Below are positions 1-39,286 of a DNA stretch of 39,286 bases, piece by piece. The stretch covers positions 1 through 39,286 of the IMG/VR virus record IMGVR_UViG_3300008267_000121. The stretch is one strand, 5' to 3'. The DNA is from a virus. The translations under genes and the position numbers were made by a program. The notes below the pieces were generated by a model, which was given only the letters and a program-made list of their open reading frames with translations, made no database searches and was not told where the DNA came from. Positions within the stretch are counted from its first letter, which is position 1; each line of letters begins with the position of its first letter.

Positions 1-1
1 G

Positions 2-169
2 GAAAGGGAGCAATCTGAGCGGCAAGAAAAGCTAAGAATTGCTAAGGAGAAGGCTGAACTTGCAAGGCAAGAAGCAGAGCGGCTTCGCCTAAAGCAAATC
101 GAAGATAGCGAAAGGGCTATGCTCTCTTTTCTAAAGAGCAAGTACGAGAGCGGTTATTCAATTACCTGA
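2..169 (+). CDS. C-terminal end of a coiled-coil protein (partial)
   Basis: This frame is open from the left edge and stops at 167-169, giving the last 55 residues of a protein that begins outside the window. The first ~35 residues are almost all E, K, R, Q, A and L in a helix-forming pattern, as in a coiled coil. It ends in a short less-charged tail (SGYSIT). No domain can be named from this piece. Confidence 0.6.
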   Translation, partial: EREQSERQEKLRIAKEKAELARQEAERLRLKQIEDSERAMLSFLKSKYESGYSIT

Positions 170-187
170 AACGCTATAAAAGTCACG

Positions 188-294
188 CCAGTTAGCTACT
201 GGCTAATTGGGACCAGCCCAATGATTGAAATGGAGTAGCTTCCATAAAAAGGTGTGTTAACCGAGCATTATCGGTAAGCCATGACCGCTGGCTT
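188..294 (+). other. Cluster of small hairpins ahead of a small ORF
   Basis: Four short stem-loops follow one another: CCAGT/ACTGG (188-202), ATTGGG/CCCAAT (206-222), ACCGA/TCGGT (260-275) and AAGCCA/TGGCTT (276-294). The last covers the start of the small ORF at 281. No known RNA family is recognised. This may be a structured leader, or it may be chance. Confidence 0.3.
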
Positions 295-412
295 TTCCAT
301 TTGGAAGAAGTTATTTTCAACCGAGCCAAAAGCTGAGACGTTGGAGGTAGCGGCGGTTTTTCTTAATGGTGAGATTACCTATCAATCCATTGGGTCCGGG
401 TTAGTGCAATAA
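281..412 (+). CDS. Small protein, 43 aa, unknown
   Basis: This is an open frame with a plausible protein composition, including LEVAAVFLNGEITYQSIG near the C-terminus. It lies in a stretch that otherwise has no genes (170-557). A GGTAAG just before the ATG is a poor ribosome site, and the start lies inside a predicted hairpin (276-294). No family is recognised. It is included because the codon pattern and composition look like a real small phage protein. Confidence 0.4.
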   Translation: MTAGFSIWKKLFSTEPKAETLEVAAVFLNGEITYQSIGSGLVQ

Positions 413-500
413 GGCATTCAAATGATACTGTTTCACTACTGGTGGTGAGGGTATCTAGTATCTAGCATCTGACAACGAAACCTTGATTTACCTTATTGCA
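405..500. repeat. 10-bp inverted repeat enclosing 76 bases
   Basis: TGCAATAAGG at 405-414 is perfectly complementary to CCTTATTGCA at 491-500. The enclosed bases contain a tandem TATCTAG duplication (about 452-465). The left arm overlaps the stop codon of the 43-aa ORF. The arrangement could form a long-range stem in the transcript. Its role is unknown. Confidence 0.4.
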
Positions 501-515
501 TAGACCTAAAGCACC

Positions 516-538
516 TGGGCAAGTGTCGAAACTGCCCA
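516..538 (+). promoter_or_regulatory. Bulged-A hairpin, copy 1
   Basis: The lower stem is TGGGC/GCCCA. It is followed by a bulged A on the 5' side, a 3-bp upper stem AGT/ACT and the hexaloop GTCGAA. A second copy at 23664-23686 keeps the bulge, upper stem and loop frame but has a compensatory G-C to A-T change in the lower stem. It is followed by a T-rich stretch and a small membrane-protein gene. It could be a protein-binding RNA element or a processing or termination signal. Confidence 0.5.
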
Positions 539-557
539 ATTCTTTTAGAAAGGTTTT

Positions 558-653
558 ATGTCTATAGAAACAATTAGGTTAGGTCTTTCTGTTACGCAGC
601 TGGTTTTGTGTATTGCTTTGCTGGCTCTAGCCATTCGTCAAATGAGGCTTTGA
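558..653 (+). CDS. Single-pass membrane micropeptide, 31 aa
   Basis: The 31-aa protein has one hydrophobic helix (about residues 9-26, rich in L, V, A and I) flanked by a charged N-terminus and a basic end (IRQMRL). AGAAAGG lies 5 bases before the ATG. The gene stops 2 bases before the next ATG, so the two are probably co-translated. No family is recognised. The small size and single helix resemble small phage membrane effectors, but the role is unknown. Confidence 0.55.
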   Translation: MSIETIRLGLSVTQLVLCIALLALAIRQMRL

Positions 654-655
654 TT

Positions 656-844
656 ATGAGTAATTGTAAGTTCTGTAATCTCCAATATAAAGAAGATCGA
701 TTAACTAGTATTCTTACCGCATTGGCAAGTAACCCAGATTTTTTGAAAACTGCTAATTTCCATTATGGTAATGGAAAAGATCCTCCTAGCATGAGGGAAA
801 TTGTAATGGCTCTTTCGGCAGTAGAAGAACTTTGGGGACATTAA
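656..844 (+). CDS. Small CxxC protein, 62 aa
   Basis: The protein begins MSNCKFCNLQY, with a CxxC pair at residues 4-7 that could hold half of a metal site. The rest is helical with no further cysteines. The ATG at 656 is preferred over an upstream GTG because it follows the stop of the micropeptide gene by 2 bases and has GAGG upstream. The function is unknown. Confidence 0.6.
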   Translation: MSNCKFCNLQYKEDRLTSILTALASNPDFLKTANFHYGNGKDPPSMREIVMALSAVEELWGH

Positions 845-909
845 TATCTTCCAGTTAAAAACAGCCCATACCTACAATACTGTAGATGAGTGAAAGGAAT
901 AAATCCGCT

Positions 910-1065
910 ATGGAAAACCTCGACGAGATTGACCTAAACCACCTTCTTGAGTTGGTTCAAGATAAGCTGGAATTCTTTCAGACCCAAGAGGTAACGGATG
1001 ATTTGAATTCAGTATCCGTTCTACGGGATTTGGAACGCAAGATTCTGGAACTTCTAAACGGTTGA
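910..1065 (+). CDS. Small acidic helical protein, 51 aa
   Basis: This open frame begins MENLDEIDLNHLLELVQ and continues as an acidic, leucine-rich, mostly helical protein. AAAGGA lies about 13 bases before the ATG. It sits between two other small genes on the same strand. No family is recognised. The amphipathic pattern suggests helix packing or oligomerisation. Confidence 0.55.
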   Translation: MENLDEIDLNHLLELVQDKLEFFQTQEVTDDLNSVSVLRDLERKILELLNG

Positions 1066-1089
1066 CAATAGAAAGATTTAAATCATATC

Positions 1090-1290
1090 ATGAATACTAT
1101 TAAAACAATTGAAGCACTATCTGACTTAATTGAACAATTTATCCTTTCAGGAGATTTTAAAGAGCTTTATCCTGGTCTAAATGATATTTCTGGAACGCGG
1201 AGAGATCAAAATGGCGATCTGCTTGTTGATTTTGTAGAAGCGGGTCAACCAGAAATGTTAACTATTCGCATTTCATTTTCAAAGATCTAG
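1090..1290 (+). CDS. Hypothetical protein, 66 aa
   Basis: This small protein has a helical N-terminal half and a possible beta C-terminal half ending LTIRISFSKI. No ribosome site is obvious. No family is recognised. It is followed by a ~100-base spacer with a 30-base palindrome before the glycosyltransferase gene. Confidence 0.5.
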   Translation: MNTIKTIEALSDLIEQFILSGDFKELYPGLNDISGTRRDQNGDLLVDFVEAGQPEMLTIRISFSKI

Positions 1291-1334
1291 GGTAGAGCTA
1301 CAAATTATAGCTAAAGACAATCTATCCTATTAGA

Positions 1335-1364
1335 TTACATAATATTAAATTTAATATTATGTAA
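1335..1364. repeat. 30-base perfect palindrome
   Basis: The sequence reads TTACATAATATTAAA and then its exact complement. It would form a 15-bp AT-only cruciform or hairpin with no loop. It lies in the spacer before the glycosyltransferase gene and is followed by an AT-rich tract. It could be a weak terminator for the upstream small genes or an operator for the downstream one. Confidence 0.5.
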
Positions 1365-1394
1365 ATAAAATTATATTTAAGGAAGCGCTATAAT

Positions 1395-2006
1395 ATGCAA
1401 GAAATGATTACTTTTATTATACCAACAATAGGTAGAGAAACCATTCTGCGAACCATTAATTCCTTGCTTAACCAATCAGATCCTAATTGGAAGGCTATAG
1501 TAGTTTGTGATGGAATTCCTAATATTTCTTTTGGAGACTCAAGAATTTCTTCTATCCAGATTGAAAAAACTGGAATTAAGAATCATGCCGGGGCAGTTAG
1601 AAATTTTGGAATGAAAATGGCAGCTACGGAATGGATTGCCTTTGTCGATGACGATGATTCTCTATCTTCAGATTACATTAATAAATTCAAAGAAGAATTA
1701 TTCCTAAATCCTGATACTGATTGTGTTATCTTTAGAATGAAAGATGGGATAAGGGGCATACTACCGCCTGAAAAATCAAATAATTTTATAAAAAATTATG
1801 TAGGAATTAGCTTTGCGGTTAAGAAAAGTTTAGCGGTTGAATTTGAACCATCTGGGGCAGAAGATTTCTTTTATTTAGATAAGATTAGAAATCTTAAAAA
1901 GAAAATGGTTATTTCACCCTATGTTACCTATTTTGTTAGAACTTCTCCTAATAAGAAACTAGAAAAATTAATGCTAAAAAGAATTATAATCAATAAATTA
2001 AAATAA
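1395..2006 (+). CDS. Family 2 glycosyltransferase
   Basis: This protein has the GT-A fold signature of family 2 glycosyltransferases. The N-terminal strand is ITFIIPTIGR, followed by a helix with the usual SLLNQ pattern and the metal/sugar-nucleotide site VDDDD (about residues 77-81). Such enzymes move a sugar from a nucleotide sugar to an acceptor. In phages they modify DNA bases, capsid proteins or host surface glycans, and the acceptor cannot be told here. At 203 aa it is short and is probably a catalytic domain only. AAGGA lies about 12 bases before the ATG. It is AT-rich and stands alone between small genes and the MORN-like array. Confidence 0.85.
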   Translation: MQEMITFIIPTIGRETILRTINSLLNQSDPNWKAIVVCDGIPNISFGDSRISSIQIEKTGIKNHAGAVRNFGMKMAATEWIAFVDDDDSLSSDYINKFKEELFLNPDTDCVIFRMKDGIRGILPPEKSNNFIKNYVGISFAVKKSLAVEFEPSGAEDFFYLDKIRNLKKKMVISPYVTYFVRTSPNKKLEKLMLKRIIINKLK

Positions 2007-2068
2007 TACTAATTATTTTTTTATTAGAGGCATAATTTTACAATGCTCACTAAAGATATGGTAAAGGC

Positions 2069-2476
2069 ATGAAAGATAATCTTCTCAGGAAAGAGACTTC
2101 TAATAATGGTACCGTCAGGTATTTTCTAGACGATGAACTTCATCGAGAAGATGGTCCAGCCGTAGAATATGCAAATGGCTCTAACATGTGGTACGTTTAC
2201 GGTGAACGTCATAGAGAAGATGGTCCAGCCGTAGAATTTTCAGATGGCGAAAGGCGTTGGTATCGTCACGGTAATCTTCATCGAGAAAATGGTCCTGCCG
2301 TAGAGTTTCCGGCTGGAATCAAATATTGGTATTTAAATGATAAGCCGCACCGAGAAGATGGTCCAGCTGTAGAATATACAAATGGCTCTAAGTGGTGGTA
2401 CTATGACGGAGAGTACATTGAATGTTCATCCCAAGAGGAATTTAAGAAGTTAATTAAATTAAAAATTCTATGGTAA
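2069..2476 (+). CDS. MORN-like repeat protein, four repeats
   Basis: The 135-aa protein is built from about four ~23-aa repeats of the form HREDGPA(V)E(Y/F)xxGxxxWYxxG, followed by a short tail. This is the MORN-variant (MORN_2/YwqK-like) repeat, common in large phages and giant viruses, where it forms a beta-rich stack. No enzymatic role is known. It is the first of three tandem paralogues, with a fourth at 22782. It shares its start context (GGTAAAG, then ATGAAAGATAATCT) with the next gene, which shows recent duplication. Confidence 0.85.
   Translation: MKDNLLRKETSNNGTVRYFLDDELHREDGPAVEYANGSNMWYVYGERHREDGPAVEFSDGERRWYRHGNLHRENGPAVEFPAGIKYWYLNDKPHREDGPAVEYTNGSKWWYYDGEYIECSSQEEFKKLIKLKILW
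2141..2391 (+). repeat. Near-identical DNA repeat units inside the MORN-like gene
   Basis: The 44 bases at 2141-2184 recur at 2348-2391 with only a few substitutions. Each encodes one HREDGPAVEY unit followed by TNG or ANG. Such close DNA identity within a gene points to recent repeat expansion. Confidence 0.7.
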
Positions 2477-2517
2477 TTTTATGAGCAATTCTTACGCTAG
2501 AGTAGTTTGGTAAAGTC

Positions 2518-2787
2518 ATGAAAGATAATCTACCGGAAAAAGAAATTGATATTCATGGTACCATAAGCTATCGCTTAAATGGCAAATTCCATAGAGAAGA
2601 TGGTCCAGCCAAGAAATTTATTTCAGGAACCGAGTTTTGGTTAGTAGATGGTAATTATCATAGAATGGATGGTCCTGCCGTCAGTTATGCAAATGGATAT
2701 CAAGAATGGTGGATTCTTGGAAGAAGATTGAGTTGTAGAAATCAGGATGAATTTGAAAGACTAATTAAGCTAAGATCTTTGTGGTAG
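2518..2787 (+). CDS. MORN-like repeat protein, two repeats
   Basis: This 89-aa paralogue of the preceding gene has two clear repeats (FHREDGPA and YHRMDGPA) and the same tail, ending ...QDEFERLIKLRSLW. The start region is almost identical to that of its upstream neighbour. It appears to be a shortened duplicate. The function is unknown and the repeats form a beta structure. Confidence 0.8.
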   Translation: MKDNLPEKEIDIHGTISYRLNGKFHREDGPAKKFISGTEFWLVDGNYHRMDGPAVSYANGYQEWWILGRRLSCRNQDEFERLIKLRSLW

Positions 2788-2811
2788 CTCTCGGAACAAA
2801 ACAGATTTATT

Positions 2812-3084
2812 ATGAGCGACGATTTAATTATTAAAGAGATTGACGAAGAGGGCATCGTTAGATACTATCTTAATGGTGAGTTACATAGATTAGATGGTCC
2901 TGCCGAAGAACATCCTAATGGTGATAGATGGTGGTACATTGATGGTAGACTTCATCGAGAAGATGGTCCAGCTTTAGAATATGTCCAAGATGGATATTCC
3001 TACTGGTACTACGATGGGTTTTTGCTAGACGTTTCTTCTCAGGAAGAATTCGAAAGATTCTTAAAGCTAAGGTTTCTCCTCTGA
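2812..3084 (+). CDS. MORN-like repeat protein, two repeats
   Basis: This is the third tandem MORN-like protein, 90 aa, with repeats LHRLDGPA and LHREDGPA and the conserved tail SSQEEFERFLKLRFLL. It is 24 bases from its upstream paralogue. The shared tail in all three suggests a common ending domain or docking helix. The function is unknown. Confidence 0.8.
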   Translation: MSDDLIIKEIDEEGIVRYYLNGELHRLDGPAEEHPNGDRWWYIDGRLHREDGPALEYVQDGYSYWYYDGFLLDVSSQEEFERFLKLRFLL

Positions 3085-3093
3085 GCTTAATTT

Positions 3094-3109
3094 AATTTGT
3101 GAGCTATAC
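3094..3109 (+). promoter_or_regulatory. 16-base promoter-like motif, copy A
   Basis: The sequence is AATTTGTGAGCTATAC, matching the consensus AWTTTGTNMSCYATAC. It is followed by CTGCGCCATAAGTGAGGC, with a small GCC/GGC hairpin. It lies 50 bases before the gene at 3160. It is one of seven intergenic copies, all on the + strand. There is no -35 box at a sigma-70 spacing. Confidence 0.65.
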
Positions 3110-3159
3110 CCCCTGCGCCATAAGTGAGGCTGGTAACTAGCAGCTAGGAGAAAAAAGCG

Positions 3160-3501
3160 ATGAATATTCCCCGATCTTATAATGAAGCTCGTCTCCTTCT
3201 CGCAGATAGGGCGGAGAGAAATATTAAAGGAAAGCGCAATACTCGATTGGTTCGTGATGGAAAAGATATTCATCTTCGATACCATTCAACTAGCGTAGTA
3301 ACTTTTCACAATGATGGTAGCCTGACTCTCCGAAACGGAGGTTGGCAATCAAAAACTACCAAGAGCCGAATCAATGATGCTCTGGGAAGTTATGGTCATG
3401 TTTTTCAGCGCAATTGGAATTGGTTTATCTCTATTCTAAATTGCCGTGAAGTATCTTTTGAGAGTGGAATGAGAATTAGCAAATTGGATGCATTTCTTTG
3501 A
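3160..3501 (+). CDS. Conserved phage protein of unknown function, 113 aa
   Basis: The segment YHSTSVVTFHNDGSLTLRNGGW followed by TTKSRIN is a pattern I recognise from many phage hypothetical proteins, in which a Y-H-x-T strand pair precedes a GGW-x-T-x-T-T-K-x-R-I motif. No function is known. AGGAGAAAAAAGCG precedes the ATG and gives a strong ribosome site. Promoter copy A is directly upstream. Codon use is less A/T-biased than in the glycosyltransferase before it. Confidence 0.75.
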   Translation: MNIPRSYNEARLLLADRAERNIKGKRNTRLVRDGKDIHLRYHSTSVVTFHNDGSLTLRNGGWQSKTTKSRINDALGSYGHVFQRNWNWFISILNCREVSFESGMRISKLDAFL

Positions 3502-3513
3502 TTATGGTGAATT

Positions 3514-3687
3514 ATGTCAATGATTAAAAAGACTTGTGATTCTTGTAAGAAGTTTCGAAAAGACATTCGTCAAGTCGGAAATGAATTCTATCAGTGTTTT
3601 CTTTGTCGAAAAGAAAAGGAGCGTGGTAGATATTGGTCCCATGACCATAACAATTATTTTTCATACATCCATTGTTATTTTGAGTGA
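3514..3687 (+). CDS. Small zinc-ribbon-like protein, 57 aa
   Basis: CDSC (residues 8-11) and CFLC (residues 28-31) make a CxxC...CxxC pair about 16 residues apart, the usual spacing of a small zinc ribbon. The tail is rich in H, N and Y. It starts 12 bases after the previous gene. It probably binds zinc and possibly nucleic acid. No family is recognised. Confidence 0.65.
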   Translation: MSMIKKTCDSCKKFRKDIRQVGNEFYQCFLCRKEKERGRYWSHDHNNYFSYIHCYFE

Positions 3688-3699
3688 GGTTTAGGAAAA

Positions 3700-3912
3700 A
3701 TGTCCTTTATGATGAATAGTACCGTTCGTTGTGATAAGGTTACTACCGGATACGTTGTTATTTCTACCGGCGAACTAGATTCTCACGTTTTTGTCTCTGA
3801 CAGTAATGGAAGGGCATTGAGCCTTCAGCCTCTAGATTCTAGGTATTTTGGTGACGGTGATAACGATTTGCTCATCCACAATGAGCTGCGTGATAAGTGG
3901 CGGGATGATTGA
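3700..3912 (+). CDS. Hypothetical protein, 70 aa
   Basis: This small, probably beta-rich protein has an acidic C-terminal region (GDGDNDLLIHNELRDKWRDD). AGGAAAA lies directly before the ATG. It is likely co-transcribed with the two genes upstream from promoter copy A. The function is unknown. Confidence 0.65.
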   Translation: MSFMMNSTVRCDKVTTGYVVISTGELDSHVFVSDSNGRALSLQPLDSRYFGDGDNDLLIHNELRDKWRDD

Positions 3913-3967
3913 TGTTATATAAAATGGATACTTTTTGACTGATACAGTCATTTAGGATAAATTATTT

Positions 3968-4333
3968 ATGGAATATAACCGCGTTTCTCTGGCTATTAAG
4001 CGAGCTGCGCTTAAACTTTTCGTTGAACTCCATTCTCAAAATTTTACAGATCTAGTGTCCAAGTCATCAGAGTTTGATATGAACTCTGATAGTGTATTTA
4101 TTTTTTGGAGACACGTTAAGTGGTTCGGAGAAGCTCCATTTGTTAATGAGCTTAGGTTCTTTCTAAATGGCTTAGAGGAAGAAAATTATCATTTGTTCCG
4201 ATTGGGAAAGAAAATGGACGATATTGAAGAAGCCGGAACCTATTCAGATCCTAATTGGAACCTATCCGTTATTAGAGAAATTGAGTTTGATTCACATCTT
4301 GGAGAAGATGTTACCTTGGATAATTTTCTATGA
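3968..4333 (+). CDS. Family C small protein (C1)
   Basis: This 121-aa protein is the most divergent member of a local six-member family. The family pattern is an N-terminal hydrophobic strand (here VSLAIKRAAL), a D-S-hydrophobic-F/I-x-W strand (SVFIFW), an N-P-W or P-N-W near residue 95 and a C-terminal end of the type GxxxxLxxFL. AGGATAAATTATTT precedes the ATG. It overlaps the next family member by ATGA. No known family is recognised. Confidence 0.7.
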   Translation: MEYNRVSLAIKRAALKLFVELHSQNFTDLVSKSSEFDMNSDSVFIFWRHVKWFGEAPFVNELRFFLNGLEEENYHLFRLGKKMDDIEEAGTYSDPNWNLSVIREIEFDSHLGEDVTLDNFL

Positions 4334-4785
4334 TGCGTAATCTTCCCAAATACAAGTCACAGGCAAAGACATCTTCAGAAGCCTCAGAGGAAACTGAAAA
4401 CAACAATAGCCCTTATTACAGGGACGTTGTTCTGGTAACTACTGAGTTTGCTTTTAAGAAGGCTTTGGAAGATAACTTAGAAATTTTTCAGAAGCTATGC
4501 TCAGTGGTAAATAGCTTTAAGCGTTATGACGATAAGGTTTTTCTCTATTGGGAAAGTCTTTCATGGCTCTCTTATGAGGATGAGTTCAATTCTCTTTTTA
4601 GTTATTTTATGAATGGTCATTGCCATTTTCCATGGGACAATTTCATCTTCCACCTTCTAGGAGAGGATCTAACAGACCATCAGGATATTGGCGGAATGTT
4701 TAATAATCCGTGGAATACCAATGGCTATAAGACTATTCAGTATACTTGTAACAAGGGTAAGGAAGCTCTAAAGTACTTTATTTAA
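4330..4785 (+). CDS. Family C small protein (C2)
   Basis: This 151-aa member of the local family carries an extra ~27-residue S/E/N-rich N-terminus. After that, DVVLVTTEFAFKKAL matches the family's first strand and helix, KVFLYW the second strand, and NNPW...GKEALKYFI the C-terminal signature. It overlaps C1 by 4 bases, so translation is coupled. The function is unknown. Confidence 0.7.
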   Translation: MMRNLPKYKSQAKTSSEASEETENNNSPYYRDVVLVTTEFAFKKALEDNLEIFQKLCSVVNSFKRYDDKVFLYWESLSWLSYEDEFNSLFSYFMNGHCHFPWDNFIFHLLGEDLTDHQDIGGMFNNPWNTNGYKTIQYTCNKGKEALKYFI

Positions 4786-4809
4786 CATTAATTTAAATTT
4801 GAGCATTTG

Positions 4810-4866
4810 TAAGCCATTTATCAGCTAATAATTTAATAATTTATTATGAAAAGCATAAATGGCTTA
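4810..4866 (+). promoter_or_regulatory. 12-bp hairpin holding the transglycosylase start codon
   Basis: TAAGCCATTTAT (4810-4821) pairs perfectly with ATAAATGGCTTA (4855-4866). The 33-base loop contains the ATG at 4846 and a CTAATAA box ending 14 bases before it. The 3' arm is coding sequence. There is no Shine-Dalgarno sequence. A transcript starting inside the loop would lack the 5' arm and be open for translation. Confidence 0.6.
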
Positions 4867-5562
4867 TTAAAATTAGCACAAGACTTTGAAACTAAATCTT
4901 CTGATAAAAAAGAAACAATTGCTGCGGTTCCCGGAATAGAAAGAACAACTCCTGAATTTAGAAAAAAGTTATTACAAATTTGTAATAACTTAGGAACCAA
5001 TGCTGATTGGATTGCTGCAGTTATGTCCAATGAAACCAAGCAAACATTTAGTCCTCAAATTTCTGGAGGAAAAACACCAACTACTGGCGCTGTAGGTTTA
5101 ATACAATTCATGCCATTCACAGCTGCCAAGCTGTTTGGCTTTAAGGAGCCAATTGAAGGTAAGGCTACTCAAGCTGAATGGAAAGCTTGGAGTAAAGCCT
5201 GCAAAGAATCTAGACAAAAAATGTCTGAAATGGATGCTGTAAGTCAATTAGATTATGTTGAAAAGTTTTATTCCCCCTATAAAGGTAGACTAAAATCTTT
5301 AGAGGACGTTTACATGGTAGCATTTTTACCGGATACGGTTGGTAAACCATCGCCCATAGCCGCAGAGAAGGATTCAAAAAATCCTTATTTGGCAAGCGTT
5401 TATAGATCAAACCCCAGCTTTGATCCAAATAAAACAGGAGTTATACTTAAAAGTCAAGTTGCAGCTTCCGCTCAATCAGCTTTAAATGCTGCTAAGGGAA
5501 AAAGAATATCCGTTAACGATGACACCATCTACGACTCAAGGAGTCAAAATATTAAAAAATAA
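4846..5562 (+). CDS. Lytic transglycosylase-like (lysozyme-fold) protein
   Basis: The 238-aa protein has the layout of a soluble lytic transglycosylase. The segment DWIAAVMSNET puts a candidate catalytic Glu at residue 63, and TTGAVGLIQFMP (about 79-90) is the family's G-L-x-Q-F/M-M-P motif. Such enzymes cleave peptidoglycan between MurNAc and GlcNAc. In phages they often ride in the virion and open the wall during DNA entry. The N-terminus (INGLLKLAQDF) resembles that of the family A proteins, and like them the gene lacks a Shine-Dalgarno sequence and starts in a hairpin. Flanking genes belong to family C. The lytic role is well supported by motifs, the virion location is inferred. Confidence 0.75.
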   Translation: MKSINGLLKLAQDFETKSSDKKETIAAVPGIERTTPEFRKKLLQICNNLGTNADWIAAVMSNETKQTFSPQISGGKTPTTGAVGLIQFMPFTAAKLFGFKEPIEGKATQAEWKAWSKACKESRQKMSEMDAVSQLDYVEKFYSPYKGRLKSLEDVYMVAFLPDTVGKPSPIAAEKDSKNPYLASVYRSNPSFDPNKTGVILKSQVAASAQSALNAAKGKRISVNDDTIYDSRSQNIKK

Positions 5563-5576
5563 TTTTTTATTAAATT

Positions 5577-5948
5577 ATGAGTTATTTTTATATGGTTTGC
5601 AAGCGAGATTTTTTTGCTAAAATGATACGAGAAAATATTGCCTTGCATCAAAGACTTGTCTTTTTGGTAGATAAAATTTTTTCTCATGAAGATAAGCTCC
5701 TTATTATCTATAGTAAGAATGTAAACAGCGTTCTTGCACCTTTTGTATTTAGCTCTCTCAATAAAGATAATAGTCATTATGAAAATTATTGCTTGAGAGG
5801 GGTAAATATGGATTATGGTTATCTGGAGACAGATCCTTGGAATCCAAAGTTTGATACCGACAACGTAGACTATCACTTTGCAACAAGGCACCCCAAGTTC
5901 ACTTTTACCCCTGCCGGTAAAGAATTAAGCATTAATATCTTTTTATAG
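5577..5948 (+). CDS. Family C small protein (C3)
   Basis: This 123-aa family member begins MVCKRDFFAKMI after four residues, then has DKLLIIY, then ETDPWNP, and ends GKELSINIFL. It lies directly downstream of the transglycosylase-like gene and 10 bases before C4. There is no clear ribosome site. The function is unknown. Confidence 0.7.
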   Translation: MSYFYMVCKRDFFAKMIRENIALHQRLVFLVDKIFSHEDKLLIIYSKNVNSVLAPFVFSSLNKDNSHYENYCLRGVNMDYGYLETDPWNPKFDTDNVDYHFATRHPKFTFTPAGKELSINIFL

Positions 5949-5958
5949 AAAATTAATT

Positions 5959-6342
5959 ATGAGCAATGTTGCTGCCGTATTGATTTGTAAAAGAAATTTT
6001 ATTTTAGGAATACTATCTAATAATCAGGGGCAGACATTTTTGCTAAAAAATGTAGAACAAATCCTTATGGATAAGGATAAATTTTTATTTTATTATAAAA
6101 TAGAGGCTGATGAAACAATTTATTTTCTCAACTTCATGCACTACTTGAAGTCATTAAGTAATACAGATCCCCATTCAGATCCCCATTTTAAGCTAATGAC
6201 CAATCATTATCAGTTAGGGTGCCTAGATGTAAATCCCTGGGATCCGGTTATCTTAAAAAGAGACCTTGATTCAGGTCAAACAGAGTGGTATGTGGACCTT
6301 ATATTAACTGGCAAAGAAATAGAATTAAAATCTTTTTACTGA
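5959..6342 (+). CDS. Family C small protein (C4)
   Basis: This 127-aa protein closely matches C3 in layout. LICKRNFILGIL is at the N-terminus, DKFLFYY follows, DVNPWDP lies near residue 93, and the end is GKEIELKSFY. It belongs to the run of four family C genes around the transglycosylase-like gene. The function is unknown. Confidence 0.75.
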   Translation: MSNVAAVLICKRNFILGILSNNQGQTFLLKNVEQILMDKDKFLFYYKIEADETIYFLNFMHYLKSLSNTDPHSDPHFKLMTNHYQLGCLDVNPWDPVILKRDLDSGQTEWYVDLILTGKEIELKSFY

Positions 6343-6347
6343 GGAAT

Positions 6348-6692
6348 ATGTTTAACAATCCCAATCTGGAAATTCCAAGAAATAAACAAGAGCAATCTTT
6401 TTTTGATAGAGTTACTATTGGCGATATTCTGGTAGCTATTAGACCAAACTGCAGAGAAATTACTTCATTCAATACCAATAACCTAAAAGACCCTGACAGT
6501 CATTATTTTTTTGACGTTATCCTTTTTAAGGATAACAAGGTAATCCATGTTGACAGAGATCCGGTATTGAATAAGTTTAGCTGGAGTCTTTACTGGGTTA
6601 ATAGCTACTATGCTGTAAATGTTCCAAGAAAGCTAACCTTTCAAATGCAAAAAGACTTGCAAACAGTATCTGACCTAAGCTGCTTCATGTAA
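6348..6692 (+). CDS. Family B small protein (B1)
   Basis: This 114-aa protein belongs to a second local family whose pattern is a strand such as ILVAIRP, a D/E-V-hydrophobic strand (YFFDVILF), then F-S/E-W-S-x-Y-W (FSWSLYW) and a C-terminal helix ending D-x-x-x-h-S-x-L-x-x-F. The ATG at 6348 is chosen because GAGG precedes it and it avoids overlap with C4. The function is unknown. Confidence 0.7.
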   Translation: MFNNPNLEIPRNKQEQSFFDRVTIGDILVAIRPNCREITSFNTNNLKDPDSHYFFDVILFKDNKVIHVDRDPVLNKFSWSLYWVNSYYAVNVPRKLTFQMQKDLQTVSDLSCFM

Positions 6693-6716
6693 AGAAACTT
6701 AGGTAATTGTCATTAT

Positions 6717-6732
6717 AATTTGTTACCCATAC
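6717..6732 (+). promoter_or_regulatory. 16-base promoter-like motif, copy B
   Basis: AATTTGTTACCCATAC is followed by TCTGCGTGCCTATAGTGTAAGG, which shares CCTATAGTGT with the leader of copy C. It lies 30 bases before the gene at 6763, with AAGGAGCGAAGA as the ribosome site. Confidence 0.65.
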
Positions 6733-6762
6733 TCTGCGTGCCTATAGTGTAAGGAGCGAAGA

Positions 6763-7050
6763 ATGAATTTCAATCTTGATCCCGAAGCCGATATTAATGG
6801 AACCAGCTTTCACAATCTCGTTATCAATGAGAATTATCACAATCTAGTAAAGATGCTAGGAGATCCTCATGTAGAAAATTATCCAGAGGACAAAATTAGG
6901 TATGAGTGGTATTTTACTTCCGAAGATGGAAGTGGAATTGCCCTTTATGATTGGAAGCAGCACTCCAATTCTCCAAAGACTTGGAACATTGGAAGTAGAA
7001 GCAAGGAGTCTGCACTTCAATTTAAGGAATGGTTTTATCGTAATTTCTAG
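6763..7050 (+). CDS. Hypothetical protein, 95 aa
   Basis: The protein begins MNFNLDPEADI and has aromatic-rich segments (IRYEWYF, FKEWFYRNF). It follows promoter copy B with a good AAGGAG ribosome site. Its stop overlaps the end of a reverse-strand gene by 4 bases. The gene after promoter copy C (18415) also begins with an FNLD segment, but the similarity goes no further. The function is unknown. Confidence 0.7.
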   Translation: MNFNLDPEADINGTSFHNLVINENYHNLVKMLGDPHVENYPEDKIRYEWYFTSEDGSGIALYDWKQHSNSPKTWNIGSRSKESALQFKEWFYRNF

Positions 7051-8351
7051 TATTTAGATCTTTTTGCCTTCCAATATAATTCATAATTAATAAAAGAGGC
7101 AATTTGATTTAAATCATCTTGCAATATAAACTTTGCCCTATATGTTTTAAATAAACTTGTAATAGATTCTTTTATATCTTTTAAAGAATTGCATTTATTA
7201 TCATATGCAACTTCCGTTAAGATATGATTAAATGCCCTTCTACTACCAGTATCGCTGCACATTAAATACAGCGTGATATAATCTTCAATTAAATTATCTT
7301 GTATATTTAGAGGCTCTCCAATTTTAAAATCATAAAAATCTTCCGGAGAGAAGGCAACATATTCTATGCGCTTTCTTTTTATATTTTCTTTATAATCATC
7401 TACCCCTGCAGCTGATGGATTGTCATACAAAGATTGAATTATGCTGTATAGTTGATTTTTTTCTTTTTTAAAAAAATTAATAATCTTTTGAGCAATTATT
7501 GCCTCTTTAGATTTATCGCTATCTATTCTGGATGATATGTTGTTCATAGCTGCCCAATACGAACTCTCATTTACTTTGGGGGGGATAATAGAGCCATCTT
7601 CATCTTTAACGGCAATTTCCGTATCTGGATTGAATTTATATCTACGAAGCACATTTAATGGCTTAGTAGATGTTTGAGGTCTTTCATCTTCAATAATTGA
7701 ATCTTCTTTTTCTTCAATGGTGGCAATTTTAGTTGCATTGACTAAAGTTTTGGGGTTCCAAAAACAACCGCCATCTACATCAAATGCATCAATAAATCTC
7801 ATATGATATGAGAACTTTTTTTCTTCTGGCTGCAATTTTACATTTTTAGCATTAATTAATTTTATTTTTTCTTTAATTTCTCTAAGGTTAGGTATCTCGA
7901 TTCCATCATAGTCTTTTTTAAATTTAGACCAATTTACATTGGTTCCAATTGGTTTATTATAGCCAATACCATAGAGATATCTATCATTCATTTTCTTTTC
8001 AAGAGAATATTCTTCGCAGTATTTTTTAGTAAACTCCTCTAAATTATCAGCAGTAAGTTTAAATACCCTACTCTCATTTAAATTTAGAATATAAACATCA
8101 CCTGAAGAAAATGAAAAAAAGTCTAGCCACTGCCTACCAAAAGCATAATAAAAACCAGATGGCTTATTATTGTTAATAGAGGCATTTTCATCGGAAGATA
8201 ATATAAATTTTCCCATATCAAATTTCATATGGGATACATTAATCCTATCAGTAGGTCTAATGGAAATAGCTATCTTTTTTAAAAAATCTTGAGTTAGAAA
8301 TCTTTGAGCTGTTTGTTTAAATATTTTAGCAAAAGAATAAAGATTGTGCAT
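7047..8351 (-). CDS. 434-aa protein resembling a phage/giant-virus family of unknown function
   Basis: The N-terminal half carries an ordered set of motifs: GFYYAFGRQWLDFF, then YILNLNESRVFKLT followed by EEFTKKY, then NWSKFKKDYDGIEIP, and FDVDGGCFWNP. From memory these match a family in large phages and mimivirus-like viruses (W-Y-S-x-G...W-L-D...Y-D-G-I-E-I...S-G-C-I-W-N), possibly of ADP-ribosyltransferase-like fold; I cannot confirm this. The C-terminal half (about 270-434) is helical and lysine-rich. It runs against its neighbours. A TAATAA box lies 14 bases before the ATG in a weak TATTTT/AAAATA stem, as in the family A genes. There is no Shine-Dalgarno sequence. It may be a late or virion protein. 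Confidence 0.65.
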   Translation of the reverse strand: MHNLYSFAKIFKQTAQRFLTQDFLKKIAISIRPTDRINVSHMKFDMGKFILSSDENASINNNKPSGFYYAFGRQWLDFFSFSSGDVYILNLNESRVFKLTADNLEEFTKKYCEEYSLEKKMNDRYLYGIGYNKPIGTNVNWSKFKKDYDGIEIPNLREIKEKIKLINAKNVKLQPEEKKFSYHMRFIDAFDVDGGCFWNPKTLVNATKIATIEEKEDSIIEDERPQTSTKPLNVLRRYKFNPDTEIAVKDEDGSIIPPKVNESSYWAAMNNISSRIDSDKSKEAIIAQKIINFFKKEKNQLYSIIQSLYDNPSAAGVDDYKENIKRKRIEYVAFSPEDFYDFKIGEPLNIQDNLIEDYITLYLMCSDTGSRRAFNHILTEVAYDNKCNSLKDIKESITSLFKTYRAKFILQDDLNQIASFINYELYWKAKRSKY

Positions 8352-8384
8352 AGAGCTATTTTAAATTATTAGTAAAAAATATTT

Positions 8385-8457
8385 GGCTATGTATCCCAAC
8401 GGCAGAGGAAGGGGATTCAAAATCCCTAAAGTGTCGGTTCGAATCCGACCATAGCTA
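8385..8457 (+). tRNA. tRNA-Leu (anticodon CAA), short variable loop
   Basis: A full cloverleaf can be drawn. The acceptor GGCTATG pairs with CATAGCT, the D-arm is TCC/GGA with GG in its loop, the anticodon stem is GGGGA/TCCCT with loop TTCAAAA, and the T-arm is GTCGG/CCGAC with TTCGAAT. The discriminator is A. CCA is not encoded. The anticodon reads TTG codons. The variable loop is only 5 bases (AAAGT), although bacterial tRNA-Leu normally has a long arm. Confidence 0.85.
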
Positions 8458-8502
8458 CTAACTTAATAATTATTTTTTTAACTATTAAAAGGAGAAAGTG
8501 TT

Positions 8503-8730
8503 ATGGCTAGAAAGCAAAAGATGGTAGATGTTACAGTTCGGAAGTACATTTCTGGCGGTTACGTTGAAACCTATGAGACAGTAATTTCTATTCCAGAAAA
8601 GCTTCTAAAGGATGAAGATTTTGATGTAAAGCAATACTTGCTTTCCACAGATCAGTCAGATGACTTTGGAGATCAAATTAGGTTTGAAGATACCATTGAT
8701 GATATTGAATTTGAGATCGTGGAAGATTGA
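8503..8730 (+). CDS. Small acidic protein, 75 aa
   Basis: A basic N-terminus (MARKQKMVDVTVRKY) is followed by an increasingly acidic C-terminal half (FEDTIDDIEFEIVED). AAAGGAGAAAGTGTT gives a strong ribosome site. The gene follows the tRNA-Leu on the same strand. The function is unknown. Confidence 0.7.
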   Translation: MARKQKMVDVTVRKYISGGYVETYETVISIPEKLLKDEDFDVKQYLLSTDQSDDFGDQIRFEDTIDDIEFEIVED

Positions 8731-8743
8731 AAATGTAAATTAC

Positions 8744-8759
8744 AATTTGTCACCTTGTC
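8744..8759 (+). promoter_or_regulatory. Degenerate copy of the 16-base promoter-like motif
   Basis: AATTTGTCACCTTGTC matches the consensus over its first 12 positions, but the end is TGTC instead of ATAC. It is followed by a small CATC/GATG hairpin, as in the true copies, and lies 48 bases before a conserved phage gene (8807). It may be a weak promoter. Confidence 0.3.
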
Positions 8760-8806
8760 GTTCATCTTAGATGCAAGCAGTAATCCAACTCTAAGGACTC
8801 ATTATT

Positions 8807-9346
8807 ATGAATGCCACCACCTCTTCGGTTATTAGCGATTCTAATTCTTATAGTTTTGATATCGTAATTGATGATTATCTCCAGTCTCCCCGAGAAGAAA
8901 ATTGCAACATTACTACTATGATTTGCTGGCACTCCAGATACAATCTAGGAGACAAGCAGATGAGTAATCCTCTTAGCGAAGAGGAGGTTATGGAAATGTA
9001 CGCTGACATTGTGGCCATTAAGCCCATTTATCTATATGATCACGGTGGCATTACCATTAATACTGGCGGGTTTTCTTGTCCCTGGGATAGCGGAATGGTT
9101 GGCTGGGCATTTATTACTAAGTCCAGTCTATCTGATATGGGGCTAATTAGTCAGGCAGATGATCTTGACAAGATGAATCTAATTATTGAGAATGAGATTA
9201 AGGAATATGATTCTTACCTTAGAGGCGAAATCTATGCCTATTTGGTAAAGGATGCTCGGGGTAATGTCGTAGAGTGTTGTGGTGGCTTTTACTCTAAGAG
9301 TGATGCAGAGGAACATGCAAACGAAGCCATCAAGTTGTTTTATTAA
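8807..9346 (+). CDS. Conserved phage protein of unknown function, 179 aa
   Basis: The central block PIYLYDHGGITINTGGFSCP, continuing WDSGMVGWAFITK, and later YDSYLRGEIYAYLV are hallmarks of a family I recognise from many phages and some bacterial genomes. The family has no assigned function. Conserved D, H, S, C and W residues are present. The start is the ATG at 8807, where a CTCTAAGGA lies ~12 bases upstream. Confidence 0.8.
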   Translation: MNATTSSVISDSNSYSFDIVIDDYLQSPREENCNITTMICWHSRYNLGDKQMSNPLSEEEVMEMYADIVAIKPIYLYDHGGITINTGGFSCPWDSGMVGWAFITKSSLSDMGLISQADDLDKMNLIIENEIKEYDSYLRGEIYAYLVKDARGNVVECCGGFYSKSDAEEHANEAIKLFY

Positions 9347-9370
9347 CCGTGCCTAATAATTAAAGCAAAG

Positions 9371-9484
9371 ATGAAATTTGGATCGGTAAAGGTAATTAAA
9401 AAAATAAAAAGCCCTCCATCAAGGATGGATGGAACCTTCTTGACAATGAAACTTCTAAAGTGGAAAATTCCCCATCATTTTTAA
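9371..9484 (+). CDS. Possible small basic protein, 37 aa
   Basis: This open frame with a basic, proline-containing product begins MKFGSVKVIKKIKSPPSRMD. It lies in an otherwise gene-free spacer (9347-9605). The ribosome site is weak (AAAGCAAAG), and the stop codon lies inside the palindrome at 9473-9492. It could be real or only a transcribed spacer. Confidence 0.3.
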   Translation: MKFGSVKVIKKIKSPPSRMDGTFLTMKLLKWKIPHHF

Positions 9485-9492
9485 AAATGATG
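9473..9492. terminator. 20-base perfect palindrome, possible terminator
   Basis: CATCATTTTTAAAAATGATG is its own reverse complement. As RNA it would form an AT-rich hairpin. It lies between the genes at 8807/9371 and promoter copy G. There is no following T-run, so termination is uncertain. Confidence 0.35.
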
Positions 9493-9539
9493 ACAGTTAT
9501 AAGTTTAGTTGTTATAGTATATTTACCAATGGCGTTCAG

Positions 9540-9555
9540 AATTTGTCAACTAAGC
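9540..9555 (+). promoter_or_regulatory. 16-base promoter-like motif, copy G (tRNA-Leu)
   Basis: AATTTGTCAACTAAGC matches 13 of 16 consensus positions. The next bases, CTCGTTCCTATTGAGTAAGG, closely match the leaders of copies B and C, which supports it as a true copy. It lies 51 bases before a tRNA-Leu gene, suggesting that the tRNA is transcribed from it. Confidence 0.5.
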
Positions 9556-9605
9556 AACTCGTTCCTATTGAGTAAGGTGTAGGTAGCGTTAAATATAAAT
9601 TATTA

Positions 9606-9688
9606 GCCAGGGTGGCGGAATGGTATACGCAGCAGACTTAAAATCTGCGGGTCGAAAGACCGTAAGGGTTCGAGTCCCTTTCCTGGTA
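9606..9688 (+). tRNA. tRNA-Leu (anticodon TAA), first copy
   Basis: This is a type II tRNA. The acceptor GCCAGGG pairs with TCCTGGT, the anticodon stem is GCAGA/TCTGC with loop CTTAAAA, a long variable arm carries GGTC/GACC, and the T-arm is AAGGG/CCCTT with TTCGAGT. The discriminator is A and CCA is not encoded. It reads TTA codons, which are frequent in the AT-rich genes. A second tRNA-Leu(TAA) is at 23701. Confidence 0.95.
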
Positions 9689-9700
9689 CTAATTTAAATA

Positions 9701-9722
9701 ATGTAAAGGTTTTACATTTTTT
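9701..9722 (+). terminator. Intrinsic terminator after tRNA-Leu
   Basis: ATGTAAA/TTTACAT forms a 7-bp stem with loop GGT, and a run of six T follows (9717-9722). It lies 12 bases after the tRNA and ends 2 bases before the ATG of the next gene. Confidence 0.65.
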
Positions 9723-9724
9723 AC

Positions 9725-10096
9725 ATGAAGATTTTTCAAATTGTAAATGGCTCAATTCATCTAAAGTTGCATCAGGTTGGAGATTTTTATATTTTTGCAT
9801 CCCCTGGCATAGAAACTGTCAATCAAATAATTGAGAGTAAGCCAACTCAAAAAGAATTAGATGATATGGACCTTACCCCTATGACACTAGATGTTTCTAT
9901 CTATTATAGAAATGATAGAATCATGCCATCCAAAAACATTTGGACTAAAGATCTACCATCCATTAAAAAATGGAAAACTACTCCAGATGGATTTCCATGC
10001 TATTCTAGCAAAATTTCTTTTTTTGAACTCAATCAAATTGTTTCGGAACTAGAGGCATTATCCAATAGATTACTTAAAAATAAATCATTTCTATGA
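9725..10096 (+). CDS. Family B small protein (B2)
   Basis: This 123-aa protein is the most divergent of the local B family. It has a GDFYIFASP strand, a TLDVSIYYR strand, a WKTTP segment where other members have FSW-x-x-Y, and a C-terminal helix ending VSELEALSNRLLKNKSFL. There is no Shine-Dalgarno sequence, and the ATG directly follows the tRNA terminator. It overlaps the next family member by 4 bases (ATGA). The function is unknown. Confidence 0.65.
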   Translation: MKIFQIVNGSIHLKLHQVGDFYIFASPGIETVNQIIESKPTQKELDDMDLTPMTLDVSIYYRNDRIMPSKNIWTKDLPSIKKWKTTPDGFPCYSSKISFFELNQIVSELEALSNRLLKNKSFL

Positions 10097-10443
10097 AGTT
10101 AGACTTGAAGCCAGTTAAATCTTTAGATAGAAAGCAAGTTTCATGGGAACCAATATCTATTGGTAACTTTGAGGTTTATTTTTATGTACCTCATCTTGAA
10201 AAAGATGAATGCGGTTATTATATTTTTAATCCAGATACAGCTAAGTTTGGATTGGTTATTATAAATAATAACCGATATGTTACACCGCCCTCGGACAATA
10301 GATTTAAACATTTTTCTTGGTGTAATTTTTTTATAGATGAGGATAATTTTTATTCTTCTTACTCTAAAGAAGTTTATTTAGATTGGATAGAGGAAATTCT
10401 AGATGATGTATCGAGAATAAGTGAACTAGAAATTTTTACTTAA
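10093..10443 (+). CDS. Family B small protein (B3)
   Basis: This 116-aa member of the local family has strand GNFEVYFYVP, strand AKFGLVII, then FKHFSWCNFF and the C-terminal helix WIEEILDDVSRISELEIFT. The final D-x-x-R-I-S-x-L-x-x-F is nearly identical in B4 and B5. It is translationally coupled to B2. The function is unknown. Confidence 0.7.
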   Translation: MKLDLKPVKSLDRKQVSWEPISIGNFEVYFYVPHLEKDECGYYIFNPDTAKFGLVIINNNRYVTPPSDNRFKHFSWCNFFIDEDNFYSSYSKEVYLDWIEEILDDVSRISELEIFT

Positions 10444-10473
10444 TGTGGATATTTTTATTTTTGGAGACTTTGA

Positions 10474-10827
10474 ATGATAGATTTTTACCTTGAATGGAGC
10501 GACCCCTCCTCTAGCTATAGATCATTTAAACCAATCATCATCGATCAGTACACAATCTCTATTCAAGCTTCACGCTTACATGCCTGCTATCCCCAGGTCA
10601 ATAATCTAAGCTCAGAACATTATCATGACTTTGAAGTTGCTATTATTAAACCAAATGGTTGTTGTATAAAAGCTAATACCGATCCTCTTTTAAAGACTTT
10701 TGAATGGTCTACTTATTGGGAATCAGATGATGGTTATCAAGAGGTTGGATGTCATGTACCCAGATCTCAAATTGTTCAGATGCTAAAAGATATTGAGAGG
10801 ATTTCTAAATTAAAGTCTTTTGTTTAA
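10474..10827 (+). CDS. Family B small protein (B4)
   Basis: This 117-aa family B protein has strand YTISIQASRLH, HYHDFEVAII, then FEWSTYW and an end LKDIERISKLKSFV. It is closest to B5 at 33948 (SIQAGEYAY, IEFEVAIFHF, LSWSSYF). GGAG precedes the ATG by 9 bases. The function is unknown, and a beta-barrel-like fold with a terminal helix is likely. Confidence 0.7.
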   Translation: MIDFYLEWSDPSSSYRSFKPIIIDQYTISIQASRLHACYPQVNNLSSEHYHDFEVAIIKPNGCCIKANTDPLLKTFEWSTYWESDDGYQEVGCHVPRSQIVQMLKDIERISKLKSFV

Positions 10828-10848
10828 TATAAAATTTATAGGTTTAAA

Positions 10849-11109
10849 ATGAGCATTTATCTTTCTTTTTGTGACAGCATGATTGATCCAACTTATTCAA
10901 ATGCTGATAATTGCGCTCTAGTTATGACTACTATAGATCATGAAGCTTGGAGTGGAAATAACCCTTGCAAAGCTGATAATCCCGATTCCATTAGGGTTCC
11001 GCTAATTCCAAAGTCAGAATCTGAGATTAGAACATTTTGCGCTATTATGGGCTGGGAATTTATTAAAGATAAATCCGGTAAACCCGTTATCTATCCTAAA
11101 GTTGGTTGA
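10849..11109 (+). CDS. Hypothetical protein, 86 aa
   Basis: This small protein has scattered cysteines and a C-terminal segment CAIMGWEFIKDKSGKPVIYP. It is the last small gene before the family A array. A weak ribosome site (ATAGG) precedes the ATG. No family is recognised. Confidence 0.65.
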   Translation: MSIYLSFCDSMIDPTYSNADNCALVMTTIDHEAWSGNNPCKADNPDSIRVPLIPKSESEIRTFCAIMGWEFIKDKSGKPVIYPKVG

Positions 11110-11120
11110 TTTTATATCCT

Positions 11121-11172
11121 GGGTACAATGTCACTATATCACATTATTATGTAATAATAAGACATTGTATCT
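11121..11172 (+). promoter_or_regulatory. Hairpin directly before the A1 start codon
   Basis: GGGTACAATGTC (11121-11132) pairs with GACATTGTATCT (11161-11172), 12 bp with two G-T pairs. An inner ATTATT/AATAAT stem sits at 11143-11158. The ATG at 11173 follows immediately. TAATAA at 11155-11160 lies 12 bases before the ATG. There is no Shine-Dalgarno sequence. Confidence 0.55.
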
Positions 11173-12744
11173 ATGCGTTACAGTACGGAGTTTTCTTATA
11201 TATTTAATTTATTAAAATCTGCTGCCAGAGATATTCCAGAATTTTATCCAGATTGGGTAAAGAAAGATCCTATCTTAAAAAGATATGATCTTCTTTCTGA
11301 AATAAAAAAAGAAATACCCGTAGATGATTATAGAGAAAAAATAGATAAAGCTCTAATTGATGAAGATTCAATTGAGGTAGATGTAAAGGGTAATCTCCGA
11401 ACCTACCTTGGAGATATTGCTTCTGATGTTAGAAATCTTGAAAAGAGTTTAACTTCATTGGCAGGCTTTGATAAATCAGACGCTGAAAAGCATAAAATGC
11501 TTCTTTGCTTAGCCGAGCTAAGTGATAAGCTTTATCATTCTTTATTAAATGAAGAACTGATACATTATTTTTACTTAGCAATAATGCAGGGGGAATCTTT
11601 ATCTAATGCTCTTAAATTTCCATCCGAGCTAAGATCAGAGCAATTCTTTGTTAGAAATCCAAAAGCCATAAAAGAAGAAGATAGGTTAATATCTAGAACC
11701 GCAAAGATAGAGCCTAACATTCCTATAATAAGTGCCATAAAGGCATTTGCAACAGAAGTTAAAAGGTTAGTTAAAGACCCGGCTTTTGCGTCAAGGACTA
11801 TAGAGAATTTATCTTCTAGCAAAGTTTCAACTGCTTATGATAAATTAGCTTTTTTCAGTAGCAAATTCTTAAGCTGGTATTCAGCTTCTGAGGATCTTGA
11901 AATAGTATTTAGCAAAAAGCCATCAGACATTCTCTCCATGAGCATTAGAGAAGAATGGGCTTCTTGCCAAGATCTTTTAAAGGAAAAAGATGAGTATAAT
12001 TTTAGAGCAATTAATTCGGCAGTCTCTCCTTATTGCTCTATTATTTATTTGACCAACGGTCAAGTGCATAAAAAAATTGGAGAGAAGATGATTGCTAGGT
12101 GCCTAGTTCTATTTTTAGAATCGGATTATGAAGATCCACCTATACTTCATGTTTGTAAGGTATATTCCAATCATCCAAATAAAGAAAAAATAAGAAAACT
12201 TTTTATAGAAAATTTACAAAAATATTCCGCGATTAAAGTTGATGGCGGTAAGTTAGCTTATAATGGAGAATATAGCTTTCCGGCATTAGATCCATTGGAA
12301 GGAAGTTCTTCTTTTATAGGTAATAGATTACCTTATTTCGATCCCAACCCAGAAGGATCGAAAGCTGATAAAATTAGCTCTATCTCTCCGAGATTTTATT
12401 CCGATACCAGATTTAGCGAACATGCTAAAAAATTAAATGAATATATGCTTGAGTTCTATGAGTCTATAGCAGATGAAGATTTTTCATTGTCTCATAGCTA
12501 TTGCAATGCAACTTTAAATGCCATAGCAAAGCTTAATCCAATGATTCCAATGACTCAAGTTATTAACGGTAAATCTTGCTCCTTAGGAGAATTAGTTACA
12601 AAACTAAAAGGTCTTTTATACTTAGGTGGAGATTCGGCTCCATCTTCCCCAATGGAAAGAGATCGGGGAATGAAGCTCTTTTATGAGGAGTTTCAAAAAT
12701 GGGAGCCATCTAGGTTGCCCACTCAGCTTTCTTTTAATTTTTAA
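11173..12744 (+). CDS. Family A protein A1, 523 aa
   Basis: This is the first of four tandem paralogues of unknown function. The N-terminus is FSYIFNLLKSAARDIPEFYP followed by DWVK and IKKEIPVDDYRE. A variable helical middle follows. A conserved domain starts at about residue 243 with EIVFSKKPSDILSMSIR and has W-x-S-C-Q with Cys265, SPYCSIIYLTN, GEKMIARCLV and YNGEYSFPA. The C-terminal ~120 residues end LPTQLSFNF. The S-x-R-x-x-W-x-S-C motif resembles one I recall from uncharacterised phage proteins (M-S-T-x-R-x-W-T-S-C-M), so Cys265 is a candidate functional residue. No Shine-Dalgarno sequence is present and a hairpin abuts the ATG. It may be a late, virion-borne protein. Confidence 0.8.
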   Translation: MRYSTEFSYIFNLLKSAARDIPEFYPDWVKKDPILKRYDLLSEIKKEIPVDDYREKIDKALIDEDSIEVDVKGNLRTYLGDIASDVRNLEKSLTSLAGFDKSDAEKHKMLLCLAELSDKLYHSLLNEELIHYFYLAIMQGESLSNALKFPSELRSEQFFVRNPKAIKEEDRLISRTAKIEPNIPIISAIKAFATEVKRLVKDPAFASRTIENLSSSKVSTAYDKLAFFSSKFLSWYSASEDLEIVFSKKPSDILSMSIREEWASCQDLLKEKDEYNFRAINSAVSPYCSIIYLTNGQVHKKIGEKMIARCLVLFLESDYEDPPILHVCKVYSNHPNKEKIRKLFIENLQKYSAIKVDGGKLAYNGEYSFPALDPLEGSSSFIGNRLPYFDPNPEGSKADKISSISPRFYSDTRFSEHAKKLNEYMLEFYESIADEDFSLSHSYCNATLNAIAKLNPMIPMTQVINGKSCSLGELVTKLKGLLYLGGDSAPSSPMERDRGMKLFYEEFQKWEPSRLPTQLSFNF

Positions 12745-12756
12745 AAATATATTAAT

Positions 12757-12793
12757 AATTCTGTATCAAAAACATGTACCACAATACAGAATT
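12757..12793 (+). promoter_or_regulatory. Hairpin with the A2 start codon in its loop
   Basis: AATTCTGTAT (12757-12766) pairs with ATACAGAATT (12784-12793). The 17-base loop contains the ATG at 12774. TAATAA at 12753-12758 ends 15 bases before the ATG, so a transcript starting ~7 bases after it would lose most of the 5' arm. Confidence 0.6.
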
Positions 12794-14363
12794 TTCTTAT
12801 ATATTTAATTTATTAAAATCCGCCGCTAGGGATGTTCCAGATTTCTACCCAGATTGGGTAAGAAATTATTCCCATTTAAATAGATATGACTCTCTTAGGC
12901 AAATAAAAAAAGAAATTCCAGTTAAAGATTACCGAGAGCAAGTTCCAAGTATAACTAACACTTCAGAATATATTCACTCTAAAATATTAGAAGACATTAT
13001 TACTTTTAAATATGATTTAGCTTCTCTTTTAAGAGTTTTAAAAATCTTCTTTAATGACGAGAGGCACAAGCTAATAGAGAAAGTAATAGATGGAAAAGTA
13101 GAAACAGTAGAAAAATCTGAGAGAGAAAAAGATGCCATTGAAAAAATGCGCTCTATGTGCGAGCGTTTAGAGTACGCATTATATCGTTCTTCTTGGGAAA
13201 AGAAAGTTCAATCTGATATTCTTCTTGGAAAGACTTTATCTCAAGCTCTTCAATTAGAAGAGTCTATTATTTCTAAGCCCTTTGAAGTTGAAACTCCTGT
13301 AGGAATTAAGGAAAAAATATTAACTTTTCCAGCAGGCGTTAACATAGTTAGTGTAATTAGATCTTTTTTAACTGAATGCAAAAGAATATCTAAAAACATA
13401 AACTATGACAATGAAACTGTAAAAAGTCTTAATGATCTGTCAAGAACGCCCGCTTATGAAACTTTGAATTATAGCTGCAGTAGATTATTAAACATGAGCA
13501 AGTCGTCTGACTCTGATATGGAAATTGTGTTTAGTAAGCAACCAACTGATCTTCTTTCTATGAGCATTAGAGACGATTGGAGATCTTGTCAATACTTATT
13601 ATCTAGTAAAGATAAATATAATTATAAAGCAATTCACTCAACTATCTCTCCTTACTGTGCAATTATGTATTTGACAAATAAGGAAGATTATGATGGAATG
13701 GGTGAAAGAATGCTTGCCAGAGCATTGGTTCTTTTCCTAGAGTCAGATGATGATAAGGAGCCAATACTTCTTGTCAGTCAGATATATTCAAATTATTCTA
13801 TTGAAGTTAAAAATAAAATAAAATCTATCTTTGTAGAAAGCTTGCAGAGACATAGTCCTTTAAAAGTTGACAATGGCGATTTGGCTTTTAATGGAGACTA
13901 TAGCTTCCCAGCCTATGAAACTTCCAATAGCCCATCAGAAATGGTCCCTTATTTAGATCCAAGAACGGATCGAGGAGAGGTTGAAAGGCTTCCTATTAAA
14001 TGGAAAAGGGGCGAAAAATATGATAGAGAGGCAAGAAGAATAAATGCCTGCCTAGATCATTTTACCGATTCGTTTTCCGAAATGGAAAACTATGATTCAT
14101 ATTACGATGATGACGTTCCAATTGATCAAGAATCTTGCAATCTAATGCTTCAAGAATTAGAAAGGTTCGATCCAAAATTTCCAATGATTTGGAGAGGTGG
14201 TAGCGTTCCTAGTCCTTTAAAGAAAGTTCTGGAAGAAATGGAGCAATTTGTTTTAGATTCTAATTACGAAGAATTTTACAGATCTGTCTCTGGGTGGAGA
14301 GCCTCTCCCTTACCAATTCAATTAAGCTTTGAATTTGTTAATGAGTATGAAAATAATGATTAG
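12774..14363 (+). CDS. Family A protein A2, 529 aa
   Basis: This paralogue of A1 has N-terminal YNTEFSYIFNLLKSAARDVP and then IKKEIPVKDYREQ. The middle shares a KPFEVETPVGIK segment with A4. The core domain starts at about residue 250 with EIVFSKQPTDLLSMSIR and has W-R-S-C-Q with Cys272, SPYCAIMYLTN and FNGDYSFPAYE. The C-terminal region is shared with A1, ending LPIQLSFEF plus a short acidic tail. It starts 29 bases after A1. The start codon is in a hairpin loop and there is no Shine-Dalgarno sequence. The function is unknown. Confidence 0.8.
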   Translation: MYHNTEFSYIFNLLKSAARDVPDFYPDWVRNYSHLNRYDSLRQIKKEIPVKDYREQVPSITNTSEYIHSKILEDIITFKYDLASLLRVLKIFFNDERHKLIEKVIDGKVETVEKSEREKDAIEKMRSMCERLEYALYRSSWEKKVQSDILLGKTLSQALQLEESIISKPFEVETPVGIKEKILTFPAGVNIVSVIRSFLTECKRISKNINYDNETVKSLNDLSRTPAYETLNYSCSRLLNMSKSSDSDMEIVFSKQPTDLLSMSIRDDWRSCQYLLSSKDKYNYKAIHSTISPYCAIMYLTNKEDYDGMGERMLARALVLFLESDDDKEPILLVSQIYSNYSIEVKNKIKSIFVESLQRHSPLKVDNGDLAFNGDYSFPAYETSNSPSEMVPYLDPRTDRGEVERLPIKWKRGEKYDREARRINACLDHFTDSFSEMENYDSYYDDDVPIDQESCNLMLQELERFDPKFPMIWRGGSVPSPLKKVLEEMEQFVLDSNYEEFYRSVSGWRASPLPIQLSFEFVNEYENND

Positions 14364-14373
14364 CTATACTAAT

Positions 14374-14409
14374 AACTCTGTATTCGATTATGCATTACAA
14401 TACAGAGTT
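14374..14409 (+). promoter_or_regulatory. Hairpin with the A3 start codon in its loop
   Basis: AACTCTGTATT (14374-14384) pairs perfectly with AATACAGAGTT (14399-14409). The 14-base loop contains the ATG at 14390. Relative to A2, the 3' arm has GAG for GAA and the 5' arm has CTC for TTC, a compensatory pair. TAATAA at 14370-14375 ends 14 bases before the ATG. Confidence 0.65.
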
Positions 14410-15961
14410 TTCTTACATTTATAATTTATTAAAGTTAGCAGCTAAAGATGTTCCTGGATTTTATCCTAAATGGGTTAGAGAATTTCCCGATCTGGAACAA
14501 TACGAATCCCTTTCGGATATAAAAAAAGAAATCCCGGTAGAAGATTATAGAGAAGAAGTTGACCCTGCTTTTATGGAAGCCTTAAAGGCATCTGACCCGT
14601 CTACTTCTGAAATGTTAGGCACCAAGGTAAATGAGCTTATAAATGATTTAATTTATTACTTATCTCAATTTTCTAAAAAAATTGAAAATAGCAAAAAGAA
14701 AATTAAATCTAATCACCAAATGATGGATGCCTTTAAAGATCTAGCAAATCAATTAAAGAACACCTTATCTGAGGAAGGTGAAGATGGCTTTGCCATAACT
14801 AAACATATTTGCAATCAATTGTTTAATGGCAAGACCATGTCAAATTCTTTTAACCTTCCAAGAGATTTAGTTTCCCTGCCCTTTGATGCTCCAAGCGAGA
14901 AAAGCATTTCATTAATAAATGAAAAACTGGAGCAGTATAGAAATTCAAGTCTTCAAATGCAAGATAGGGAGAAGCTCATAAAAGACCTGTCAAGAATTGC
15001 CTTAAATCCTCATCTTAAAGCAAATATTAATTTTGGCAAGGCAACACTTTCATTTAAGCAATTTATTGAAAAGCTTCAAGAAAATATTAGCGAACTTTCT
15101 TCATATAATGAAGAGGACGAGCATTACACAGAATCATTATTTGATAGGATCGTTGATCTTGCCACTCCAGATTCAAATACCTCTGTTGTAAAAAGTATTA
15201 AAATTTCATCGGGAGCAAATCTTAATACCACAATTAAGTCAATTATTGAACAATATTTAGAATTATCGGGCGATGTAGATTCAGTATCTACAAGGCACTT
15301 AGCCGATATTAACTCTCTTGATTCTTTTAAAGAAGTTTGCGATTTTCATTCTTTTAAAATTTTATCTGTTAATCGTAAGCTTACCGATCAAAAATCCGAA
15401 GATTCGGCTCCTATAGGAGAAATAGTCTTTAGCAAGCAACCATCAGACTTACTTTCAATGAGTATTAGGGCTGATTGGACTTCCTGCCAAAATTTATTGA
15501 GACACGGCGACGAGATAACGTCAACAAATTATAAGGCAATAAATGCTGCCATTTCACCTTACTGCGCCGTAATTTACTTAACCAATAAAGAAGATTTTAA
15601 TAAGAAGGGCGAGTACATGCTTGCCAGGTCTTTAGTTATTTTGTTAGAATCTAACGAAGGTGGTGAGCCTATTTTGCACATTGGCAAGGTGTATACAAAT
15701 AGTACTCAGGGCGATAAGATTAGAGATCTGTTTGTAGAAAGTTTGCAAAAACGCAGCCCCATTAATGTTGATTCTGGTGGCCTTGAAAGCTTAGCCTATA
15801 GTGGAAAATATAGTTTCCCGGCATACGAAGAAGCTGTTTATCAGCACCCCAAAAATCCATCCAAGTATCGAGTACCTTATTTAGATTACATTGAGAGAGA
15901 TAACGGTCCCGATACGCCAAAGACTAAAGTAGAAATACCATTTAGGCATGAAAGAAAATAA
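14390..15961 (+). CDS. Family A protein A3, 523 aa, extended middle and short C-terminus
   Basis: The N-terminus (YNTEFSYIYNLLKLAAKDVP, then IKKEIPVEDYREE) and core domain match A1, A2 and A4. The core begins at about residue 344 with EIVFSKQPSDLLSMSIR and has W-T-S-C-Q with Cys366, SPYCAVIYLTN and YSGKYSFPAYE. The middle is ~100 residues longer than in its paralogues. The protein ends shortly after the core (EIPFRHERK), without the ~110-residue C-terminal region of A1, A2 and A4. The N-terminus and core are therefore the constant parts of the family. The function is unknown. Confidence 0.8.
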   Translation: MHYNTEFSYIYNLLKLAAKDVPGFYPKWVREFPDLEQYESLSDIKKEIPVEDYREEVDPAFMEALKASDPSTSEMLGTKVNELINDLIYYLSQFSKKIENSKKKIKSNHQMMDAFKDLANQLKNTLSEEGEDGFAITKHICNQLFNGKTMSNSFNLPRDLVSLPFDAPSEKSISLINEKLEQYRNSSLQMQDREKLIKDLSRIALNPHLKANINFGKATLSFKQFIEKLQENISELSSYNEEDEHYTESLFDRIVDLATPDSNTSVVKSIKISSGANLNTTIKSIIEQYLELSGDVDSVSTRHLADINSLDSFKEVCDFHSFKILSVNRKLTDQKSEDSAPIGEIVFSKQPSDLLSMSIRADWTSCQNLLRHGDEITSTNYKAINAAISPYCAVIYLTNKEDFNKKGEYMLARSLVILLESNEGGEPILHIGKVYTNSTQGDKIRDLFVESLQKRSPINVDSGGLESLAYSGKYSFPAYEEAVYQHPKNPSKYRVPYLDYIERDNGPDTPKTKVEIPFRHERK

Positions 15962-15977
15962 CTTTAGGCATAAATAA

Positions 15978-16002
15978 GTATTAAGTGCATGAAGTATAAT
16001 AC
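15978..16002 (+). promoter_or_regulatory. Hairpin with the A4 start codon in its loop
   Basis: GTATTA (15978-15983) pairs with TAATAC (15997-16002) around a 13-base loop holding the ATG at 15989. The box CATAAATAA (ending 15977) is next to the 5' arm and close to the T4 late-promoter consensus TATAAATA. The stem is shorter than in A2 and A3. Confidence 0.45.
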
Positions 16003-17536
16003 AGAATTTTCTTACATTTATAACTTATTAAAATCAGCAGCTAAAGATGTTCCTGACTTCTACCCAGATTGGGTAAGGGGATATCGTCAATTAGATAGAT
16101 ACGAATCATTATCTGATATAAAAAAAGAAATTCCAGTAGAGGATTATAGGGAAGAAACTGCTAATATTTACGATGAAGAGGATCTGCCAGCTATTGTTAA
16201 GGCGGCAGTTGGTTCTTTTACAGAACAGTGTTTGAGGCAGTTGACCACATTTGACATGCAAAATAATCAACTGATGCAGGAAGCTCTTGCCAATGGCGAA
16301 GAAAATAAAGTACAAATGTATAAGGCTTTTAGATTTGTATCAGCTAAATTAATACGCTTCTTAGTATCTTTAGATGCATTAAATTACTTTTCAAGTAAAA
16401 TAATGAATGGAGAAAATTTATCCTCTGCAATGTCTCTTGAAGAAGAGATTGTTAGCGCGCCCTTTACAGTAGAAACTCCGGTTGGTAAACAATCAAAAAC
16501 CATCAAAATTCAAAAAGACGTAAATTTAGTTAGTGTACTTAGAGCATTTTTAATTGATTATAAGAGGGCTGTAAAGGATGAGTACCAGGAAACTCCTTGC
16601 ATAGAAAAATTGTTAGATGTATCAAAGCTTGCCGAATATAGTAAACTAAACTATCTAACCAGTAGCTATCTAAGAAAAGATAGAAGTAGCTTTCCTAAAA
16701 TGGATATTGTATTTTCCAAGCAGCCATCAGACTTACTTTCAATGTCTATTAGGGGAGATTGGACATCTTGCCAATATCTTTTAAGGGAAAAGGATAAGTA
16801 TAATTATAAGGCAATTCAATCTACCATTTCTCCTTATTGTGGAATTATTTACTTGACCTCTTCAAAGGATTATGGGGGAAGGGGTGAAGAAATGATTGCT
16901 AGATCTTTAGTTTTGTTGCTAGAAACTGACGATGGTCGAGAGCCTATTTTGCATGTCAGCAAGGTATATTCTAGCTATTTCGATAAGCAAAAAATAAAAA
17001 ACTTGTTCGTGAATAGTTTACAAAATCACAGTCCGTTAAAAGTTGACGATGGGGCACTTGCCTACAGCGGAGAATATAGCTTTCCGGCTTATGAAACTGA
17101 GCATAGTCCATCTGGAATGGTTCCATATTTAGATCCTCAGCCACATAAAGAATTGTATAATGAGTTCAATTATCTTCCGGTAAAGCGAGAAAGAGAAGAG
17201 AGGTTTTCTAAAGAGGCCAGAAAGTTTAATGCATATTTAGAAAATTTTTGCGAAAGGTATGATGGTATGCTAAAAGTAGAGCCATCTAAAGAGAATAGAA
17301 CTTTGGATTTAGGAATCGGATCGTGTGTACAATTTTTAGAAAGCCTTCATAGATTTGATCAGGGGCTAATAATCGTTGATGTTGTAAATGGACAACGATC
17401 TTCTTTACAAGAGTTTGCCCATAAATTATCACAAATTATAGACGATGTTGAAAACTCTTCTTCCGATTACGAAGCTAACAATGGTTTTATAAAATTCTAT
17501 GACACCCTGCTTCGTAACAAGGCGGCTCAGTTATAA
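15989..17536 (+). CDS. Family A protein A4, 515 aa
   Basis: This is the fourth tandem paralogue. It has YNTEFSYIYNLLKSAAKDVP and IKKEIPVEDYREE at the N-terminus and a middle with APFTVETPVGKQ shared with A2. The core has DIVFSKQPSDLLSMSIR, W-T-S-C-Q with Cys261, SPYCGIIYLT, GEEMIARSLV and YSGEYSFPAYE. The C-terminal region is related to A1 and A2 but ends differently (RNKAAQL). It is followed after 8 bases by family C gene C5. The function is unknown. Confidence 0.8.
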   Translation: MKYNTEFSYIYNLLKSAAKDVPDFYPDWVRGYRQLDRYESLSDIKKEIPVEDYREETANIYDEEDLPAIVKAAVGSFTEQCLRQLTTFDMQNNQLMQEALANGEENKVQMYKAFRFVSAKLIRFLVSLDALNYFSSKIMNGENLSSAMSLEEEIVSAPFTVETPVGKQSKTIKIQKDVNLVSVLRAFLIDYKRAVKDEYQETPCIEKLLDVSKLAEYSKLNYLTSSYLRKDRSSFPKMDIVFSKQPSDLLSMSIRGDWTSCQYLLREKDKYNYKAIQSTISPYCGIIYLTSSKDYGGRGEEMIARSLVLLLETDDGREPILHVSKVYSSYFDKQKIKNLFVNSLQNHSPLKVDDGALAYSGEYSFPAYETEHSPSGMVPYLDPQPHKELYNEFNYLPVKREREERFSKEARKFNAYLENFCERYDGMLKVEPSKENRTLDLGIGSCVQFLESLHRFDQGLIIVDVVNGQRSSLQEFAHKLSQIIDDVENSSSDYEANNGFIKFYDTLLRNKAAQL

Positions 17537-17544
17537 TATTTTTT

Positions 17545-17940
17545 ATGGATAATTTAAATAATTGTTGTTTTAAAATTTTATTAGTAATAAAAAAAGATTA
17601 CTTTATTTCTTTAATAGATAATAAGACTGACTCAGTATCTTTCTTAATGTCCAACTCTAACCTCCTTAAAAAGGAAGAAGATTCTTTATTAATTATTTGG
17701 AATTATTTAAATGTTGATTTTAATAAGCCATCTAAACTATTAGATTCATGGAAAGATTTTGCCAGTCAACTTTATGATGATGAGGATCCTAACTTCTTAA
17801 TTTTAGAAGAATGGGATGAGGGTGGTCCAGCAACTTTTGGAGCTTATTTTAATAATCCTTGGCAAGCCACCCATTTAAATAAAAAAATAACTTATCTGTC
17901 TAATCTTGGTAAAGATATAAAATTAGAATCTTTTATATGA
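17545..17940 (+). CDS. Family C small protein (C5)
   Basis: This 131-aa protein matches C2-C4. ILLVIKKDYFISLIDN is at the N-terminus, SLLIIW follows, AYFNNPW lies near residue 104, and the end is GKDIKLESFI. It starts 8 bases after A4 and overlaps C6 by 4 bases (ATGA). Family C genes flank the transglycosylase-like gene and follow the A array, but a functional link is only a guess. Confidence 0.7.
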   Translation: MDNLNNCCFKILLVIKKDYFISLIDNKTDSVSFLMSNSNLLKKEEDSLLIIWNYLNVDFNKPSKLLDSWKDFASQLYDDEDPNFLILEEWDEGGPATFGAYFNNPWQATHLNKKITYLSNLGKDIKLESFI

Positions 17941-18323
17941 AGAAATCTACCACTGTTCTAATTCTAAAAAAAGAATTATTTAATAAGTTAATTGATGATG
18001 CTCGTGGACTTAATTTAATTTTAAAATCAGATCAGGTTAATAAATTTGAAAATAAAATTATCACTTCTTGGCTCTTTCCTGACACCTCTTCTAAATTGGA
18101 GCATTTGGCTTTAAACAATGAATATTGGTATTTAAGGCATTGGGTAGATCTATTATCATTGCATGATTTTTATTTTCGTTGTAAGGCAAAAAGTAATATT
18201 GAAAGGGGTCGTCTTTCGGTCCATCCCTGGATCGTAAAAGATGATGATAAAAATTTTCGTCAAATTAAATGGGAAGACGCCGGTTCTCCATTAAATATTA
18301 ACAAATTAAAATTATTTGTATAA
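17937..18323 (+). CDS. Family C small protein (C6)
   Basis: This 128-aa family C protein has TVLILKKELFNKLIDD at the N-terminus, a strand with IITSWLF, SVHPWIV near residue 92 and the end INKLKLFV. It is coupled to C5. It is followed by the spacer holding promoter copy C. The function is unknown. Confidence 0.65.
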   Translation: MKKSTTVLILKKELFNKLIDDARGLNLILKSDQVNKFENKIITSWLFPDTSSKLEHLALNNEYWYLRHWVDLLSLHDFYFRCKAKSNIERGRLSVHPWIVKDDDKNFRQIKWEDAGSPLNINKLKLFV

Positions 18324-18344
18324 AATTATTATATATGGACAAAT

Positions 18345-18360
18345 AATTTGTACGCTATAC
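18345..18360 (+). promoter_or_regulatory. 16-base promoter-like motif, copy C
   Basis: AATTTGTACGCTATAC is followed by TCTCGTCACCTATAGTGTCG. It lies 54 bases before the gene at 18415, which has an AACGAGG ribosome site. TATACT could act as a -10 box, but no -35 is seen 16-18 bases upstream. Confidence 0.65.
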
Positions 18361-18414
18361 TCTCGTCACCTATAGTGTCGCATGGTAGCGTTTCACCCCC
18401 AACGAGGTAAATGA

Positions 18415-18591
18415 ATGAGTGTTTTTAATCTTGATGGTTGGTCCCCCGAAGTTCAAAATGAAGCTCGCAAGCTAGAGTTTAATTTTAATATTAGAATTGG
18501 CTGGGACGGAAATCAATGGATTATCGAAGGTTATGAATGGACCTTTGCAACTCTTGATGAGCTTAAGTCTTTTTGCAGAAAGTACCTCTGA
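18415..18591 (+). CDS. Small protein, 58 aa
   Basis: This open frame begins MSVFNLDGWSPEVQNEARKL and is rich in Trp (five residues), with a C-terminal basic helix ending FCRKYL. The ATG at 18415 is chosen because GAGG precedes it by ~7 bases; the ATG 3 bases upstream is out of frame and stops at once. It is the first gene after promoter copy C. The function is unknown. Confidence 0.6.
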   Translation: MSVFNLDGWSPEVQNEARKLEFNFNIRIGWDGNQWIIEGYEWTFATLDELKSFCRKYL

Positions 18592-18626
18592 TAAGCCTCA
18601 TTGGTATGTAATTTTAAGGAGAGTTT

Positions 18627-19082
18627 ATGGGTCTTGATATGTATCTGGAGAGAAAGACTTATGTAAAAAACTGGTCAGAGGACCAGCCAGGTTACAAAGT
18701 AACAGTCACTTTTAAAGATAAGCCGTCAGTAATTGTATCTGAAAGAGTATCTCATGTAGTAGAAGAAGTAATTTATTGGCGTAAAGCCAATGCCATTCAT
18801 GGATGGTTCGTAACTAATGTCCAGGACGGAAAAGATGACTGTGGAACTTATTACGTTTCTAAGGACCAACTTAAGCAATTACAGTCAATTTGCGAATCCG
18901 TTTTAGCTGACCCGGAACAGGCAGAGAATATTTTGCCTACCAATAGTGGATTTTTCTTTGGTAGCATTGAGTATGATACTTGGTACATGAGAGATATTGA
19001 AAGGACTATTAACGTCCTAAAGGAATGTCTTGAGGTCCAAGACAATGGAGATAGTGCCTTTTACTACCACGCTTCTTGGTGA
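18627..19082 (+). CDS. Conserved phage protein (MGLDMYL family), 151 aa
   Basis: The motifs MGLDMYLERKTYVKNW, VIYWRKANAIHGWFVTNVQ followed by DDCGTYYVS, and SGFFFGSIEYD define a widespread phage family that I recognise. Its function is not established. All signature residues (the WRKANAIH block, DDC, GFFFGS and the terminal YHASW) are present, so the gene looks intact. AAGGAGAG precedes the ATG. It directly precedes the SPL-like gene. Confidence 0.85.
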   Translation: MGLDMYLERKTYVKNWSEDQPGYKVTVTFKDKPSVIVSERVSHVVEEVIYWRKANAIHGWFVTNVQDGKDDCGTYYVSKDQLKQLQSICESVLADPEQAENILPTNSGFFFGSIEYDTWYMRDIERTINVLKECLEVQDNGDSAFYYHASW

Positions 19083-19084
19083 TT

Positions 19085-20203
19085 ATGGAAAAAACTCTTT
19101 TTATTCACAAGGATTGTCTCAATTCAGAGTTGGCAGATCATCTTCGTACTGCCAATCCAGATCATAAAGTAATCCCTATTACCAGCAACAGCAAGATTAC
19201 CAATCCAGATTATAACCTAATCTCCTTGAATCCAAAAGATAGATTCTTGCAGAAGAAGAAGTTTCTTGGACTGCTAAAGAGAGAGGCTAAGTGGAATATT
19301 GATCCTAACGGAAGGTCAACTGACTTTCTACCTTCTCTAATGATGGAGCAGGGCTGTCATAAATTTGGATGCTCCTATTGTTACACCGAGAGGAATTATC
19401 CAAATAATTTTCTTAAGATCTATAATGATCTATTTAAGATTGTCGATTTGGCTAATCAAATTGATCAAAACCAAGATCAAATGGAGGCTAAATTTATTCA
19501 AGTCAATAAGAAAAGATTTGAAAGAAATAGAGATCCAAAGCATAATCAAATGATTACTATCGATCTCGGTTGCGATAGTGATGTAGTTACTAGCAATAGT
19601 ACAACTATTCATGACAATTATCACGGTCATATGGTAGATGCTATGAATAGAATTGCAGAGACTACCTCCAGCATTATGACTTCATTTGCAACCAAGTCAA
19701 GTGAAATCGATCCATTTATTAATGGTTGCAAATATCCTTCAAGGCATAGGATTAGGCTGTCTCTATCTCCAGAAAATCATCGTCAAATTCTGGAGCAGAA
19801 TACCAGTAAGACCATTGATAGACTTCACGCTGTTAATAAGTTAGTTAATGCTGGCTTTGAAGTTCATATTAATCTAAGCCCCATTGTAATTACCGAAAAC
19901 TTCCAAAAGGAATATGGCGAATTACTTCAACTAATTAACTCTACCCTAGAGGATAATGCTAAGGCTCAATTGGCTTATGAAGCAATCTTCCTTACCCATA
20001 GCGAGAAGCTCTTTGAACCAATGTCATGCTCTGTTCCAAAAGCGCATCAAATGATGGTTAATGGACCCTTACCACTTGTTCCTAAGTGGAATAAGCCAAA
20101 TGTCTTATCATATTCTAGACAGGATAAAAAGCAATTAAAAGAAATTATGAACGGTCTAGTTCACAACTATACTCCCTATAGTAGAATTAGATATATGTTC
20201 TAA
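19085..20203 (+). CDS. splB-like: Spore photoproduct lyase-like radical SAM protein
   Basis: The 372-aa protein matches the SPL family layout. An iron-sulfur cluster motif lies in QGCHKFGCSYCY. The segment LGCDSDVVTSN corresponds to the family's C-T-S-D block with the conserved third-domain Cys. SIMTSFATK, RIRLSLSPENH and a barrel end AGFEVHINLSPIVI follow. SPL uses SAM radical chemistry to reverse the thymine dimer spore photoproduct, so a DNA-repair role is plausible. The cluster motif here is Cx4Cx2C, while SPL proteins normally have Cx3Cx2C. The ATG at 19085 is preferred over upstream TTG/GTG codons that overlap the previous gene. The substrate is unproven. Confidence 0.75.
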   Translation: MEKTLFIHKDCLNSELADHLRTANPDHKVIPITSNSKITNPDYNLISLNPKDRFLQKKKFLGLLKREAKWNIDPNGRSTDFLPSLMMEQGCHKFGCSYCYTERNYPNNFLKIYNDLFKIVDLANQIDQNQDQMEAKFIQVNKKRFERNRDPKHNQMITIDLGCDSDVVTSNSTTIHDNYHGHMVDAMNRIAETTSSIMTSFATKSSEIDPFINGCKYPSRHRIRLSLSPENHRQILEQNTSKTIDRLHAVNKLVNAGFEVHINLSPIVITENFQKEYGELLQLINSTLEDNAKAQLAYEAIFLTHSEKLFEPMSCSVPKAHQMMVNGPLPLVPKWNKPNVLSYSRQDKKQLKEIMNGLVHNYTPYSRIRYMF

Positions 20204-20205
20204 AT

Positions 20206-21144
20206 CTAGAGAAGATTTTTTCTTTTAAGCGCCCTTAGTAATTTTTTAACTGAAATTTGATAAATTTCTAAATCATCTTCAGAATTAATATTATTAAGCA
20301 TTGATTTAAAATTAAAATCTGTATCCGCCACAACGCCATTCATTCCTACAAAGTCTTTAAAGAAGCTCTCCCTATTTTCCTCGGGAATTTGAGAAATCTT
20401 TTTCTTAAACCTAGAGATTGAATCTATTAACCTTGGATGAGTTTCTATTAATCTAAATTCGTGGGGCTGACCTCTAAATCCAGATGGATCAGCTCCACGA
20501 AAATCAAACTTTTGTTTCTTCTTTTTATTCTTTTTTGGTAAGCCGTAAGGTAAACTTTTCTTTGACGTGATGTATTGGCAATAGTGCCCTAGCTCATGGT
20601 CAATTGAATTATCGACAAAGATAAAGTATTTTTCTTTTTTGTTATCAAACTTTGACTTGTCGTTTAACTGCTCGTAAGTAAATGGAGCAAAGCCAATGGT
20701 AATTCTATTTAATTGACTCGAATAGTTTGCCCAACCAGAACTAGAAGGCATACCTAAGTTTAAAGTACAACTTAAATCGTTGTCAAAATTATCTGGAATT
20801 AAATTAGAGTTTTCCCAACCATCAAAATCTTTTTTCTTTACATTGATTTGTTCAGTCATTACACCTATCGCACAATCAATGTTAGAAAAATTTTCTATTC
20901 CATCGGTAGGAAAGTATTCTTTGGGATTAAAGTCACCTTCTTTTATTTTTTTATCTTTTGACTTAGCATCATTGAATAATCGCAAGATTGCATTTGCGTA
21001 TTGGTCAAATTGATTCTTGATTGCATTAGAGCACCTTTTTGATAACTTTTCTGGAACACTAAGAAATGCTCTTTTTAATAAAAAATTATTTGACAAGGTA
21101 TTGTAATTATCCACCAGGGATATTAATTTAGCTAAACTGACCAT
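20206..21144 (-). CDS. HELGH zinc metallopeptidase-like protein, 312 aa
   Basis: The protein carries HELGHYCQ at residues 183-190, the HExxH zinc motif with catalytic Glu184. A later PHEFRLIETHPRLID could supply a third ligand (E or H). Upstream strands (NRITIGFAP, KYFIFVDNSIDHE) fit the strand-helix context of gluzincin-type peptidases. The N-terminus is a hydrophobic/amphipathic helix without a clear signal peptide. It is on the reverse strand, converging on the SPL-like gene with a 2-base gap. An ATCAAT/ATTGAT hairpin ends 2 bases before its ATG. It may be a virion protease, but substrate and timing are unknown. Confidence 0.65.
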   Translation of the reverse strand: MVSLAKLISLVDNYNTLSNNFLLKRAFLSVPEKLSKRCSNAIKNQFDQYANAILRLFNDAKSKDKKIKEGDFNPKEYFPTDGIENFSNIDCAIGVMTEQINVKKKDFDGWENSNLIPDNFDNDLSCTLNLGMPSSSGWANYSSQLNRITIGFAPFTYEQLNDKSKFDNKKEKYFIFVDNSIDHELGHYCQYITSKKSLPYGLPKKNKKKKQKFDFRGADPSGFRGQPHEFRLIETHPRLIDSISRFKKKISQIPEENRESFFKDFVGMNGVVADTDFNFKSMLNNINSEDDLEIYQISVKKLLRALKRKNLL

Positions 21145-21146
21145 GC

Positions 21147-21166
21147 ATCAATGTTAAAATATTGAT
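21147..21166 (-). promoter_or_regulatory. Hairpin before the HELGH gene start
   Basis: ATCAAT and ATTGAT pair around an 8-base loop and end 2 bases upstream of the reverse-strand ATG (21144). The element fills most of the 30-base gap between divergent genes. A TATAAATC box lies just outside the stem on the reverse strand. It could be an operator or a start-site hairpin. Confidence 0.35.
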
Positions 21167-21174
21167 TTATATTT

Positions 21175-21423
21175 ATGGAATTTAAAAATCTTTTACAAAA
21201 GGCTGGCTATAATCCAATGCCGTATTTCGATAGCTCTACACGAGACTATTATTGCATCGCCGTTAGAGTACCAAATCTAGGGGCATTTTTTGCCAATGTA
21301 ATTGAAAAGTGCGATAATAATGTAGAAGTTGCCAATGCTTTTAGATTTATGAGATTTGTCAAATCAGATAGTTATAGCTTTGATACTATGGTTTATTTTC
21401 CAACAATTGAATATCAAAAGTAA
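21175..21423 (+). CDS. Hypothetical protein, 82 aa
   Basis: This small protein has a strand-rich core (YYCIAVRVPNLGAFFANVI) and an aromatic C-terminus. It starts 30 bases from the divergent HELGH gene and has no clear Shine-Dalgarno sequence. No family is recognised. Confidence 0.6.
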   Translation: MEFKNLLQKAGYNPMPYFDSSTRDYYCIAVRVPNLGAFFANVIEKCDNNVEVANAFRFMRFVKSDSYSFDTMVYFPTIEYQK

Positions 21424-21438
21424 TTATAGGTAATTAAA

Positions 21439-21666
21439 ATGAGAATTGGACAAAAGGTAATTGTTAACCCTGGAGTTTCTCAAGTTCGCGGAACTTTTGT
21501 TGGTACGGGGACTTTCTTTCAAGAAGTTGGTGGTTATATTGCAGATGCAATGTTGATTAAACTAGATCCAGAAGATCGTGGTTGGTTGAAAAAGTCTAAT
21601 GGAGATAATAAATCTTATGTTAGTATAATTGTAGCCCATTCAGATAATGTTAAGTCCTTAGAATAA
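21439..21666 (+). CDS. Small beta-barrel-like protein, 75 aa
   Basis: The pattern IGQKVIVNPGVSQVRGTFVG, then YIADAMLIKLD and SYVSIIVAHSDNVKSLE, suggests an SH3-like small barrel. No catalytic motif is seen. It ends 6 bases before tRNA-Lys. The function is unknown. Confidence 0.65.
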   Translation: MRIGQKVIVNPGVSQVRGTFVGTGTFFQEVGGYIADAMLIKLDPEDRGWLKKSNGDNKSYVSIIVAHSDNVKSLE

Positions 21667-21672
21667 AAACAT

Positions 21673-21745
21673 GGACCCATAACTCAATTGGTAGAGTAGT
21701 CGCCTTTTAAGCGATTAGTTGTAGGATCGTACCCTACTGGGTCCA
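21673..21745 (+). tRNA. tRNA-Lys (anticodon TTT), altered T-loop
   Basis: The acceptor GGACCCA pairs with TGGGTCC, the D-arm is ACTC/GAGT, the anticodon stem is GTCGC/GCGAT with loop CTTTTAA, and the T-stem is GTAGG/CCTAC. The discriminator is A and CCA is not encoded. The T-loop is ATCGTAC, with A54 and T58 in place of the near-universal T54 and A58. It reads AAA and AAG. Confidence 0.9.
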
Positions 21746-21788
21746 CAATAAATTTAGTTTCCATTTCTTTATATCATAATGCGATGGT

Positions 21789-21804
21789 ATTTTGTCCGCT
21801 ATAC
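21789..21804 (+). promoter_or_regulatory. 16-base promoter-like motif, copy D
   Basis: ATTTTGTCCGCTATAC is followed by CGCCCCGCACTATAACACGAGG. It lies 40 bases before the gene at 21845 and directly after tRNA-Lys. Confidence 0.65.
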
Positions 21805-21844
21805 CGCCCCGCACTATAACACGAGGTCGCTGAGAGGTTAGACG

Positions 21845-22108
21845 ATGGCTAAGAAAAATGTTAAAATTAAGACGGCAACAATTGATAATAGAAGGAAGCT
21901 TGTGCCATCGGATTACTCCGAATCTTGTGAAATTAAAAATTATACGGTGTTATGCAATCCAACCGAAAGTAATCCATATTATATGATTTTAATTGATGAT
22001 GACATGGTTGGTTGGACGGTGAGTAACTTTCACATTCTGCACTACGATCTTCCCATTAAATTTCTTGGAAAGAAATTCTTTGATGTAACTGATAGATATT
22101 TTACTTGA
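21845..22108 (+). CDS. Hypothetical protein, 87 aa
   Basis: A basic N-terminus (MAKKNVKIKTATIDNRRK) is followed by probable beta strands (NYTVLCNP, YYMILIDDDMVGWTV). GAGAGGTTAGACG precedes the ATG as the ribosome site. It is the first gene after promoter copy D. The function is unknown. Confidence 0.65.
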   Translation: MAKKNVKIKTATIDNRRKLVPSDYSESCEIKNYTVLCNPTESNPYYMILIDDDMVGWTVSNFHILHYDLPIKFLGKKFFDVTDRYFT

Positions 22109-22121
22109 CATTAATTCATCC

Positions 22122-22484
22122 ATGATAGAAAATACAACCTTTGAAAAGGTATTGTTTAAGTTTCGCTATCTTCCTATTAATGATGGGGACGTGGACGATG
22201 TGACCATTTGCTTTCCCCTAACGGATGATGTTTACTTTAATCTTAAGGATGGTGGTTCAATAAAAGATTTACTGAATGATCTTGCAGATTCTTTTGAGAT
22301 TAATTATAATTGCAGAATTATTGAGTGGTCAAGCAATTTTAAATGGGGAGCAATGGAGTGGGAATTAATGTTTCCCCATGAGGACAATCGCTCTCTCGAA
22401 GAGCGGAGAAATGTTCTGAGTGAGCTGATGAGAGAGTGTTACAATCTAATTGAAAGGATGTGGAAATTAAAAGCAATGATGTGA
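22122..22484 (+). CDS. Hypothetical protein, 120 aa
   Basis: The acidic N-terminal half has DDVTICFPLTDDVYFNL, and the C-terminal helix (SLEERRNVLSELMREC) is charged. It lies 13 bases after the previous gene and shares promoter copy D. No family is recognised. Confidence 0.65.
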   Translation: MIENTTFEKVLFKFRYLPINDGDVDDVTICFPLTDDVYFNLKDGGSIKDLLNDLADSFEINYNCRIIEWSSNFKWGAMEWELMFPHEDNRSLEERRNVLSELMRECYNLIERMWKLKAMM

Positions 22485-22494
22485 TATTTTTTTG

Positions 22495-22523
22495 TTGACA
22501 AGCTTGAGAGAAGTTGTTATATA
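22495..22523 (+). promoter_or_regulatory. Sigma-70-type promoter for tRNA-Arg/tRNA-Ser
   Basis: TTGACA (22495-22500), a 17-base spacer and TATATA (22518-22523). The predicted start near 22530 is about 18 bases before tRNA-Arg. This is a host-type promoter, unlike the 16-base motif. Confidence 0.75.
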
Positions 22524-22547
22524 TAGTGTGTAAGAGATAATAATTTT

Positions 22548-22624
22548 GCCCCCATAGCTCAGTGGATCAGAGCAAGAAGTTTCTACCTTCAAGGTCGGTG
22601 GTTCAAGTCCATCTGGGGGTGCCA
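22548..22624 (+). tRNA. tRNA-Arg (anticodon TCT)
   Basis: The acceptor GCCCCCA pairs with TGGGGGT, the D-arm is GCTC/GAGC, the anticodon loop is TTTCTAC on stem AGAAG/CTTCA (first pair A-A mismatched), and the T-arm is GGTGG/CCATC with TTCAAGT. The discriminator is G and CCA is encoded. It reads AGA/AGG codons, which dominate Arg use in the AT-rich genes. Confidence 0.92.
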
Positions 22625-22635
22625 TTTTTTTTAGA

Positions 22636-22722
22636 GGATTCTTGACCGAGTGGTTTAAGGTAACGGTTTAGAAAACCGTCGTGGGTTAACGTCCACCGAA
22701 GGTTCGAATCCTTCAGAATCCG
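22636..22722 (+). tRNA. tRNA-Ser (anticodon AGA)
   Basis: This is a type II tRNA. The acceptor GGATTCT pairs with AGAATCC, the anticodon stem is ACGGT/ACCGT with loop TTAGAAA, a long variable arm follows (GTGG...CCAC), and the T-arm is GAAGG/CCTTC with TTCGAAT. The discriminator is G and CCA is not encoded. The anticodon AGA reads TCT, and an A34 serine tRNA is unusual in bacteria and phages. It is 11 bases after tRNA-Arg and likely in the same transcript. Confidence 0.9.
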
Positions 22723-22781
22723 CTATCATAAAAATTAAATAACATGCTGGCAATTAACCATACTCTTACGCTTAAAATGCT

Positions 22782-23216
22782 ATGGAAAAAGAAATCAAGT
22801 ATTACGATGGCAATGGAAAGTTGCATCGAGTTGATGGTCCAGCAGTAGTTTTTTCCACCACTAAAGAGTGGTGGATTCATGGGGTTAGACATAGAGAAGA
22901 TGGACCGGCTATAGAATTCGCTAATGGCGAAGGTCATTGGTACTGGAATGGAGAGTACCATAGAGAAGGTGGTCCAGCCATTAGTTATTCTAGTGGAGGT
23001 GAAGTTTGGTATTGTCATGGTAAAAGACACAGATTAGATGGACCAGCTTTTACTTCTTATAATGGAGATAAGCAATGGTTTCTTAATGGTAAGCTCCATA
23101 GAGTAGATGGACCAGCGGTAGAGGATGTTTCTGGTAATAAAAAATATTACCTAGATGGATTAGAGTATTCTTTGGAAGAATGGTCTAGAGTTAAGAAAAT
23201 TTATTTCTTAAAGTAG
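22782..23216 (+). CDS. MORN-like repeat protein, about five repeats
   Basis: This 144-aa paralogue of the 2069-3084 array lies 20 kb away. Repeats include LHRVDGPAV, RHREDGPAI, YHREGGPAI, RHRLDGPAF and LHRVDGPAV, each followed by a W-x-x-x-G or W-Y-x-x-G turn. The tail differs from the array copies (EEWSRVKKIYFLK). It follows the tRNA pair and has no clear Shine-Dalgarno sequence. The function is unknown. Confidence 0.8.
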   Translation: MEKEIKYYDGNGKLHRVDGPAVVFSTTKEWWIHGVRHREDGPAIEFANGEGHWYWNGEYHREGGPAISYSSGGEVWYCHGKRHRLDGPAFTSYNGDKQWFLNGKLHRVDGPAVEDVSGNKKYYLDGLEYSLEEWSRVKKIYFLK

Positions 23217-23235
23217 ATTCTATAAATCAGAAAAT

Positions 23236-23251
23236 AATTTGTTCGCCATAC
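23236..23251 (+). promoter_or_regulatory. 16-base promoter-like motif, copy E
   Basis: AATTTGTTCGCCATAC is followed by CACGCG and a strong 6-bp hairpin CCCCTT/AAGGGG at about 23258-23275. It lies 79 bases before the gene at 23331, the longest leader among the protein-coding copies apart from copy F. Confidence 0.65.
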
Positions 23252-23330
23252 CACGCGCCCCTTATATGTAAGGGGTCAACGAGGTTGGCTTAATTAACAC
23301 ATTAACAATTAGTAAACCGGAGAGTAAGTG

Positions 23331-23651
23331 ATGCGTCATATTATTCATTATGTTCGAAATGAGAAGGGTATGCCCGTAGCCTGCCTGGCTTTTAGGGATG
23401 TTTTTGATACTCCTTATTGTGGTTATATTGATTATGGCATTTCTATCCATCATCCAGATGATGTTTGGAATCGTAAGCTGGCAAGGCAGATTGCTATTGG
23501 TAGGATGGTAGAGTCTCCCTTCCGCATTGAGAATATCGTAGCTCACGATGACTGGAATATCTCTAGAGTAATTGCAGAGATTCTTCTTGATATTAAGAAT
23601 AATCGTAGCGTTCCTCGTAGGCTAATGAGAGAAGTAGTTAGGAATCTTTGA
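23331..23651 (+). CDS. Hypothetical protein, 106 aa
   Basis: The protein begins MRHIIHYVRNEKGMPVACLAF and has a GISIHHPDDVWNRKLARQIAIGRM segment resembling many phage proteins that keep H/D pairs in a small alpha-beta fold. A GTG lies one codon upstream, but the ATG has GGAGAG at the right distance. It is driven by promoter copy E and followed by the second bulged-A hairpin. The function is unknown. Confidence 0.7.
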   Translation: MRHIIHYVRNEKGMPVACLAFRDVFDTPYCGYIDYGISIHHPDDVWNRKLARQIAIGRMVESPFRIENIVAHDDWNISRVIAEILLDIKNNRSVPRRLMREVVRNL

Positions 23652-23663
23652 TTTGATTTCACC

Positions 23664-23686
23664 TGAGCAAGTGTATAAACTGCTCA
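23664..23686 (+). promoter_or_regulatory. Bulged-A hairpin, copy 2
   Basis: TGAGC/GCTCA forms the lower stem. A bulged A follows, then the AGT/ACT upper stem and hexaloop GTATAA. The flanking CACCT matches copy 1 at 516. It lies 12 bases after a stop codon and 14 bases before a tRNA-Leu. It could separate the mRNA from the tRNA by processing or termination. Confidence 0.5.
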
Positions 23687-23700
23687 TTATTTAAATAAAT

Positions 23701-23787
23701 GGGACGGTGGTGGAATTGGTATACACTCAAGACTTAAAATCTTGCGCCCGTAAGGGATTGAGGGATCGTGACCCTCCCGTCCTACCA
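23701..23787 (+). tRNA. tRNA-Leu (anticodon TAA), second copy, altered T-loop
   Basis: This is a type II tRNA. The acceptor GGGACGG pairs with CCGTCCT, the anticodon stem is CAAGA/TCTTG with loop CTTAAAA, a variable arm CCC/GGG follows, and the T-stem is GAGGG/CCCTC. The discriminator is A and CCA is encoded. The T-loop is ATCGTGA, with the same A54/T58 swap as tRNA-Lys. It duplicates the decoding of the tRNA-Leu at 9606 but differs in body sequence and CCA. Confidence 0.92.
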
Positions 23788-23857
23788 ATTTAAAATTAAA
23801 ATATTAAATATTACATTTAATCCATAATTAAATTTCCCCAGAGTTAAGAGAGGGTTT

Positions 23858-25315
23858 ATGGCTACTAAGTTTTCAAAGCAATCAGTTGCACCTATCACAA
23901 AGGCTCCTCGTGCCATTCGCAAGTGGAGTTCCTTTCAAGAAGAAATTTTCAAGGATATTTCCGCTGGATCTGGTCATACTCAAGTTATTGCTAGGGCGGG
24001 TTCCGGTAAGACTAGCACCATTATTGAGAGCTTTTATCATCTTCCTGCTGGTAAGACTGCCCTGATGGTTGCCTTTAATAAGTCAATTCAGACTGAACTG
24101 GCTTCTCGTGCTCCCGAAGGCGTAGAAGTTCTTACCCTTCATTCTCTTGGATATCGGGCTTGTCGTAAGGCTTACCCCAATCTCAAGAACCCTGATACCG
24201 ATAAGCTTGCTGGTCATGTCCGAGCCGTTATTGGCGAAGATAATAACTATGAGCTTAGGGCTTCTATTGCCAAGGCAGTTGCTCTTTGCAAGAGCTACCT
24301 AATTGATTCTTTTGAGGATATCGATCAAATGATCGATTCTCATGGAATTGATTTGATGGATGAGAGTAGGCGAGACTTTATTGCCATTACTCAAAAGGTT
24401 TTGGATGGTTGCAAGAAGGATACTGCCCGTGTCGATTTTGACGACATGATTTGGTTTCCTCTAGTTCAAAATCTTCGTATGCCTCAATATGATTTTGTTT
24501 TTATTGATGAGGCTCAGGATCTTTCCGTAAGCCAGATCAAACTAGCTATGAAGTGTTGCCGAAATGGCGGGCGGATTATTTCCGTTGGCGATGATAGGCA
24601 AGCCATTTATGGTTTCCGTGGGGCTGATAGTCAAGCAATTCCCAACATCATTAAGCAACTTAATGCAAAGACCCTGCCGCTTTCGGTAACTTACCGTTGT
24701 GCTAAGTCAATTGCAGAGCTGGCAAAGACTATTGTTCCTGACCTGGAGCCATCCCCCGATGCCATTAGTGGTAAGGTGGAAACCATTTCTGAGAAGCAGC
24801 TTGAGACTATGGTTAAGCCAGGTGACTTTATCCTTAGCAGGATTAATGCTCCCTTGATTTCCTGGTGTCTCACTCTGCTTAAGAATAAGATTCCTGCCAA
24901 TATTCAAGGTAGAGATTTGGGAAAGAGTCTACTTACTCTCGTTAAGAGTAGTAAGGCAAAGTCAGTTAATGGATTGATTTCTTGGCTGGACAACTATCGG
25001 TCTAAGGAAACTGAAAGGCTAATTCAGCTCAAGAGAGATCCTTCTCAGGTGGAGGATAAGGTTGAGTGTCTAATTGCGCTATGTGAGGGCATGGATACAA
25101 TTCAAAGCGTAAAGGATAACATTGAGCGTCTTTTCCATGACGGAGACGATACTAGCAGAGTTATTCTTTCTAGCACTCACAAGGCTAAGGGAATGGAGAG
25201 AAATAGGGCTTTTCTTCTCCAAAAGACCTATAGACCTGGAAAGGGCGTTGAAGAAGATAATCTTCTTTACGTTGCCCAAACTAGAGCAAAGCAAGAACTT
25301 TATCTTGTAGTCTAA
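23858..25315 (+). CDS. Superfamily 1 (UvrD/Rep-type) DNA helicase
   Basis: This 485-aa ATP-dependent helicase has Walker A ARAGSGKTST (about 45-54), DFDDMIWFP, the Walker B FVFIDEAQDLS (Asp217, Glu218), the GDDRQAIYGFRGAD motif III block, VTYRCAKSI (motif IV), SSTHKAKGMERNRAFLL (motif V) and NLLYVAQTRAKQELYLV (motif VI). All SF1A motifs are present in order, so it should be active. It is shorter than cellular UvrD because the accessory subdomains are reduced. It probably acts in phage replication or recombination. Its codons are richer in C and G than those of the family A genes. GAGAGGGTTT precedes the ATG, and a strong terminator follows. Confidence 0.93.
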   Translation: MATKFSKQSVAPITKAPRAIRKWSSFQEEIFKDISAGSGHTQVIARAGSGKTSTIIESFYHLPAGKTALMVAFNKSIQTELASRAPEGVEVLTLHSLGYRACRKAYPNLKNPDTDKLAGHVRAVIGEDNNYELRASIAKAVALCKSYLIDSFEDIDQMIDSHGIDLMDESRRDFIAITQKVLDGCKKDTARVDFDDMIWFPLVQNLRMPQYDFVFIDEAQDLSVSQIKLAMKCCRNGGRIISVGDDRQAIYGFRGADSQAIPNIIKQLNAKTLPLSVTYRCAKSIAELAKTIVPDLEPSPDAISGKVETISEKQLETMVKPGDFILSRINAPLISWCLTLLKNKIPANIQGRDLGKSLLTLVKSSKAKSVNGLISWLDNYRSKETERLIQLKRDPSQVEDKVECLIALCEGMDTIQSVKDNIERLFHDGDDTSRVILSSTHKAKGMERNRAFLLQKTYRPGKGVEEDNLLYVAQTRAKQELYLVV

Positions 25316-25322
25316 TCTTGAC

Positions 25323-25360
25323 AAAGAGGGGTGGGGAACATAAATTTCCCACCCCTCTTT
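25323..25360 (+). terminator. Terminator after the helicase gene
   Basis: AAAGAGGGGTGGG pairs with CCCACCCCTCTTT and extends inward by G-T and two A-T pairs to 16 bp, with loop CATAAA. The 3' side runs into TTTCTTCTCT. It is one of the strongest hairpins in the window. Confidence 0.75.
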
Positions 25361-25381
25361 CTTCTCTAAGAAAGAAAAAAT

Positions 25382-25489
25382 ATGTTTAGATTGTTTGCCT
25401 CTGTATGTGTTTGGATTGTACTGTCAGCTTTTATTGGACCGGTTTTTAGCGGAGTTGCCGCCACCGTAGTCTTTTTTATGCTAGGTTAA
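25382..25489 (+). CDS. Membrane micropeptide, 35 aa
   Basis: Nearly the whole protein is hydrophobic (MFRLFASVCVWIVLSAFIGP, then GVAATVVFFML), consistent with one or two membrane segments split by a Gly-Pro. AAGAAAGAAAAAAT precedes the ATG. It directly follows the helicase terminator. The function is unknown. Confidence 0.55.
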   Translation: MFRLFASVCVWIVLSAFIGPVFSGVAATVVFFMLG

Positions 25490-25524
25490 TTATTCAAACT
25501 AATAATATTTAGAAATAAATAATT

Positions 25525-25665
25525 ATGTTTTCTATTACTATCCCTAAGTCAAAAATTAGAAACCCCTATGCAGTAGACGCATCTTCTAGGAAGGCTGGCA
25601 AGATGAAGGATCGCAGAAAGCGTAGAGAGTCTAACCCAAAGAAGAAAGATTGGGTCAATGCTTAA
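25525..25665 (+). CDS. Small basic protein, 46 aa
   Basis: A highly basic C-terminal half (RKAGKMKDRRKRRESNPKKK) follows KIRNPYAVDASS. Similar short RNP...RKAG..KDRR proteins occur in other phages, from memory. It may bind nucleic acid. It overlaps the next gene by 8 bases, so the two are probably translated together. Confidence 0.6.
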   Translation: MFSITIPKSKIRNPYAVDASSRKAGKMKDRRKRRESNPKKKDWVNA

Positions 25666-26080
25666 GTACAAAAGAAGTACTGATAACCTTTGGTATCATG
25701 TACCTATCAAGCCATTTCAAGTAACCGCATTCACTAACGGGTCTGGTCTTTGGTCAAATTCTGAAAAAAAAATTCAGCACAATAGAGCTGAGTTAATTTT
25801 CTTTTCTGAATCTGTGGATAATAAGTCATCATTTGTGGTTAATCATGCGGAGCTTAAAATCTATTTTTCAAAAAAGTATTGGGATGTCAACCAATACGGT
25901 CTTATTTATACAGACCGGAACTGGATCAGAGATCTTAGGAAATATTTTCAATCTATGGGATATTCTAAAGCCGCTGTCAAAACTATAGATTATACCGAAC
26001 AAGGTATGCAAGGAAGCAACTACGTTTCCCTGGACGTAGGGAGAAGCTTCCTAAAACAATTTGTGGAGAAGAATAAGTGA
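25658..26080 (+). CDS. Hypothetical protein, 140 aa
   Basis: This alpha-beta protein starts MLKYKRSTDNLWYHVPIKPF and includes INxHAELKIYFSKKYW-type strands and a C-terminal SLDVGRSFLKQF. No catalytic motif is recognised. Its start overlaps the basic micropeptide gene, and its stop overlaps the next GTG start. Confidence 0.65.
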   Translation: MLKYKRSTDNLWYHVPIKPFQVTAFTNGSGLWSNSEKKIQHNRAELIFFSESVDNKSSFVVNHAELKIYFSKKYWDVNQYGLIYTDRNWIRDLRKYFQSMGYSKAAVKTIDYTEQGMQGSNYVSLDVGRSFLKQFVEKNK

Positions 26081-26283
26081 ATCAAGACAATTATTTAGAA
26101 ATTCAAATGGACCCCGAAATGGAAATTTTTAATAATCTCCGTTCCCTATGCCCTGAAAATATTAAATACAATATTGCCGAGTGGGAGAGCTGGATGATAC
26201 ATAGGGTCTATGATATGTGGAACATTAAAGAAATTAATAATGATCAGTTGGCGAGGCTCGTTGGAGAGATTTGCTCCTTTTAA
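26077..26283 (+). CDS. Hypothetical acidic protein, 68 aa
   Basis: It starts with GTG at 26077, overlapping the upstream stop by 4 bases (GTGA). The protein is acidic with three Trp residues (EWESW, MW). The overlap and lack of spacer support translational coupling. No family is recognised. Confidence 0.6.
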   Translation: MNQDNYLEIQMDPEMEIFNNLRSLCPENIKYNIAEWESWMIHRVYDMWNIKEINNDQLARLVGEICSF

Positions 26284-26286
26284 TTT

Positions 26287-26484
26287 ATGAAAAATATTTC
26301 AAAACCAATTGCAAACTTCATTGTCATTGTAGATTGTGACGGTAGTGTGGTAGACCACCTTTCCTATAATTGCGTTATTGATGAAAGTTTTGAACTAACT
26401 AGATATCTAGACAATAACTTCCCAGATCAAGCTCCACATTCCATTTGGCGATGCCCTGGACCTTTTGAGCAAGTAAAAGATTAA
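26287..26484 (+). CDS. Hypothetical protein, 65 aa
   Basis: The N-terminal strand ANFIVIVDCDGSVVDHLSY is followed by a short helix and SIWRCPGPFEQV. It starts 3 bases after the previous stop. No family is recognised. Confidence 0.55.
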   Translation: MKNISKPIANFIVIVDCDGSVVDHLSYNCVIDESFELTRYLDNNFPDQAPHSIWRCPGPFEQVKD

Positions 26485-26487
26485 TTA

Positions 26488-26718
26488 GTGATTTGTTTAT
26501 TGATTAAAAATTCTCAATCTCAAGAAGCAGAGTCCTATTGGAGTTTAGGAAAAGATCCAGTCACTTATGCTGAAAGAGTTCTTGGACTTCAAGCGAGTGA
26601 CAAGGAGCTGCAATTAATTTTTAAAATTTTAGGCAACAAATCTGGAGATCAAGAGATTCAATCTTGGTTTGGCTTAGATGCAAAAAAAATTGCAATTCTT
26701 GTAGGTGCTGCTAAATGA
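26488..26718 (+). CDS. Hypothetical protein, 76 aa
   Basis: The start appears to be the GTG at 26488, 3 bases after the previous stop. The product is mostly helical (QEAESYWSLGKDPVTYAERV) with a conserved-looking QSWFGLDAKKIAILVGAAK end. No family is recognised. Confidence 0.55.
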   Translation: MICLLIKNSQSQEAESYWSLGKDPVTYAERVLGLQASDKELQLIFKILGNKSGDQEIQSWFGLDAKKIAILVGAAK

Positions 26719-26771
26719 ATTTTATCTATAATCTAAAAGAAAAAATTTTCCGATGGTTAATCGGAGTTTAA
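26715..26771 (+). CDS. Possible micropeptide, 18 aa
   Basis: The ATG overlaps the previous stop (ATGA), and the product is MNFIYNLKEKIFRWLIGV, an amphipathic basic helix. It is very short, so it is a tentative call. The ATGA overlap is the main support. Confidence 0.25.
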   Translation: MNFIYNLKEKIFRWLIGV

Positions 26772-26774
26772 GTT

Positions 26775-27146
26775 ATGGAGCCTAGAATGAGTTTTCAGGA
26801 AGAGAATTTGAGACTTGCCATTGAAACGCAGAAGTCAGTTGGCTTTAAGGTTACAGATCAGTTTTGGTTTACTTTTAGAGACGGTAGAACTCCACCTTCC
26901 GTTTCTCCTTGGGGCGCTATTCTTTGGAAGATGAACTCTACTGAGTCGGGTAATTTTCTAATTCCCCCAAAGGGAACTTGGTGGAACTCCGTTAGAGATT
27001 TTCTACAAGTATCAGACTCTTGGATGGATACTTTTATGTTGAGCTTTGCCAATCAACAAGTTAATAAGTTTATGACCCCAGACGAATTGGATGCCTATTC
27101 TTTGGCTCAAGATTTGAGGCGGGATTATTTGGACCTTCTATGTTGA
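26775..27146 (+). CDS. Hypothetical protein, 123 aa
   Basis: The segment FWFTFRDGRTPPSVSPWGAI and the C-terminal helix ELDAYSLAQDLRRDYLDLLC are the main visible features. The product is Trp-rich. No motif of known function is recognised. It ends overlapping a membrane micropeptide gene by 7 bases. Confidence 0.65.
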   Translation: MEPRMSFQEENLRLAIETQKSVGFKVTDQFWFTFRDGRTPPSVSPWGAILWKMNSTESGNFLIPPKGTWWNSVRDFLQVSDSWMDTFMLSFANQQVNKFMTPDELDAYSLAQDLRRDYLDLLC

Positions 27147-27253
27147 TTAACTTAATTTGTTTTTTTAATGGATTGCTTACTGGAACCCTTCTTGCCCTAG
27201 TAGGATCTTTTGCTATTATTAAAAATATTAATGGTGGTGGCAGGGGAGAGTAA
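27140..27253 (+). CDS. Membrane micropeptide, 37 aa
   Basis: The product MLINLICFFNGLLTGTLLAL, then VGSFAIIKN and a polar GGGRGE tail, is a single membrane helix with a short cytoplasmic end. It overlaps the preceding gene by 7 bases. It is one of four such micropeptides in the window. Confidence 0.5.
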   Translation: MLINLICFFNGLLTGTLLALVGSFAIIKNINGGGRGE

Positions 27254-27260
27254 TAAGTAA

Positions 27261-27301
27261 TAGTTTGTCATAAAGTTGAAGGAAAAATTTATGACAAACT
27301 A
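27261..27301 (+). promoter_or_regulatory. 14-bp hairpin masking the papain-like gene start
   Basis: TAGTTTGTCATAAA (27261-27274) pairs perfectly with TTTATGACAAACTA (27288-27301). The ATG (27291-27293) is inside the 3' arm, and the AAGGA ribosome site is in the 13-base loop. Initiation should be blocked until the stem opens or the 5' arm is missing from the transcript. Confidence 0.7.
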
Positions 27302-28280
27302 CATTTTAAACAATAAAAAATTTAAAATTAATTTAGATGGTTGGAAGAGGCAGTCAGTAGATGAAAGAGATTATTCTTTTAAGTCAATTCAGTCTACGAC
27401 TAGAAAATTACCATTCCTAGTAGACAATAGAAATATTTGCTCACCAATTCAAAATCAAGGCAGATTGGGATCTTGCACAGCCCATATGTTTGCTGCCATG
27501 ATTGAATCTAATCAGATAAAAAATCTTCAAAAAAGCAACGCTTCGTTTTCTTTCCATGAAGAGAATGAATTGTCTTTATATCAAGATGGATTTTTTTATA
27601 GCCTATACTGCCTAATAAAATATCACGCTCTTTATTTATATTATAAACTTAGCGGCTTTTTTGGGTTTCTTGAAGATAAAAATAATCAAGCCTTAACCTC
27701 TTCTAAAGTTTTAGTTAGACCCAGTAGACTATTTCACTACTATGTAACTAGAAAAATAAGAGGTACAATTGATAGAGATTCGGGAGCCTCTATCAGAGAG
27801 TCAATTAAGGCTGGAAATTTATTTGGCTCAACTGCAGAATCAAATTGGATTTATAATATTTTAAATTTTAAAAAGAGTCCTCCCAAGAAGGCATGGGATA
27901 ATGCAAACCTTCACAAAGTAAACGCGTACTACTCTATTAGCGATGGAGATCTTAAAACAATGAAAAGAGCCCTTGCTGATGGTTATTTAGTTGGCTTTGG
28001 ATTTGCGGTATTTAAGAACTTAATGAGCGAAGTAGTTTCCATCACCGGCTTACTAACAAGACCAAAATCTTCAGATACTTGCATTGGTGGACATGCCGTT
28101 GTTTTAGTTGGATATGATGATAATAAAGAAATGCCCGATGGCTCTAAAGGAGCTTTCTTAGTAAGGAATAGTTGGGGAACTTCTTGGGGCATTGAAGGTT
28201 ATTTTTGGATGTCTTATAATTATGTTGGAGATTCAAGATTGTCTAATGACTTCTGGGTAATAGAGTCTTCACCTATTTGA
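27291..28280 (+). CDS. Papain-like (C1A) cysteine peptidase
   Basis: The 329-aa protein has the C1 catalytic set: oxyanion Gln56 and Cys62 in QNQGRLGSC, His268 in GGHAVVLVGYDD and Asn293 in VRNSWGTSWG, followed by GYFWMSYNYV. It begins with a short DERDYSF-type lead and has no signal peptide. The loop between Cys62 and His268 is long and includes an aromatic, hydrophobic stretch (about residues 92-125: FFYSLYCLIKYHALYLYYKL). A phage could use it on capsid precursors, host proteins or cell-surface proteins, and the sequence does not decide. The ATG at 27291 (with AAGGA) is preferred over a TTG five codons earlier. Confidence 0.88.
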   Translation: MTNYILNNKKFKINLDGWKRQSVDERDYSFKSIQSTTRKLPFLVDNRNICSPIQNQGRLGSCTAHMFAAMIESNQIKNLQKSNASFSFHEENELSLYQDGFFYSLYCLIKYHALYLYYKLSGFFGFLEDKNNQALTSSKVLVRPSRLFHYYVTRKIRGTIDRDSGASIRESIKAGNLFGSTAESNWIYNILNFKKSPPKKAWDNANLHKVNAYYSISDGDLKTMKRALADGYLVGFGFAVFKNLMSEVVSITGLLTRPKSSDTCIGGHAVVLVGYDDNKEMPDGSKGAFLVRNSWGTSWGIEGYFWMSYNYVGDSRLSNDFWVIESSPI

Positions 28281-28281
28281 T

Positions 28282-28497
28282 ATGAGCGAAGTTAAAAAGA
28301 TTAGACCCAAACCAGTTGAGGGTGTAGATTTTTATAGAGAGCCTGGTGGTAGACTTGTATTTACAGAAGTTTACCATTTAAAAAGAGGATACTGTTGTAA
28401 TGGTTGCTGTAGACATTGTCCTTATAAAAAGAAAGTTGCAATAGAATTGGAAATAATTAACCTTGACACCTGCACCAAAGGTGAAACCAAAACATAA
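28282..28497 (+). CDS. DUF5522-like cysteine-rich protein, 71 aa
   Basis: The block VDFYREPGGRLVFTEVYHLK followed by RGYCCNGCCRHCPYKK matches my memory of the DUF5522 small-protein family (F-T-x-x-Y-H-L-x-R-G-x-C-C-x-x-x-C-R-H-C-P-Y). Five clustered Cys plus His suggest metal binding. It starts 1 base after the peptidase stop. The function is unknown. Confidence 0.7.
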   Translation: MSEVKKIRPKPVEGVDFYREPGGRLVFTEVYHLKRGYCCNGCCRHCPYKKKVAIELEIINLDTCTKGETKT

Positions 28498-28837
28498 TGA
28501 TTGGTTTTCATTTTATGAAAATAAAAAACACATAGCTAATATTTTTTATTTATCAGTAGATAAAAAGTATTTAACTTTCTTAATTAGAACTAAAATTGTT
28601 GGAGTCAATGGAGTCTTAAAAATTAACCCCATTAATGTAGACGATTTTATCATAGAGCCACTAATTCACGAATCGTTTTTAAATTTTATTTCTAAAGAAA
28701 AAAAATCGCTAACCGCGTTTGAAGATGTAAAAACATCTATCTCTAATAATAAATTTAAAATTTTAATAAAGTCACCTACTTGGAAATTTGGATTTAATAA
28801 ATTTTTGCAGCAAAGAAATTTATCATGGGCTCTCTAA
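28463..28837 (+). CDS. Hypothetical protein, about 124 aa
   Basis: There is no in-frame ATG at the front, so the start is probably TTG 28463 or GTG 28481, both overlapping the previous gene. The product is lysine-, phenylalanine- and asparagine-rich (NDWFSFYENKKHIANIFYLS). It overlaps the next gene by 13 bases. No family is recognised. Confidence 0.55.
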   Translation: MTPAPKVKPKHNDWFSFYENKKHIANIFYLSVDKKYLTFLIRTKIVGVNGVLKINPINVDDFIIEPLIHESFLNFISKEKKSLTAFEDVKTSISNNKFKILIKSPTWKFGFNKFLQQRNLSWAL

Positions 28838-29211
28838 AAAATAATAAATTTATTATCATTAAAAATGAAGACCCTCACTCGGCTAGTCTTAAGCTATCTG
28901 ATACTGGAGAAAATTTATTTAAAATTTTAAATAAAAATAATTTTTTCTACTATCAAGTATCTTTAGATGATTCAAATAAAAAATACTTTAGCATTGCTGA
29001 ATACCATTCAGCCGCAACTTCAAAAGAAAAGTCTTATACTATTCGCTTTATTAAAGCTAGCCACCCCAACAATGAGCACCCTATCTTTCACTCCGATGAT
29101 TTTATAAAATCTTTAGATTTTAACTTTGAAAGTAAATTAAATTCAAAGAGTATCGAATCTATGATTAATAAAATTATACATAAATACGAGCTTATTAGGA
29201 CATTGGTTTAG
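28825..29211 (+). CDS. Hypothetical protein, 128 aa
   Basis: This is a very AT-rich gene whose product is rich in K, N, S and F, with strands such as FFYYQVSLDD and YTIRFIKAS. It overlaps its upstream neighbour. No motif is recognised. A 6-7-bp TGCCATT/AATGGCA hairpin (29215-29230) follows its stop. Confidence 0.6.
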   Translation: MGSLKNNKFIIIKNEDPHSASLKLSDTGENLFKILNKNNFFYYQVSLDDSNKKYFSIAEYHSAATSKEKSYTIRFIKASHPNNEHPIFHSDDFIKSLDFNFESKLNSKSIESMINKIIHKYELIRTLV

Positions 29212-29237
29212 CTTTGCCATTAAAATGGCATATATAA

Positions 29238-29444
29238 ATGAAACATTACAATTGTCCTTATTGTAAGAAAAAAATTCCGCTAGAAAATGATTGGGGTGAC
29301 TTATATCTAGGAATATCAATTACCCGTGGCTTTCATGGCGGAGAATGGTTAAAATATCTTTGCGGTCAGTCTTTTATTAAGATGTTTTGCCAATGTATTG
29401 ATGCAGAACCTAAAAGTGTAGATGATTTATTGGAAGATGTTTAA
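29238..29444 (+). CDS. Small cysteine-rich protein, 68 aa
   Basis: CPYC at residues 6-9 and two further Cys near the C-terminus (MFCQC) suggest a zinc-ribbon-like fold with the spaced pair CxxC...CxC. The middle contains GISITRGFHGGEWLKYLCG. The function is unknown. Confidence 0.6.
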   Translation: MKHYNCPYCKKKIPLENDWGDLYLGISITRGFHGGEWLKYLCGQSFIKMFCQCIDAEPKSVDDLLEDV

Positions 29445-29496
29445 TATTAAATATCTAGGTGATATATCACACTCTGGTTCTTAAAAAGGAAATTAT

Positions 29497-29745
29497 ATGA
29501 AGAATTTTTCAATTTATGGTTATATTCGCCGTATCGATCTAGATAATCATCAAATTCGCATTAGGCAAAGTGATGATTACCTCTCTCCACTTGTATTTGA
29601 GGGTCTCTTTAAACAAGAGCTATTACCTCAATTAAAAGAAGCCTATCACGAAGTTCTACCTGTTAAGTTAGAAGTTTGGGGAGAGACTATCGTCGATGTT
29701 AAAATTGACAAGCCTGTAGCCGATTTCTCTTACGAGATAACCTGA
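29497..29745 (+). CDS. Small beta-rich protein, 82 aa
   Basis: Alternating strands (FSIYGYIRRIDLDNHQIRIR, then VKLEVWGETIVDVKID) suggest a small barrel. AAAAAGGAAATTAT precedes the ATG. It sits 7 bases before the phosphoesterase gene. The function is unknown. Confidence 0.65.
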   Translation: MKNFSIYGYIRRIDLDNHQIRIRQSDDYLSPLVFEGLFKQELLPQLKEAYHEVLPVKLEVWGETIVDVKIDKPVADFSYEIT

Positions 29746-29752
29746 AAAAAGC

Positions 29753-30475
29753 ATGAAACTTTTAATTGCAAGTGATCTCCATTTTGAATTTCACGCAGAT
29801 AATGGAAAATCTTTTATTAAAGATTATTTTTGCGATGATGATTATGATGTTTTGGTTTTAGCTGGAGACATTCAATTAGAGAAAAATTTAAAAGACACTA
29901 TGACGGAGCTTTCCAAAATTGGAAAGCCGGTAATTTTTGTTCCAGGTAATCACGAATATTACTATTCCAGTTTGCCTCAAATGACAGCTACCATGGAAAA
30001 AATTGCCAAGATTCCAAACATCTACCCACTTGATAATCAAATCAAAACCATTGATGGGTTTAGGTTTTTAGGATCTACTTTATGGGTAACTCACTCCTTA
30101 ATTTCTGAACCACTAGATAAACTTATGAATTGCTTTAAAACAATTAAAGGTCTAGTGGACTTCTTGGGACCAAAACATCAAGAATCGGTTAAGTTCATAA
30201 ATGAAAACTTAAAGGAAGGGGATGTTGTTATTACCCATCACCTTCCACATAAAGAGTGTATTCATCCTAAATTTGCCCAATCCAATCTTAATAGATACTA
30301 CATGAGTCATCTTGGACCATTGGTAGAAGAAAGGGGAGCTAAATTATGGATTCATGGTCACAGTCATGAATCCATGGACCAGCTTATTGGTAACACAAGA
30401 GTTATTAGAAATCCCTTTGGATATCATCATCTAGATTTAAATCTTTCTTTTACCAGAAAGATTGTTGAAATTTAA
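29753..30475 (+). CDS. Calcineurin-like metallophosphoesterase, 240 aa
   Basis: All metal-binding motifs are present in order: SDLHFEFH (D-x-H), LVLAGDIQLE (G-D), VPGNHEYYYSS (G-N-H-E), VITHHLPHK (H) and WIHGHSHE (G-H-x-H). This fold uses two metals to hydrolyse phosphodiesters or phosphomonoesters. The substrate is unknown, and phage members act on cyclic nucleotides, nucleic acid ends or proteins. It lies 12 bases before a P-loop kinase, a pairing that may indicate nucleic-acid end processing. Confidence 0.9.
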   Translation: MKLLIASDLHFEFHADNGKSFIKDYFCDDDYDVLVLAGDIQLEKNLKDTMTELSKIGKPVIFVPGNHEYYYSSLPQMTATMEKIAKIPNIYPLDNQIKTIDGFRFLGSTLWVTHSLISEPLDKLMNCFKTIKGLVDFLGPKHQESVKFINENLKEGDVVITHHLPHKECIHPKFAQSNLNRYYMSHLGPLVEERGAKLWIHGHSHESMDQLIGNTRVIRNPFGYHHLDLNLSFTRKIVEI

Positions 30476-30487
30476 AAAAGGTAAGGT

Positions 30488-31012
30488 ATGGCACAAATGA
30501 AAATTATTATTATGTCTGGTATTCCTGGTAGTGGAAAAAGCAAATATGTAGATCATCTTCGTAAAGAATATTCGGACGACCTATTTGCAGTTTGCTCTGC
30601 CGATCATTTCTTTCAAAAAGACTCTTCTGGTAAATTTGACGAAGAGGCAGAGTACAAGTTTAACGCTTCTAAGCTATCTGAAGCTCATGGAGAGTGTCTG
30701 AGGAATTTCCTCAAAGAAATTTATCCATCAGAGACTGCCCGCTTTGGATATAAGCCCAATTTTGTTATCGTAGATAACACCAATTCCAGTACATTGGAAA
30801 TGGCGCCCTATGTAAACATTGCCTCTGCTTATGGTTATCCGGTAGAGATTGTAACCGTTAAATGTGATCCTCATTTAGCGGCAGAAAGAAATCTTCATGG
30901 AGTATCGTATACTACATGCTCCATGATGGATGCCTCTATAAAGAATAGAGTTATTCCACCTTACTGGAATGTTAAGCTTACAACAATTGACGGAGAGGAT
31001 ACGTATCTTTGA
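30488..31012 (+). CDS. P-loop kinase (AAA_33/PNK-like), 174 aa
   Basis: Walker A is GIPGSGKSK (about 11-19). CSADHFF, the FVIVDNTNSS block and a C-terminal basic helix follow. This is the layout of polynucleotide-kinase-like P-loop proteins of the AAA_33/N4BP2L type. It would phosphorylate a nucleic acid 5' end or a small substrate. It follows the phosphoesterase gene and overlaps the next gene by 4 bases (ATGA). The exact substrate is uncertain. Confidence 0.85.
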   Translation: MAQMKIIIMSGIPGSGKSKYVDHLRKEYSDDLFAVCSADHFFQKDSSGKFDEEAEYKFNASKLSEAHGECLRNFLKEIYPSETARFGYKPNFVIVDNTNSSTLEMAPYVNIASAYGYPVEIVTVKCDPHLAAERNLHGVSYTTCSMMDASIKNRVIPPYWNVKLTTIDGEDTYL

Positions 31013-31266
31013 TGATTAGTTCAATGGAAGATAGGGCTAGGCTGGCAAGTCAGTTATATCATAAATCTTTTGATTACTTTGAGAGTAAAAGTGATTCCAA
31101 AAATAAAATTGGAATTAAATTTACTTATCTTCTTCGAGCCATTCTCGATGGAGTTTCAATTGAATTAGACTGCTCATTCTCTGAAAATCAAGAGCTGGTC
31201 AAACACTTGCGAGATTGTTTTGGATTAAATCACCCCGTCTGGGACTTTATTCATTTAGAATTTTGA
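31009..31266 (+). CDS. Hypothetical protein, 85 aa
   Basis: This mostly helical protein (MEDRARLASQLYHKSFDYFE) has a DGVSIELDCSF strand. It overlaps the kinase gene by 4 bases, so it is translationally coupled and may be a partner. No family is recognised. Confidence 0.6.
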   Translation: MMISSMEDRARLASQLYHKSFDYFESKSDSKNKIGIKFTYLLRAILDGVSIELDCSFSENQELVKHLRDCFGLNHPVWDFIHLEF

Positions 31267-31275
31267 GGTATAGTT

Positions 31276-31482
31276 ATGCTAACTCCAAAACAAATTGCAT
31301 TTATAATTGAGGAAAAATTCTTTCAAGAAAGAGAAATTCAATGCGATTGGTTTGTAGTTGGTACTAGCGTTTCTGAAAATGAAGACCAGCACTTTGTGCT
31401 CCTTTCAGAAAAAGCAAATTGTTATTGTAGAGTAACGGTTAATTTTAAAAATGAAATTATTTATCTAAAATTTTTCTGTTAG
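31276..31482 (+). CDS. Hypothetical protein, 68 aa
   Basis: An N-terminal helix (PKQIAFIIEEKFFQEREI) precedes three probable strands (CDWFVVGTSV, HFVLLSEKAN, CRVTVNFKN). GAGGTATAGTT precedes the ATG. The function is unknown. Confidence 0.6.
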   Translation: MLTPKQIAFIIEEKFFQEREIQCDWFVVGTSVSENEDQHFVLLSEKANCYCRVTVNFKNEIIYLKFFC

Positions 31483-31491
31483 AAAGGTTAT

Positions 31492-31713
31492 ATGAGCATC
31501 AGGCAAATCTCAGATGAAGAAGCTGAACTTTTAATCTTGAATGGCGCTGGTTATTTTGGAAAAAGAGTTTGTATTGGTTCCGCTAATTTAATTGTCATTG
31601 AGGGCAATGAGGGAAAGTTTCTGGCTCCTAGAACTCACTTTAAATTTTCAGAGTTCTCGGTTGCGCCATGTGACTTTCTAGTTAAAAAAATTGGCGGAAT
31701 ACTTCCAGATTGA
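31492..31713 (+). CDS. Hypothetical protein, 73 aa
   Basis: An N-terminal helix (SDEEAELLILNG) is followed by strand-rich sequence with several Gly. AAAGG precedes the ATG. It is one of a run of small genes after the kinase. No family is recognised. Confidence 0.6.
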   Translation: MSIRQISDEEAELLILNGAGYFGKRVCIGSANLIVIEGNEGKFLAPRTHFKFSEFSVAPCDFLVKKIGGILPD

Positions 31714-31735
31714 TTTTTAAAAAAAGGAATTTACT

Positions 31736-31996
31736 ATGATTTATAAAGATAATAATTGGAGCATTGGAGAAAATTTTGTAGTTATTAGTGATAACTTTGA
31801 TCATAATCTAGACGAGGTTCAATTTGAAAAACTAATTTCGTCCCTTAAGGACTTAAAAGATCACAATCAATCAATTACAAACGCCATCTCACTCCTAAAG
31901 GACTACAGGGAATCTTTTGACTATATTTCACGAAAAGTTAAAGTAGGCGCTCTAACTGACATTGAGAATATAGTTAACAGAAAGCTTGGTAAATAA
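31736..31996 (+). CDS. Small helical protein, 86 aa
   Basis: After an N-terminal strand (NFVVISDNFD), the rest is helical with regular hydrophobic spacing, as in a coiled coil (FEKLISSLKDLKDHNQSITN). AAAAAAAGGAATTTACT gives a good ribosome site. The function is unknown. Confidence 0.6.
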   Translation: MIYKDNNWSIGENFVVISDNFDHNLDEVQFEKLISSLKDLKDHNQSITNAISLLKDYRESFDYISRKVKVGALTDIENIVNRKLGK

Positions 31997-31999
31997 TTA

Positions 32000-32410
32000 A
32001 TGTCAACCCGTAGCTTTATTGGCATCCATAATCAGGATGGATCAATTAGCGGAATTTATTGTCATTGGGATGGCTACCCAACTCACGTTGGTAGTATTCT
32101 AAAAGAACACTACTCCAATGAAGATAAATTAAAAAAGCTAATTGATTTAGGGGATATCTCTTCTCTTGGAAAAGAAATTGGAGAAAAACACGATTGGAAC
32201 AATCCTCATCCAGACTGGACCGTAGCCTATGCTAGAGATAGGGAAGATCCTATTACTATAGGGGAAAGCTACGGTAGCTTATCATTAGCCAATAATAGAT
32301 TAGCTATAGGAGGGTACGATTATATGTATATTTTTTCTGGTGATAAATGGATAGTTGGATCCATTCACTTTGATAAGTGGATTGATTTAAATGACATTCT
32401 GAGAACCTGA
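32000..32410 (+). CDS. Conserved phage protein (MSTRSFIG family), 136 aa
   Basis: The start MSTRSFIGIHNQDGSISGIY, followed by CHWDGYPTHVG, LLKEHY-like and KLIDLGDISSLGKEIG segments, is a family I recognise in many phages and some bacterial genomes. It has no established function. All hallmark residues (R-S-x-I-G, Y-C-H-W-D-G-Y-P, G-D-I-S) are kept, so the gene looks intact. It is followed directly by promoter copy F. Confidence 0.85.
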   Translation: MSTRSFIGIHNQDGSISGIYCHWDGYPTHVGSILKEHYSNEDKLKKLIDLGDISSLGKEIGEKHDWNNPHPDWTVAYARDREDPITIGESYGSLSLANNRLAIGGYDYMYIFSGDKWIVGSIHFDKWIDLNDILRT

Positions 32411-32414
32411 ATAT

Positions 32415-32430
32415 ATTTTGTCCCCTATAC
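32415..32430 (+). promoter_or_regulatory. 16-base promoter-like motif, copy F
   Basis: ATTTTGTCCCCTATAC is followed by TGCGCGCCCCTATTGTGAGGG, with a CCCT/AGGG hairpin. An intrinsic terminator lies 26 bases downstream, before the next gene. Confidence 0.65.
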
Positions 32431-32456
32431 TGCGCGCCCCTATTGTGAGGGAACGG

Positions 32457-32495
32457 CGGCGACTTGATTGATTATCATTAGGTCGCCGTTTTTTT
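32457..32495 (+). terminator. Attenuator-like terminator between promoter F and its gene
   Basis: CGGCGAC (32457-32463) pairs with GTCGCCG (32482-32488), followed by seven T (32489-32495). An inner TGAT/ATCA stem sits in the loop. A transcript from copy F would reach it after about 55 bases and end before the 32517 gene. This suggests either a short RNA or attenuation. Confidence 0.7.
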
Positions 32496-32516
32496 ATTAA
32501 CTTGTATGAGGTAGTT

Positions 32517-32861
32517 GTGAGTAAGATTATTACATGCGCTGAGTGCGGTTTTGATTTCGATCTCCTTTCTGCTGAGAAGCGTAAGATTGGTGGTAAGTTG
32601 ATTCATTGCCCAGATTGTAGTGAGGAGAATACGGTTCGTTATGCCGGTGTGCAATCTGCCGATGGCAAGACTGCCCAGGCTACAATTCTTAAGTTCAAGT
32701 CTGAGCAAGATCGTAGCAGCTATATTTCTTTCTGGCAGAACAATTCTGGACTTCACAAGGGCAAGAGCTGCCAGCTCGGATCTCATTTGTCTACTACACC
32801 GTCCCTTCAATTTGAAACAGTTGTTGCCTTTAACCCATCTAATCACAAGGGTAAGGCATAA
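32517..32861 (+). CDS. Zinc-ribbon protein, 114 aa
   Basis: CAEC near the N-terminus and CPDC ~20 residues later (ITCAECGFDFDLLS, IHCPDCSEEN) form a zinc ribbon. The rest is strand-rich without a known motif. The GTG at 32517 is chosen because TGAGG lies 5 bases upstream, while an earlier TTG has no ribosome site. It is downstream of promoter F and its attenuator-like terminator. Confidence 0.7.
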   Translation: MSKIITCAECGFDFDLLSAEKRKIGGKLIHCPDCSEENTVRYAGVQSADGKTAQATILKFKSEQDRSSYISFWQNNSGLHKGKSCQLGSHLSTTPSLQFETVVAFNPSNHKGKA

Positions 32862-32912
32862 TTACTACTAATATTTTTACCTACATTTAAATGTAAAATA
32901 TAGGAGGGAAAT

Positions 32913-33146
32913 ATGGATTTGGCAAAATTTGTTACATGCCTAACAAATGATGAATTGGAATCGTTGAATGATTTAATTCATCATGAGCGCATCTGTAGAT
33001 TCGATGTTAAATCATTCCCTCCTCTAAATGAAGATGAGAGATCAATCTTGACAAACTTTGGCAAAGTGCGTACTATGATTGCTTATAAGCTAAGAACTAA
33101 TCAAAGTTTGTATGTTTGCAAGATGATGGTTGACTTGGTTAAGTAA
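32913..33146 (+). CDS. Hypothetical protein, 77 aa
   Basis: This helical protein begins MDLAKFVTCLTNDELESLND, a pattern seen in small phage proteins that bind nucleic acid or partner proteins, though no family is certain. AGGAGGGAAAT gives the strongest ribosome site in the window. An ACATTTAAATGT palindrome lies just upstream (32883-32894). Confidence 0.65.
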   Translation: MDLAKFVTCLTNDELESLNDLIHHERICRFDVKSFPPLNEDERSILTNFGKVRTMIAYKLRTNQSLYVCKMMVDLVK

Positions 33147-33189
33147 ACACGTAAATATATTTTTTAATAAGGAAAAGTAAGTTATCAGT

Positions 33190-33372
33190 ATGAATATCAA
33201 TAATCGTTACGGTCAGAATCGAATTGTAATTGTTTCTAAGAATGATGGTATGGATAATGTAAATTATCCTTCTTATGAGGACGATGATGATTGTGAGCTT
33301 GATTCCCGTTGGTCGAAGGGAAATGACCGTAAGGTGAAGGTGCTGAAGTTTAAGGAGCATAAGTCGAAGTGA
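33190..33372 (+). CDS. Small acidic/basic protein, 60 aa
   Basis: The product has an acidic centre (YEDDDDCELD) and a basic tail (KVKVLKFKEHKSK). The AAGGAAAAG upstream is 17 bases from the ATG, farther than usual, so the start is not certain. A strong hairpin follows the gene. The function is unknown. Confidence 0.5.
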   Translation: MNINNRYGQNRIVIVSKNDGMDNVNYPSYEDDDDCELDSRWSKGNDRKVKVLKFKEHKSK

Positions 33373-33378
33373 TATGAC

Positions 33379-33402
33379 GGGGCGGATAAAATTATCCGCC
33401 CC
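33379..33402 (+). terminator. Strong GC hairpin after the 60-aa gene
   Basis: GGGGCGGATAA pairs perfectly with TTATCCGCCCC (11 bp, 2-base loop). It is followed by AAATTATT, not a T-run, so it may be a terminator, an mRNA stabiliser or a processing site. Confidence 0.5.
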
Positions 33403-33428
33403 AAATTATTACCGCCGAAAGAAAAAAT

Positions 33429-33797
33429 ATGAGCATCCGCAAGATTACCCGTAAGACTATTTTTAGTTACTTTGAGATTGCTGCAAAGCTTACATTTTCT
33501 AAGAAGGATGAGAGAAGCTTTTTTCTAGGTGCGGTTGGAATTAGAAAGGACGGCAAGATTGTTACCGCCATTAATGGAAGCAGTAAGATTCCTACCAGAC
33601 AAGCCCATTGTGAGTATCGTTTGTGCACTAAGTTGGATGTTGGTTCGGTGGTTTATCTTGTACGAATGAGGCGAGACGGTTTGCTTGGAAACAGCAAGCC
33701 CTGCCCCAATTGTCAGAAGGTTTTGCGTAGTACTGGCGTTAAGAGGGTGTATTATTCCATTGGTCCAGATGAGTATGGAGTGATGGATTTCAAGTGA
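33429..33797 (+). CDS. CMP/dCMP deaminase-like zinc protein, 122 aa
   Basis: The cytidine deaminase zinc site is present: His60 and Glu62 in RQAHCEYRL, and Cys92 and Cys95 in KPCPNCQKVL. The Glu would act as the proton shuttle. The protein is short and begins MSIRKITRKTIFSYFEIAAK. Such enzymes deaminate dCMP or other cytosine forms in nucleotide metabolism, but related folds also edit nucleic acids. The H-C-E triplet in place of H-A-E is a mild variation. It follows the GC hairpin and has GAAAGAAAAAAT before the ATG. Confidence 0.8.
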   Translation: MSIRKITRKTIFSYFEIAAKLTFSKKDERSFFLGAVGIRKDGKIVTAINGSSKIPTRQAHCEYRLCTKLDVGSVVYLVRMRRDGLLGNSKPCPNCQKVLRSTGVKRVYYSIGPDEYGVMDFK

Positions 33798-33809
33798 ACA
33801 GGAGTTAAC

Positions 33810-33875
33810 ATGGATCCAGATGAAAATCCATTTGATGGTGATGATGACGATGATTTTGACTATCAGGATTACTGA
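33810..33875 (+). CDS. Acidic micropeptide, 21 aa
   Basis: The product MDPDENPFDGDDDDDFDYQD plus Y is more than half acidic. AGGAG lies 5 bases before the ATG, and the stop is followed at once by another ATG. A DNA-mimic or metal-binding role is possible but unproven. Confidence 0.45.
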   Translation: MDPDENPFDGDDDDDFDYQDY

Positions 33876-33947
33876 ATGATTCTAATTGGTGTAGGTGCAT
33901 TTGCTTGCACCTACCTTTTTTTCAAATTACTTGAGGACTTTTCATAA
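33876..33947 (+). CDS. Possible membrane micropeptide overlapping a terminator, 23 aa
   Basis: MILIGVGAFACTYLFFKLLE plus DFS is a single hydrophobic helix with an acidic end. It begins directly after the stop of the acidic micropeptide and ends directly before the next ATG. The coding bases also contain a perfect intrinsic terminator (33891-33922), so it could be only apparent. Confidence 0.3.
   Translation: MILIGVGAFACTYLFFKLLEDFS
33891..33922 (+). terminator. Intrinsic terminator
   Basis: GTAGGTGCA pairs with TGCACCTAC (9 bp), with loop TTTGCT and a run of seven T after one C. It is a clear rho-independent terminator after the deaminase and the acidic micropeptide gene. Confidence 0.85.
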
Positions 33948-34346
33948 ATGAGATTCTCTTCAACGACTGAATATAATGAAGCCCTGCCGCTAATTTCTCA
34001 GTTAGTAAGGGTGGAGAAAGGGACTGGCTCAAAGGAATATCGCAATATTCCGATTAAAATTAATTCTAAATTTTGCCTTTCCATTCAGGCTGGCGAGTAC
34101 GCTTACTCTACGCCAAGAGAAGATTATCCCTCCAATAAACATTATATAGAATTTGAAGTAGCCATTTTTCATTTTAAAAATGAAGATTGGGAGTGGTTTC
34201 CCGTATCAAATAAATTAGACTTTTTATCTTGGTCAAGTTACTTTGAGCAAGGAGACTCTACCGTTGCTGGGTACCTTGATCAAGATACAATTAAAACAAT
34301 TATTAAAGATTTAATTAGATTATCTGATTTAATTGAGTTTGTTTAA
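33948..34346 (+). CDS. Family B small protein (B5)
   Basis: This 132-aa protein lies 23 kb from the other family B genes. It has FCLSIQAGEYAY, YIEFEVAIFHF, LSWSSYF and the end DLIRLSDLIEFV, matching B4 most closely. It starts directly after the 23-aa ORF, with a terminator upstream. The function is unknown. Confidence 0.7.
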   Translation: MRFSSTTEYNEALPLISQLVRVEKGTGSKEYRNIPIKINSKFCLSIQAGEYAYSTPREDYPSNKHYIEFEVAIFHFKNEDWEWFPVSNKLDFLSWSSYFEQGDSTVAGYLDQDTIKTIIKDLIRLSDLIEFV

Positions 34347-34361
34347 CATTAGGAGCATTGC

Positions 34362-34715
34362 ATGATTAAAATTCTTTATATTCGAGACCGATTTGGTAAG
34401 AACCACGGAACCGTTGCCTATGACATTTCCAATAGGTCAAATGGAACTGTGAGCTTTGCAGTTTCATCCTGTAACTCTAAGGATCCATTTTCCAAGGAAG
34501 AGGGAATTGCTATTGCACAGGATAGGTTGGCAAGCCATCCAACAACAATTGGAATTAGACCTAACTGGTCCAATGCGGAAATTGTTAGGTCAATTCTAAC
34601 CAAGATTTCTAGGTCAGACGTTGCCTCTAACTCAAATCGTAAGCTCGCTAGAGCTATGCTGAAGCGTTATAGCCAAGCCACTTGTGGCTACACTTGTAGT
34701 GGATGCTGCTGCTGA
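34362..34715 (+). CDS. Hypothetical protein with a Cys-rich tail, 117 aa
   Basis: This small protein begins MIKILYIRDRFGKNHGTVAY and ends in TCGYTCSGCCC, with five Cys in the last ten residues. That tail could bind metal or form disulfides. AGGAGCATTGC precedes the ATG. Similar proteins with this YDISNR...CGYTC pattern occur in phages, from memory. The function is unknown. Confidence 0.65.
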   Translation: MIKILYIRDRFGKNHGTVAYDISNRSNGTVSFAVSSCNSKDPFSKEEGIAIAQDRLASHPTTIGIRPNWSNAEIVRSILTKISRSDVASNSNRKLARAMLKRYSQATCGYTCSGCCC

Positions 34716-34741
34716 ATTATAATTAACCATGGCATTAATCA

Positions 34742-34966
34742 ATGATTGTTATTTTTGCATACAAACAATATCCAGAATTTTGGCGTAAGGGTGAGCCTCC
34801 CTGTAAAATTCAAGCCAAAGATATTTTTGAAATTAAAGTAGACGGTGACGAACTCACTCTTATCAAGAGTAATTTGCATCGAATTCCGTATTCAAACAAT
34901 AGCCAAGAATCATACTATGGAGACTTAGCCAAGTATATTTCTAAAGCTATTGGGGCTGCGTGCTGA
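34742..34966 (+). CDS. Hypothetical protein, 74 aa
   Basis: An N-terminal strand (MIVIFAYKQYPEFW) and a middle strand pair (KIQAKDIFEIKVDGDELTLI) are followed by a helical end. No motif or clear ribosome site is seen. The function is unknown. Confidence 0.55.
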   Translation: MIVIFAYKQYPEFWRKGEPPCKIQAKDIFEIKVDGDELTLIKSNLHRIPYSNNSQESYYGDLAKYISKAIGAAC

Positions 34967-34997
34967 TAAATAGCAATTATGCATTAAGGGTCAATAT

Positions 34998-35186
34998 ATG
35001 AAATATAAAATTTGGGTAGAGATTGAAGCGGTAGATGAGGAGCTTGGCATCTATGAAGATGCTTCCCCCTTCCCAGTTTGTTTGGGAGAGTTCTCTTCCC
35101 TTGAAGACGCTGATCAATTTGTAATTAATTTGACCGGAAATTCATCTCTCGGAAACTCAAGCTCTCATAAGCATTATGAAGATTGA
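34998..35186 (+). CDS. Hypothetical protein, 62 aa
   Basis: A strand-turn-strand start (YKIWVEIEAVDEELGIYEDA) leads to LGEFSSLEDADQFVINL, typical of small ferredoxin-like folds. It overlaps the next gene by 11 bases. The function is unknown. Confidence 0.6.
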   Translation: MKYKIWVEIEAVDEELGIYEDASPFPVCLGEFSSLEDADQFVINLTGNSSLGNSSSHKHYED

Positions 35187-35478
35187 AATCTTACTTCAAG
35201 ATTTAAGTGAATTTTTGCTTGGTCATATGCGATACTCTATGGGTAAGCAAACCTTTGCCCCCTACATTTGTTGTGATTTAATTAAGAGATATTCTGGATA
35301 CCTATCTATTTCTCAAAAAGAAGACTTAATTAAAAACATTAAATGGTCACTTGATACTTTAAAAAATTCTGAATTTAACTTATCAGAAAACAATAAAACA
35401 AACACTTCTCCTTGGGAGGAGATTATTTCTTATTTAGAAAAAAGAATGATGGATGAGCCATCTGGAGGTAAATTTTAG
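35176..35478 (+). CDS. Hypothetical helical protein, 100 aa
   Basis: This is a helical protein (MKIEILLQDLSEFLLGHMRY) with a W-S-x-D-T-L segment and an acidic end. It overlaps the previous gene, and its stop overlaps the GTG start of the peptidase. No family is recognised. Confidence 0.6.
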   Translation: MKIEILLQDLSEFLLGHMRYSMGKQTFAPYICCDLIKRYSGYLSISQKEDLIKNIKWSLDTLKNSEFNLSENNKTNTSPWEEIISYLEKRMMDEPSGGKF

Positions 35479-36266
35479 TGAATATTGATTTGAAGGCATT
35501 ATCGTTTGAAGACTTGCTTATTTGGACTTGCGCTCAGCAAGAAGATAATTTGAGGACAACGGCAAAAGAAGTTCTTGTTAATTACGGATTCTCTTATAAG
35601 GAAGATGAGTATAAGACCTATAGAGAGGTAGATGGTATTAACAATATCTTGTTTACTCGTGGAGATCCTCAATTTTGTTTAGTTGCCCATACCGATGTTT
35701 GTAGAGATCATACGGCATCAAGAAACGGCACACTTTGGATGAATCCCGAACCCGTATTTAAAGATTTGGACGGAAGAAAAATTATTCAAGACAAGAATAA
35801 TGAGGTTCAGGTTGGCGGCGATGATAGGGTCGGGGTAGCCATTTCTCTATGGTGTGCCCTACATACAGATAAGCCTATCTCTATTCTATTTACAACTGAC
35901 GAAGAAGTTGGTTTAGTGTCAGCAGAGGAAGTTAAATTTGAAGAGCTTAATAATTATAAGCTACTAATCCAAATTGATCGAGGCAATAATACAAATCAAA
36001 TTGTAAATAAGATTAGCAAGTTGGACATTTGCGACGAAGAGACTACTAACTTTATCGCAGAAAAAATGGCTTCCCTAAATATGAACAGGGAGTTTGTTGT
36101 CGGAAAGCTTACTGACGTTTACGCAATTAAGAAAAATCAAATGTGTAAAAATGCAATCAATATGACTTGCGGATATTACAATTCAAAATATGACTCCCCT
36201 CTAGAGTACATTGACGTGGAAGAGGCTAATGATACCAAGAATTTAGTAATTGGACTAATTAGCTAA
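35478..36266 (+). CDS. M20/M28-type zinc peptidase-like protein, 262 aa
   Basis: Metal and catalytic motifs of M20-type peptidases are visible: VAHTDVCRDH (His plus catalytic Asp), GGDDRVGVAIS (bridging Asp), FTTDEEVGL (catalytic Glu plus metal Glu) and LIQIDRGN (Asp). A later ligand may lie in GYYNSKYDSPLE. It would cleave short peptides or deacylate amino acid derivatives with two zinc ions. The GTG start overlaps the preceding stop, and GGAGG lies 11 bases upstream. A strong bidirectional terminator follows. Confidence 0.8.
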   Translation: MNIDLKALSFEDLLIWTCAQQEDNLRTTAKEVLVNYGFSYKEDEYKTYREVDGINNILFTRGDPQFCLVAHTDVCRDHTASRNGTLWMNPEPVFKDLDGRKIIQDKNNEVQVGGDDRVGVAISLWCALHTDKPISILFTTDEEVGLVSAEEVKFEELNNYKLLIQIDRGNNTNQIVNKISKLDICDEETTNFIAEKMASLNMNREFVVGKLTDVYAIKKNQMCKNAINMTCGYYNSKYDSPLEYIDVEEANDTKNLVIGLIS

Positions 36267-36280
36267 AAAAATAATTACAT

Positions 36281-36321
36281 AATAATAAAGGTGCGGGTAT
36301 TTTACCCGCACCTTTATTATT
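36281..36321. terminator. Bidirectional terminator between convergent genes
   Basis: A 19-bp perfect stem, AATAATAAAGGTGCGGGTA with its complement, has a TTT loop. Both sides end in A/T-rich runs, so it can stop transcripts from the peptidase (+) and from A5 (-). Confidence 0.9.
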
Positions 36322-37629
36322 TTAAATATCCCACTCCTCTTCTTCTAGTTGGTCAGGATACTTATCTTCCGTATCAATTCCAACATCAAAATAAGGATGA
36401 ATTTTTAATTCTTTGGTGATAGGTGCCATTCCAGGAAAATAGCTACTGGTGACTTCTTCAGTTTCCATATTTTCCCCTATTGGAAAATAGTATCCTCCAC
36501 TATAAATTATGTCAGAATTACAAACCTTTATTGGAGAATGTTTCTGTAAGCTTTCTACAAACATTTTTTCTATATATGCTTTATTGTAATTAGAATATAC
36601 ACTGTGAACATTAATAATATATTCATTAGAGTCAATTTTATTCTTTGTTTTTTTCTTTAATAAAAAGACTAAGGATCTAGCCACCATTTCTTCTCCCCTT
36701 GTTTTATAATCTTTTTTATTGGTAAGATAAATTATTCCAACATATGGGGACACGGCAGAGTGAATGGCTCTGACATTATAAAAATCTTTTTCTTTTATTA
36801 GGCTCTGGCAAGAAGCCCATTGAGATCTGATACTCATGGAGAGTATATCTTTTCTTTCTTTGCTAAATACAATTTCAAAGTCATTTGGAGTGAGTGATTC
36901 AGATTGTTTCATGTGATTGCTAATAAAGAAATTTAAATCTTTATAAGCATCCTCTTCCGCAATTTCTTTAAATAAAGATGTCTCTTGCGCTAATGTAATG
37001 TTAGACTCTCCCAGCAATTTAAATAACTGATCAATTAAATTTGGAATCATTTTAAATACATTTACATTGCCCTCACACTTAATCGATCTGCGGCGGTATA
37101 TTCCATTGTCTTTTACCATAAAAAGATAGCTTTCTAAAGGCTCCATTAAGGTAATGGAGGACATCTTTCTTGTCTCCTTTAGCCTATTAGCTATTAAAGT
37201 CCTATAGTCATTTCTTATAAATTGACTTATCATTCTTCCAATCAAGTCAATGAATACGCTATATAAATTTATTTTCTGTTTTATATCGTCCGCTTCTTCT
37301 TCTGATTTAAAAGATTTTCCTTGCAATTTAATTTGCAAATTATCTTTTTCATTTATGAGGGAGGAAACTATACGCGACAACCTCGTAGACATTTCAGAGG
37401 TCAAGATTCGTACCTTCTCTAAAAGAAAAGGATCATAGCTCTTGAAAGAGTCCAAGTCAACAACTACGGGCTCACGATAATCTTCTATGGGAATATCCGT
37501 CTTTATATCAGATAAAGACTCATATTGTTTTAGCTTGGGGTGTTCTTTTACCCATTCCGGGTAGAAGTCAGGAATATCTTTGGCAGCTAATTTTAGTAAA
37601 TTGTATATGTAGTTAAAGCTTATTTTCAT
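36322..37629 (-). CDS. Family A protein A5, 435 aa, reverse strand
   Basis: This fifth family A member is ~19 kb from the array and inverted. The N-terminus FNYIYNLLKLAAKDIPDFYP and IKTDIPIEDYREP match A3 and A4. The core has FEIVFSKERKDILSMSIR, W-A-S-C-Q with Cys274, SPYVGIIYLTN (Val in place of the family Cys), GEEMVARSLV and YSGGYYFPIG. It lacks the C-terminal region of A1/A2 and ends acidic. It lies upstream of the lysozyme in genome order but is transcribed separately. No Shine-Dalgarno sequence is present and a hairpin ends 1 base before the ATG. The function is unknown. Confidence 0.8.
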   Translation of the reverse strand: MKISFNYIYNLLKLAAKDIPDFYPEWVKEHPKLKQYESLSDIKTDIPIEDYREPVVVDLDSFKSYDPFLLEKVRILTSEMSTRLSRIVSSLINEKDNLQIKLQGKSFKSEEEADDIKQKINLYSVFIDLIGRMISQFIRNDYRTLIANRLKETRKMSSITLMEPLESYLFMVKDNGIYRRRSIKCEGNVNVFKMIPNLIDQLFKLLGESNITLAQETSLFKEIAEEDAYKDLNFFISNHMKQSESLTPNDFEIVFSKERKDILSMSIRSQWASCQSLIKEKDFYNVRAIHSAVSPYVGIIYLTNKKDYKTRGEEMVARSLVFLLKKKTKNKIDSNEYIINVHSVYSNYNKAYIEKMFVESLQKHSPIKVCNSDIIYSGGYYFPIGENMETEEVTSSYFPGMAPITKELKIHPYFDVGIDTEDKYPDQLEEEEWDI

Positions 37630-37630
37630 A

Positions 37631-37682
37631 TATCTAATGCTTCATTATTAATAATTCGTATAAAAAATTTCCCTATTAGATA
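37631..37682 (-). promoter_or_regulatory. Hairpin directly before the A5 start codon
   Basis: On the reverse strand, TATCTAAT (37682-37675) pairs with ATTAGATA (37638-37631), which ends 1 base before the ATG. The loop holds an ATTATT/AATAAT inner stem and a TAATAA box 15 bases before the ATG, the same layout as A1. Confidence 0.5.
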
Positions 37683-37732
37683 CTATAGTAGATCTACTAC
37701 ACTCTCCCTACCATATGTCCCAAGAGTTTGTC

Positions 37733-37754
37733 GAGTAAAAGTTTACTCTTTTTT
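37733..37754 (+). terminator. Terminator-like hairpin with no known upstream gene
   Basis: GAGTAAA/TTTACTC is followed by TTTTTTATTTT on the + strand. All genes around it are on the reverse strand, so the transcript it would end is unknown. Confidence 0.45.
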
Positions 37755-37877
37755 ATTTTAATTTAAAGAGGTTTTTACTTGACCATTGTACCCATCTAGG
37801 TTTTTTAATCAAAAACCCCTTTAAACCTATCTCAGTAAAAAATAAAATTACTTTAAGGGAGCTAGTCTCTAGTAAGG

Positions 37878-38393
37878 TTACGAGTTAAAGGTGACTCCAC
37901 TTAGAAAGTCAATCTTGTGCTGATTTTCAGTAGCATCATCATTTTGTGGTTTAGACCACAATTCGCCTTCTGAAATTCTTCTATTCTTTAATCCCTTAAC
38001 TTCTACCTTCACTCCATTGACCGTTGCCTTGCACCAAGATAAAAGATGATCTGGAACCTCATCATAAAATCCTAAATTTAATCTTTTAGATAGTGTGCTG
38101 GTTGACAAAACGCCAACGCCACAATTAAAACTCCACGATACCAAGGCATCAAATTGATTTTGATTTAACGGTACTTTTATATTTTTTGCAATTGCAACTT
38201 CGCATTTTTTTACATCTTCTGCCAATAAGTCTAAGGCTTGTTCTTTTGTAATTGTAGTAAAGCTTTCTCCTGCTTTTATTAAGTGACCAATTCCTATGGT
38301 TGGCAGACCTGCGACATCTTTGTAAACGTGCAGGATGCAACCTTCCCATTTTGCAATAAAACCAAGACCATTTTGTGACGTTGATTGTGTCAT
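37878..38393 (-). CDS. T4-type lysozyme / endolysin (GH24)
   Basis: This 171-aa GH24 muramidase has the catalytic Glu17-x8-Asp26-x5-Thr32 triad spacing in KWEGCILHVYKDVAGLPTIG, followed by GIGHLI, a helical C-terminal lobe (QFDALVSWSFNCGVG) and LKNRRISEGELWSKP. It hydrolyses peptidoglycan and would act in host lysis. No signal peptide or membrane anchor is seen, so release would need a holin, not identified here. GAGG lies 7 bases before the ATG. It is divergent from the matrixin-like gene. Confidence 0.95.
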   Translation of the reverse strand: MTQSTSQNGLGFIAKWEGCILHVYKDVAGLPTIGIGHLIKAGESFTTITKEQALDLLAEDVKKCEVAIAKNIKVPLNQNQFDALVSWSFNCGVGVLSTSTLSKRLNLGFYDEVPDHLLSWCKATVNGVKVEVKGLKNRRISEGELWSKPQNDDATENQHKIDFLSGVTFNS

Positions 38394-38431
38394 ATTTAAC
38401 CTCTACTAAATATATTTAAATATTGATACGC

Positions 38432-38460
38432 TTGACTTGACCACCATCAATCATTATAAT
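38432..38460 (+). promoter_or_regulatory. Sigma-70-type promoter for the matrixin-like gene
   Basis: TTGACT (38432-38437), a 17-base spacer and a perfect TATAAT (38455-38460). The ATG at 38489 is 28 bases further. It is the best host-type promoter in the window. Confidence 0.85.
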
Positions 38461-38488
38461 CGCCTCAAAAAAATAAGAGGTGTTTATA

Positions 38489-39106
38489 ATGATTCATAAA
38501 ATGGCTCGCTTACTTGCAATTACTTTAATTTCTATTTCCCTGTTAACCACTTATTCTCCATCAGAAGCCCTTGCAAATATAGAATATAAATATTCTCATG
38601 GTCATATGTTAAAGTGGAATAGAGTTATGTTGAGCATTTGCCTTACGCCCGAGTCATATGAGTTACCTGGTATTTGGGAGGCTACAACTTTTGCTTCTGA
38701 TCTATGGAATACCGTTCCAAATGTACCGCATACTTTTGTAAAAGATCAAAACGATACGTATTGTGACATTTACATTAATTATAAATACTTACCTCCTAAT
38801 ATTAACCAAAATTTTCTAGCAGCTAATACAGTTAAGAGTTGGGATATGAACGGCGAGATCTATAAATCTTATATAGATTTTAATAGAAAATATGCTGGTA
38901 AATTTGGTTATGCAAAATTAAGCAAAAATCTTTATGATGTAAAAAGCATTATGGTTCATGAAATGGGTCATGCCTTTGGATTAGGAGGCGATGAAGAGAA
39001 TTCTAATAATGTAATGTATGAGTACACTTCTATGGGAGAAGCTTCTAGAAGAACTTTATCATCTGAAGATGTTAGCGCGCTTCAATATCTTTACCGTAAA
39101 GAATAA
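38489..39106 (+). CDS. Secreted matrixin-like zinc metalloprotease
   Basis: The 205-aa protein begins with a signal peptide (basic MIHKMAR, hydrophobic core LLAITLISISLL, ALA cleavage site near residue 29). The catalytic motif is HEMGHAFGLGGD (residues 157-168), and a Met-turn VMYEYTSMG follows at Met176. Matrixins have HExxHxxGxxH, with the third ligand at position 11. Here position 11 is Gly and an Asp is at position 12. Exported by the host Sec system, it would act in the periplasm or outside. The ATG at 38489 (GAGG 8 bases upstream) is preferred over a GTG three codons earlier. It has its own strong sigma-70 promoter, unlike the surrounding genes. Confidence 0.85.
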   Translation: MIHKMARLLAITLISISLLTTYSPSEALANIEYKYSHGHMLKWNRVMLSICLTPESYELPGIWEATTFASDLWNTVPNVPHTFVKDQNDTYCDIYINYKYLPPNINQNFLAANTVKSWDMNGEIYKSYIDFNRKYAGKFGYAKLSKNLYDVKSIMVHEMGHAFGLGGDEENSNNVMYEYTSMGEASRRTLSSEDVSALQYLYRKE

Positions 39107-39177
39107 TAAGGCAAAGTGCAATGTGGGCAAAATGCCCGCCAGCACCGACCATTAGACAAAATAAAGGAATATAAACA

Positions 39178-39286
39178 TTGATCCACAAATGCCCCTTTTG
39201 TTTAGAAGAGCTGCCAGATCAAGTTGGTGGAAAAATTAAAGATCAAGCAGAAAACCGCTATTATGAGTGTGTAAAGTGTAGTTATT
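39178..39286 (+). CDS. Zinc-ribbon protein (partial, N-terminus)
   Basis: This open frame runs off the right edge. From the TTG at 39178 (AAGGA 9 bases upstream) the product begins IHKCPFCLEELPDQVGG and continues to YYECVKCSY. CPFC and CVKC form a zinc ribbon. The start codon is not certain because no ATG is available. The function is unknown. Confidence 0.6.
   Translation, partial: MIHKCPFCLEELPDQVGGKIKDQAENRYYECVKCSY

Follow-up and report, generated by a model that had tools for sequence, protein, structure and literature searches.

Hairpins over the start codons of several genes in an unclassified large phage are probably cis-acting silencers of translation of the T4 gene e type, in which a late promoter lies within the hairpin, here with another promoter box and with very short leaders that lack a Shine-Dalgarno (SD) sequence. 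The stems, their excess over shuffled leaders, the fixed position of the box and the missing SD sequences were observed directly, as was the recovery of known T4 cases by the same test. The window analyzed was the whole of IMG/VR record IMGVR_UViG_3300008267_000121, a linear virus record of 39,286 bases.

Family A comprises a tandem array of four genes, A1-A4, spanning 11173-17536, together with a fifth paralogue on the minus strand. Amino-acid identity to A2 among the members was 34-47%.

11173..12744, plus strand: family A gene A1, 523 aa
12774..14363, plus strand: family A gene A2, 529 aa
14390..15961, plus strand: family A gene A3, 523 aa
15989..17536, plus strand: family A gene A4, 515 aa
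36322..37629, minus strand: family A gene A5, the fifth paralogue, 435 aa

There were no nucleotide matches to the 11-23 kb part among the 50,697 phage records compared, and matching of the family A proteins against Pfam, PHROG and PDB sequences gave nothing that explained them. The predicted structure of A4 had only weak acetyltransferase-like matches.

Pairing over start codons was scored at all 67 starts in the record with a contiguous-helix rule: the best helix was taken whose 5' arm lay at or before -8 and whose 3' arm overlapped -15 to +21, and it was scored against 400 dinucleotide-shuffled versions of the leader in which the coding part was left unchanged, so that p = 0.0025 is the floor. 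At starts without the box described below, p values were uniformly distributed (KS p = 0.87), indicating that the null is well behaved, while the start helices of the box genes had a combined p of 5.5e-6 (box versus rest, p = 0.0035). Five of the 67 starts reached p ≤ 0.005, one of them at 32502, where the helix probably serves the upstream gene as its terminator and was set aside as a start hairpin. The same rule was applied to 152 annotated starts of T4, with five known hairpin genes (e, soc, 49, segB and I-TevII) as the positive set; all five were recovered, at p values of 0.0025-0.025, and 12 of the 152 starts reached p ≤ 0.005. None of 80 starts did so in the AT-rich Staphylococcus phage K. 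A looser duplex test picked up A2, A4, 4846 and 27291 (the last two are described below) but not A3; the contiguous-helix test was preferred because it recovered the T4 cases. Short-window minimum-energy z-scores missed A1 because its 5' arm falls outside the window used for folding.

The initial annotation had described start hairpins in all four tandem genes, and its proposal to fold the starts and compare them with shuffled sequences gave significant results for A1, A2 and A3, whose stems also came out of RNA folding as first described, but not for the 6-bp stem of A4.

11121..11132, plus strand: A1 hairpin 5' arm, GGGTACAATGTC, in a helix of 12-13 bp (p = 0.0025)
11161..11172, plus strand: A1 hairpin 3' arm, GACATTGTATCT, abutting the ATG at 11173
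12757..12766, plus strand: A2 hairpin 5' arm, AATTCTGTAT, 10 bp (p = 0.0025)
12784..12793, plus strand: A2 hairpin 3' arm, ATACAGAATT, codons N-T-E-F
14374..14384, plus strand: A3 hairpin 5' arm, AACTCTGTATT, 11 bp (p = 0.022)
14399..14409, plus strand: A3 hairpin 3' arm, AATACAGAGTT, of the same 11-bp helix

The 12-bp stem said to end directly before the ATG of A1 (11121-11132/11161-11172) was present, includes two G-U pairs, and stood at the floor of the contiguous-helix test against leader shuffles. The 10-bp stem of A2 and the 11-bp stem of A3, with 3' arms in coding sequence as had been claimed, were likewise significant, although the looser duplex test did not find A3 significant (p = 0.23). 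The compensatory difference reported between A2 and A3, TTC/GAA to CTC/GAG, was also found; it is exactly one change, a single event in one pair of paralogues. Synonymous-site conservation over the first 16 codons was only slightly raised and was not decisive.

The other two members of the family were weaker cases. The positions concerned are as follows.

15978-15983/15997-16002, plus strand: A4 6-bp stem GTATTA/TAATAC, visible in the sequence, not the minimum-energy fold and with no significant helix
15961..15971, plus strand: A4 alternative 5' arm ACTTTAgGCAT, seen in RNA folding, pairing imperfectly with 15985-15995, which includes the ATG
37675..37683, minus strand: A5 hairpin 5' arm, GTATCTAAT (p = 0.067)
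37630..37638, minus strand: A5 hairpin 3' arm, ATTAGATAT, abutting the ATG

With p = 0.28 for A4 in the contiguous-helix test, the 6-bp stem put forward for this gene exists as letters but is not supported as a hairpin. The imperfect stem that pairs with the ATG reached p = 0.017 in the duplex test alone, and the contiguous-helix test gave it no support. The A5 stem, which the initial annotation did not include, has 9 bp, resembles that of A1 and is borderline.

Start hairpins were also found outside family A, at three genes that had been missed together with A5: 4846 (p = 0.005), 27291 (14 bp, p = 0.0025) and, more weakly, 38489 (p = 0.03).

4846..5562, plus strand: transglycosylase-like gene, with a GLIQFMP motif recognized by eye and no match in a Pfam search
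4810..4821, plus strand: 4846 hairpin 5' arm, TAAGCCATTTAT
4855..4866, plus strand: 4846 hairpin 3' arm, ATAAATGGCTTA, coding
27291..28280, plus strand: papain-family gene (Peptidase_C1 domain match), a papain-like protease
27251..27263, plus strand: TAATAAGTAATAG at the foot of the 27291 hairpin
27261..27274, plus strand: 27291 hairpin 5' arm, TAGTTTGTCATAAA, 14 perfect bp
27288..27301, plus strand: 27291 hairpin 3' arm, TTTATGACAAACTA, including the ATG at 27291, with AAGGA in the loop
38449..38494, plus strand: 11-bp hairpin AATCATTATAA/TTATAATGATT over the start at 38489 of a matrixin-like gene, with no box recognized

The product of gene 4846 is a putative transglycosylase. Gene 27291 has an SD sequence, and therefore fits the pattern of T4 gene e rather than the class without SD sequences. 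Two architectures were apparent: in A1 and A5 the stem abuts the ATG and the loop holds the box, whereas in A2, A3 and 4846 the loop holds the ATG and the 3' arm is coding. The arms of A1, A2/A3, A5, 4846 and 27291 were mutually unrelated in sequence, and what they share is the pairing over the start.

Six genes (A1, A2, A3, A5, 4846 and one on the minus strand at 7047-8351) had TAATAA at -21 or -20 from the ATG. Elsewhere upstream to -100, this hexamer occurred at most once per position among the 67 starts. The excess at -21/-20 had a Poisson probability of 1.7e-6, or about 0.005 with paralogues collapsed; paralogues account for part of it.

11152..11160, plus strand: A1 box, TAATAATAA, with TAATAA at -21 and -18, in the hairpin loop
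12753..12758, plus strand: A2 box, TAATAA, at -21
14370..14375, plus strand: A3 box, TAATAA, at -20
15969..15976, plus strand: A4 box, CATAAATA, cATAAATA at -20, a 7/8 match to the T4 late box TATAAATA
37645..37650, minus strand: A5 box, TAATAA, at -21
4826..4831, plus strand: 4846 box, TAATAA, at -20, with a second copy at -12
8366..8371, minus strand: box of gene 7047-8351, TAATAA, at -20

A box of this type had been placed at the base of each structure. This did not hold throughout: the box of A1 lies in the loop, that of A4 is ATAAATA, and those of A2 and A3 overlap the 5' arm. The claim that A1-A4 lack SD sequences was borne out, with duplexes to the anti-SD at these starts of about -1.3 to -2.0 kcal/mol, compared to a mean of -4.6 kcal/mol for other genes. 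No SD 4-mer occurred among the box genes, versus 31 of the remaining 60 (Fisher p = 0.013). Gene 7047 had the box and no start hairpin (p = 0.92), and its nearest co-directional gene upstream is more than 11.8 kb away; this single case fits what read-through from upstream genes predicts.

In a long RNA, the cost of opening the -18 to +18 footprint was 19.3 kcal/mol for A1, 17.4 for 4846, 12.6 for A3 and 11.6 for A2, the last two being moderate values, compared to 8.4 ± 3.3 kcal/mol for other starts, and 18.3 and 10.6 for T4 e and soc. The A5 start was not closed (5.9 kcal/mol, below average). In the predicted late RNA the cost fell to 1.6-4.3 kcal/mol for A1, A2, A3 and 4846; this openness is not independent evidence because truncation at -9 opens any leader. 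Co-directional genes with SD sequences sit upstream of A1-A4, and no credible terminators were found on the plus strand between them and A1-A4, where there were two weak pattern matches inside coding sequence, making read-through plausible.

From these features we infer a switch in which the box would be a promoter with a start site of its own, late in timing, and the hairpin would silence the genes early. In RNA reading through from upstream genes, the leader would fold and hide the start codon or the ribosome footprint. A phage promoter with a -10-like TAATAA (or ATAAATA) at -20/-21, within the hairpin or at its foot, would give an RNA that begins near -9. In A1-A5 and 4846, this predicted RNA would have lost the 5' arm completely or almost completely. 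It would be open, its leader being about 8 nt long and lacking an SD sequence. If the long RNA is silent and the box-driven RNA open, the genes would be expressed only upon firing of their own, presumably late, promoters.

The same switch logic is described for T4 e, soc, 49, I-TevI/II/III and segB and for Aeh1 mobE (PMC3014915, section 29; PMC2988022, section 12), all of them late genes that lie within early or middle transcripts (PMC2988022, PMC3014915). As in T4 gene e (PMC3014915), there is a start hairpin in the long RNA, one or more boxes within the hairpin and a late RNA without the 5' arm, this RNA being predicted here. Stable start helices in read-through RNA, as in gene e, were found for A1, A2, A3, 4846 and 27291, and the geometry of the candidate promoter at -20/-21 fits an RNA that would lack the 5' arm. 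T4 gene e has a strong SD sequence in the stem and late boxes TATAAATA at -34 and -21, whereas here the box is TAATAA(T) and the box genes have no SD sequence; the gp55 late promoter box itself was not found, TAATAA(T) occurring in six genes and only A4 reaching 7/8. Also unlike gene e, the predicted leader is about 8 nt and the genes mostly belong to a paralogous family of unknown function. The resemblance to T4 soc, 49, I-TevI/II/III and segB and Aeh1 mobE (PMC2988022, PMC3014915) lies in the sequestered start and the promoter, here a promoter-like box, in or beside the hairpin. Those genes have SD-based starts, encode homing endonucleases, capsid proteins and nucleases, and do not form a tandem paralogous array. 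Membership in the gene e-type class is partial. The suggestion that gene e logic would explain family A was partly supported: it fits A1-A3, the fixed position of the box and the similar scores of the five T4 genes, but the pattern was neither specific to family A nor uniform within it, A4 being weak and A5 borderline.

The hairpins that abut the ATG in A1 and A5 are also similar to the split ribosome-binding sites of T4 genes 25 and 38 (PMC3014915). The T4 hairpins bring a distant SD sequence near the ATG, whereas neither the A1 nor the A5 stem has an SD sequence immediately upstream, and this reading was rejected. The hairpins might instead be processing signals, 3' ends or terminators of the upstream gene, given that they lie in short intergenic gaps of about 25-65 nt, but they have no terminator-type T run, no short-loop G+C stem (loops are at least 13 nt) and 3' arms within the next gene, and the probable terminators of this phage (36281-36321 and 25323-25360) are quite unlike them. 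This was rejected as an extremely improbable explanation. Dimeric repressor sites, that is, DNA operators over promoters, would account for inverted repeats that overlap or flank the box; however, the arms are unrelated and the spacers range in length between 13 nt and over 30 nt, which makes a common DNA-binding protein or shared operator unlikely, and the 3' arms of A2, A3 and 4846 fall within coding sequence. Operators are very improbable and were rejected as well.

Two further explanations concern the box. If TAATAA were a translation element, an AU-rich site for the ribosome or S1 that stands in for the SD sequence and is presented or masked by the hairpins, its distance would be fixed to the ATG and to nothing else, as observed, and its genes would lack SD sequences, as they do; yet with the hairpin present these starts would be among the least accessible, and the box is similar to a late -10 box (A4 cATAAATA; T4 e TATAAATA at -21). 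We regard this explanation as improbable. It is less improbable, though still unlikely, that TAATAA is a genuine promoter followed by a short leader and that the hairpins are mostly incidental, with the A2/A3 block TAATAAYTCTGTAT happening to complement conserved codons and the rest due to chance. A short leader by itself accounts for the fixed distance, A4, A5 and 7047 are boxed without a strong stem, and no conserved non-coding block other than the 14-nt TAATAAYTCTGTAT was seen when the leaders of A2 and A3 were compared. Against it stand the stems of 12-14 bp at A1, 4846 and 27291, which are unrelated to one another, the combined p of the box genes against random-like other starts, and the compensation of the sole difference between the A2 and A3 arms, which by our own estimate has a probability of about 3% by chance.

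The gene e-type switch would, if correct, mean that the silencing of late genes by removable start hairpins is not restricted to T4, but arises also in a distant phage whose promoter box is different, where the genes under its control would encode a protease, a wall enzyme and a family of proteins with no known function. New relative to T4 would be the other box, the missing SD sequence, the predicted 8-nt leader and the use across a paralogous array. The hairpins, taken together with very short leaders that have no SD sequence, suggest that a single promoter position sets both the choice of start site and the removal of the hairpin. More tentatively, and with the balance somewhat against it, there may be a class of SD-less genes outside the described T4 relatives, marked by TAATAA 20-21 nt ahead of the ATG and by leaders of about 8 nt, in which hairpins arose separately at several members wherever read-in is possible and truncation by the promoter is a class-wide switch for late mRNAs that are nearly leaderless. 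The simple shuffle test, which recovered five known T4 cases, could be applied to large phages in order to count such switches.

Searches with family A proteins of INPHARED phages, plasmids, IMG/VR and GTDB genome contigs found nothing beyond one distant relative, G001 (IMGVR_UViG_3300016469_000499), which has two head-to-head homologues, and protein searches with 4846, 7047 and 27291 found no relatives. When IMG/VR was scanned for the hairpin pattern of A2/A3, eight matches were obtained, none of them a convincing family A gene start, and no set of orthologs able to extend the A2/A3 covariation was found in these searches. In G001, start hairpins occurred at 3 of 36 genes and boxes at -20/-21 at three genes. 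One family A homologue of the two was among those with a box; neither homologue had a significant start hairpin. One of the three boxes lies inside the upstream coding frame and may be due to chance. The two homologues sit among terminase-, portal- and protease-like genes (read by eye), a structural-gene setting that suggests a late virion role for family A.

Start-codon hairpins in the window were also found at two protease genes:

27251-27301, perfect 14-bp hairpin covering the start of a papain-like protease gene
38449-38494, 11-bp hairpin at a matrixin-like metalloprotease gene, likewise covering its start

The first of these, which holds AAGGA in its loop and has TAATAAGTAATAG at the base of its stem, is the nearest copy within the window of the T4 lysozyme arrangement, in which a hairpin over the start contains a late promoter. 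Three start-codon hairpins of 10-14 bp were found in the distant relative G001, at 4964-, 8045- and 31655- (contig coordinates; p = 0.0025 for each against dinucleotide shuffles of the leader), and the one at 8045- had CAATAAT close to the stem base and AAGGG within the loop.

Two further features were identified in the window:

20206-21144, minus strand, gene without a Shine-Dalgarno sequence
36281-36321, stem of 19 bp closed by a 3-nt loop, separating two convergent genes

The gene has ATAAATATAAAT about 20-32 nt 5' of its ATG and is possibly a further member of the box class. The stem is likely a terminator acting in both directions.

For family A (11173-17536 and 36322-37629), the predicted structure of A4 gave only weak, one-domain matches to acetyltransferase-like (GNAT) proteins (E ~0.01). 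Elsewhere, the protein encoded at 19076-20203 matched Pfam SPL (spore photoproduct lyase; E 3e-18), and four genes, at 2069-3084 and 22782-23216, were made up of HREDGPAV-type repeats.
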